NCBI GenBank assembly: GCA_012517155.1
Contig: JAAYVN010000027.1
Coordinates: 1-40,641 of the forward strand
Direction of reading: 5' to 3'
From: Ignavibacteriales bacterium
GTDB taxonomy: Bacteria; Bacteroidota; Ignavibacteria; Ignavibacteriales; Ignavibacteriaceae
Length of the DNA: 40,641 nt
Position numbers and translations under genes: made by a program. This document shows, piece after piece, positions 1-40,641 of this stretch (positions are counted from its first letter, which is position 1; the number at the start of each line of letters is the position of its first letter). Below the pieces are notes generated by a model, which worked only from the letters and a program-made list of their open reading frames with translations, was not told the origin of the DNA and ran no database searches.

Positions 1-29
1 GAGTCTGATAACAGACCATTTTTTTGCCC

Positions 30-68
30 AGCTAAGTGCTGCTCCGCTACGCTCCGCAGCACTTAGCT
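30..68. repeat. Perfect 13-bp inverted repeat (hairpin)
   Basis: Bases 30-42 (AGCTAAGTGCTGC) and 56-68 (GCAGCACTTAGCT) are exact reverse complements around a 13-base centre. It lies about 115 bases beyond the end of the minus-strand FISUMP gene. No T-run follows it on the minus strand (GGGC and then A's follow), so it is not a standard intrinsic terminator. It resembles the palindromic spacer elements at 1.8-3.4 kb. Confidence 0.7.
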
Positions 69-181
69 CATACTTTACTTTAACCATTTACACAAAATTA
101 TTTACACTACCATTTAACCCGATTTTTTAAGAACTAACTCTGAAAAAGTCTTCTCTGCAACAGCCTGCTCCGGCGGATTAC

Positions 182-1708
182 TCATTCGTTCTTGATGCAC
201 CGGATGCTGAAGGCTCTTTCTGATTTAATTTCCGTCTGAACTTCAATTGTGCTGTTGGTAGCGGATAATGTCATCCCCCATACGTGATCGGTCAGCGTTA
301 AACCGGAACCCCAGAATACGGCATAAGCATCCAATCCGCCGAACAGATTCAACGCGTAACGGTAACCTCCCAGTAATGCACTGAATCCGCTCGTGTTCGT
401 TCCTGCTCCCTGCTGGTATCCTTCTCCTATCGCTTTTAATGCATTCCCGTCATTATCAACGGCGGCTTTCAGATCAAAGAGTTCTGACATTTTCGGGATG
501 TGCCAGCCTGCGGGACAAATGCCCTGCGCTCCTTCGGTTGTGCTGTATTGCATTGCCTCGTCCCAGTAATAGAGTCCCCCGTATTTTGTGCAGTTGTTTT
601 CATCGTTGCTATGACAGTATTTTTCAACTGTTCCGTTGTTCCCCGGATAATGGTCGCCGTTTATTCTTGTTCCAATGTTAAGGTTCTCTTTCAGCCAGCA
701 TTGGTTTGCTATTTTTTGAGTGGTGTACATTTTTCCCTGATAGTTGACAAAGGTGATTCCGCCGCATGCGCGTACGGTGCTGAATGCCCAGACTTCGGAG
801 TATGCAGAGCTTCCGTTGGTGTTCCACGCTCTTACCCGCCAGTAGTAACTCGCGTCTTTTTCGAGTCCGGTGATCTCTTTGCTGAGTACGTTCCCCACGC
901 TGCTGTTGAATATATACGAGGTGAAAGAGGATGACTTTGAGCATTGAAGGGTGTAGTCCGCCGCTCCGCTTGCCGCATTCCAGGAGAGGGTGAGGGTTAA
1001 CGGCTCGTCCCAGCTATGATTCATCGGCACGGCGAGGGTTGGTACCGCGGGGATTTGTCCCATGGAGAGATCCCGTACTTCGGACCAGGGGGATGTGCCG
1101 TGTGCGTTTGAGGCGCTTACACGCCAGTAGTATTTTACGTTGTTGTTAAGATTGGTTACTGTCATCGATGTATCGCTCCCGACATCCTGGTTATATACAG
1201 GGATCAGGAAAGAGGTCATTGTGGATACCTGTAGCCGGTAATTGGTTGCGCCGGTGGTTGACTTCCATCTGAAGGTTGGCGGATTGGAGAGGGATTGTGC
1301 ATTGTCCGCGGGGTTTGATAGTGCCGGGGAGCCGGGGATGAAGCCGGTGCGGAAGCTGAATACCGACCACGCAGATGTGCCGTTTACGTTGGTTGCATTC
1401 ACACGCCAGTAGTATCTTTTGTCCAGGGCGAGTCCGGTAATTTTTTTGCTTGTCACGTTCCCTACGTTCTGGTCGTAAACAAAGGTGTCGAATGAATCGC
1501 TCTCGGATACCTGCAGCATATAGTAGAATGCGCTTGCGCTGGGCTTCCAGGTTAAGACGGGGGAGACTACTACGTCCGTATCGCCGTTTAACGGGGCGGT
1601 TAGTTCGGGGGAGGTCGGGGGTTGTTGTGTGGGACTTACAGTGCTCTCGTCTTCGCTGCAGGAGATTAGAAGTAATGACAGGGTTATGATGACAAATAGA
1701 TTTTTCAT
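182..1708 (-). CDS. FISUMP-domain lipoprotein with three fibronectin type III-like repeats
   Basis: 508-residue predicted surface lipoprotein. The N-terminus is a lipoprotein signal with lipobox LLISC (Cys about residue 17). Three repeats follow at roughly 31-122, 126-215 and 219-312; each ends in YYWRV.A.N.nG.S.WS, typical of fibronectin type III-like modules in Bacteroidota surface proteins. Residues about 320-508 form a FISUMP domain (Fibrobacter succinogenes major paralogous domain), with the signatures CWLKENL and GICPAGWHIP and a C-terminal IRC. The start at 1708 is supported by an AAGGCGAG Shine-Dalgarno-like stretch just upstream and by the signal peptide beginning there. It stands alone on the minus strand. 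Function is unknown; binding or adhesion at the cell surface is an inference from domain type. Confidence 0.88.
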   Translation of the reverse strand: MKNLFVIITLSLLLISCSEDESTVSPTQQPPTSPELTAPLNGDTDVVVSPVLTWKPSASAFYYMLQVSESDSFDTFVYDQNVGNVTSKKITGLALDKRYYWRVNATNVNGTSAWSVFSFRTGFIPGSPALSNPADNAQSLSNPPTFRWKSTTGATNYRLQVSTMTSFLIPVYNQDVGSDTSMTVTNLNNNVKYYWRVSASNAHGTSPWSEVRDLSMGQIPAVPTLAVPMNHSWDEPLTLTLSWNAASGAADYTLQCSKSSSFTSYIFNSSVGNVLSKEITGLEKDASYYWRVRAWNTNGSSAYSEVWAFSTVRACGGITFVNYQGKMYTTQKIANQCWLKENLNIGTRINGDHYPGNNGTVEKYCHSNDENNCTKYGGLYYWDEAMQYSTTEGAQGICPAGWHIPKMSELFDLKAAVDNDGNALKAIGEGYQQGAGTNTSGFSALLGGYRYALNLFGGLDAYAVFWGSGLTLTDHVWGMTLSATNSTIEVQTEIKSERAFSIRCIKNE

Positions 1709-2281
1709 GGCTCGCCTTGCAATATGTTTGTTAAACAGTAACCGGAATTTTTGACCGGTTCTAACTTAGTGATTTTTTTGTTAATGTACAAAGGTCAAAG
1801 GGGGATTTTTGTTCCAGCAAGCGGGACAGGCGAGGTGTTGAGGGGTCATTCCGACTCAGTCGGAGTCATTTGGCTTCGCCGTCATTAATAGTCATTAGGT
1901 AGTCATTAATAGTCATTCCGACTCAGTCGGAGTAGTCATATATTGTAAAACAATCTTATAAAGTTTTCTCTGTGGTCTCTGTGTTTTTATCTCTGTGGTC
2001 TCTGTGTGAAACTGTTCCATTTGCCTGAGAACCTTTTCAGAAAACAAAATCCTCCTCCGGCGGAAGATAAAGAGAAAAGAAGGCAGAGGTAGAGGTGAAG
2101 TGGGAAAAAGGGTTGATTTGTTCCCGCAAGCAGGAACACCTCAACAAAAATCCCTCCCTCCATCTCTCGATATCCTCCCCTTCCGCCCCCGCTTCGGTGC
2201 AAAAAACACCTACCGCAGGACGATCCCTCCCTTTATTTTTACATCGTAAATATTTTTTTTTAACAATGAGGAGTTAGTTTT
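1709..2281. repeat. Gene-free spacer of palindromes and dispersed repeat blocks (left copy)
   Basis: I find no convincing gene in this stretch. It holds two identical 22-bp blocks (1845-1866 and 1912-1933) centred on the palindrome CCGACTCAGTCGG; a GGAGTCATT...GCCGTCATTA block at 1862-1887; the hairpin-forming TATTGTAAAACAATCTTATA at 1941-1960; a 22-bp-period tandem of CTCTGTGGTCTCTGTGT at 1969-1985 and 1991-2007; an AGGCAGAGGTAGAGG block at 2081-2095; and a TTGTTCCCGCAAGC-type block at about 1809-1841 and 2112-2131. Most of these recur in the spacer at 2963-3527. Confidence 0.75.
1740..1792 (-). promoter_or_regulatory. Candidate promoter and inverted repeat for the FISUMP lipoprotein gene
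   Basis: Read on the minus strand, TTTG (complement of 1789-1792), 20 bases, then TAAGTTAG (complement of 1761-1768) fits the Bacteroidota promoter pattern TTTG/TAnnTTTG. Just downstream, 1740-1760 holds an inverted repeat AACCGG-9 bases-CCGGTT within the expected leader, a possible operator or 5' hairpin. Spacing to the start at 1708 is about 50 bases. Confidence 0.4.
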
Positions 2282-2962
2282 ATGGCTATTATTTATCAAA
2301 ATCCGAATGGGAAGATCGTTGGAAAACTCGGTCCCATTTACGCTAAAATGGTTAAGGGGAGAAATATCTTCGCAATCATGCCGATTCCAACCGGCAGATT
2401 GTACGAGTCCCTTACCGACCAGTACAAGAAGTTCAGGACTGCGGTTAAGTTCGCTTCCGCTCTCTCGGCTTTCCCTAAACTTAAGAAACTGAACGAGTCT
2501 CTCAGGGGAAGATTCTTCTCGGGATATAATGCACTTGTCTCGAAAAATCTTAAGTTCGTGGGAATCGCCACTCCGTCTGACAACTGCACAATTGTGGTTG
2601 AGGGCTTCGGGTTCGCAGCTACGGATATTGCGGTCTCGGAAACGGCGGTAAGTGCTACTGTTCCGGCTATGGATTCTCTGACTGAGATTCCCGAGGAAGC
2701 TGCTAATGTAAGGTTCCTGGGTTCGGTCGTTTATTCTGATGCAGTGGATCCGAATGATGAACCGTTTATGGTTACCACGCTCGAGAAAGAAGTACAGAAT
2801 TACAATTTCTCCAATCCTTACAGCTTTTCTCATAATCTGAGCGCTTACCAGCTTGGACTGGCTGAGAAGTATCAGAGGAAAACTGTGTATCTGGCAGCAG
2901 TGATCGAATCGGAAACCGGGGCAAGACTTCTGAATTCATCTTCTGTAGCAGGTAGTGTCTAA
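2282..2962 (+). CDS. Conserved-looking protein of unknown function (possible DUF6266-like)
   Basis: 226 residues, no signal peptide or membrane segment. I do not recognise it with certainty. The N-terminal pattern (NPNGKIVGKLGPIYAKMVKG, then a P, a Q..FR stretch, and SGYNALVSKN near residue 82-91) recalls the layout of the Bacteroidota DUF6266 family, whose role is unknown; this is a weak resemblance from memory. The C-terminal half is beta-rich and ends in a small-residue tail. A GAGGAG ribosome binding site lies about 9 bases before the ATG. The gene is isolated between two repeat-rich spacers that share blocks, and a hairpin with a T-run follows the stop. Confidence 0.7.
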   Translation: MAIIYQNPNGKIVGKLGPIYAKMVKGRNIFAIMPIPTGRLYESLTDQYKKFRTAVKFASALSAFPKLKKLNESLRGRFFSGYNALVSKNLKFVGIATPSDNCTIVVEGFGFAATDIAVSETAVSATVPAMDSLTEIPEEAANVRFLGSVVYSDAVDPNDEPFMVTTLEKEVQNYNFSNPYSFSHNLSAYQLGLAEKYQRKTVYLAAVIESETGARLLNSSSVAGSV

Positions 2963-3527
2963 TCCCATCTCCCCTCTTCAGCAATGGAGAGGGGACCTCC
3001 TTTTTCATAAGACGAAGGAAGGGAATATTGATCTTTGTTTATTTGTTGATTTGTTCCCGCAAGCGGGACAGGTGAGGGGTTAATCTGCCTGGCCCGTGAA
3101 GCGGGGTGGGAATCTGTGTGTAATCTGCGAGAATCTGTGGTTAAGAGCTGGCAATCGCCGGAGGCAGAGGTAGAGGCAAAGGTAAAGGTAATCCGCCTGC
3201 GGCGGAGTCATTAGGCTTCGCCGTCATTACGACTCAGTCAGAGGAGTGGGAATGTATTTTCCCCCCTCCGCCGAGGCGGAAATTAAAGGGGGGTTTTATC
3301 TTTTAAGATTGGCAACCATTTATTGTAAAACAATCTTATAAGATTTTTCTCTGTCCGTTAGCTAACGGATAAAACTCAGCGTTCCGACAGAGTCGGATTG
3401 CGTTACGCCGTTTATGCCGACTTTGTCGGGACGTTTAAGAGCTATCAATAACTGGAGGGAAAAAGGGTAGAGGTGTTAAGGGGAGGATGGAAAAAACTTT
3501 AATAATAATGTAGAAAAAATTAAATAT
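2963..3527. repeat. Gene-free spacer of palindromes and dispersed repeat blocks (right copy)
   Basis: No gene is supported. Blocks shared with the 1709-2281 spacer are 3045-3064 (20 bases identical to 2112-2131), 3162-3176 (15 identical to 2081-2095), 3204-3229 (25 of 26 identical to 1862-1887) and 3321-3340 (20 identical to 1941-1960). Further palindromes are CCGCC-TGC-GGCGG at 3193-3205, TCCGCC-GA-GGCGGA at 3267-3280, CCGTTAGCTAACGG at 3355-3368, CCGAC-AGA-GTCGG at 3384-3396 and CCGAC-TTT-GTCGG at 3417-3429. A C6...G6 pairing followed by TTTT (3261-3297) could act as a terminator. Confidence 0.75.
2970..3005 (+). terminator. Intrinsic terminator after the unknown 226-residue gene
   Basis: Stem TCCCCTCT (2970-2977) pairs with AGAGGGGA (2988-2995) around a 10-base loop, followed after CCTCC by five T's. 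It starts 8 bases past the stop codon. Confidence 0.6.
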
Positions 3528-3728
3528 ATGACTTTACAATCAAAAATATCGGTAATTGAAAAGGAACTTTCTTATATCCGGAAAAATCTGGATGAGATGC
3601 ATTCCCTCCTCTCCGCCCTCGATTCCAAGGTGGACAGACTGGAAAGCTTCAAGAATAAAATCTACGGCGCCTTCATTTTGATTAACCTCCTTACGGCATT
3701 CATTATCGCAGCTTTGTCCAGGGAATAA
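3528..3728 (+). CDS. Small coiled-coil protein with one C-terminal membrane helix
   Basis: 66 residues. Residues about 5-42 form a heptad-rich, charged coiled coil (I..IEKEL..IRKNLDEM..LLSALDSKVDRLE), followed by a hydrophobic helix at about 45-63 (IYGAFILINLLTAFIIAAL) and a short charged end. This layout is like small membrane-anchored coiled-coil proteins such as the phage XhlA type, but no phage genes are nearby, so I do not assign that function. The upstream region is AT-rich with no clear Shine-Dalgarno, which is common in this phylum. The stop is followed 2 bases later by the ATG of the 3731-3907 fragment. Confidence 0.55.
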   Translation: MTLQSKISVIEKELSYIRKNLDEMHSLLSALDSKVDRLESFKNKIYGAFILINLLTAFIIAALSRE

Positions 3729-3730
3729 AA

Positions 3731-3907
3731 ATGAAAAATGAGATGAAAATGGTCATACTGATTCAAACGGATTTTGGGGCGACTGACGGACTGATGTCCG
3801 CTTCCTCAGCCGGTTCCGTTTTACGGGGATGTGTAAAAACTCCTTTTATAAAAGACTTCTTTTTCGTAAGTTGTGTCCTAATATATTTTTCATTATTCGT
3901 TGAACGA
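3731..3907 (+). pseudogene. Possible N-terminal remnant of a SAM hydroxide adenosyltransferase (DUF62) gene
   Basis: This 59-codon open stretch is in frame with the GGGP synthase gene but does not belong to that family. Its first residues (MKMVILIQTDFGATDGLMSA, 3743 onward) resemble the start of bacterial SAM hydroxide adenosyltransferases, which begin V..QTDFG..DG.VSAM.GV. The likeness stops after about 25 residues. I infer a truncated remnant joined to the upstream region of the next gene. It could also be chance coding-like sequence. Confidence 0.3.
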
Positions 3908-4660
3908 ATGAGCGTATATAAAAAACTTTTAAGTATAATAGAAAAGAAGAAAGCCTGCTCGCTTATCCTGATTGATCCCGATAAGCTTAAGGGGGAGGAT
4001 ATTAAAAACTTCCTTCAAAAATGCGAAGAGAACGGGGTGGATGGAATTCTTGTGGGCGGCAGTCTGATGATGAGTGGTGATTTCGATGATTTTATTCTTG
4101 CGGTCAGGCAAGCCACTTCTCTGCCGGTTATTATTTTCCCCGGCGGTGTAAGTCAGGTAAATCCCAATGCGGATGCAATTCTTTTCTTGTCTATCATAAG
4201 CGGACGGAATCCGGAACATCTTATCGGCAAGCATGTGCTTGCTGCCCCGCTGATTAAAAAATCGGGGATTGAACCGATTTCAACCGGTTATATGCTGATT
4301 GAATCGGGGGGAAGAACCACCGCGGAATATATCAGCGGAAGCGCCCCAATACCCCGGAACAAACCGGAAATAGCTGTTGCTACTGCACTCGCGGCTGAAT
4401 ATCTTGGTATGAAACTGGTTTATCTGGAAGCCGGCTCCGGTGCTCAGTTCCACGTCCCCTTCGAAATGGTAAAGGCGGTAACTTCATATTGCTCCATCCC
4501 CGTGATTGTGGGGGGGGGAATACGGGATGCTGCAACTGCCGCTAAAATGGTTAAAGCCGGCGCTAAAATTATTGTCGTCGGAAACCACTTCGAGGATAAG
4601 GATAACTGGAAAGGACTGAAAGAGTTTACCGATGCTGTTCATGGTCACTTCGAAACTTGA
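3908..4660 (+). CDS. Geranylgeranylglyceryl/heptaprenylglyceryl phosphate synthase family protein
   Basis: 250 residues from the ATG at 3908 (MSVYKKLL), the normal length for this TIM-barrel prenyltransferase family, which joins a polyprenyl diphosphate to sn-glycerol 1-phosphate through an ether bond. Family motifs are LILIDPDKL near the start, DGILVGGS, FPGGVSQV.P.ADAILFLSIISGRNPE, a central STGYMLIESGG, YLEAGSGA, and the phosphate-binding PVIVGGGIRD...AGAKIIVVGNHFE. The frame stays open 59 codons further upstream, but that part is foreign to the family, so the start at 3908 is preferred although no strong Shine-Dalgarno is seen. Bacteroidota are known to carry this archaeal-type enzyme; prenyl chain length cannot be predicted here. 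gmhA follows after 33 bases, suggesting co-transcription. Confidence 0.9.
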   Translation: MSVYKKLLSIIEKKKACSLILIDPDKLKGEDIKNFLQKCEENGVDGILVGGSLMMSGDFDDFILAVRQATSLPVIIFPGGVSQVNPNADAILFLSIISGRNPEHLIGKHVLAAPLIKKSGIEPISTGYMLIESGGRTTAEYISGSAPIPRNKPEIAVATALAAEYLGMKLVYLEAGSGAQFHVPFEMVKAVTSYCSIPVIVGGGIRDAATAAKMVKAGAKIIVVGNHFEDKDNWKGLKEFTDAVHGHFET

Positions 4661-4693
4661 TTTTCCCCCCTAATTTTATCAGGAGATTATTAA

Positions 4694-5275
4694 ATGGATT
4701 TGAAAAAATTTGCTCTTGAGTCTCTGGACGAAAGCTCCGAAACCAAACTGAATATGAAAAACGCCTGCCTTGATGATATTATCAGGGCGGTTGAGCTTGT
4801 GGCGGATACCTACAGGGCAGGGAAGAAAATGCTCCTTTGCGGTAACGGCGGCTCGGCAGCGGACTGCCAGCATATTGCAACGGAGTTCATGATCCGCCTG
4901 AGCCACGATATTCAGCGCCCGGCACTCCCCGCTATTGCTCTGACCACCGACTCGTCCAATCTGACTGCCGGAGGCAACGACATCGGATTCGATAACGTGT
5001 TTGCACGGAATGTGGAAGGACTGGGTTCGGAAGGGGATGTCCTGCTGGCAATTTCTACCAGCGGCAATTCACCAAATGTTATCAAGGCGGCAGAGATGGC
5101 AAGAATGAAGGGGATGAACGTTATCGGCTTCCTTGGAGGCACGGGGGGTAAGCTTAAACCATTGGTGGATGTGGCTGTGGTTATTCCTTCTTCGAATGTG
5201 CAAAGAATCCAGGAGGGACATATAACCGCTGCACATATCCTTTGTGAAGGAGTAGAGGGGAGTCTTTACCGGTAA
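4694..5275 (+). CDS. gmhA: Phosphoheptose isomerase (sedoheptulose 7-phosphate isomerase)
   Basis: 193 residues, full length for GmhA, which converts sedoheptulose 7-phosphate to D-glycero-D-manno-heptose 7-phosphate, the first step of ADP-heptose synthesis for lipopolysaccharide core. It has the SIS-domain phosphosugar motifs CGNGGSAADCQHIATEF, LTTDSSNLTAGGND, ISTSGNSPNVIKAAE and GHITAAHILCE; the QH and EGH...H residues match the zinc/catalytic site of the family. A CAGGAGA ribosome binding site precedes the ATG by about 7 bases. The next gene starts one base after its stop, so translation is probably coupled. No other heptose gene is present in the window. Confidence 0.93.
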   Translation: MDLKKFALESLDESSETKLNMKNACLDDIIRAVELVADTYRAGKKMLLCGNGGSAADCQHIATEFMIRLSHDIQRPALPAIALTTDSSNLTAGGNDIGFDNVFARNVEGLGSEGDVLLAISTSGNSPNVIKAAEMARMKGMNVIGFLGGTGGKLKPLVDVAVVIPSSNVQRIQEGHITAAHILCEGVEGSLYR

Positions 5276-5276
5276 T

Positions 5277-6788
5277 ATGAAAAAGCAATTCTTTTTTGAT
5301 GTGCTTGTGGTTGGCGGAGGATGCAGCGGCTCGGCTGCCGGTATTCAATCCGCAAGACTTTCTGCCAGCACTTTAATTATAGAAGAAACTCCATGGCTGG
5401 GAGGAATGATTACTTCCGCCGGCGTTTCGGCTTTTGACGGAAACAAGTACGCCCTGGGGGGTGGGATTTTCGGCGAGCTTAGAAAAATGATTGAAGACCA
5501 TTACGGCGGTCCGGATAAAACGTTTACAGGGTGGATCAGCCTTACCTGTTTTGAGCCTTCCATCGGTGCCGGTTTTCTGAAGGAAATTGCCGGACGGGAG
5601 GAGCATCTGCAGATCTGGTACAATTCGAAAGTTACCGGTATCATTACCGAAAATAATAAAATTATCGGCGCAACGGTAATGCGGGAGGATGGCGAAGAGG
5701 CAGAGGTGTTTTCCAAAATTACTATTGAAGCTACCGAGTACGGCGACGTGCTGGAAATGGCAAAGGTTCCTTACCGGATAGGGAGGGATGCGAAAAGCGA
5801 TACCGGGGAAGCACACGCTCCCGAAATCCGGGACGGGGAAGTGCAGGATATTACTTTCTGCGCAACGCTTAAAAAGTTTGATAAAGCTGCTCCGCCGGTT
5901 ACCCCTTCTTCCGGTTTTCATAAGCGGCTCTTCAGGAATTCAACTGAGGTGGATTCGGATACGAAGGATGAGAAATATCTTAATCATAAGCTCCATAACT
6001 GGGACAGTTTTATTTCGTACGCCGCCCTCCCGAATGGGAAATACCTGCTGAACTGGCCATTCCGGGCGAATGATTATCCGACCACGCTCGATATTTTCCT
6101 TCAGCCGGAAACCCGAAAGGAGCATTTCGAAAAAGCGAAGGAACTGACGCTTGACTATATCCATTATATTCAGACCACCCTTGGACATCCCGAATGGGGA
6201 CTTGCAACCGATGAGTATCCGACTCCGGATAATCTTCCATTTATTCCTTACGTCCGGGAAAGCAGGAGGGTAAAAGGGGTAAGGCTGATGGTGGAAAAGG
6301 ATGTTCTTCCCGCAAATGGTTCTTTCCGGCCTCCGCTGGTTAAGAGCAGCATTGCGGTAGGCGATTATTTTCTTGATCATCATCACAGCAAGGCTTTTTT
6401 ACCTCCGGGGGAAAGACTTGAGGAGAATTATCCCGATAACGCTCCTTTCCAGATCCCTTTTGAAGCACTTATTCCGGAAAAGGCAGACGGGCTGGTCGTG
6501 GCGGAAAAATCTATTTCTGTAAGTCATATAGTTAACGGATGTTCAAGACTTCAGCCGGTGGTTATGCTTATCGGGCAGGCTGCGGGGGTTATTGCCGCCC
6601 TTTCCGTTTTGGAAGGGAAACAGCCGCGGAATCTGGAGGTTGCAAAGGTTCAGGAAAAACTTCTGCTTGCCGGCTGCCAGTTGTTCCCTTACAGGGATTT
6701 ATATAACTCCGATCCCGCATTCTCTGAGGCGCAGTTGAAAGCCCTTGCGGGGGAGTTTAAGGATAACAAGGATTTTACGTATTATTAA
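5277..6788 (+). CDS. FAD-dependent oxidoreductase (FAD_oxidored family)
   Basis: 503 residues. The N-terminal Rossmann motif VVGGGCSGSAAGIQSARL, with an acidic residue ending the second strand (LIIEE), binds FAD. It is followed by GGMITSAGVSAFDGN and a small domain, and near residues 405-450 by a second conserved FAD segment (GLVVAEKSISVSH...RLQPVVMLIGQAAGVIAAL). This fits the FAD_oxidored (PF12831) group of cytoplasmic flavoproteins, whose substrates are mostly unknown. No signal peptide is visible. The ATG is one base beyond the gmhA stop, so the two are likely one operon with the GGGP synthase gene. A role in lipid or sugar metabolism would be guesswork. Confidence 0.85.
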   Translation: MKKQFFFDVLVVGGGCSGSAAGIQSARLSASTLIIEETPWLGGMITSAGVSAFDGNKYALGGGIFGELRKMIEDHYGGPDKTFTGWISLTCFEPSIGAGFLKEIAGREEHLQIWYNSKVTGIITENNKIIGATVMREDGEEAEVFSKITIEATEYGDVLEMAKVPYRIGRDAKSDTGEAHAPEIRDGEVQDITFCATLKKFDKAAPPVTPSSGFHKRLFRNSTEVDSDTKDEKYLNHKLHNWDSFISYAALPNGKYLLNWPFRANDYPTTLDIFLQPETRKEHFEKAKELTLDYIHYIQTTLGHPEWGLATDEYPTPDNLPFIPYVRESRRVKGVRLMVEKDVLPANGSFRPPLVKSSIAVGDYFLDHHHSKAFLPPGERLEENYPDNAPFQIPFEALIPEKADGLVVAEKSISVSHIVNGCSRLQPVVMLIGQAAGVIAALSVLEGKQPRNLEVAKVQEKLLLAGCQLFPYRDLYNSDPAFSEAQLKALAGEFKDNKDFTYY

Positions 6789-6821
6789 ATTTATTGAGAT
6801 GTTAGAATGACAGGAAGTGTT

Positions 6822-8810
6822 ATGAAAAAAATTGTGCTGTGTTTGTTTTTAATCAGTTCGTTTCAATTCGGACAGGTTCTGAATCCCCAATATTTTGCGG
6901 ATAACGGGGAAGCTTATTTTAAATTCAATGTGTTTAACAAAGCGGAAATAAATGAGCTCTCGGCGGTTATTTCAATCGACAGGATTGAAGGGCATACCGT
7001 ATATGCCTATGCAAGTGAAAAGGAATTCGGGAGTTTTCTTAAATATGGCTATGAGTATGAAGTGCTGAAGCACCCGGGGGATGTCCCCGCGGAAATGTCG
7101 AATTCACTGGAGGACGCAAAAGCCTGGGATACCTACCCCACCTATGATGTTTACGTTCAGATGATGAACCAGTTTCAGATGCTCTATCCGAATATTTGCA
7201 AAGTGGTTGACGGCGGTTCAACAGTGCAGGGAAGAAAAATTCTGTTCGCAAAAATTTCCGACAACGTTAATATGAACGAGGATGAACCTGAATTCATGTT
7301 CTCCTCAACCATGCATGGCGATGAAACAACCGGCTTCGTTCTGATGCTGAGACTTATTGATTCGCTGCTTAACAGTTACGGGGAAGATCCGAGAATCACA
7401 AATCTTGTGAACAGCATGGAAATCTGGATCAATCCGAATGCGAATCCGGACGGAACATACCGGGGTGGCAACAATACGGTAACAGGAGCAAGACGGTACA
7501 ATGCAAACAGCATAGATATAAACCGGAATTTTCCTGATCCCGCCGCAGGTCAGCATCCCGACGGTAATGCCTGGCAGCCGGAAACTATCGCCATGATGAA
7601 TATTTCGAGGGACAAGAACTTTGTGCTCTCAGCCAATTTCCATGGCGGCGCAGAGGTGGTTAACTATCCGTGGGATACCTGGTCAAGACTTCATCCCGAC
7701 AATAACTGGTACTACGCAATTTCAAGAAAATATGCGGATACGGTGCATGTTTACGCCCCCTCCTCGTATTTAAGGGATCTGAATAACGGAATAACCAACG
7801 GTTATGCTTGGTACAGAATAACCGGAGGAAGACAAGACTATTTCATTTACTTTGAACGGGGAAGGGAAGTTACAATTGAAATATCCTCCACCAAACTGCT
7901 AAGCGCTTCACTCCTCCCCGCTTACTGGGGCTATAACAAGCGATCGTTCCTGAATTTCATGGAGGAGAGTCTGAAAGGATTGCGGGGGGTGGTAACCAAT
8001 CCGCAGGGGGCTCCCGTTAAAGCGAAAATTACAATTCAGGGGCATGACTTCGATAATTCCGAAATATACTCCGATTCGCTTACAGGGAATTACCACCGGA
8101 TGATTGCACCCGGAACTTATACGGTAGTGATATCGGCGGATAGTCACTTCACGGAAACTTACACAAATATTTCGGTTCAGGCGAACGGAATAACCACCCT
8201 GAATGCCGTGCTGGAACCGACCGATCCAACCCCGGTTGAACTTACTGCCTTTACTGCCCGGGCAAACGGGAATAAAATAATCATCGAATGGGCAACGGCT
8301 ACGGAAACGAATAATAAAGGATTTGAAATTGCCCTTAAACGAAAAGGAGCCGCAGGATCAACTCCGGAAATTTTATGGATTGACGGGAAGGGAACAACTT
8401 CCGAAATGAATAATTACCGGAGTGAATTTGCTGCGGGTAAAGGAATTTATCTCGTTAGTCTGAGGCAGGTGGACTTCGACGGAACCTCCGCCGTGTTGGG
8501 CGAAACAGAGGTATCGGTGGATGCACCGGCAGTTTTTGCGCTTCATCCGAATTACCCCAATCCCTTTAATCCTTCGACCACAATATCATTCAGTTTGCCG
8601 GAGGATTCGAAGGTGGTGTTGAAGATTTTCGACGTTCTTGGAAGGGAAGTCTCAACTTTGATTAACAACGAAATACCGGCCGGAGAACACAGTTTTGTCT
8701 TTGATGCAACAGGGCTTTCGAGCGGAATTTACCTGTACAGAATTGAAACTTTTGATGCTAAAAGTAATCAGGTTTACTCTGAAATATCTAAAATGTTACT
8801 AAATAAATAA
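6822..8810 (+). CDS. Secreted M14 zinc carboxypeptidase with T9SS sorting domain
   Basis: 662 residues from the ATG at 6822. An earlier in-frame ATG at 6807 adds five residues, but CAGGAAG at 6811-6817 is well placed for 6822 and the signal peptide (MKKIVLCLFLISSFQFGQ) starts there. The peptidase domain, about residues 105-385, shows the M14 zinc ligands HGDE (His165, Glu168) and the distal His in NFHGGAE (His274), a substrate-binding region NPDGTYRGG...SIDINRNFPDP, and a catalytic Glu in VTIEISSTK. A carboxypeptidase-regulatory-like beta domain follows at about 388-465. The C-terminus, from about 580, is a T9SS type A sorting domain with NYPNPFNPSTT. The protein is expected on the surface or outside the cell, cleaving C-terminal residues from peptides. 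Its start lies 33 bases after the FAD oxidoreductase stop. Confidence 0.92.
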   Translation: MKKIVLCLFLISSFQFGQVLNPQYFADNGEAYFKFNVFNKAEINELSAVISIDRIEGHTVYAYASEKEFGSFLKYGYEYEVLKHPGDVPAEMSNSLEDAKAWDTYPTYDVYVQMMNQFQMLYPNICKVVDGGSTVQGRKILFAKISDNVNMNEDEPEFMFSSTMHGDETTGFVLMLRLIDSLLNSYGEDPRITNLVNSMEIWINPNANPDGTYRGGNNTVTGARRYNANSIDINRNFPDPAAGQHPDGNAWQPETIAMMNISRDKNFVLSANFHGGAEVVNYPWDTWSRLHPDNNWYYAISRKYADTVHVYAPSSYLRDLNNGITNGYAWYRITGGRQDYFIYFERGREVTIEISSTKLLSASLLPAYWGYNKRSFLNFMEESLKGLRGVVTNPQGAPVKAKITIQGHDFDNSEIYSDSLTGNYHRMIAPGTYTVVISADSHFTETYTNISVQANGITTLNAVLEPTDPTPVELTAFTARANGNKIIIEWATATETNNKGFEIALKRKGAAGSTPEILWIDGKGTTSEMNNYRSEFAAGKGIYLVSLRQVDFDGTSAVLGETEVSVDAPAVFALHPNYPNPFNPSTTISFSLPEDSKVVLKIFDVLGREVSTLINNEIPAGEHSFVFDATGLSSGIYLYRIETFDAKSNQVYSEISKMLLNK

Positions 8811-8842
8811 TTTGCATATAATTTCGTAAATATATATATTAG
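8811..8842 (+). promoter_or_regulatory. Candidate promoter of the FG-GAP protein gene
   Basis: TTTG at 8811-8814, a 20-base spacer and TATATTAG at 8835-8842 fit the Bacteroidota TTTG/TAnnTT pattern. The region is generally AT-rich, so chance is possible. The start codon lies about 100 bases downstream. Confidence 0.3.
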
Positions 8843-8944
8843 TGAAATGTATGTGAGTTTTCTCGAAAAGTCTGTGTTTTTGGAGAGAATTATAGTACAA
8901 ATAAGAAAATAAGTTATTTTTATTAATTATCTAGGAGTTAAAAA

Positions 8945-10801
8945 ATGAGAAAAATGTACATAGCAGTTTTCTTTGTGTTGTTTGCGAGCTCATTTGTTTT
9001 GGGTCAGCTCAACCAGATTGCTAACCACAATGTTTTTGATGTGACCGGACAGCCTGACACACTTCGTCCTTATTCATCGGATAAAGGTGCCCGATCGGTT
9101 GCATATGCCGGAGATATTGACAGCGACGGAAAAGTAGATTTCGTGGCAACGGATTATACAAACGGCGGACGAGTTCACTGGCTTGAACTCAATAACAATA
9201 AACTGGAAATCGTCTGGTCTTCTCAAACCAGAGTTGGTGTTTCCTCCGGCAGCACCCCGCGCTGGGTTCAGGTAGGTGACCTCGATGGCGACGGAAATAA
9301 GGAAATTATTTTCCCGCTGACAACCACAGCAGCTGACTTTGCTATTCACGTATATGAATATCAGGGAAGTGACAACGATATGGGTACCGAACCTGCTTTC
9401 ATTTTACCGGCAGACTATTTCGTTGGTCAGACCCCTCCTGCTCCACAGGGACAGACTTTCAGAACCAACAGAGAAGTTGCTAAAGTTTATGACTTCGACG
9501 GCGATGGAATGGACGAATTAATAATGACCCACAGAAACAACAGCGTTTATATTCTTGGTGTTGACGGACCTTTCCCGGGTGGATTCACCAGCTGGCAGCT
9601 TGAAGGTGGGCATCCTACTCAGGTTCCGGTTAACAGCTATTCCTGGTCAGCTTCTCACTGGCATTCAATTCCGGCAGACCTTAATGGCGACGGAAAGATT
9701 GAAATAGTTAACCATCACTGGAATAACTGGGGCTTCTGGTCAATTATTCCTGCCGGAACAGATTCATACAGATATCCCGATACTTCAGTTGCTAAATTCT
9801 ATACCGAGATCTTCAGAGATACCCCTACAGGCGACCAGGTTTCCTATATGGGTATTGAGGCACCGGATGTTGATGGCGACGGAAATGACGAAATCGCAGG
9901 TATATTGTACGGCGGGTCGGCAAATAACTATGCTCTCGCTCTTATTGATATGTCACCGGCTGATACCGGTCTATATATCTGGGAACAATCAAAAGGCGAC
10001 ATTATTTCAAGAGCAGGCTGGACAGCAGGCGGAGTTGAAAACGGTTCCTTCTGGGGAATTGCTTCGGGTGACTTGAATGGAAACGGAAGAGATGAGATTT
10101 TCCTGGGTGGTACCGCAAGTTATCAGATTGTTGCTGTAGAGTATAAAGGTTCGGGAAGCGTGTTGGATTCAAACAGTTATACCAATACCGTGATTTGGGG
10201 CGGAGCTCCTACTTCCTGGTATCAGATTGATATCTATGACTCACTTGGAACAGTTGACTCAACCTTCACTGAATCACCTTTCATTTCCAAGATGGTTGCA
10301 GGATTCGATTATAATAACAACGGCAAGAAAGACCTGGTGGCTTCCTACCAGAGTATATACGACTCAACAACAATTAGAAATTTTGTGTGGAATACCGACT
10401 CCGCAAAATTCGTTATGACCTCATCAGTAAAAGTTAACAACCTTAATAAATTCAACGTTTACCTGTTCGAATACGGTGCAACCGGAATCGAAGTAAGGGA
10501 ACTTGATATTGTAAATCCGGAAGATTACGTCCTCGAGCAGAACTATCCTAACCCGTTCAACCCATCCACCACGGTTAGATTCTCACTGCCGGTTGACAAG
10601 AAAATCAGCCTCAAGATTTATGACGTGCTTGGTAATCTCGTTAGTACACTTATTGACGGTCAGGATTTTGTCAGCGGTTCATACGAAGCAGTATGGAATG
10701 GCAAGAACAGTTTTGGAGCAAGCGTTGCAAGCGGTATGTACATTGCCGAATTACAATACGGGAACTTCTCAAAGACTATCAAGATGCAGTTATTGAAATA
10801 A
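8945..10801 (+). CDS. Secreted FG-GAP/VCBS repeat protein with T9SS sorting domain
   Basis: 618 residues with signal peptide MRKMYIAVFFVLFASSFVLGQ. Seven calcium-loop motifs of the FG-GAP/VCBS type occur at roughly residues 57 (DIDSDGKVD), 112 (DLDGDGNKE), 183 (DFDGDGMDE), 245 (DLNGDGKIE), 308 (DVDGDGNDE), 376 (DLNGNGRDE) and 454 (DYNNNGKKD), the spacing expected of a seven-bladed beta-propeller with one calcium loop per blade. Residues about 528-618 are a T9SS type A sorting domain (NYPNPFNPSTT through a terminal KTIKMQLLK). It is presumably exported and anchored or released; its ligand is unknown. A GGAG ribosome binding site precedes the ATG, and a strong terminator follows the gene, so it is probably a single-gene transcript. 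Confidence 0.9.
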   Translation: MRKMYIAVFFVLFASSFVLGQLNQIANHNVFDVTGQPDTLRPYSSDKGARSVAYAGDIDSDGKVDFVATDYTNGGRVHWLELNNNKLEIVWSSQTRVGVSSGSTPRWVQVGDLDGDGNKEIIFPLTTTAADFAIHVYEYQGSDNDMGTEPAFILPADYFVGQTPPAPQGQTFRTNREVAKVYDFDGDGMDELIMTHRNNSVYILGVDGPFPGGFTSWQLEGGHPTQVPVNSYSWSASHWHSIPADLNGDGKIEIVNHHWNNWGFWSIIPAGTDSYRYPDTSVAKFYTEIFRDTPTGDQVSYMGIEAPDVDGDGNDEIAGILYGGSANNYALALIDMSPADTGLYIWEQSKGDIISRAGWTAGGVENGSFWGIASGDLNGNGRDEIFLGGTASYQIVAVEYKGSGSVLDSNSYTNTVIWGGAPTSWYQIDIYDSLGTVDSTFTESPFISKMVAGFDYNNNGKKDLVASYQSIYDSTTIRNFVWNTDSAKFVMTSSVKVNNLNKFNVYLFEYGATGIEVRELDIVNPEDYVLEQNYPNPFNPSTTVRFSLPVDKKISLKIYDVLGNLVSTLIDGQDFVSGSYEAVWNGKNSFGASVASGMYIAELQYGNFSKTIKMQLLK

Positions 10802-10826
10802 TAACTGTTGTTTAGAATTTAATAAG

Positions 10827-10855
10827 CAGGACGTCAGCAATGACGTCCTGTTTAT
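10827..10855 (+). terminator. Strong intrinsic terminator
   Basis: A perfect 10-bp stem, CAGGACGTCA (10827-10836) with TGACGTCCTG (10841-10850), closes a GCAA tetraloop and is followed by TTTAT. It separates the FG-GAP gene from cassette A. Confidence 0.85.
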
Positions 10856-10996
10856 CATATTATTCCGTTCAAATTCAGGGGATCTTAATTTGAAACCACT
10901 CTTCGGAAATCAACTCCGGAACCCCCCTCTTTTTGTGCGGACACTTTAATTTTCGCATGCTGTTATTGCATGTATTTAAAATTTGCATAAATTTTT

Positions 10997-11029
10997 TTTG
11001 AAATAAATAAAAACATTTTACTATATTTA
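10997..11029 (+). promoter_or_regulatory. Candidate promoter of cassette A
   Basis: TTTG at 10997-11000, 21 bases, then TATATTTA at 11022-11029, with the receptor start 56 bases downstream. The same boxes with the same spacing occur before the lipoprotein gene at 25060. It matches the Bacteroidota primary sigma pattern. Confidence 0.45.
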
Positions 11030-11085
11030 AAAAATTATTTTTAATTAATAATCTAATACCACAAGCAATAAGAGAAGGACTTAGG

Positions 11086-13848
11086 ATGAAAAGAGTTGTA
11101 CTTATTTCCGCGCTGTTTTTTCTAGTCTCGATTCCCCATTTATTTGCAGGAACCACGGGTAAATTAGCCGGAAGGGTAACAGATACCGACACCAAGGAAG
11201 GGTTGTTCGGTGTGAATGTTATTCTTGAGGGAACTAATTTTGGCGCCGCAACGGATATTAACGGATATTACATGATCAATAATATTCCCCCGGGGGATTA
11301 TACCGTAACATTTTCGGCAGTAGGCTATCAGAAGAAATCATTTACTAAAGTAAAGATTTCTGTGGACTTCACGTCCAAACTCGATGTTGATCTTGGCGTT
11401 GAAGCAGTTCAGATGGAAGCTATAATTGTTGAGGCTAAACAACCTCTGGTAAGACAGGATTTAACTTCCTCCCATACTTCAATAGACGCCACACAGATTT
11501 CGAGCTTACCGGTGGAAAGCATCAGTCAGATTTTAACTCTTCAGGCGGGAGTTACCACCGGCACCGGCGGGGATATACATATAAGAGGCGGACGTTCGAA
11601 CGAGATCGCCTTCACGGTTAACGGAGTTTCGATATCGAACCCCTTTGACAATACAGCAACGGTAACTATCGCGACAAATGCTATTCAGGAACTCTCCGTG
11701 ATCAGCGGAACTTTTAATGCTGAGTACGGCGGGGCGATGAGCGGAATAGTCAATACTGTGACAAAAGAAGGGGGAAATGATTATAAGGGATTTCTCTCCT
11801 TCTATACCGGAGATTATCTTAGCACCCGAAAGGAAACTTTCTTTAACGTTGATAAATTCTCCGGTCTTAATAATATGGTGGGAGAACTTACTTTCGGCGG
11901 ACCCATCCCCGGGACAAATAAAAGTCTCGGGTTCTTTGTCTCCGGAAGATATAATGATAATAAAGGCTGGCTTTACGGGATAAGGCAACACGTTACATCC
12001 GACTCGATTTTTATAAATCCGGATGATCCTAATGATATCCGGTTAGCTATGAATGGTGATATGTCAAAAGTTTCAATGAATCCAAGCAGAAGATTCAGTG
12101 GCACCGGTAAACTGACATATAAACCGACAACAACAATAAAATTAAACTACGACCTTATATATTCAATTTCTGAAGGTCGGAGTTACAGTCACGACTGGAA
12201 ATATAACCCCGATGGATTGCCGGAATACCATGATAACGGTATTACGAATGTTTTTGAGTTAAGACATGCGGTAAGCAATTCCACTTTCTATTCGCTAAAG
12301 GGTTCTTACAATATCAATTATTACAGCAGCTACCTCTACCCGATGTTAAATTCCGACGGGAGCGAAGTGACCTTTAGAGCAAACATGAATCCGCTTGACT
12401 ACATTGCCGATCATAGATATCAACCGATAGAAAAACTTGTGCGCCCTAACAGTTATACTTTTTATCTTGGCGGAACTTCGAACGATCACAGCTATGAGGA
12501 TGCGAAAACCTTCCTTGGAAAGTTTGACATTACCAGCCAGGTATCAAGAAATCATGAGGTTAAATTCGGACTTGAGGGGAGATTGCATACACTTGAATAC
12601 AGATATTTTTCTGTGAGAAGGGATAGGACAACATACACAACCCCGACTGTTCTGGATCTTACTTCTCCCTATAGTGACTATTATAAAAAAGAGCCGGTTG
12701 AGTTTTCCGGGTATATTCAGGATAAAATGGAATTTGACAACCTGATAGTTAACCTCGGTTTGAGATACGACTATTTCGATGCGAAATCACAATACTCATT
12801 GAACATTACTTATCCCTCGCCAAATGATCCCAAGCTTCCTCCGTATATAGATAAATCCACACTTCTTGGCGATTCAAAGGCAAAGCATCAAATAAGTCCA
12901 AGGCTTGGAGTCTCATTCCCGATTACGGATAAAGGTATTATTCACTTCTCCTACGGACACTTCTTCCAGATGCCGCCTTTCAGATATCTCTATGCAAACT
13001 CATCATTCAAGTATAGCTTTGCATCAGGAGAGCCTACTATCGGCAACGCAAACCTTAAACCTGAAAAAACAGTTTCATACGAGATCGGACTGCAGCAGGA
13101 GCTGCTGCCCGACCTGGCGTTCAACGTAACGGGATTCTACAAGGACGTGCGCGATCTGCTTGCGCTTGAGAATATCAGAGTTAGCGGTGACCAGACTTAT
13201 ACAAAATACGTTAACAAGGATTACGGAAATATCAAAGGGGTAACTTTCTCCCTGACAAAGAGAAGAACCGGTGAGGATATGCTGGGAGTAACGCTTGATT
13301 ATACGTTGCAGGTTGCTGAGGGAAATGATACTGATGCGGATGCATTTTTCCTTGACCTCTCATCCGGAAGGCAAAGTGAAAAAACAGTTATCTATTTGCC
13401 GTGGGACCAGACACACACGCTTAACGCAACAATCAGTTTTGGTGTGCCGAATGACTGGAACCTGAGTCTTATCGGACAGCTTGGAACCGGTCTTCCTTAT
13501 ACGCCAACCCTTTATGAACAGCAAGTACTGCTGAGAACTAACAGCAGCAGGCGCCCCTCAACGGCAAACGTTGATCTGCTTGCGGAGAAGATGTTCAATT
13601 ATATGGGAATCAAGTTCAGCGTATTCCTGAAAATATTCAACCTGTTCGACACCCTCAATGAGAGATTGGTCTATGGCGATACCGGAAGATCCACCTATAC
13701 CCTTCAGTTAATGCAGGGAGGTGTTAAATCTGCACAGAACCTAGCCGACAGGGTTGAAGGAATTCACTCAACGGAAGATTATTTCAGCAGACCGAACTAT
13801 TACTATCCTCCGAGGGAAGTAAGACTTGGAATGTCATTGGAATTTTAA
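11086..13848 (+). CDS. TonB-dependent outer-membrane receptor (cassette A, gene 1)
   Basis: 920 residues with signal peptide (MKRVVLISALFFLVSIPHLFAG). Residues about 25-110 are a carboxypeptidase-regulatory-like domain (GKLAGRVTDTDTKEGLFGVNV...GYY.INNIPPGDYTV..SAVGY). A plug domain follows at about 125-235 (SLPVESISQILTLQAGV, IHIRGGRSNEIAFTVNG, FNAEYGGAMSGIVN), and the rest is a beta-barrel ending in aromatic Phe. This architecture is that of SusC/RagA-like receptors that import large ligands using TonB energy. No SusD gene is adjacent; a large secreted protein and a PorV-like protein follow instead. It is paralogous to 30576-33350, with near-identical motif order. The substrate is unknown. 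An AGAAGGA ribosome binding site lies upstream. Confidence 0.92.
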   Translation: MKRVVLISALFFLVSIPHLFAGTTGKLAGRVTDTDTKEGLFGVNVILEGTNFGAATDINGYYMINNIPPGDYTVTFSAVGYQKKSFTKVKISVDFTSKLDVDLGVEAVQMEAIIVEAKQPLVRQDLTSSHTSIDATQISSLPVESISQILTLQAGVTTGTGGDIHIRGGRSNEIAFTVNGVSISNPFDNTATVTIATNAIQELSVISGTFNAEYGGAMSGIVNTVTKEGGNDYKGFLSFYTGDYLSTRKETFFNVDKFSGLNNMVGELTFGGPIPGTNKSLGFFVSGRYNDNKGWLYGIRQHVTSDSIFINPDDPNDIRLAMNGDMSKVSMNPSRRFSGTGKLTYKPTTTIKLNYDLIYSISEGRSYSHDWKYNPDGLPEYHDNGITNVFELRHAVSNSTFYSLKGSYNINYYSSYLYPMLNSDGSEVTFRANMNPLDYIADHRYQPIEKLVRPNSYTFYLGGTSNDHSYEDAKTFLGKFDITSQVSRNHEVKFGLEGRLHTLEYRYFSVRRDRTTYTTPTVLDLTSPYSDYYKKEPVEFSGYIQDKMEFDNLIVNLGLRYDYFDAKSQYSLNITYPSPNDPKLPPYIDKSTLLGDSKAKHQISPRLGVSFPITDKGIIHFSYGHFFQMPPFRYLYANSSFKYSFASGEPTIGNANLKPEKTVSYEIGLQQELLPDLAFNVTGFYKDVRDLLALENIRVSGDQTYTKYVNKDYGNIKGVTFSLTKRRTGEDMLGVTLDYTLQVAEGNDTDADAFFLDLSSGRQSEKTVIYLPWDQTHTLNATISFGVPNDWNLSLIGQLGTGLPYTPTLYEQQVLLRTNSSRRPSTANVDLLAEKMFNYMGIKFSVFLKIFNLFDTLNERLVYGDTGRSTYTLQLMQGGVKSAQNLADRVEGIHSTEDYFSRPNYYYPPREVRLGMSLEF

Positions 13849-13888
13849 ACGAGAAAGATATACAAGAAAAAACAAAGATTATGATAAT

Positions 13889-16800
13889 ATGAAGAACACA
13901 TCAACTAAAACCGATTTTAATATAAATTTTCTTTTGGTTGTTTTGCTTAGTGTGATGATTGGCGGAACTTCGTTTGCTCAAAGGCTTACAAGCGAGGCTC
14001 AGTTGCAAAGCGAGATAGATGCGGTTAAAAGTTTTATTAATCGCGTTAATTCAACCCAGTATTCACCGGTTTCGACACAGCAAATATACAAACCAGAGGA
14101 TAATTTCAGATTGCAGAAAGAAAATCAGACCAACGCTTACCAGCGAAAACATTATCTGATGAATGCAAACAGAATAACCACGGAAGTATACAGTTACGGT
14201 GGTATTGCCCCGGGATACGGACTGCTCCGCGGCGTGAACAACGGAGTTTGGAAAGGACTTTCGTATATTTTCCAGTTTTGTCCTTTTGTTGGAGCCTCGG
14301 TTCCTGATAATTCCGATCCAACAAAAAGACTGAAAATAATATCTGACGGATTGTGGGATTACCCAACCCAGGCCTATCAGTTAAGGGAAGTGAACCCTAC
14401 AGGAGATACTCTATGGCAGTTCCAGCCCTTACCCGGCTATGATGACGAAAATCAGGAATATATGGCATCTAATCCGGCACCCGATTTGAACAAGGACGGA
14501 AAACCGGACAGCTGGCCTTCGACCTGGTATAATGCAGTCCTTGGAAAATACGTATGGCCCGGTTATCTGGCTCAGGATGCGGAAAATGCAGATCTTGAAG
14601 TATTCTGGGCAATGGACGACAGGGACAACCGTGAGTTTAACTACTTCCCGTTCCCCGGTGATTTTGTAAGAAGAGGACTGGGAATTCAGATAGACGGCAG
14701 AGGATTGCAGTGGAGCAACACACTTGCTGAAAACGCAATCTTCTTTATTTACACAGTAGCAAATATCAGCTCGAAAAATCTAGACACCATGTACTTTGGA
14801 GTTTACGGAGATTGCGATGTGGGAGGCGGTTCACCTGAAAATACGGATGACAATGGATTGTTTATTCCACCCCATGATGTTCCGGGCTATCCGACTGTTG
14901 CGAACATTCCGGTATATTCAAGAAGTGTTGTTTATTTCTGGGATCCGGATGGCAAGGGAGATTATGGACTTCCGGTTGGTTATGTGGCATGTAAATATCT
15001 TGAAAGCCCGGGTAAACCAAATGACGGGGTTGATAACGATGGTGATTTGATGACAGATGAAAGTCAGGAAGATAATATTGATAATGACGGAGACTGGAAC
15101 CCGGCAACGGATGATGTGGGACAGGATGGAGTCCCAAGCACAGGTGATTTAGGTGAAGGAGACGGATTGCCTACACGCGGTAAAAAACTCCCCGGCGGCG
15201 CCCTTGATCCTTTATTCCCCGGCGAACCTAATTTTGAGTACACAGACCTTGACGAGGCAGATCAGATTGGATTATCCAGTTTCAGCAGTTGGACTTGGCC
15301 GAATGACCGGGTTTCCAATGATGAAGGGATGTGGAACAGAATACGGGCGGGAAATTTCAGCCCTGATGGAATTGCTCAGGCAACGGACATAGTGTTCTGT
15401 TTTGCTTCCGGAGACATTTCCCTGGCTGCTCAGGAAACCAAAAGAATTTCTTCTTCCCTGCTTTTTGGGGAAGACTTAAATGATCTGCTGGTTACTGCTG
15501 AAACTGTTCAGAGAATTTATAATGCCAACTACCGGTTCTATAGACCACCGGCAAAACCAATTGTTAACGCGATTGGTGGAGATAAGAAAGTAACACTTTA
15601 CTGGGATTCCAGAGCAGAAGGAAGCAATGACCCGCTTACCGGTATGGACTTTGAGGGATATGTGATTTACAGAAGCACTGACCCAACGTTCAGCGATATT
15701 CAGGGCATAACCGATGGAAAGGGAAACTCGTTTTTCTCAAGACCATTAAAAGACCTTACTGGAACTGATGCCAGATTTGATCTTATTAATGACTGGGCAG
15801 GTTATCACCCGGTTTCTTACAGGGGAAGAGGTATTCAATATTATCTTGGTGACGACAGAGGACTTGTTCACACGTATGTCGATTCGAATGAAGTGATAAA
15901 CGGACAAACGTATTATTATGCGGTTGTTGCCTATGACCATGGCGATTCGGTGGGAGTACCTCCGACAGAAACAACAAAGAAGATTACGCTTGACGCAATA
16001 ACTTCAAAATATGAATTTGATGTTAACACAGTAGCGGTTGTACCCGGTCCGCGAGCCGGAGGATATTTATTCCCCGATGAGTCGGCACTTGCATTGACTC
16101 AGAAGGCAGGAATCGGAAACGGAAAAATCACGATGAAGATTGTGAATGATCTGCTGGTTCAGGACAACGTGGAATATGATATAATCTTTTCCGACACATT
16201 GCGGGATGGAAATACGGTTACGGCAGCGAAGAATTTTTCTGTTCTGAAACTTGCAGATATAACAGATATGGTAAGCTTTACCGATACGAATTTTTATAAA
16301 CTTAATCACGCGAATCTTAATAAATCATTTATTCCGGTAGTCACCGATGAATCGGGAAAGGCTTATACGGAAAACAGTGATTATATAATTGACTACGAGC
16401 GGGGATTGATAAGAAGAACCGGTTCAACAACTATGGCGCTCAGCAAACCGTACAAAGTTGTGTACAGGCATTACCCGATAAGCCAAAGCACGTTGTTGAA
16501 ATATGAAGACGGCAACTCGGTTTTTGATGGTTTGCAGATAAAAGTTCAGGATTATGAGCAGTTGATTATTGATACAATTGCAACAAAATGGTCAACTGGA
16601 TCAACGAACTTCGATTTTACAATTGATCTGACAAAGCTGGCATTTCCGCGAAAGAAAAGATATCCGGCAAACTATGAGGTGAAATTCTCGGCTGCCAATA
16701 TTGACTCGGCAAAAATCGGTACGCAGCTCGGTGTCTATCCCGTACCCTTCCAGGTTGTGGATGTAACCACCGGAGTTCCGGTGAGAGTCTGGACATACGT

Positions 16801-17383
16801 TATTGAAAATGCCGCGACTAAAAACTTTAAATATGACTTTGGTGAAGAAATAATTTTCTTTAACTCAGGTTCGAACGGAGTTATCTCGGACACCTTGACC
16901 TGGAGTTTATTGGTTAAAGCACCGACTGATTCGGGAGTAACGCCAGTTGCGCCAACGGATGGAGATGTTTTATATATAAGAACAGAAAGACCGTTCAACA
17001 AGTATGACCGTTTCTCATTTACCAGCAAATCGGGACAATTCAGCAACAGTGAAGCGAAGTCAAGACTTGATAATGTGTACACCGTGCCGAATCCTTATGT
17101 GGGATATAATGAGGTTGAACCAACGAACAAGCTTCCCGGAAGATCGCGCGGGGAGAGAAGAATCTATTTCGAGAATCTGCCTCCTAAATGTACGATAAAA
17201 ATTTACACGTTAAGCGGAGACTGGGTTCAGACAATAGAGCATGAATCAACTTTTGATAATGGTCGTGAATACTGGAATCTATTGAATTCAGACGGTTTTA
17301 GCATCTCTTACGGAATATACTTTGCACATATTGATGCCGGAGAGATAGGGGAGAAACTAATTAAATTTGCAATAATTAAATAA
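13889..17383 (+). CDS. Large secreted protein with calcium-loop and FN3-like regions and C-terminal sorting-like domain (cassette A, gene 2)
   Basis: 1164 residues from the ATG at 13889, where a signal peptide begins (MKNTSTKTDFN then a hydrophobic core ending SFAQ). The frame is open 21 codons further back into the receptor gene, but that extension is not signal-like. Residues about 377-402 hold two acidic loops (DGVDNDGDLMTDE, DNIDNDGDWNP), followed by GEGDGLPT and a TDLDEADQIGL segment; they look like calcium-binding thrombospondin-3/dockerin-type loops. A fibronectin type III-like module at about 550-690 (KKVTLYWDSRAE ... GQTYYYAVVAYD) follows. The last 100 residues (VPNPYVGYNE ... IKIYTLSGDWVQTIEH ... 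YGIYFAHI) resemble a sorting domain but carry VPNPYV instead of YPNPFNPST. It is paralogous to 33374-36997. Function is not known. Confidence 0.85.
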   Translation: MKNTSTKTDFNINFLLVVLLSVMIGGTSFAQRLTSEAQLQSEIDAVKSFINRVNSTQYSPVSTQQIYKPEDNFRLQKENQTNAYQRKHYLMNANRITTEVYSYGGIAPGYGLLRGVNNGVWKGLSYIFQFCPFVGASVPDNSDPTKRLKIISDGLWDYPTQAYQLREVNPTGDTLWQFQPLPGYDDENQEYMASNPAPDLNKDGKPDSWPSTWYNAVLGKYVWPGYLAQDAENADLEVFWAMDDRDNREFNYFPFPGDFVRRGLGIQIDGRGLQWSNTLAENAIFFIYTVANISSKNLDTMYFGVYGDCDVGGGSPENTDDNGLFIPPHDVPGYPTVANIPVYSRSVVYFWDPDGKGDYGLPVGYVACKYLESPGKPNDGVDNDGDLMTDESQEDNIDNDGDWNPATDDVGQDGVPSTGDLGEGDGLPTRGKKLPGGALDPLFPGEPNFEYTDLDEADQIGLSSFSSWTWPNDRVSNDEGMWNRIRAGNFSPDGIAQATDIVFCFASGDISLAAQETKRISSSLLFGEDLNDLLVTAETVQRIYNANYRFYRPPAKPIVNAIGGDKKVTLYWDSRAEGSNDPLTGMDFEGYVIYRSTDPTFSDIQGITDGKGNSFFSRPLKDLTGTDARFDLINDWAGYHPVSYRGRGIQYYLGDDRGLVHTYVDSNEVINGQTYYYAVVAYDHGDSVGVPPTETTKKITLDAITSKYEFDVNTVAVVPGPRAGGYLFPDESALALTQKAGIGNGKITMKIVNDLLVQDNVEYDIIFSDTLRDGNTVTAAKNFSVLKLADITDMVSFTDTNFYKLNHANLNKSFIPVVTDESGKAYTENSDYIIDYERGLIRRTGSTTMALSKPYKVVYRHYPISQSTLLKYEDGNSVFDGLQIKVQDYEQLIIDTIATKWSTGSTNFDFTIDLTKLAFPRKKRYPANYEVKFSAANIDSAKIGTQLGVYPVPFQVVDVTTGVPVRVWTYVIENAATKNFKYDFGEEIIFFNSGSNGVISDTLTWSLLVKAPTDSGVTPVAPTDGDVLYIRTERPFNKYDRFSFTSKSGQFSNSEAKSRLDNVYTVPNPYVGYNEVEPTNKLPGRSRGERRIYFENLPPKCTIKIYTLSGDWVQTIEHESTFDNGREYWNLLNSDGFSISYGIYFAHIDAGEIGEKLIKFAIIK

Positions 17384-17427
17384 TATTAGATCTCTAATAA
17401 CTTTAAATATGATCTAAGGAGATTTAA

Positions 17428-18432
17428 ATGAAGATAAAGATTTTAATAATAACAATATTAATCTGTACCGCAGGATTTGGACAGAATATAAGTAAGAGCG
17501 GATCAACAGCAGCGCAATTCTTAAAAATCGGAGTGGGAACAAGGGCAATTGGCATGGGAGGAGCATTTTCAGCCACCTATGCCGATCTCAGTTCGATATA
17601 CTGGAATCCTGCAGGAATAGCGGGAATATATAGCCGGGAAGTTCAGTTTAATCACGTTGACTGGATAATGGATGTAAATTATGATTTTGCATCGTTTGCT
17701 ATGAAAACGGGAGATATTGGAACTTTGGGTGCTTTCGTTTCCGTTCTATCGATGGGAGAAATGCCTGTGAGGACTAATGAGCAGCCTGAAGGAACCGGAG
17801 AGTATTTTAATGCCGGTGGACTTCAGATAGGGCTGTCATATGCAAGAGAGCTCACGGATAATTTCTCAATTGGGTTCAATGCAAAATACGTACGCGAACA
17901 TATTTGGAATATGTCTGCTACAGGGTTTGCTCTGGACATAGGAACATTGTACAAAATCAACATTCTGAACGAATTTCGTCTGGGTGCAAGTATATCTAAT
18001 TTCGGAACTAAGATGAGACTTGACGGAAGGGATGTTCTTAAGGTAATTCAAGTTGGTGGGTCACAGGGGAATCTTATCAATACGAAGATTGAACTTGATG
18101 AATACGATATGCCGTTGTTCTTTAGAGTGGGAATTGCCGCAGATGTTGTTAAGGAACAGGATCATCTCCTGACGGTGGCACTGGACGCAGTACATCCCAA
18201 CGACAACTCGGAGGCGATTAATTCGGGGCTGGAATATTCCTGGAATAATATAGTCTTTTTGCGAGCCGGGTATAAGTCGTTGTTTGAACAAAACGGCGAG
18301 CAGGGACTGACCCTGGGTGCCGGAATTAACTATAAAATCTTTGATGCGGTTGCACTAGCGCTGGATTATGCATACGAGGATTTCGGTATTCTCACTAATG
18401 TGCATTATTTGACGGTGGGAGTAAAATTTTAG
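17428..18432 (+). CDS. PorV/PorQ-family outer-membrane protein (cassette A, gene 3)
   Basis: 334 residues with signal peptide MKIKILIITILICTAGFGQ. The mature N-terminus AAQFLKIGVGTRAIGMGGAFSATYADLSSIYWNPAGIA is the hallmark of the PorV/PorQ (UPF0164) family, 14-stranded FadL-like barrels. Known PorV binds C-terminal sorting domains of T9SS cargo and brings them to the attachment complex. The remainder is beta-strand-rich and ends in aromatic-hydrophobic VGVKF. TAAGGAG precedes the ATG. It follows the large secreted gene by 44 bases and is paralogous to 37017-38021. I infer it partners the neighbouring secreted protein; whether it is the general PorV of this organism cannot be told. Confidence 0.88.
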   Translation: MKIKILIITILICTAGFGQNISKSGSTAAQFLKIGVGTRAIGMGGAFSATYADLSSIYWNPAGIAGIYSREVQFNHVDWIMDVNYDFASFAMKTGDIGTLGAFVSVLSMGEMPVRTNEQPEGTGEYFNAGGLQIGLSYARELTDNFSIGFNAKYVREHIWNMSATGFALDIGTLYKINILNEFRLGASISNFGTKMRLDGRDVLKVIQVGGSQGNLINTKIELDEYDMPLFFRVGIAADVVKEQDHLLTVALDAVHPNDNSEAINSGLEYSWNNIVFLRAGYKSLFEQNGEQGLTLGAGINYKIFDAVALALDYAYEDFGILTNVHYLTVGVKF

Positions 18433-18468
18433 TTTGAATTAGAGTGTGTTTCAGATAAAGGAAGAAAG

Positions 18469-18936
18469 ATGGATATTAATTTAGTTAAAAAATTGGTTAA
18501 GGTGCTCGAGGAAAGCAAGCTTTCGGAACTTGAAGTAGAGCAGGAAGGACTGAAGGTAAAGCTTTCGAAAGGAACCGCTTTCAAAGGAGAAACTTTTGCG
18601 CCGCATCACTTTGTTCCTCAACCTCAGTTTCATGGTATTGAATTAAAGGAGAGTAATGAGGTCAAAGATAAAGCAGAACCAGCCGCACAAGCAAAAGACC
18701 TGCATGAAGTGAAATCACCAATAGTGGGTTCATTTTACCGGGCTCCTTCCCCGGATGCTGAGCCTTATGTGAGGGTGGGAGACAGGGTTTCTACCGGAAC
18801 GGTTTTATGTATTGTTGAAGCAATGAAACTAATGAACGAAATAATTTCCGAAGTTGACGGTGAAATAGTCAAGATACTTGTGGAGAACGGACAACCGGTT
18901 GAGTATAATCAACCATTGTTTCTGGTAAAAATATAA
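18469..18936 (+). CDS. accB: Acetyl-CoA carboxylase biotin carboxyl carrier protein
   Basis: 155 residues, normal for AccB. The N-terminal helix region ([30 protein letters not shown]) is typical; a charged, Ala/Pro-containing linker at about 45-80 leads to the biotinyl domain, with the biotin-accepting Lys120 in EAMKLMNEI. It carries the carboxyl group between AccC and the carboxyltransferase in the first step of fatty acid synthesis. accC follows after 17 bases. The gene lies only 36 bases after the PorV-like gene with no terminator between, so it may be read from the cassette A promoter; an own promoter inside the preceding gene cannot be excluded. Confidence 0.95.
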
Positions 18937-18953
18937 TATCAAAGAGAGGCAGT

Positions 18954-20309
18954 GTGTTTAATAAGGTTTTAATAGCAAACCGGGGAGAAATTGCGCTCAG
19001 GATAATAAGGAGTTGTAAGGAACTCGGTATTAAAACGGTTGCTGTTTACTCGGAAGCAGATAAGGAAGCTTTACATGTTACTTTTGCAGATGAAGCTGTA
19101 TGCATAGGACCACCGCAGAGTAAAAACAGCTATCTGAAAAGTACATCAATAATCTCAGCCGCAGTAATAACAGGAGCGGATGCTATTCACCCCGGCTATG
19201 GATTTCTGGCTGAAAACGGCGAGTTTTCAGAAATTTGTTCAGAAACGGGGATTAAGTTTATCGGTCCATCAAGAGAGATGATAAGAATGATGGGGGATAA
19301 GGCAACCGCGAAGGAAACGATGCGGAAAAAAGGAGTTCCTGTAGTTCCCGGCAGTGACGGAATAATTAATGATGTTAATGAGGGGAAGAAAATAGCTTCA
19401 AAAATTGGATATCCTGTAATTATAAAGGCAACAGCCGGTGGCGGGGGGAAGGGGATGCGGATTGTTGAGAAAGAGGAAGATTTTGAAACCCTGTTTCAAA
19501 TGGCCAGAAGTGAAGCAGAAGCTGGATTTTCCAATCCTGATGTTTACATTGAAAAGTATCTTGAAAACCCAAGGCACATTGAATTTCAGATTTTGGGGGA
19601 CAAATACGGGAATGTATATCACTATGGTGAAAGGGACTGCTCTGTTCAGCGAAGGCATCAAAAACTTATTGAAGAAGCACCATCACCAATAATGGATGAA
19701 GACTTGCGAAAGAGGATGGGGGAGGCTGCGGTGTTGGGAGCGAAAAGCATTAACTATGAGGGGGCGGGGACTATAGAATTTCTTGTTGACAAATACAAGA
19801 ACTTCTATTTTATGGAGATGAATACGCGAATCCAGGTTGAGCATCCTGTGACTGAACAGATATATGATGTGGACCTTGTACGCAATCAGATACTCGTAGC
19901 CGCCGGTGAAAAAGTTGATACACTTCCTTTGCAGGAACCCTTGGGGCATGCTATTGAATTCAGAATTAATGAAGAAGATTGGGAAAAAGATTTCAGACCC
20001 TCCCCGGGAAGGATTGAATCGCTGAATGTACCGGGTGGTTTCGGGATAAGGGTTGATTCTCATGTATATCAATCGTATATTGTACCGCCTTATTATGATT
20101 CTTTGGTTTCTAAATTAATTATTTGGGGAAAAAACAGAGAGCGTACAATTAAAAGGGCAAGAAGAGCACTGGAAGAGTATGTGATTGAAGGAATTAAAAC
20201 AACTATTCCGTTTCATCTAAAAGTGCTTGAAAACGAAAAATTTATTTCAGGAGATTTCGACACTTCTTTTTTGGATAATTTTCTGAAAGATATTAAACTA
20301 AAGAGTTAA
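18954..20309 (+). CDS. accC: Acetyl-CoA carboxylase biotin carboxylase subunit
   Basis: 451 residues, full length for AccC, which uses ATP and bicarbonate to carboxylate biotin on AccB. The N-terminal domain begins [25 protein letters not shown]; the ATP-grasp core has the glycine-rich loop [14 protein letters not shown], the [20 protein letters not shown] signature, and the metal/biotin site [14 protein letters not shown]; a C-terminal biotin carboxylase domain follows (EFRINEED...F.PSPGRI). Translation starts at a GTG at 18954, supported by AAGAGAGG about 5 bases upstream and by the standard family start. It is followed by gcvH after 20 bases. Confidence 0.96.
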
Positions 20310-20329
20310 ATTTTTTTTTGGAGGAATGA

Positions 20330-20710
20330 ATGAATATACCCGATGGTTTAAAATATACAAAAGAACACGAATGGGTTAGCCTGGAAGGAAATGTTGCAAC
20401 GATAGGAATAACCGATTACGCACAAGGAGAACTGGGAGACGTTGTTTTTATTGATATAGATCCAAACTTGTCCGAAGTAACTCAGGGTGGAAATTGCGGC
20501 ACTATCGAAGCGGTGAAAACCGTAAGTGAAATTTATGCTCCTTGCAGCGGAAAAGTGTTGGAGATTAACCCGGTGCTGTCCGCAAATCCTGAAACAGTGA
20601 ACCAGGATCCTTACGGTACCGGCTGGATGCTCAAAATAGAAATCACAAATCCAGCAGAACTTGATTCCCTTCTTGATACAAACGGATATCGTGAATTAAT
20701 AGGACAATAA
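20330..20710 (+). CDS. gcvH: Glycine cleavage system H protein
   Basis: 126 residues, the usual length. GcvH carries the aminomethyl group on a lipoyl arm between GcvP, GcvT and GcvL. It has the H-protein pattern YTKEHEWV...IGITDYAQGELGDVVFIDIDP, with the lipoylated Lys63 in GTIEAVKTVSEIYAP, then G.VLE.NP.L...PE.VN.DPYG.GWM. A GGAGGAATG ribosome binding site overlaps the region just before the ATG. It sits at the end of the accBC run, away from gcvT/gcvP, which is often seen because GcvH also supplies or relays lipoyl groups. A strong terminator follows. Confidence 0.96.
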   Translation: MNIPDGLKYTKEHEWVSLEGNVATIGITDYAQGELGDVVFIDIDPNLSEVTQGGNCGTIEAVKTVSEIYAPCSGKVLEINPVLSANPETVNQDPYGTGWMLKIEITNPAELDSLLDTNGYRELIGQ

Positions 20711-20727
20711 GTATCCTTTTTCATAAA

Positions 20728-20772
20728 AAACCGGTAGTGCTGCCTGTATTGGGCAATGCTACCGGTTTCTTA
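20728..20772 (+). terminator. Long-stem intrinsic terminator after gcvH
   Basis: AAACCGGTAG (20728-20737) pairs with CTACCGGTTT (20759-20768), and the stem continues inward through TGCTGCC/GGGCAATG with one mismatch and two wobbles. TCTTAACTTTT follows. It ends the cassette A-accBC-gcvH unit and sits just before guaA. Confidence 0.8.
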
Positions 20773-20786
20773 ACTTTTAAATATGA

Positions 20787-22328
20787 ATGAAAACACCAGA
20801 AACAATACTAATTATTGACTTCGGATCGCAATACACTCAACTTATAGCAAGACGTGTAAGGGAGAGAGAGGTGTATTCTGAAATTTTCAGTCATAAAATC
20901 TCTCTTAAAAAAATAAGAGAGATCAGCCCAAAGGGAATAATTCTTTCCGGTGGGCCAATGAGTGTTTATGAAGAAGACTCTCCGCAAACGGACCGGGAAA
21001 TATTTAATTTGGGAATTCCGGTTTTGGGAATATGTTACGGTATGCAGTTGATGTCTGAATATCTGGGAGGGGAGGTTAAGGCAACATCTGACCGGGAATA
21101 TGGGAGAGCGTTATTAACGAGTAAAGAAGAAGGGAAGTTATTAAGGGGATTAAGTTCAGAGACCATTGTGTGGATGAGTCACGGAGATTTAGTGGAAAAG
21201 CCCCCGAAAGGATTTCGAGTGGTGGGAACGAGTGACCATACTCCGGTATGTGTGATTGAAAACGAAAAGAAAATGTTTTTTGGAGTTCAGTTCCATCCCG
21301 AAGTAAGCCACACAGCAGAAGGGGGAAAAATCATTGAAAACTTTTTATTCGGAATTTGCGGATGTGCGGGGGACTGGACGGCGGCGAACTTCATCTCAAA
21401 GAGCGTTGACAAAATAAAAGAAGAAGCCGGCGAAAGTCAAGTGATTTGTGCATTAAGCGGCGGGGTGGATTCAACTGTTGCCGCAGTGCTGGTACACAAA
21501 GCCCTTAAGGAACGACTCCATTGTATACATATTAATAACGGATTGATGAGGAAGGACGAGAGCGGGGAGGTGGTAAGACTTTTCAGGGAGAAATTAGGAC
21601 TGGAAGTTTCGAATGTTGATGCGACTGAGTTGTTCCTTGGCAGACTTAAAGGAGTATTTGAACCGGAGAAGAAGCGCAAAATTATTGGAAACACATTTAT
21701 AGAGGTGTTTGAAGGAGAAGCAAAAAAAATTAAAAACGCAACGCATCTTGTTCAGGGGACGTTATATCCGGACGTGATCGAATCCGTTTCTGTAAAGGGG
21801 GAGTCTGCAACAATCAAGACGCATCACAATGTAGGAGGGCTTCCTGAGAAGATGAATTTGAAATTGATTGAACCATTCCGGGAATTATTTAAGGATGAGG
21901 TGAGAAGGGTTGGACGGGAACTTAGTATTGATGAGGAACTAATAAAAAGACATCCCTTCCCGGGACCGGGATTGGGGGTAAGAATACTCGGAGAAATTAA
22001 TCGGGAGGAACTTGAAGTTTTACGAAATGCTGATGAGATATTTATTGGTGAAATAAAGAAAGCCGGAATCTATGATGAGATTTGGCAGGCATTTTGTGTA
22101 TTGCTTCCGGTACGTTCGGTTGGGGTAATGGGGGATGCTCGGACATATGAGAACGTTCTTGCATTAAGGGGAGTCACTTCGACAGACGGTATGACGGCTG
22201 ATTGGTATAAGTTTGATTATGAATTTCTGGCAAGAGTATCAAATCTCATAATAAACAAAGTCAAAGGGGTAAACCGGGTTGTTTACGATATTAGTTCCAA
22301 ACCACCATCAACGATTGAATGGGAGTAG
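20787..22328 (+). CDS. guaA: GMP synthase (glutamine-hydrolysing)
   Basis: 513 residues, full length. GuaA aminates XMP to GMP using glutamine and ATP. The N-terminal class I amidotransferase has nucleophile Cys83 in GICYGMQLM, an oxyanion segment [10 protein letters not shown] and the HPE dyad in [10 protein letters not shown]. The ATP pyrophosphatase domain has the PP-loop [12 protein letters not shown], and the dimerisation domain ends in the conserved KPPSTIEWE. There is little space (about 14 bases) between the upstream terminator and the ATG and no clear ribosome binding site, so the promoter may lie within or before the terminator. The TAG stop is followed 3 bases later by the next gene. 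Confidence 0.97.
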
Positions 22329-22331
22329 GAG

Positions 22332-24068
22332 ATGAAAATCAGACGAACGGTGATAATAATTTTTGTTGCAATTCTAATTTCCGGATTTTGTTATTCCCAG
22401 CAAGAACAACCGATGGGGGAATTATTAAAAGAGGGACTAAGCCTGTTTAAGGCAGGGGAATACAGTGGTGCAATCGAGAAATTTGATCTTGTGATTAAGA
22501 CAGAAAACTCAAAGGAAATAATTCCCGCAAAGCTATTAAAAGGCAAAGTGCTTAAAAAATCGGGCAAACGGGAGGAAGCAAAAACAATCTTATCAGATAT
22601 ATTAAAAATATCAGAAAACAATGAATACAGGGATGAGGCGAGTATTGATCTTGCAGAACTATATTTAAGTGAAAAGCAATATTATGAAGCAGCATTAGAG
22701 TTGCTAAGAGTGGTGGAAGAGACCAAATCTCAAGAATATTTAGTTGACGCACAGGGTTATCTGGAGAATATAATTATTGACCATCTAGAACCTGATAACG
22801 TGGATTCTTTAACAGCTAAGGCAATTAATGAGAGAACATATCCATTTCTTTTGTTAGCATTTGGGAAAAAGCTCGACTCGATGGGGGAGACAAAAAGAGC
22901 AAAAGATAAATATTTTAAAGTAATCGAAAGATATCCGGAATCGGCAGAGCATAAATATGCAGTGAAGTATTATGCCGGAGAAGTTCCGGACTCACTAAAA
23001 ATAAAAGAGCAAGTTTGTGTGGTGGGGGTAATTCTTCCATTAAAAGACGGGGAAGATATAGGATCGGTAACTGCAAGGGAAATTTTAGAGGGGATTAAGT
23101 ACGCAACGGACGAATATAATTAGCAGGCAGAAAAAAAGATAGGCTTAAAGATATTGGATACACACGGGGATTCTGAGAGAATAAAAAAACTTCGCAAAGA
23201 AATAGAAGAAGAGAAAAATATCAAGGCTTTATTAGGACCGCTATTTAGTGAGGAGTGCAGATTGATATGCAAAGAGTTTGAATATCTTAAAATTCCAGTA
23301 ATTTCTCCTACTGCCACAGACGATGAATTAACCTTAGAATGCTCATATTTTTATCATCTGAATCCCCCTTTTACAATCAGAGGAAAGGGATTAGCGCAAT
23401 ATATATTTTTTGTAGAGAATAAAAAGAAGATGATCGTCATCAGCTCAGCAGAGGGATACTCAAGAAGTCTTGCAGAGGCTTTCACGAAGGAATTTTCAAT
23501 GTTGGGGGGAAGGATTGTTAAACATTTTACTTACGGAGCAAATGATCCCGGAATCGATTCATTAATTCAACAACTAATAAAGCTAAAGAACTATGAGGGG
23601 ATATATATTCCTCTGGGGAACGATAACCTTGCCGAAGCATTTCTGGCCGGATTAAAAGGGATAGAAACGAGAGTCAATATATACGGGAATCAGGACTGGT
23701 TAAGTGCGAAAGGACTTGAAAGTCATAGTGAACTTAATAACCGGTTTGTTGTATCGTCGGATTATTTTATTGACTACCGTTCTGAAGACTTTACCCAGTT
23801 CAACAAGAGATTTTTTGATAAAACGGGTTTAGAAGCAAACAGGAATGTTTTATATGGATATGATGCGGCTAAGTACCTTCTCGGGATTTTATCGAAGAGC
23901 GATGAAGGACGGAAACTAAAAGAGATGCTTACAGATGAGAAAATAACAATAACCGGAATACACAACTCAATAGGGCTTGATTCGGGTCGGGCAAACAGGT
24001 ATCAGAACATCATCCGGTTTAAGAATAATACTTTTGAATTAATTGACAGATTCAGAACAGAGAAGTAA
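22332..24068 (+). pseudogene. TPR plus periplasmic-binding-protein (type 1) exported protein, interrupted by an in-frame TAG
   Basis: Two adjacent open stretches, 22332-23123 and 23124-24068, are in the same frame and separated only by the TAG at 23121-23123. Read through, they give about 578 residues: a signal peptide (MKIRRTVIIIFVAILISGFCYS), TPR-like helices at about 28-215 (LKEGLSLFKAGEYSGAIEKF and similar), then a leucine-binding-type periplasmic fold starting VCVVGVILPL and continuing past the stop with KALLGPLFSEE, IPVISPTATDDEL and YGYDAAKYLLGIL. The break falls in an early helix of the binding fold, so a truncated product would lack it. It is probably a nonsense mutation or base-call error (CAG or AAG to TAG); readthrough is less likely. 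It starts 3 bases after guaA and its end overlaps the radC start (TAATG). Confidence 0.8.
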
Positions 24069-24763
24069 TGGGACAGAAAAGGGACGGAAGAATAAAATCT
24101 CTTCCGATGGATGACAGACCGAGGGAAAAACTAGCAGCTAAGGGAGCGGATAGTCTTACGGATGCAGAGTTACTTGCCATCCTTTTGCGGACGGGGAAGA
24201 AGGGGAGGAATGTTATAGAGGTGGCAAGAGATTTGCTGGAGGAGTACGACAATCTTGCGATGCTTGCGGGAAAATCATTAACAGCCATAACGAAGGTAAA
24301 CGGAATAGGAAAAGATAAGGGGGTAACCCTAATGGCAGCTTTTGAGATAAGCAGGAGGATTGGGCTCAGGGCCAGGAATTTTTCGGATTGTCAAATAAGT
24401 TCGCCGTCGGAAGTTGGGGATATTTTTGTTCCGATACTGAGGGATGAGGAAAAAGAAAAATTTATTGTGGTTTGTTTAAATACAGCAAACAAGATAATAA
24501 AGTATTCGGTAATTTCAGTTGGAAGTCTCGATACAAGCATCGTTCATCCGAGGGAGGTGTTTAAGAATGCAATAGAAAATAATGCAAAGAGTATTATTCT
24601 GGTGCATAATCATCCAAGCGGAAACACGGATCCAAGCAGTGCGGACATTTCAATAACTCAGAAGCTGGTGGAAGTAGGGAAAATAATGCAGATTCCGGTA
24701 TTGGATCACATAATAGTGGGAGGGAATGAATACTCGAGTATGCTGATGAAGAAATTAATATGA
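24068..24763 (+). CDS. radC: RadC family JAB-domain protein
   Basis: 231 residues, typical length. N-terminal helix-hairpin-helix region (DRPREKL...LTDAELLAILLRTG, ITKVNGIGKDKGVTLMAAFEI) and C-terminal RadC/JAB1-MPN domain with a complete metal motif HxHx7Sx2D (His180, His182, Ser190, Asp193 in HNHPSGNTDPSSAD). The name comes from an old DNA-repair assignment that has since been questioned; the true activity is unsettled. Start and preceding stop overlap as TAATG, so it is translationally coupled to the preceding reading frame. Confidence 0.95.
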   Translation: MGQKRDGRIKSLPMDDRPREKLAAKGADSLTDAELLAILLRTGKKGRNVIEVARDLLEEYDNLAMLAGKSLTAITKVNGIGKDKGVTLMAAFEISRRIGLRARNFSDCQISSPSEVGDIFVPILRDEEKEKFIVVCLNTANKIIKYSVISVGSLDTSIVHPREVFKNAIENNAKSIILVHNHPSGNTDPSSADISITQKLVEVGKIMQIPVLDHIIVGGNEYSSMLMKKLI

Positions 24764-25059
24764 GCGGGGATTAAAGAGGGATTGTCTGAGTGAACCAATA
24801 TTTTTATGGAGATGTTTAATATATGGAGCAAGCGTAGAATAGTCTATTTATTATGGGGATCATGGGTAAAATGAAAAGATTTAGTGATAAAAAGCAAAAC
24901 CAATACGATTAAGTTTGCAGTTTTGTGATTAAATCATTACATTTTGAATGTTAAATTAAGAATTTTCTATATTTTTAATAGATTTTTGCCTAAAAAGGGA
25001 AAATCAGCAGAATAGAAATCGAAACAATAATTTATTAATTAATTTACGGAGGTTGATCT
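24764..25059 (+). promoter_or_regulatory. AT-rich spacer with candidate promoter (24943-24975)
   Basis: TTTG at 24943-24946, 21 bases, TATATTTT at 24968-24975: the same pattern and spacing as before cassette A. It lies 84 bases before the lipoprotein start, which also has an ACGGAGG ribosome binding site. The rest of the stretch shows no gene or clear terminator. Confidence 0.45.
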
Positions 25060-25326
25060 ATGAAGTTAAAAGGAATGATGGTAGGAGTTCTTTTTACCTT
25101 TCTAACCATCGGATTTATCGGTTGCGGAAGCAGTGTATCTGAAGAGCAACTGGCACAATTAGATGCGTTGAAGAAAGAAGTTTCCTCGTTGGAAAAAGAA
25201 GCAAGCAGTCTTAAGGACGAGAGAGCTAAACTCGAGAGAGAGATTGCTGAAAAAAACAGAAAGCTTGAAGAATGTGCTCAGATGAAGCAGGAGACTCAAG
25301 CTAATTTAGAAAAATTGCCTAAATAA
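25060..25326 (+). CDS. Small coiled-coil lipoprotein
   Basis: 88 residues. The signal peptide ends with a lipobox-like FIGC (Cys about residue 22). The mature part is a single charged coiled coil (EEQLAQLDALKKEVSSLEKEASSLKDERAKLEREIAEKNRKLEE), size and layout like small outer-membrane lipoproteins of the Lpp type, although no sequence family is recognised. It lies 18 bases upstream of the LysM protein gene, and the two probably form an operon, suggesting a joint role at the envelope. This is inference from shape and context. Confidence 0.75.
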   Translation: MKLKGMMVGVLFTFLTIGFIGCGSSVSEEQLAQLDALKKEVSSLEKEASSLKDERAKLEREIAEKNRKLEECAQMKQETQANLEKLPK

Positions 25327-25344
25327 GACAAGGAGGAAAAGAAT

Positions 25345-26028
25345 ATGAAATTAAACAGATTTTTATCGGTATTATTAGCTCTTTTCATCGCATTGCCAGT
25401 TTACACACTTGCACAGAAAGAAATGACTCTGGAAGAGTGGGAAAGTGCAATGAGCACGTTGAAAACGAAAAAGGAAAGCTTGGTAAAGGAAATCGCATCC
25501 TTGAAGAAGGATATCGACGGACTTAAGGCTACCTTAAACGGAATGCAGTCATATGAAGATTGCGTAAATGAAGCTTATCAACTGGTTGGCGCAACAAAAG
25601 ATGACGTTGACAACTTCAGGAATGCAGTAAGGGAACTTGAAGGAAAGATCAGAAGGAAGGAAGGACCGAAATCCGACAGACAGAAAGATCTTGACGCATT
25701 AAAGAGGAACAAGATAAGCGCACTTCCGGAATTTTTCTACAAAGTGCATGAAGATTTACAGAGAATGCTTGATGAGTGGGTTGAAGAGACTACAGACATA
25801 ACCTATACAGTAGTAAAAGGTGATCACCTGTGGGGTATTGCCCGCAAGAAAGAGCATTACGGCAATGGTTTTGCATGGCCGAAGATTTATAATGCAAACA
25901 GAGACAAAATCAAGAATCCGGATTTAATTTACCCGCAACAAGAGTTCAAGATTCCACCTCTGACAGCAGAAGAAAAGGATAAATACGACAGATTAAGAAG
26001 GAACTACAAACCAGCTCCGACCAATTAA
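25345..26028 (+). CDS. Exported coiled-coil protein with C-terminal LysM domain
   Basis: 227 residues with signal peptide (MKLNRFLSVLLALFIALPVYTLAQ). Residues about 25-125 are a long charged coiled coil. Residues about 153-207 form a LysM peptidoglycan-binding domain (YTVVKGDHLWGIARKKEHYGNGFAWPKIYNANRDKIKNP as its core, written here with its conserved features: GDxLWxIA, W..IY.AN...I.NPDLIYP). It should be periplasmic and bind the cell wall, perhaps holding the neighbouring lipoprotein or bridging the outer membrane and wall. AAGGAGG precedes the ATG, and a strong terminator follows. Confidence 0.85.
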   Translation: MKLNRFLSVLLALFIALPVYTLAQKEMTLEEWESAMSTLKTKKESLVKEIASLKKDIDGLKATLNGMQSYEDCVNEAYQLVGATKDDVDNFRNAVRELEGKIRRKEGPKSDRQKDLDALKRNKISALPEFFYKVHEDLQRMLDEWVEETTDITYTVVKGDHLWGIARKKEHYGNGFAWPKIYNANRDKIKNPDLIYPQQEFKIPPLTAEEKDKYDRLRRNYKPAPTN

Positions 26029-26066
26029 TCTGAGTTAATAATTTGATAATTGAATTATTATAATTC

Positions 26067-26099
26067 AAAGCCCTTGTTTTAAGAGACAAGGGCTTTTTT
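26067..26099 (+). terminator. Strong intrinsic terminator after the LysM gene
   Basis: AAAGCCCTTGT (26067-26077) pairs perfectly with ACAAGGGCTTT (26086-26096) and runs into six T's. It is 38 bases after the stop. The phoH start lies only 5 bases past it. Confidence 0.9.
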
Positions 26100-26103
26100 A
26101 TTT

Positions 26104-27102
26104 ATGGAGAGAAAAAATATGCCGGAGTCGTTACGCAGGCTTTCTTTTGATGGAACGGATATGTTATCCCTTCTGGGGATGAATGATGCAAATATCAAGA
26201 TTCTTGAAAACCGTTTTAGTACCACAATAACAGTAAGGGGGGAGAATGTGGTTATTAAAGGAGTGGAGGAGGAGGTGGGGGTTGTTGAAAAAATCTTCAA
26301 AGAAATGGTGTATGTGTTAAATACGAACGGTCGTTTGAAGGAGGATGATGTCAGAACTATTGTGGAACTGACAATGCACGGTGGTGAGGTGGTGAGTGAA
26401 AAGGATTTTGATGACATTATTCTTTATACGAAGAACGACGTTATTAAAGCGAAGACGCCCGGACAAGTTAATTTTTACAAGACGGCTTTGAAGAATGATA
26501 TTTGTTTTGCCATAGGTCCGGCGGGGACGGGGAAAACTTATATGGCTGTGGCGATTGCGGTTTCGGCAATGAAGAAGGGGGTGGTGAACAGGATTGTTTT
26601 GGCAAGGCCTGCAGTGGAAGCCGGGGAATCTTTAGGGTTTTTGCCCGGGGATTTCAGGGAGAAGATAGATCCATATTTAAGACCGCTTTATGATGCGTTG
26701 GATGATATGATGCCTTCTGAGAAACTGAAGGGATATATTGAGAAACGAGCAGTAGAGATTGTTCCGTTAGCTTATATGAGGGGAAGGACGCTAAACAATG
26801 CTTTCGTTATTCTGGACGAGGCACAGAATACAACGGATATGCAGATGAAGATGTTCCTGACGAGGCTAGGGGTAAATTCCAAAGCGATAATTACTGGGGA
26901 TATTACACAGATTGATTTGCCTGCAAAACAAGTAAGCGGGCTAGTAAAAGCGCAGGAGATACTGAAGAATATCAAGGGAGTGGGGTTTGTATACATGGAC
27001 AAGCGAGATGTGGTAAGGCACAAGCTAGTAAAGGATATTATTGACGCATATGAAAATGTATATAAGACAAATTCACATGAGAAAAAAGGGGAAGGAAGTT
27101 AG
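26104..27102 (+). CDS. phoH: PhoH family ATPase
   Basis: 332 residues, the normal length of PhoH-like (PhoL/YbeZ) proteins: cytoplasmic P-loop ATPases linked to RNA metabolism, often with YbeY. Residues about 20-75 are the KH-like N-terminal region (NIKILENRFSTTITVRGENVVIKG), the linker has TPGQ.NFYKTALKNDICFAIGPAGTGKTY with Walker A at 138-145, and Walker B is VILDEAQNTT; TRLGVNSKAIITGDITQIDLP is also a family signature. The ATG lies immediately after the preceding terminator T-run, leaving little room for a promoter; AGAGA is the only ribosome-binding candidate. The stop codon overlaps the stop of the convergent acyltransferase gene by 4 bases. Confidence 0.92.
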   Translation: MERKNMPESLRRLSFDGTDMLSLLGMNDANIKILENRFSTTITVRGENVVIKGVEEEVGVVEKIFKEMVYVLNTNGRLKEDDVRTIVELTMHGGEVVSEKDFDDIILYTKNDVIKAKTPGQVNFYKTALKNDICFAIGPAGTGKTYMAVAIAVSAMKKGVVNRIVLARPAVEAGESLGFLPGDFREKIDPYLRPLYDALDDMMPSEKLKGYIEKRAVEIVPLAYMRGRTLNNAFVILDEAQNTTDMQMKMFLTRLGVNSKAIITGDITQIDLPAKQVSGLVKAQEILKNIKGVGFVYMDKRDVVRHKLVKDIIDAYENVYKTNSHEKKGEGS

Positions 27103-27746
27103 GACCAGGAGACTTCTGTTTTAATTGTTTTTGCGGGATTTCCAGCGATAAGTGAATTGGGGGAGAAAGATGAACCACGAACAACCGAGTTTGCCGCTAT
27201 TACACAACCGTCAGGAATGACTGTGCCTTTTAAAATCACACTATTTGAGCCTATCCAGACATTATTTCCAATGACTATACCACTATTCGGGGATTCTTTT
27301 CTGCCGGGATAGACAATTTTATGAAAATCATTATCAAGGAAGTGACAATTCCAGGAAATTGCGCAATTATCTCCTATTTTAAGTGAATGGGAGATTACGA
27401 CAAGGCAGTTGGGATTCATATAGGAGTTATTTCCGAGTTCGACTTTAGCGTTTTGGGGGATATCGAAGCGGCAGCCTTTACTTATTCGAAAAAATCCGTT
27501 TATGGAAAGATTTCCACTTATTCGCAGGAGGGTTTTATCTGTTTTGCAAACGAAGCCAACGTAATCCATTCCAATTTCAAGTGCTCCATTAATTTGTATT
27601 TTATTTAAGCCGATAATCCGGGTGTTGTTGTGAGCCAGGATATTTTTATCAAGAGATTTATAAAAAATGCGTCTGAGGAATATTGTAAGGGGATTTCCTT
27701 CAGCGGAGCGGCATTTAGCTAAAAATGATTGTGATTTCGATGACAT
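27099..27746 (-). CDS. Left-handed beta-helix (hexapeptide repeat) acyltransferase
   Basis: 215 residues. The hexapeptide repeats begin with IRISKGCRFD-like turns and become clear at VELGNNSYMNPNCLVVIS, LKIGDNCAISWNCHFLDND and SGIVIGNNVWIGSNSVILKGTVIPDGCVIAANSVV; it ends with the typical SLIAGNPAKTIK. This is the pattern of O-acetyltransferases of the WbbJ/maltose-acetyltransferase-like group, which modify sugars of surface polysaccharides. The His in NCHFLD is a candidate catalytic residue. It is one of only two minus-strand genes in the window and overlaps phoH tail to tail by 4 bases. Acceptor sugar is unknown. Confidence 0.85.
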   Translation of the reverse strand: MSSKSQSFLAKCRSAEGNPLTIFLRRIFYKSLDKNILAHNNTRIIGLNKIQINGALEIGMDYVGFVCKTDKTLLRISGNLSINGFFRISKGCRFDIPQNAKVELGNNSYMNPNCLVVISHSLKIGDNCAISWNCHFLDNDFHKIVYPGRKESPNSGIVIGNNVWIGSNSVILKGTVIPDGCVIAANSVVRGSSFSPNSLIAGNPAKTIKTEVSWS

Positions 27747-27839
27747 TTTATAAAGTTATTAATTGAATAATTCAAAAATAATGAATTATGAGGTAAAAAA
27801 GTTATTTTTTAAGCGATTATGATTTTTTATGAGAAAAAG

Positions 27840-27870
27840 TTTGCTTAACTTGAGAAACAAAATATTTTTT
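27840..27870 (+). promoter_or_regulatory. Candidate promoter of ilvE
   Basis: TTTG at 27840-27843, a 19-base spacer, and TATTTTTT at 27863-27870 fit the Bacteroidota promoter form; the start codon is 75 bases downstream. The AT-rich 27747-27944 interval separates ilvE from the divergent acyltransferase gene and shows no gene. Confidence 0.4.
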
Positions 27871-27944
27871 CACTGATTTGAGGGGGAAGAAGAAGTGAAA
27901 AAATCACTTAAATAATAACTATAAAAACTATCGATGAGGTAGAA

Positions 27945-29012
27945 ATGGATGAAATAAAAATTCAAATAAAGGAAAGATCATCAAAAGTGGTGATTCCGGA
28001 GAATCCGGGATTTGGACAGTATTTTACGGATCATCTGTTTGAGATGGATTACAAACCAGGGAAAGGCTGGCATAACTTTGCGATAAAGCCGGTTGAAGAT
28101 TTAGCAATGCATCCTGCGACAATGTTTTTTCATTATGGTCAGGCAGCATTTGAGGGTTTGAAAGCATTCAAGACGGTAAACGGGGAAGTGGTTGTATTCA
28201 GACCAGACAAGCATTTTATGCGGCTAAATAATTCATCAAGAAGGCTGTGCATGCCAGAGGTGGATGTTGATTTCGCTTTAGAGGCACTTGCGAAGCTGGT
28301 TAAAATTGAAAAGGACTGGATTCCGGAAAAAGACGGGGAAGCGCTTTATATAAGACCGTTTATTTTCGGCACTGATCCGGCACTGGGGGTAAAACCTTCG
28401 AAGGAATATAAGTTCATAATCCTGTTATCCCCGGTTGGGGCATATTATCCTGAAGGATTCAAACCGGTTAAAATACTCGTAAGCGACAAGTATGTCAGGG
28501 CGATAAGAGACGGATTGGGAGAGTGCAAGACTCCGGCAAATTATGCAGCCAGTTTGCTTGCCACAGAGATTGCTAAGGAACAGGGATTTACCCAGGTGCT
28601 ATGGCTGGATGCGGTAGAGAAGAAAAATATTGAAGAGGTCGGGACGATGAATATTTACATCCGGTTCAAGGATGAGATAGTTACTCCAAAACTGACCGGA
28701 GGGATTTTGCCGGGAATAACAAGAATGACGGTTTTGGAAATTCTAAAGGAATGGGGGATGAATCCGCAGGAGCGAGTAGTGAGTATAGATGAATTTATTG
28801 AGAAATATGACAAGGGGGAGGTAATAAGCGTATTCGGTACCGGAACGGCAGCAATTATTTCCACAGTGGGAATTATGAAGTACAAAGAGAGGGTAATGGA
28901 GATAAATGGAGGGGTATCGGACGATTTATCGCTTAAGTTGTTTGATACGATTACATCTATTCACCGGGGGAAGACAGCGGATACTCATAATTGGCTGTTG
29001 CGCGTGAAGTAG
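27945..29012 (+). CDS. ilvE: Branched-chain amino acid aminotransferase
   Basis: 355 residues, the length of the longer (BCAT2-like, IlvE II) class IV aminotransferases, which interconvert Leu, Ile and Val with their 2-oxo acids using pyridoxal phosphate. Motifs are MFFHYGQAAFEGLKAF, RPDKHFMRLNNSSRRLCMPE, YIRPFIFGTDPALGV, the Schiff-base Lys195 in ECKTPANYAASL, LDAVEKKNIEEVGTMNI and FGTGTAAIISTVG. It is a single gene, with its own candidate promoter and a terminator immediately downstream. No other branched-chain genes are close. Confidence 0.95.
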   Translation: MDEIKIQIKERSSKVVIPENPGFGQYFTDHLFEMDYKPGKGWHNFAIKPVEDLAMHPATMFFHYGQAAFEGLKAFKTVNGEVVVFRPDKHFMRLNNSSRRLCMPEVDVDFALEALAKLVKIEKDWIPEKDGEALYIRPFIFGTDPALGVKPSKEYKFIILLSPVGAYYPEGFKPVKILVSDKYVRAIRDGLGECKTPANYAASLLATEIAKEQGFTQVLWLDAVEKKNIEEVGTMNIYIRFKDEIVTPKLTGGILPGITRMTVLEILKEWGMNPQERVVSIDEFIEKYDKGEVISVFGTGTAAIISTVGIMKYKERVMEINGGVSDDLSLKLFDTITSIHRGKTADTHNWLLRVK

Positions 29013-29033
29013 ATTTTTTTAGGTAATTAGCAG

Positions 29034-29068
29034 AAAAAGGGCAAGTTTGATTGAATTTGCCCTTTTTT
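29034..29068 (+). terminator. Strong intrinsic terminator after ilvE
   Basis: AAAAAGGGCAA (29034-29044) pairs with TTGCCCTTTTT (29057-29067), ending in a T-run. It may also work in the other direction because an A-run precedes the stem. Confidence 0.88.
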
Positions 29069-29136
29069 ATTGTCAAAGGGGGAGAGTTGTTTAATTGTTA
29101 ATGAATCGTGAGGAGAAGGAATTCTGATCGAGTTAA

Positions 29137-29202
29137 GTACGTATTCAGTACGTATTCACCACGTATTCAGTACGTATTCAGTACGTATTCACCACGTATT
29201 CA
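29137..29202. repeat. Six tandem 11-bp repeats arranged as two 33-bp units
   Basis: The unit GTACGTATTCA occurs at 29137, 29148, 29170 and 29181; a variant CCACGTATTCA occurs at 29159 and 29192. The order is two standard units plus one variant, repeated exactly twice. Unmutated copies have the palindrome TACGTA. An 11-bp period is close to one helical turn, which would put all copies on the same face of the DNA. It lies about 240 bases before the first gene of the cassette B operon. Confidence 0.9.
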
Positions 29203-29441
29203 TATCGAAGGGAGAGGGGGTGGAGGTGGGGTGGCAGAGGTGGGGATGGGGAAATCCGGGGGAGGGGCTTGGGAGGGAACAGGGGAGAAATGAAATAAGA
29301 GGGGATTGGAACGGAGATATACTGATATGGCAGAGGGGGAGGATGTGACGGAGGGTTTTGATTATTAACTAATTTTTACATAAATTGCAAAGCTATTTTA
29401 GCAGGATTGTGCTTAGGTTAAACTTAATATAAGAAAGAAAA
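29203..29441. other. G-rich, purine-rich tract with quadruplex-forming pattern, then AT-rich leader
   Basis: Together with the terminator and the tandem repeat, this completes a 429-base gene-free stretch. 29205-29310 is almost all purine on the plus strand. Bases 29242-29285 contain seven G-runs of 3-5 bases with loops of 1-6 (GGGG, GGGG, GGGGG, GGGG, GGG, GGG, GGGG), a clear quadruplex pattern. From 29360 the sequence is AT-rich and probably holds the promoter of the next operon, but I see no convincing boxes. Confidence 0.7.
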
Positions 29442-30551
29442 ATGAAGAGAGCGTTAAGGTTACAAATATTTCTTGTGAGTTTTTGTTTATTTTTTTTACA
29501 GGTAAAAAATGTTGGACAGATTGAGACTTCAGGGGTTGAGGTAACTGAAGGGAATATTTTTTCTATAAATGATGTTATGGTGACTCTTGAGGACTCATAT
29601 ATCCGAATTGCAGGAGAGGATGATGTTTTGTTTAATGAGCAAGTAAGAGGGTTAAAGCAGGTGGAATTTTCGAAGGACAGGGAGTATATGTTAATCCTTT
29701 CGTATGATTTTCCAGAGGCAGAAGAGAATTTCCAGATCTACGGTTATCTTTTTGATAATAATTTTAAACTTACGGACAAATTTATAAACGAGGCATTCTA
29801 TGGAATGCCTCATCCATTATACAAGGTTAATAATAATGGGGTTATTACGTATATAGACCCCCTGACACTCAAGCTGACAATAAGGGAGAGGGGAAATGAG
29901 AAGGTTATTGATCCGGAAGAGGGGATTGAGTTTGAGATGGAAAGGCAAATATATATTGACAGTAATGATGAGGGGGTTGCGGTGATATATAACAGGGAAC
30001 TGATTCCTATAGAAGAAGAAAATCCGGTTTTTACTGTTGTGCGGTATGATTTTGACGAGGAGAAGGAAGTAACCGGTGAGGCAGGGATAACGGCGGTGAC
30101 TTATTTCGGGTTAACGGAGGGGGGTATTATAATAAGCGGGGTTAAATTTGAAGAGAGTGTACCGAATCCGCTGAGCATAATGATGAACGAAAGGCTTGAA
30201 AAGACAGGAGAGAGCAGGGAGATAAATTTTGAGAGATTGGCGAGTTATGACGGGCTGATGGTTGGGACATTCAATAAAAGTTTGATAGTGTTTAACGACA
30301 AGTTTGAGAAAAAGGGGGAAAGGTATATAACGGGAGAGGGGAGATTCAAGGGGGTGTTTGAAAGTAAGGGGGAACTGGGGATTATGGTTGAGGAAGACGG
30401 AATGTTGTGGATTTTCAGGACAGACGACAATGCGGCAGGATATAATGAAGAAGAACCGCGTGCCGTGTTAGGATTTAATAATTTTGATAGGTTTGTGAAT
30501 GCAGGCGAATGTTTTATTCACAGAGATAATCAGACATACATAATTAAGTAA
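29442..30551 (+). CDS. Exported protein of unknown function (leads the cassette B operon)
   Basis: 369 residues with a signal peptide (MKRALRLQIFLVSFCLFFLQVKNVGQ). The mature part is rich in Glu, Gly and Val with alternating hydrophobic residues, consistent with an all-beta, perhaps propeller-like fold (repeating stretches such as YIRIAGEDDVLFNEQ, GLMVGTFNKSLIVFNDKFEK, GELGIMVEEDGMLWIFRTDD). I do not recognise a family. AGAAAGAAA precedes the ATG. It is followed after 24 bases by the TonB receptor of cassette B, so it is probably the first gene of that operon; cassette A has no counterpart directly upstream. Confidence 0.75.
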   Translation: MKRALRLQIFLVSFCLFFLQVKNVGQIETSGVEVTEGNIFSINDVMVTLEDSYIRIAGEDDVLFNEQVRGLKQVEFSKDREYMLILSYDFPEAEENFQIYGYLFDNNFKLTDKFINEAFYGMPHPLYKVNNNGVITYIDPLTLKLTIRERGNEKVIDPEEGIEFEMERQIYIDSNDEGVAVIYNRELIPIEEENPVFTVVRYDFDEEKEVTGEAGITAVTYFGLTEGGIIISGVKFEESVPNPLSIMMNERLEKTGESREINFERLASYDGLMVGTFNKSLIVFNDKFEKKGERYITGEGRFKGVFESKGELGIMVEEDGMLWIFRTDDNAAGYNEEEPRAVLGFNNFDRFVNAGECFIHRDNQTYIIK

Positions 30552-30575
30552 GGAAGAAATGCTCAGGAGGTATAG

Positions 30576-33350
30576 ATGAGAAAATTGTTTCCTTTGGTAA
30601 AACATATAGTAATAGTATTGATTCTGACGATGGGGGTTGCGCATGCCCAATCGGGGAAGATATCGGGCAGAATAACTGATAAACTAACGGGTGAGCCGCT
30701 TCCGTTTGTGAATGTGGTGATAGAGGGGACTACACAGGGCGCCGCATCGGATCTGGACGGTTATTATAACATACTGAACGTAGCACCGGGAAATTATTCG
30801 ATAAAGATTTCGGCGGTGGGTTACAGTTCAGTAACGATTCAGGGTATCCGGGTATCAATAGATTTAACGTCGAAGCAGGATGTTCAACTTTCGGAAGTAA
30901 CGCTGGAACTGGGGACAGAGGTGGTGGTTACTGCAACGAAGCCACTAGTAACGAAGGACTTAACAAGTTCAACATCCATTGTAAGTGCGGATGATATAGC
31001 GGCTTTGCCGGTAACGGAATTTCAAGAAGTGCTTCAGCTAAAAGCCGGAATAGTTGGGGGAACGGTGAGAGGAGGAAGACGCGGCGAGGTGGTTTATGCG
31101 ATTGACGGTGTGCCGGTAACGGACGTGTATGACGGGGGGACGGTAGTGGATGTGAATGCGAATTCGATACAGGAGCTTCAGTTTGTAAGTGGAGCCTTTA
31201 ATGCTGAGTACGGTAAGGCTTTATCAGGTTATGTAAATATTGCCACAAAAGACGGAGACAACACGTTTAACGGAACAGTCACGGCATATGTGGGAGACCA
31301 TTATACTACCAACACAGACTTGTTCAGAGACGGGAATAAAATAAATCCGCTTGCGGTAAGAAACCTTGAGGGATCATTAAGCGGTCCGATATTAAAGAAT
31401 AAACTTTTCTTTTATGCAAACGCAAGATACATATATTTTGACGGATGGCTGAAGGGATTGAGGGTATTCAATCCGTGGGATATAACAACAAATTTAGGTG
31501 CGACGGAGCCAATAGAGTCGAGATATATTTTCCAGAATACGGGAGACAGTGCTGTTGTGCCAATGAACTTCAATGAGAAGGTTTACGGGCAAGGGAAATT
31601 AACTTACAGGTTATTAGACAATGTAAAAGTTACGTTTAATTACATATATGACAGAGTAAGATACAGGGATTACAATCACAGCTTTGCATATAATCCTGAC
31701 GGAGATTTGAAGAGATTCAGGTACGGGAACACAAATATACTTGGTATAACTCATACGTTAGGATCGAGTACATTTTATCAGTTAAATTTGTCTTATTTCT
31801 TTAAGAAGTATCAGCATTATGTTTATGAAAATTTTGACAATCCATATTATACGCATGAGAATCTTTTAGGTCAAAATCCGGCTGATCTTCCAACGCCATT
31901 GACGGGGGGCACAATCAATCAGCATTTCAAGCGGACGACCGGAACGTACGGTGCAAAGTTTGATATAACTTCGCAAGTAACGCAGATTCATCAAATTAAA
32001 GGGGGAGTTGAGTTTAACCGGCACAATTTATCATTTGATAATATTAATTTAATACAAGAGCAGGGGCTACAGGATCCATCTATTACGGGAACACCCTGGG
32101 CAAAGATGTATTTGCCTGATCCAAACAATCCAGATGAGAATTTGAGGATTGATTTGTATCAGAGGACACCGATAGAGTTTTCGACCTATTTACAGGACAA
32201 GATTGAGCTGAATGAGATGATCATAAATATCGGATTAAGGTTTGATTATTTCAAACCGGACGGGAAAATATTAGCCGATTCGATGAAGGATGATCCGGAT
32301 ATTTACCGACCAAGAAAACCGTGGAATATCAGCAAGACATTAGCAGAACGAAAAGAGATCTGGTACACAGACGCCACGGCAAAATATCAGGTAAGTCCAA
32401 GGTTAGGAATAGCATTTCCGATAACAGACCGAGGAGTGATTCACTTTTCCTACGGGCACTTTTTCCAGATACCGAACTTTGATTTGCTGTACACAAATCC
32501 CGAGTTCAAATTTGGACAGGGGACAGAGAATTTAGGGATTGCGGGGAATTCGGACCTGAAGCCACAGATGACGATAAGCGGTGAGGTTGGAGTTCAGCAG
32601 GCAATAACGGATGAGATAACGGTTGATTTGACCGGATATTTCAGGGACATTAGAAATCTTGCCGGAACGAGAGCAGATGAGATAAGGATATTCGGAGGGG
32701 CCGGAAGGTACAGTCAATACGTAAACAGTGATTTCGGATTTGTAAAAGGAATAGTTTTATCCCTGACGAAGAGATTTTCGGACAACTGGAGTGCTACAAT
32801 TGATTACACATTGCAGAGTGCAAAGGGCAATGCAAGTGATCCGGCAGCCACAAGAAATCAGGTGGCAAGCGGACAGCAACCCGAAATACAATTAATACGG
32901 CTTGATCAGGATCAGACGCATACTGTGAACGTAACATTCAATTATTCATCAGCTGACAACTGGGGATTCAGTTTGATAGGACAATATGGAAGCGGATTCC
33001 CATATACGCCTTCTCAATCGCTTAATCTTTCAGCTTTGTTAACCAACAGTGAATTAAAGCCGGTAACTTACACGGTTGATTTAAGGGCATACAAGGATAT
33101 AGTATTCGGTTCGTACAAGGTGAGTATTTTTGCAAGGGTATTCAATCTGTTTGATATACAGAGCGAATACGGAGTATATAATGATTCGGGTACTGCTGAT
33201 TTCACATTGGCTGAGTATTTATTCAGGCAGAGGAACACAGATGAAGTGCTAAGGCATTATAATCTCAATACTGTGGACGAATATTACAGAAATCCGACGA
33301 TGTATTCGGAACCGCGACGTATAGAAGTTGGTGCGACATTATTTTTCTAA
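30576..33350 (+). CDS. TonB-dependent outer-membrane receptor (cassette B, gene 1)
   Basis: 924 residues with signal peptide (MRKLFPLVKHIVIVLILTMGVAHAQ). A carboxypeptidase-regulatory-like domain lies at about 27-115 (SGKISGRITDKLTGEPLPFVNV ... LDGYYNILNVAPGNYSIKISAVGY), a plug at about 130-235 (LPVTEFQEVLQLKAGIV, VYAIDGVPVTD, FNAEYGKALSGYVN) and a beta-barrel to the C-terminal Phe-Phe. It is paralogous to the receptor at 11086-13848 over its whole length: shared blocks include DITSQVTQ.H..K.G.E, SPRLGIAFPITD.GVIHFSYGHFFQ.P and DQTHT.N.T. Likely imports an unidentified large ligand. The SusD partner of classic systems is missing here too. AGGAGG is present before the ATG. Confidence 0.92.
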   Translation: MRKLFPLVKHIVIVLILTMGVAHAQSGKISGRITDKLTGEPLPFVNVVIEGTTQGAASDLDGYYNILNVAPGNYSIKISAVGYSSVTIQGIRVSIDLTSKQDVQLSEVTLELGTEVVVTATKPLVTKDLTSSTSIVSADDIAALPVTEFQEVLQLKAGIVGGTVRGGRRGEVVYAIDGVPVTDVYDGGTVVDVNANSIQELQFVSGAFNAEYGKALSGYVNIATKDGDNTFNGTVTAYVGDHYTTNTDLFRDGNKINPLAVRNLEGSLSGPILKNKLFFYANARYIYFDGWLKGLRVFNPWDITTNLGATEPIESRYIFQNTGDSAVVPMNFNEKVYGQGKLTYRLLDNVKVTFNYIYDRVRYRDYNHSFAYNPDGDLKRFRYGNTNILGITHTLGSSTFYQLNLSYFFKKYQHYVYENFDNPYYTHENLLGQNPADLPTPLTGGTINQHFKRTTGTYGAKFDITSQVTQIHQIKGGVEFNRHNLSFDNINLIQEQGLQDPSITGTPWAKMYLPDPNNPDENLRIDLYQRTPIEFSTYLQDKIELNEMIINIGLRFDYFKPDGKILADSMKDDPDIYRPRKPWNISKTLAERKEIWYTDATAKYQVSPRLGIAFPITDRGVIHFSYGHFFQIPNFDLLYTNPEFKFGQGTENLGIAGNSDLKPQMTISGEVGVQQAITDEITVDLTGYFRDIRNLAGTRADEIRIFGGAGRYSQYVNSDFGFVKGIVLSLTKRFSDNWSATIDYTLQSAKGNASDPAATRNQVASGQQPEIQLIRLDQDQTHTVNVTFNYSSADNWGFSLIGQYGSGFPYTPSQSLNLSALLTNSELKPVTYTVDLRAYKDIVFGSYKVSIFARVFNLFDIQSEYGVYNDSGTADFTLAEYLFRQRNTDEVLRHYNLNTVDEYYRNPTMYSEPRRIEVGATLFF

Positions 33351-33373
33351 AATAACAGAACAGGTTTTGTAAA

Positions 33374-36300
33374 ATGAAGATAATAAAATTAGTATTAATA
33401 GTAATAGCGATATATTTACTGATTCCGGAAGAAGCATACAGCCAGCAGCGAGTAACGACACGCGGAACAAGCACATTCAGGAAAGTGGGTATTCACAGGG
33501 GGAATCAGGTAAGGACGATATTTTCGAATTACGGAGTTATAGCACAGCCCGGGGATCAGGGTCCAAGAGGATCATGGAAGTATGACGCAAACGGGTATGT
33601 GGGAGACGTATCGCCATTAGTAGGAATTCATCTTCCGGTGAAGGATTATGATATGAACGATACACTTAATTCGAAAGATACAATACACTCGGTAATAATA
33701 ACGCCGGTAAGCAGACCAGGAGGCGGTGACTATGCGCCAGGTGGAGCGTTCTGGGGATTTGAGCCGATACCGGGTTTTGCAAATCCTTCGCTGAATGAAC
33801 TGGCAAAAGGAGTAGCAATGAGTCATCAACCGGAAACCTGGCCGCCTGCATGGCCTGATTTCCCGACCTGGACATATTCGGGTGAACCAATAATTATTGA
33901 CGGAAAGGATATGACGCCTTCGGTGGACTGGAACGGATATTTCGGACGCGGGCAGATAAATGCAGATCAGGAAAGTTATTTCTGGATGGATGATAATCCG
34001 GATGAGAAGATGTTTCAGCGGCATGGATTTATCCCGGATTCAATGGATCAGTTAAGACGCGGACATGCATTGCAGGTATCAATAAGAGGTTTGCAATGGA
34101 GCAACTTTCTTGCACAGAATGTTCTTTTCTGGTTATATAATATAAAGAATGACGGAACATCAACATATGATCAGGCTGTTTTCGGAACGTTAGTGGGGAC
34201 GTACGTTGGTGCAGAGGGGGATGAATGGAATGACGACGCATCATTTTTCGATGTAAGAGAGTCTATCACATATACATTTGATATTGAGCCGGGTTACGGA
34301 GGGAGAGGATACATAAGGCCAACTGCGAATGCGAAGTGGCAGCCAAATCCGAGTCAGGTGGGATACATAGCATACGCGTTTCTGGAATCACCGGGAAATG
34401 GAATAGACGGAGTTGACAATGATGCAGACAATCAAAAATTTTCGGGTGATGCGAAATTTTTCAAGACAGAGGATTTTAACAGTAAGACAATCAAGCCTAA
34501 TGATAAATTGGTGCTAATTGACAAGAGCACATTCCAGAGGACATTATTTACAATGCCGAACGATACGGTTACAGTAACATCCATGGGAGTAAAGTTTTTC
34601 TTAAATCCCAATGTTACAAAGTTAAATGAAGGAGATATTGACCCTACGGGAGCAGTAAACAAGAATGCATTTGACGGTATTGACAATGATCTTGACGGAT
34701 TAATAGACGAGAATTATATAATTCACTACAGGCAGTATAAGAAATCACCGGCAGGGATTGTGCTAATTGACACACTGAATCCGGTACAATATAAGGATTT
34801 TGCAGGGAACATCGGATCTGGTGATATAATGCTTGATGAGAGCAGGGACGATGGAATAGATAATGACGGAGACTGGAATCCGTTGACAGATGATGTGGGT
34901 TTGGACGGAAAGCCCAACACAGGCGATCAGGGAGAGGGGGACGGATTGCCGACATCAGGATTTCAACTAAACCCAGTAACAGGAAGGTTAGAAGACACAC
35001 AATTTCCGGGAGAGCCGAATATAGATAAAACGGATGTTGATGAATCGGATCAGCTGGGACTGACGAGCTTCCAGTACTTTGTGCCGGCAAACGATGTAAA
35101 GATGAATGATGACGAGGATATGTGGAGGAGATTAAATCCCGGGTATTTTGATGTGCCGGCATCGGTAGTGGGCAATGTAGCAACCAGAGGTGAAGACGGT
35201 GACTTTATGTACGGGTCCGGATATTTCCCTCTTTTACCAGGAAAAACAGAAAGATTTTCATTAGCTCTTGCATACGGAGAAGATCTGAAGGGTGTAATTA
35301 AGACAAAGCAGATAGCGCAGTTAATATACAATGCAAACTACAATTTTCCTCAACCACCAGATAAGCCGACGTTAAAATTAGTTGCGGGGGATAAAAAAGT
35401 AACTCTATACTGGGATACAAAAGCGGAAAACAGCATTGATCCCACCACAAAGGAAAAAGACTTTGAGGGGTATAAAATATATAAAGGGACGGATCCTGAT
35501 TTTACAGATGTACAATTAATATCAGATGCGAGCGGGCAGATAGTATTTCTAAAGCCGTATCAGCAATTTGATCTGGTAAACGGAATATCGGGATTATTTA
35601 TTTCATCGCCGGGATTATATGAGTTAACAAATGGTGCTCCGTTCAATCTGGGAAGCGATAACGGAGTGGTTAATTCGTTTGTTGACAATGAAGTAATTAA
35701 CGGCAGGACTTATTATTATGCAGTTGTAGCATACGACAGAGGCAGAACAGACAAAGATATATATCCGAGTGAAAACACAAGATATATAAGCAAGGACGTT
35801 ACCGGGAAGATTTCGACGGACAAAAACACCGGTTTCGCAATACCAAACGCACCGGTTTTGGGATATGTACCTCCAGAGTCAGGAAAGAAACTTGACAGAG
35901 CAAAAGGGGGTTCAACAGTTACGCCTTACTTTGAGGTGGTGGATCCTACTGCGGTAAAAACGACGACATATATTGTGACATTCACCGATTCAGTAAGCAA
36001 GGGAGTAGAAATCGGATATGCTTATACAGTGAAAGATTCGTTAAGCGGTCAGATTCTGATAGATCAGAGCAGGAAGCTATCGGGAAGTAACGGAGAAATA
36101 TTTGACGGAGTAAGACTTTCGATTGATGCAAGCTACCAGAATCCAGACAGCGTAAAACCGAATCCAAGTATAAGCGGATGGAGAATAAACAATCAAACAC
36201 AACCGGATACAAGATTCTTAAAATACAGTGTAATCCAGTGGGTTGATACAGTGTACAATAATGTGATTGGAGATAAGCCGGCTAAGGATTATGCATTTGT

Positions 36301-36997
36301 ATTTTCAAATGATTATAAAGACAGTTCGAATGATTTAAGCGGATTGTTTAATTTCCAATTACCGGTAAACAAGAAGTTAAACTTCAAGATATATGATGTT
36401 ACAGAAGCAGCAAATCCAAAACAAGTAAAATTCTTGTTCTACGAAGATCCGGCAGCACCGAAGCAAGACACATTATCGGCAGATGACATACTTGTGTTAT
36501 CGAATGAAGACGGAACAAAGATTTCATGGCAGGTAATATTCTCGGACACCGGAGTATACATACCAAAAGGGGGGGACACATTAAAATTAGGATTTTTCAG
36601 ACCGCTTTCAGCTGCAGACAAGTTCATATTCAATACAACGGCAGCGGGATACAATTCAGGTGCGGCAAAGGACTCGTTAACTAAAGTAAGAGCGGTGCCA
36701 AATCCGTATGTAGTATCGAACGTATTCGAGTCGCCACTACCGCCGACAGTAAGAGGGCGAGGAGAGAGGATAATCAATTTTATTAACGTGCCGCCAAATG
36801 CGAAGATACATCTTTATACATCAAGCGGAAATCACATAAGAACGCTGGAGCATGACGGGGACATAAATAACGGAAGCGTTATTTGGGATTTGAAGACGAA
36901 AGAAGGACTTGATGTAGCTTTCGGTGTTTATTTCTATGTAGTTGAAGCAGACGGAATAAGCGACAAGAAGTACGGCAAACTTGCAATAATAAAATAA
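33374..36997 (+). CDS. Large secreted protein with calcium-loop and FN3-like regions and C-terminal sorting-like domain (cassette B, gene 2)
   Basis: 1207 residues with signal peptide MKIIKLVLIVIAIYLLIPEE then AYSQ. It is paralogous to 13889-17383: shared RGLQWSN.LA.N, DESR/Q.D.IDNDGDWNP.TDDVG, GEGDGLPT, FPGEPN, GDKKVTLYWD.., and the FN3-like V.NGRTYYYAVVAYD. Three acidic loops are seen at about residues 343 (DGVDNDAD), 433-447 (DGIDNDLDGLIDE) and 487-500 (DDGIDNDGDWN). The latter two are separated from the first by an insertion of roughly 130 residues absent in cassette A. The C-terminal 100 residues carry VPNPYVVSN ... RGERIINFINVPPNAKIHLYTSSG ... FGVYFYVV, the same variant sorting-like domain. 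It lies 23 bases after the receptor. Confidence 0.85.
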   Translation: MKIIKLVLIVIAIYLLIPEEAYSQQRVTTRGTSTFRKVGIHRGNQVRTIFSNYGVIAQPGDQGPRGSWKYDANGYVGDVSPLVGIHLPVKDYDMNDTLNSKDTIHSVIITPVSRPGGGDYAPGGAFWGFEPIPGFANPSLNELAKGVAMSHQPETWPPAWPDFPTWTYSGEPIIIDGKDMTPSVDWNGYFGRGQINADQESYFWMDDNPDEKMFQRHGFIPDSMDQLRRGHALQVSIRGLQWSNFLAQNVLFWLYNIKNDGTSTYDQAVFGTLVGTYVGAEGDEWNDDASFFDVRESITYTFDIEPGYGGRGYIRPTANAKWQPNPSQVGYIAYAFLESPGNGIDGVDNDADNQKFSGDAKFFKTEDFNSKTIKPNDKLVLIDKSTFQRTLFTMPNDTVTVTSMGVKFFLNPNVTKLNEGDIDPTGAVNKNAFDGIDNDLDGLIDENYIIHYRQYKKSPAGIVLIDTLNPVQYKDFAGNIGSGDIMLDESRDDGIDNDGDWNPLTDDVGLDGKPNTGDQGEGDGLPTSGFQLNPVTGRLEDTQFPGEPNIDKTDVDESDQLGLTSFQYFVPANDVKMNDDEDMWRRLNPGYFDVPASVVGNVATRGEDGDFMYGSGYFPLLPGKTERFSLALAYGEDLKGVIKTKQIAQLIYNANYNFPQPPDKPTLKLVAGDKKVTLYWDTKAENSIDPTTKEKDFEGYKIYKGTDPDFTDVQLISDASGQIVFLKPYQQFDLVNGISGLFISSPGLYELTNGAPFNLGSDNGVVNSFVDNEVINGRTYYYAVVAYDRGRTDKDIYPSENTRYISKDVTGKISTDKNTGFAIPNAPVLGYVPPESGKKLDRAKGGSTVTPYFEVVDPTAVKTTTYIVTFTDSVSKGVEIGYAYTVKDSLSGQILIDQSRKLSGSNGEIFDGVRLSIDASYQNPDSVKPNPSISGWRINNQTQPDTRFLKYSVIQWVDTVYNNVIGDKPAKDYAFVFSNDYKDSSNDLSGLFNFQLPVNKKLNFKIYDVTEAANPKQVKFLFYEDPAAPKQDTLSADDILVLSNEDGTKISWQVIFSDTGVYIPKGGDTLKLGFFRPLSAADKFIFNTTAAGYNSGAAKDSLTKVRAVPNPYVVSNVFESPLPPTVRGRGERIINFINVPPNAKIHLYTSSGNHIRTLEHDGDINNGSVIWDLKTKEGLDVAFGVYFYVVEADGISDKKYGKLAIIK

Positions 36998-37016
36998 TTT
37001 TACCGGAGAAAAAGAT

Positions 37017-38021
37017 ATGAAAAAGATGATATTAGCAGTAATTATAATATTAGCAGCCGGTATAAATTTTGGGCAGTCAAAAGTTGGAACCACTGCAGCA
37101 AACTTCCTAACAATACCAGTTGGGTCAAAAGCCACCGGAATGGGGGGCGCATTTGTGGCGGTGGCAAACGATGCAACGGGATTATACTGGAATCCGGGGA
37201 GTATAAGCTGGCTGGAAAGAAGCGAATTCAATGTGTCCTACTCGGAATGGCTGGTGGGAACCAAATTCAACTGGATAGGATTAGCATTCAAAATAACAGA
37301 TAATGATGCGGTGGGGATTTCAGTAAACCAGCTTGACTACGGAGAAGAAGAGATAACCACACCCGAAGAACCAAACGGAACAGGGCAAAGGTGGAAAGCA
37401 CAGGATATTTCACTGGCAGTAACTTATTCAAAAAATCTTACAGACAGATTCTCGATAGGAGGGTCCCTGAAGTATATCAGGCAACAGATCTGGAATGAGT
37501 CCGCAAGCGCGTTTGCGCTGGATATCGGGTTATTATTTCATACCGAATTAGATGGCTTGCGTATTGGCATGAATATTTCTAATTTTGGAACTGAAATGAA
37601 ACTGGACGGGAAAGATCTGTTGCAGTCGGTTGATATTGATCCCGCCAACACGGGGAATAACGACAAGATAACAGCGACCTTAAATACGGACAGCTGGACT
37701 TTACCTTTGATATTCACAGTTGGATTGGGGTATGATCTGATTAAAATGGAGGACTGGAAAGTTGTTCTGGCGACCGATGCAGTTTACCCAAACAATCAGA
37801 GTTCATACCTGAATCTTGGAACGGAAGTATCATGTAAGAGAATGATAGCATTAAGAGTGGGTTATAACTCGCTACTAAAGACAGATGCAGAAGAAGGACT
37901 TAGCGCGGGTGTTGGATTGATGTATGACTTTGGACCGGTATATGCGAAAGTTGACTACAGTTATAATCAGTTCGGAATATTTGACGCCATCAACAGAGTT
38001 TCAGTATCGGTGGGATTTTAA
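37017..38021 (+). CDS. PorV/PorQ-family outer-membrane protein (cassette B, gene 3)
   Basis: 334 residues, exactly the length of its cassette A paralogue, with signal peptide MKKMILAVIIILAAGINFGQ. The N-terminal family motif is KVGTTAANFLTIPVGSKATGMGGAF...NDATGLYWNPGSI. Later shared stretches are SIGGSLKYIRQQIWNESASAFALDIGLL (A: SIGFNAKYVREHIWNMSATGFALDIGTL, compared in part) and ISNFGTEMKLDG. It ends as a barrel strand VSVSVGF. As for the A copy, a role in handling T9SS cargo is inferred from known PorV. It starts 19 bases after the large secreted gene, with CCGGAGAAAA as a ribosome binding site. Confidence 0.88.
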   Translation: MKKMILAVIIILAAGINFGQSKVGTTAANFLTIPVGSKATGMGGAFVAVANDATGLYWNPGSISWLERSEFNVSYSEWLVGTKFNWIGLAFKITDNDAVGISVNQLDYGEEEITTPEEPNGTGQRWKAQDISLAVTYSKNLTDRFSIGGSLKYIRQQIWNESASAFALDIGLLFHTELDGLRIGMNISNFGTEMKLDGKDLLQSVDIDPANTGNNDKITATLNTDSWTLPLIFTVGLGYDLIKMEDWKVVLATDAVYPNNQSSYLNLGTEVSCKRMIALRVGYNSLLKTDAEEGLSAGVGLMYDFGPVYAKVDYSYNQFGIFDAINRVSVSVGF

Positions 38022-38075
38022 GAAAGAGTAAGAGAATTAATACTCAAATTACAAACAAATAAAGAAAGGTGATAT

Positions 38076-39605
38076 ATGAAGAAAATAGCAGCAACAATAT
38101 TAGTTTTATTGTTTGGTGTTACTATGTTCGCACAGACAATTCCGGTAACATTTAGTGTAAATATGTCTGTACAAGTAAAGAAGGGACTCTTCAGCATTGC
38201 TACTGACACAGTAGTAATAAGAGGAAGCTTCCAGGCGGCAGCCGGAGATCCGGGTGGAGACTGGCAAGGAACCTTCTTCAAATTAGCGAGAGTTGGGGCG
38301 GACACAATTTACTCTCTGACAGTAAACTTTCCAGCAACAACAGCCGGAAACAGTTACGGGTTTAAATTCGTAAAAGCACCGGATGGATGGGAAGGAAGTC
38401 CAGACAGACCATTTACAGTAACCGCACCCGGAGTCACACTTCCGGTATACTGGTTCAACGATGACAGTATTTACATTTTCAAGCCAACGGTTGTTAACAC
38501 AATTAACTTTACAGCCGACATGAATGCAATATACGGCAGTGGTGCGGGATTCTTTGATCCGACACAAGACTCCATAACCGTACAAGGATTAGACTGGGAC
38601 GGGCTTGGAACAGTTGTAAGCGGTGACCGAAGACTAAGGGCAACAAATCCGTTACAGCCAAAGATCTTCAAGACCTCAATGACTATTCAGGGATTCTTAG
38701 GAGATTCAACCAAGTGGAAATTCAGAGCTTATCCGGAAGACAGATTCACCAACACAGGTTGGGAAACAGGTCAGGACAGATGGTTCACATATCAGGCAGA
38801 CGGATCAACATATAACATGCCTTCGATCCAGCCATTAATTTCACCATCATTCGGACCGTTAACAGATCCGGTTACAGTATTATTCCAGGTTAACATGACC
38901 AATGCAAGGAATGTTTACAATAATCTTCCGATTGATCCGAATACCCTTATTTTCGCAGGAGTTAAAGGCGGTTCGATACCTATAGGAAACTGGGGCGGAA
39001 ACTGGGTTGTTGCAGACACAACTGTACAGACAAACGGATTCCCATTTATTACAGTATTAAATGATGCCGGTATCAACGGTGATAAAGTAGCAGGAGACAA
39101 AGTATGGTCGAAAGCAATTGTATTCCCGACGGGAACCGCTGCAGGAGCAATTGAATTCAAATTTTCCGCATACTATCCAAACTGTGACACGGTAAACGGC
39201 GGCACCTCACCGCTTGACAATGAAGGCGGATTCGGAATGAATCACCTCTTCACATTAAGACAGGTGGCCACAACGATGGAACTTTACAACTTCTTTGGTG
39301 ATTATGCAACCAGCATTAAAGAAGAGCCTTCATTAACGGCAGAGACCTATGCGCTTTATCAGAACTATCCAAACCCATTCAACCCGAGTACAACAATCAG
39401 CTATAACGTTCCTCAGGACGGAATAGTAACATTGAAGATATTCAACATCATGGGTGAGGAAGTTGCTACATTACACAACTCATTCCAAAAAGCCGGCGCA
39501 TACAGTGCAAGCTTTGATGCAAGCAGTTTAACCAGTGGTGTTTACTTCTACAATTTAACCGCAGGTGATTTCACAGCAACAAAGAAAATGATGTTAATTA
39601 AGTAA
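38076..39605 (+). CDS. Secreted triple-repeat protein resembling SusE/SusF starch-binding proteins, with T9SS sorting domain
   Basis: 509 residues with signal peptide MKKIAATILVLLFGVTMFAQ. Three beta-sandwich repeats occur at roughly 22-128, 147-255 and 267-410. Each opens with a strand of the form V.F.VNM/ADM (VTFSVNMSVQV, INFTADMNAIY, VLFQVNMTNAR), followed by a D..TI.V.G or D.N.L.FAG step and a W.G motif (GDWQGTF, GLDWDGLG, GNWGGNW), like tandem carbohydrate-binding modules of SusE/SusF or CBM20/48 type. Residues about 430-509 are a canonical T9SS type A domain (NYPNPFNPSTT, terminal KKMMLIK). It is the last gene before a terminator and lies 54 bases after the PorV gene with AAAGGTG, so it is probably part of the cassette B operon. 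Sugar binding is an inference. Confidence 0.8.
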   Translation: MKKIAATILVLLFGVTMFAQTIPVTFSVNMSVQVKKGLFSIATDTVVIRGSFQAAAGDPGGDWQGTFFKLARVGADTIYSLTVNFPATTAGNSYGFKFVKAPDGWEGSPDRPFTVTAPGVTLPVYWFNDDSIYIFKPTVVNTINFTADMNAIYGSGAGFFDPTQDSITVQGLDWDGLGTVVSGDRRLRATNPLQPKIFKTSMTIQGFLGDSTKWKFRAYPEDRFTNTGWETGQDRWFTYQADGSTYNMPSIQPLISPSFGPLTDPVTVLFQVNMTNARNVYNNLPIDPNTLIFAGVKGGSIPIGNWGGNWVVADTTVQTNGFPFITVLNDAGINGDKVAGDKVWSKAIVFPTGTAAGAIEFKFSAYYPNCDTVNGGTSPLDNEGGFGMNHLFTLRQVATTMELYNFFGDYATSIKEEPSLTAETYALYQNYPNPFNPSTTISYNVPQDGIVTLKIFNIMGEEVATLHNSFQKAGAYSASFDASSLTSGVYFYNLTAGDFTATKKMMLIK

Positions 39606-39630
39606 TTAAATTAACAGCGGATTATTTAAG

Positions 39631-39660
39631 AGCCTGCTCCGAAAGGGGCGGGCTTTTTTA
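39631..39660 (+). terminator. Intrinsic terminator ending the cassette B operon
   Basis: AGCCTGCTCC (39631-39640) pairs with GGGGCGGGCT (39645-39654, two G-T wobbles) around a GAAA tetraloop, followed by six T's. Confidence 0.88.
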
Positions 39661-39721
39661 TTTGGTAATAAATACAAGAAGTCAGGATTTTTAATTCGTA
39701 GTTTTATATTATATTTACACT

Positions 39722-40641
39722 ATGTTTAGAAAATTTAGTTTTGTCGTTATTGGTTTCCTGGTATTAACTCTGTGTGTGCCTGCGAATGCACAGGATGATT
39801 TGATTCACTCTCAAACTGAAAATGTAATGGAATCCAAAGCGTATACCTATGGTTACGATAGTCTCATGTCCCAGCTTAATAAGTGGCGGTTGAATCCATA
39901 CATAGTAATTGATTCAATAGGGAAGAGCGTGCAGGGACGGACAGTCTGGATGCTTTCGATTAAAGGAGAGCAGAATCATTCTCTCCCGGTTTACCGGGTT
40001 GCAATTCATGCGCGGACTCATCCCAATGAGATACAATCGGAGATGCTAACACATAAAATTATAGAATTTCTTTCGTCAGATACCCAACTTGGAACACTTC
40101 TGCGCGAGAGGTTTATTTTTAATATTGTGCCGATGTATAATCCGGACGGGGTTGAACTTGGATACGGAAGAGTGAATGCTAACGGAGTAGATCTGGAACG
40201 GAACTGGTTCACTGTTCCGAATGAGCCGGAAGTAGCAGCTTTGAAGAATAAATATCTCGGGTTTATGGGTTCGGCAAATCCAGTGCGCATAGCACTGAAC
40301 ATGCACGGGGACGGAGGTGCGACGAAAGATTACTTTGTGTTTCATCACGAAGCAGGAACTTCAGCGCAATATGTTGTTGATCAGAAAGAGTTCATCGGGG
40401 ATGTGAGGAGTTATTATTTTACCGGGATTCATGACTGGAATTACACAATAACATGGACCACAGGAAATCCAATGGTTTATCCGGAAAGCTGGTTCTGGGC
40501 AAATTACGCCGAGGGAGTTATGGCGCTAACATTTGAACAGATTTCAACGTCAACTTCAAATGATGCAAGATATGATTCTGCGGCAAACGCGCTGCTAAGA
40601 GGCATAATGGATTACCTGGACGTAGTTTCAAATGCGGAAGA
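39722..40641 (+). CDS. M14 family zinc carboxypeptidase, cut by the right edge
   Basis: At least 306 residues from the ATG at 39722, still open at the window end. The signal peptide is MFRKFSFVVIGFLVLTLCVPANAQ. The M14 features are IGKSVQGRTVWMLSI (the conserved GRS/GRT step before the zinc site), zinc ligands His and Glu in HARTHPNEIQSE, NIVPMYNPDGVELGYGRVNANGVDLERNW (substrate region), and a third histidine in ALNMHGDGG. The catalytic Glu probably lies in ALTFEQIST. It is distinct from the M14 protein at 6822-8810 (HTHPNE instead of HGDE). A C-terminal T9SS domain may follow outside the window. The start has no strong Shine-Dalgarno. Confidence 0.88.
   Translation, partial: MFRKFSFVVIGFLVLTLCVPANAQDDLIHSQTENVMESKAYTYGYDSLMSQLNKWRLNPYIVIDSIGKSVQGRTVWMLSIKGEQNHSLPVYRVAIHARTHPNEIQSEMLTHKIIEFLSSDTQLGTLLRERFIFNIVPMYNPDGVELGYGRVNANGVDLERNWFTVPNEPEVAALKNKYLGFMGSANPVRIALNMHGDGGATKDYFVFHHEAGTSAQYVVDQKEFIGDVRSYYFTGIHDWNYTITWTTGNPMVYPESWFWANYAEGVMALTFEQISTSTSNDARYDSAANALLRGIMDYLDVVSNAE

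Follow-up and report, generated by a model that had tools for sequence, protein, structure and literature searches.

The DNA analysed here, a 40,641-nucleotide contig of an Ignavibacteriales bacterium (JAAYVN010000027.1, the whole of which is called the window), carries a short direct-repeat array just upstream of an operon for surface proteins. The question raised by this locus is whether the array serves that operon or has a different, more general role.

The array and its surroundings

The array occupies 29137-29202 on the forward strand and consists of six 11-bp units in the order standard-standard-variant, repeated once, such that its two 33-bp halves are identical. This arrangement, reported in the initial annotation, is confirmed by the sequence and by TRF, the scores of which (134 for period 33 and 106 for period 11) are the highest in the whole window. 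The unit is better written as ACGTATTCA plus a 2-bp spacer (GT, CC, CT and, once, AT), with the spacers following one another as GT, GT, CC, GT, GT, CC in the register of that annotation. At up to two mismatches, GTACGTATTCA occurs 23 times in the window as against 8.8 times expected, and none of 100 shuffles reaches 23. The one-helical-turn spacing would fit cooperative protein binding, as was initially suggested; however, the TACGTA palindrome invoked alongside it is not conserved, in that it needs a spacer ending in T and is absent from both the CC variant and the unit of a second array type (type B, see below). The CC-type unit is the reverse complement of what we take to be a conserved stretch of 16S rRNA, a resemblance treated as a coincidence. 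No Rfam covariance model has a match in the window at the gathering threshold.

With its borders, the element extends beyond the array itself, to approximately 29126-29219. The 5′ border, GATCGAGTTAAGT (29126-29138, forward strand), ends in a diverged 11-bp unit, TCGAGTTAAGT, and is common to most of the 18 copies compared of the type to which the window array belongs (type A); the 3′ border, TATCGAAGGGAGAGGGG (29203-29219, forward strand), is conserved in 20 type-A copies and recognisably similar in part of type B. The tail of the intergenic gap that follows (29220-29290, forward strand) is rich in G runs and poor in C; its sequence is not conserved, and it belongs to the skew field described below.

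The genes described here are, like the array, on the forward strand. Upstream are phoH (26104-27102), which is 2 kb from the array, and a class IV aminotransferase gene (PF01063, 27945-29012). Between the latter and the array, a GGGCAA/TTGCCC stem followed by a T-run can be discerned by eye (29034-29069, forward strand); the call made by a terminator program is a neighbouring stem (29060-29082) and not this one. Downstream is the first ORF of the operon, cassette B (29442-30551), which is without a Pfam match; the cassette encodes an outer-membrane barrel, a PorV-like protein, and a T9SS-tailed protein. The window contains two such paralogous cassettes (11086-18432 and 30576-38021), both with a carboxypeptidase-regulatory/beta-barrel outer-membrane protein, a very large protein, and a PorV-like protein. 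Identity between cassettes A and B is 36% and 39% for the two protein pairs compared, which exclude the large proteins. Imperfect short tandem repeats are also clustered in the 5′ part of the window, at 1881-2006 and 3034-3191.

Dispersal of the array in the genome

The window array is one member of a dispersed family and not a one-off promoter element. In its own genome (3.29 Mb in 160 contigs, 99.65% complete, with simple ORF calls as gene calls), the ACGTATTCA-NN unit forms 20 further arrays. The 3′ border, which takes the form (t/c)ATCGAAGGRAGAGGGG, is common to 20 copies with few changes, and the 5′ border, ATCGARTTAAGT, is found in most of the 18 copies examined, L018 and L012 being those that deviate. 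A variant unit that recurs inside type-A arrays, ACGGCTTTA, allowed the second type to be traced: type B consists of ACGGCTTTA-NN units, is found in 23 places, and has borders partly similar to those of type A. The stretches read thus contain at least 44 arrays (21 of type A and 23 of type B) with 3-8 units each, which is a lower bound because the genome was read in part and the matches are those listed; the raw scan gives 45, as one palindromic array is counted twice, once per strand. Two pairs of contig ends (C128/C155 and C133/C135) each represent the same locus, and distinct loci therefore number approximately 42. All 44 arrays are in intergenic gaps; one array (L010) overlaps a 99-codon ORF of chance size.

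The overlapping contig ends C128 and C155 carry 7 and 8 units, respectively, along with one changed spacer and two differences in the flanks, and unit number therefore differs between co-assembled strains at one locus at least. The initial proposal that copy number changes by slippage is borne out to this extent as regards the change, slippage being its presumed cause. Arrays within 300 bp of a contig end are more frequent than expected (8 of 44 versus around 1.3), and the other contig breaks may have other causes. The contig ends C133 and C135 (L115 and L116) have 97% identity over 348 bp around a type-B array with an equal number of units and are likely to be a strain-variant pair.

One simple explanation for such arrays is ordinary regulation: they would be sites for, for example, an OmpR/PhoB-type regulator that controls the neighbouring promoters, including that of cassette B. 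Regulators of this type bind 11-bp direct repeats, which is the spacing found here. Moreover, where both neighbours of an array gap are called (n = 32), 17 gaps are divergent, 11 tandem, and 4 convergent, whereas, of array-free gaps, 10-22% are divergent and 71-90% tandem by count, the exact share varying with the minimum gap length. This excess of strand switches may, however, only mean that operons are avoided, and the four convergent gaps contain no gene start. Nor do the neighbours form a coherent regulon: among the 30 flanking genes scanned out of 78, 28 have a Pfam match, and these are functionally mixed, mostly enzymes and housekeeping proteins (including RecG, thymidylate synthase, PrmA, RmuC, an ATP synthase subunit, an aminotransferase, histidine kinases, and glycosidases). 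The 11-bp direct repeats of OmpR/PhoB-type arrays are therefore matched here but not their promoters in a coherent regulon, and a strand field of 20 kb (see below) would be left unexplained. We consider this explanation very improbable.

As to the particular role put forward in the initial annotation, the tuning of the surface operon, the search of the genome that it recommended did reveal further arrays, but these do not systematically precede surface genes, since a T9SS sorting tail is found in just one of the 30 neighbours scanned. Occurrence throughout intergenic DNA, which the same annotation named as an argument against its promoter reading, is largely what is observed. Moreover, the paralogous cassette A has no array before it: none of the 23 unit matches is located there, and a scan of the whole window for arrays finds only the one at 29128. 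Surface-operon regulation is therefore rejected as the main role of the array, as is promoter control in general, in view of the dispersal of the approximately 42 loci, the convergent gaps, the mixed neighbours, and the array-less cassette.

The strand-skew field around the arrays

A field of strand asymmetry that extends to around ±10 kb surrounds every array; the array is invariably on the G-rich strand of this field and, in most cases, at its maximum. The gene-corrected GC skew over ±3 kb is positive on the array strand in 44 of 44 cases (minimum 0.05), and the intergenic GC skew on this strand is positive at 43 of the 44. Gene direction does not explain this orientation because, relative to the array, 121 nearby genes are on one strand and 126 on the other. 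In the 31 arrays with longer flanks, the corrected skew averages about 0.20 at a distance of 0.5 kb and drops to about 0.17, 0.13, and 0.07 at 1.5, 4.5, and 8.5 kb, respectively, with standard errors of 0.013-0.028 within 9 kb; the decay is alike on both flanks, and types A and B resemble each other in it. At distances above 10 kb, the mean is around zero or slightly negative (-0.13 to 0.05), each bin beyond 9 kb containing only 6-9 arrays. For 28 of these 31 arrays, the maximum of the 4-kb windows is no more than 2.1 kb away, although 10 of the 31 have one side shortened by a contig end; the off-centre arrays, on C25, C2, and C101, are displaced by 3.6-4.9 kb. Overall G+C is 0.38-0.40 within 6 kb of arrays.

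The field of the window array covers 19100-39200 (forward strand), these limits being the ±10 kb of the mean profile. Here, the gene-corrected skew is +0.30 at the array and reaches its maximum, +0.31, 664 bp away; without correction, the skew in 5-kb bins is 0.25-0.31 at 20-35 kb compared with 0.04-0.09 at 1-15 kb. Within contigs read end to end, the sign of the skew and the orientation of the array flip together (on C90, in the order -, +, -, -), which rules out a global leading-strand orientation. Unit number is also ruled out as the driver of field strength, with which it has no correlation (Spearman 0.11, p 0.46, n 44). Many bacteria carry interspersed minisatellite-like repeats, and the arrays might be just such a passive, functionless minisatellite, as the variable unit number at one locus would allow, with the skew as an independent accident. 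This is scarcely credible given the match between orientation and local skew at every array, the centring, and the recurrence in other genomes (see below).

Far from arrays, the asymmetry is small. In 18 gaps more than 12 kb from any array, on five contigs, |skew| has a median of 0.035 and a maximum of 0.10; in 4-kb windows (n = 303) at distances above 10 kb, it is at most 0.157, compared with a median of 0.193 within 2 kb (n = 218). In the first 55 kb of C90 (1-55 kb), away from arrays, the sense-strand silent-site skew of 35 genes is 0.01 (sd 0.17). Gaps inside the fields are of no use as controls because they share those fields; their self-oriented skew is flat (0.116 to 0.075), whereas that of arrays falls from 0.216 to 0.032.

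Orthologues provide another comparison. The four-fold-site GC skew of phoH beside the window array is +0.72, versus a mean of -0.07 in 29 relatives (sd 0.19, range -0.67 to 0.23; the set is 30 of 40 matches, own included). The recG gene, which is on the opposite strand to its array, has the predicted opposite sign (-0.57), versus a mean of -0.01 in 29 relatives (sd 0.13, range -0.32 to 0.29; 31 of 31 genomes matched and 30 loci were compared, own included). These sets show that the field is absent from the orthologues of PhoH and RecG, the PhoH gene of one genome, G022, apart.

Such results bear on the possibility that the field came first, and that a mobile repeat inserted itself into already skewed DNA in a fixed orientation. 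The shared borders and variant units, which make the copies mutually related, are in its favour, as are the autocorrelation of skew over kilobases and the existence of a strong field without a recognised 11-bp array in another genome, G007. Against it are the closeness of the skew maximum to the array in nearly all of the 31 profiles, the low skew of the distant gaps and windows, and the unskewed orthologues in relatives (again with the exception of the G022 PhoH); moreover, no array-free field of equal strength was seen in the stretches of the own genome that were read. An insertion preference therefore looks improbable.

Which bases change? At four-fold sites within 3 kb, the array strand has C at 0.086-0.109 and G at 0.312-0.360 in genes of either strand, compared with 0.197-0.207 and 0.141-0.154, respectively, at 14-20 kb, where the bins depend on a few arrays with long contigs. 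T falls near arrays from 0.32 to 0.19-0.25, A rises, most of all at 5-10 kb, G is highest at the array, and four-fold G+C climbs from 0.34-0.36 to 0.40-0.46. Deamination of cytosine or of adenine alone is rejected, since C and T both fall while G and A both rise. Intergenic DNA within 1 kb shifts less than four-fold sites (C 0.12, G 0.22), and the change in amino acids between strands is modest (e.g., 1.22-fold for glycine and 0.68-fold for histidine). Near arrays, strand bias is strongest for polypurine words: GGGGA (666 v 95), GAGAG (489 v 56), and GAGGGGGA (33 v 0).

These words are reminiscent of KOPS-type octamers, and selection might maintain G/A-rich polar DNA around each array as a guidance field, the array acting as a loading site for a translocase of the FtsK/HerA/TraB type or for another reader of polarity. 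That intergenic sites are not the most affected and that no single lesion spectrum fits would both agree with selection of this kind. However, a specific polar motif is missing: no polypurine word is far above its sub-word expectation (GAGAAGG has a z of 3.0), and the largest z values, of about 4, belong to words other than polypurine. In addition, the polarity is equal on both sides rather than converging on the site, and the four-fold sites shift like bulk composition. Such guidance is unlikely, though it has an appreciable chance of being right.

Candidate mechanisms and related arrays elsewhere

Replication and transcription are the usual explanations for strand asymmetry in bacteria. In this genome, the asymmetry is arranged around some 40 discrete oriented elements, with two-sided fields of 20 kb and sign flips unrelated to gene direction. 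The explanation that we prefer, tentatively and at a little short of an even chance, is that the oriented array family anchors a recurrent DNA transaction that is confined to one strand and that works outwards both ways over around 10 kb. In its broader form, to which we would give an even chance, the arrays would constitute an undescribed class of chromosomal element in which oriented 11-bp arrays nucleate repeated strand-specific processing for around 10 kb both ways and so rewrite silent-site composition, with units and positions turning over between genera. If the arrays cause the field, there must be an unknown site-specific and strand-specific DNA transaction that is frequent enough to reset silent sites; the arrays would then mark where to look for it, and the field would give its range and strand.

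From this pattern, we infer that the array is bound by protein and causes the field, and we infer the kind of transaction as follows. A sequence-specific protein would bind the 11-bp units along one face of the helix. The next step, ranked first among the options, would be strand-specific entry at or next to the array, via a nick or a loaded strand, after which the entered strand would be excised and resynthesised on both sides; alternatively, the strand might be replaced by single-stranded fragments obliged to contain the array. Unit number would drift meanwhile, presumably by slippage. Resynthesis and fragment replacement would each account for an equal sign on the two sides of the array, for the gradual decay, and for the change at silent sites. 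Processes that switch strand at the site, such as a bidirectional origin or two-sided resection, are excluded because the sign does not change across the array; the two-sidedness of the field argues against motion in one direction away from the site, and the loss of both C and T against simple deamination.

Another mechanism that would involve single-stranded fragments is DNA exchange, with the arrays as recognition sites for uptake or transfer, in fixed polarity, of pieces of around 10 kb, and with the spread by biased conversion of purine-rich strands of weak structure. Fragments obliged to contain the array would be expected to give a decay to zero at around 10 kb such as that observed, which looks roughly linear by eye, and the shifts from pyrimidine to purine fit a bias for unstructured strands. 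ComEC is present in all ten genomes tested; it is, however, non-discriminating because it is equally present in relatives without detected arrays. Moreover, the approximately 42 arrays found are far fewer than known uptake sequences. Exchange of this sort is distinctly unlikely.

To return to the preferred reading of strand-specific entry, its closest physical model is the origin of plasmid pMV158, where RepB binds three tandem 11-bp direct repeats that are one turn apart on one side of the helix and nicks one strand at a site 84 bp from them (PMC9943647). That bind locus belongs to a single plasmid origin, whereas around 42 arrays are found here on a chromosome. A conjugative oriT would be expected to have a relaxase in the genome; the one relaxase family searched for, PF03432, is absent from 16 of 16 genomes, own included. 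An element of the REP/RAYT or IS200 single-stranded type would be expected to have a cognate Y1 transposase, but the own genome has one partial match only (31 of 121 positions), that is, the enzyme is nearly absent; 13 of 15 other genomes searched, with and without arrays, have one to eight matches each.

Other systems resemble the arrays in part. KOPS are G-rich. The AIMS are short strand-polar words (octamers) that follow replichores and rise towards the terminus (PMC5993296). In contrast to the replichore-bound polarity of AIMS and KOPS, polarity here flips between neighbouring arrays and is centred on each. The Streptomyces protein TraB, a translocase of the FtsK family, recognises clt repeats on plasmids and, less often, on the chromosome; these have 8-bp units and serve the transfer of double-stranded DNA, and the available part of the source notes no strand-composition field (PMC5365140). 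The present arrays differ in their 11-bp units and in the field.

Cyanobacterial STRR, MIRU-VNTR, and the HOOF repeats of Brucella are likewise short units repeated in tandem at numerous intergenic loci, and their copy number is variable. The present arrays are like these interspersed repeats in their many intergenic loci and in a copy number that varies at one locus at the assembly level; to our knowledge, neither a strand-asymmetry field nor a fixed orientation relative to one is known for STRR, MIRU-VNTR, or HOOF. Cooperatively bound arrays of 11-bp direct repeats occur in plasmid centromeres of the ParR/parC type and in PHO boxes, which are single loci or promoters and for which we know of no compositional field. 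No description of an array with a strand-skew field was found in open papers on the repeat or on local skew with repeats, the coverage of which is incomplete.

Related arrays are present in a few other genera of the family, the genomes searched including none of the own genus. With a two-unit pattern and one mismatch, the own genome is the sole match among 59. A loose four-unit pattern, at up to three mismatches, matches 13 of the 164 genomes searched in the order (the own genome among them), the overlapping matches numbering 184 in the own genome, 58 in G066, 14 in G070, 9 in G076, 8 in G069, 5 in G022, and fewer in the others, with some of them being mirror reads; the reversed pattern gives none in all 13 and one each in two other genomes. 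Among 197 genomes drawn evenly from the class, two match at up to two mismatches, own included.

Does the field accompany these arrays? In G066, which has 12 arrays, it is weaker: the skew of genes opposite the array falls from 0.51 to 0.14 across 8 kb, whereas genes along the array strand are flat (0.12-0.23, with no decay); two array-free stretches of this genome give -0.08 to 0.16 for the genes of one strand, the other having too few sites. The G066 arrays contain TAA and TGA in register, which rules out a coding repeat. The seven arrays of G070 also have a weaker, noisy field that fades by around 5-6 kb, and the four arrays of ACGNTTTCAAA units in G076 and G022 are without a field. The converse case is G007, in 360 kb of which there is one strong field (136-148 kb of the tile), together with weaker ones, without a recognised 11-bp array. 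This strong field, at around 3336000-3348000 of its C1 (L257 and L258), has a four-fold skew of about -0.6 and holds a 7-bp tandem array plus repeats of the GGTCCCCGAGC type. The association between array and field is, then, strong in the own genome; two further genomes show it and a third is suggestive of it, but it is not universal.

Several of these observations count against the preferred reading of a recurrent strand-specific transaction: the field without a recognised 11-bp array in G007, the ACGNTTTCAAA arrays without a field, and the flat array-strand genes of G066. Others come from the own genome: the intergenic response is below that of four-fold sites, which a pure mutation model does not predict; no single transition process fits a fall in both C and T; A peaks at 5-10 kb but G at the array; field strength is independent of unit number; three arrays are off-centre; and Y1 transposase is nearly absent and PF03432 absent. 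The skew along the whole of the G022 contig described next, the simple ORF calls, and the division of the assembly into 160 contigs also count against it.

The suggestive case is that of G022, the PhoH of which is the skew outlier mentioned above (-0.67) and lies on a contig that is skewed throughout (0.30-0.74). This outlier led to an intergenic 11-bp array of a different unit, TATTCTGYGRG, in 3.3 copies (L241, 18202-18242), at the higher of two skew maxima; further repeats of 11, 22, and 66 bp (L249, C59 302-3370) are a few kilobases from the other maximum of the contig. Scans for local skew may reveal counterparts built of unrelated repeat units, one of which came to light in this way here in another genus.

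Outside the group, a three-unit pattern run over 84,980 species, own genome excluded, matched at six places with a single match each, in unrelated genomes, and in viral contigs at none. Short direct repeats of CGTATTCA (L051-L054) were seen in two Staphylococcus, one Shewanella, and one Eremococcus; those of L054 are directly 3′ of the apparent end, as judged by eye, of an integrase gene and are possibly arm-type sites.
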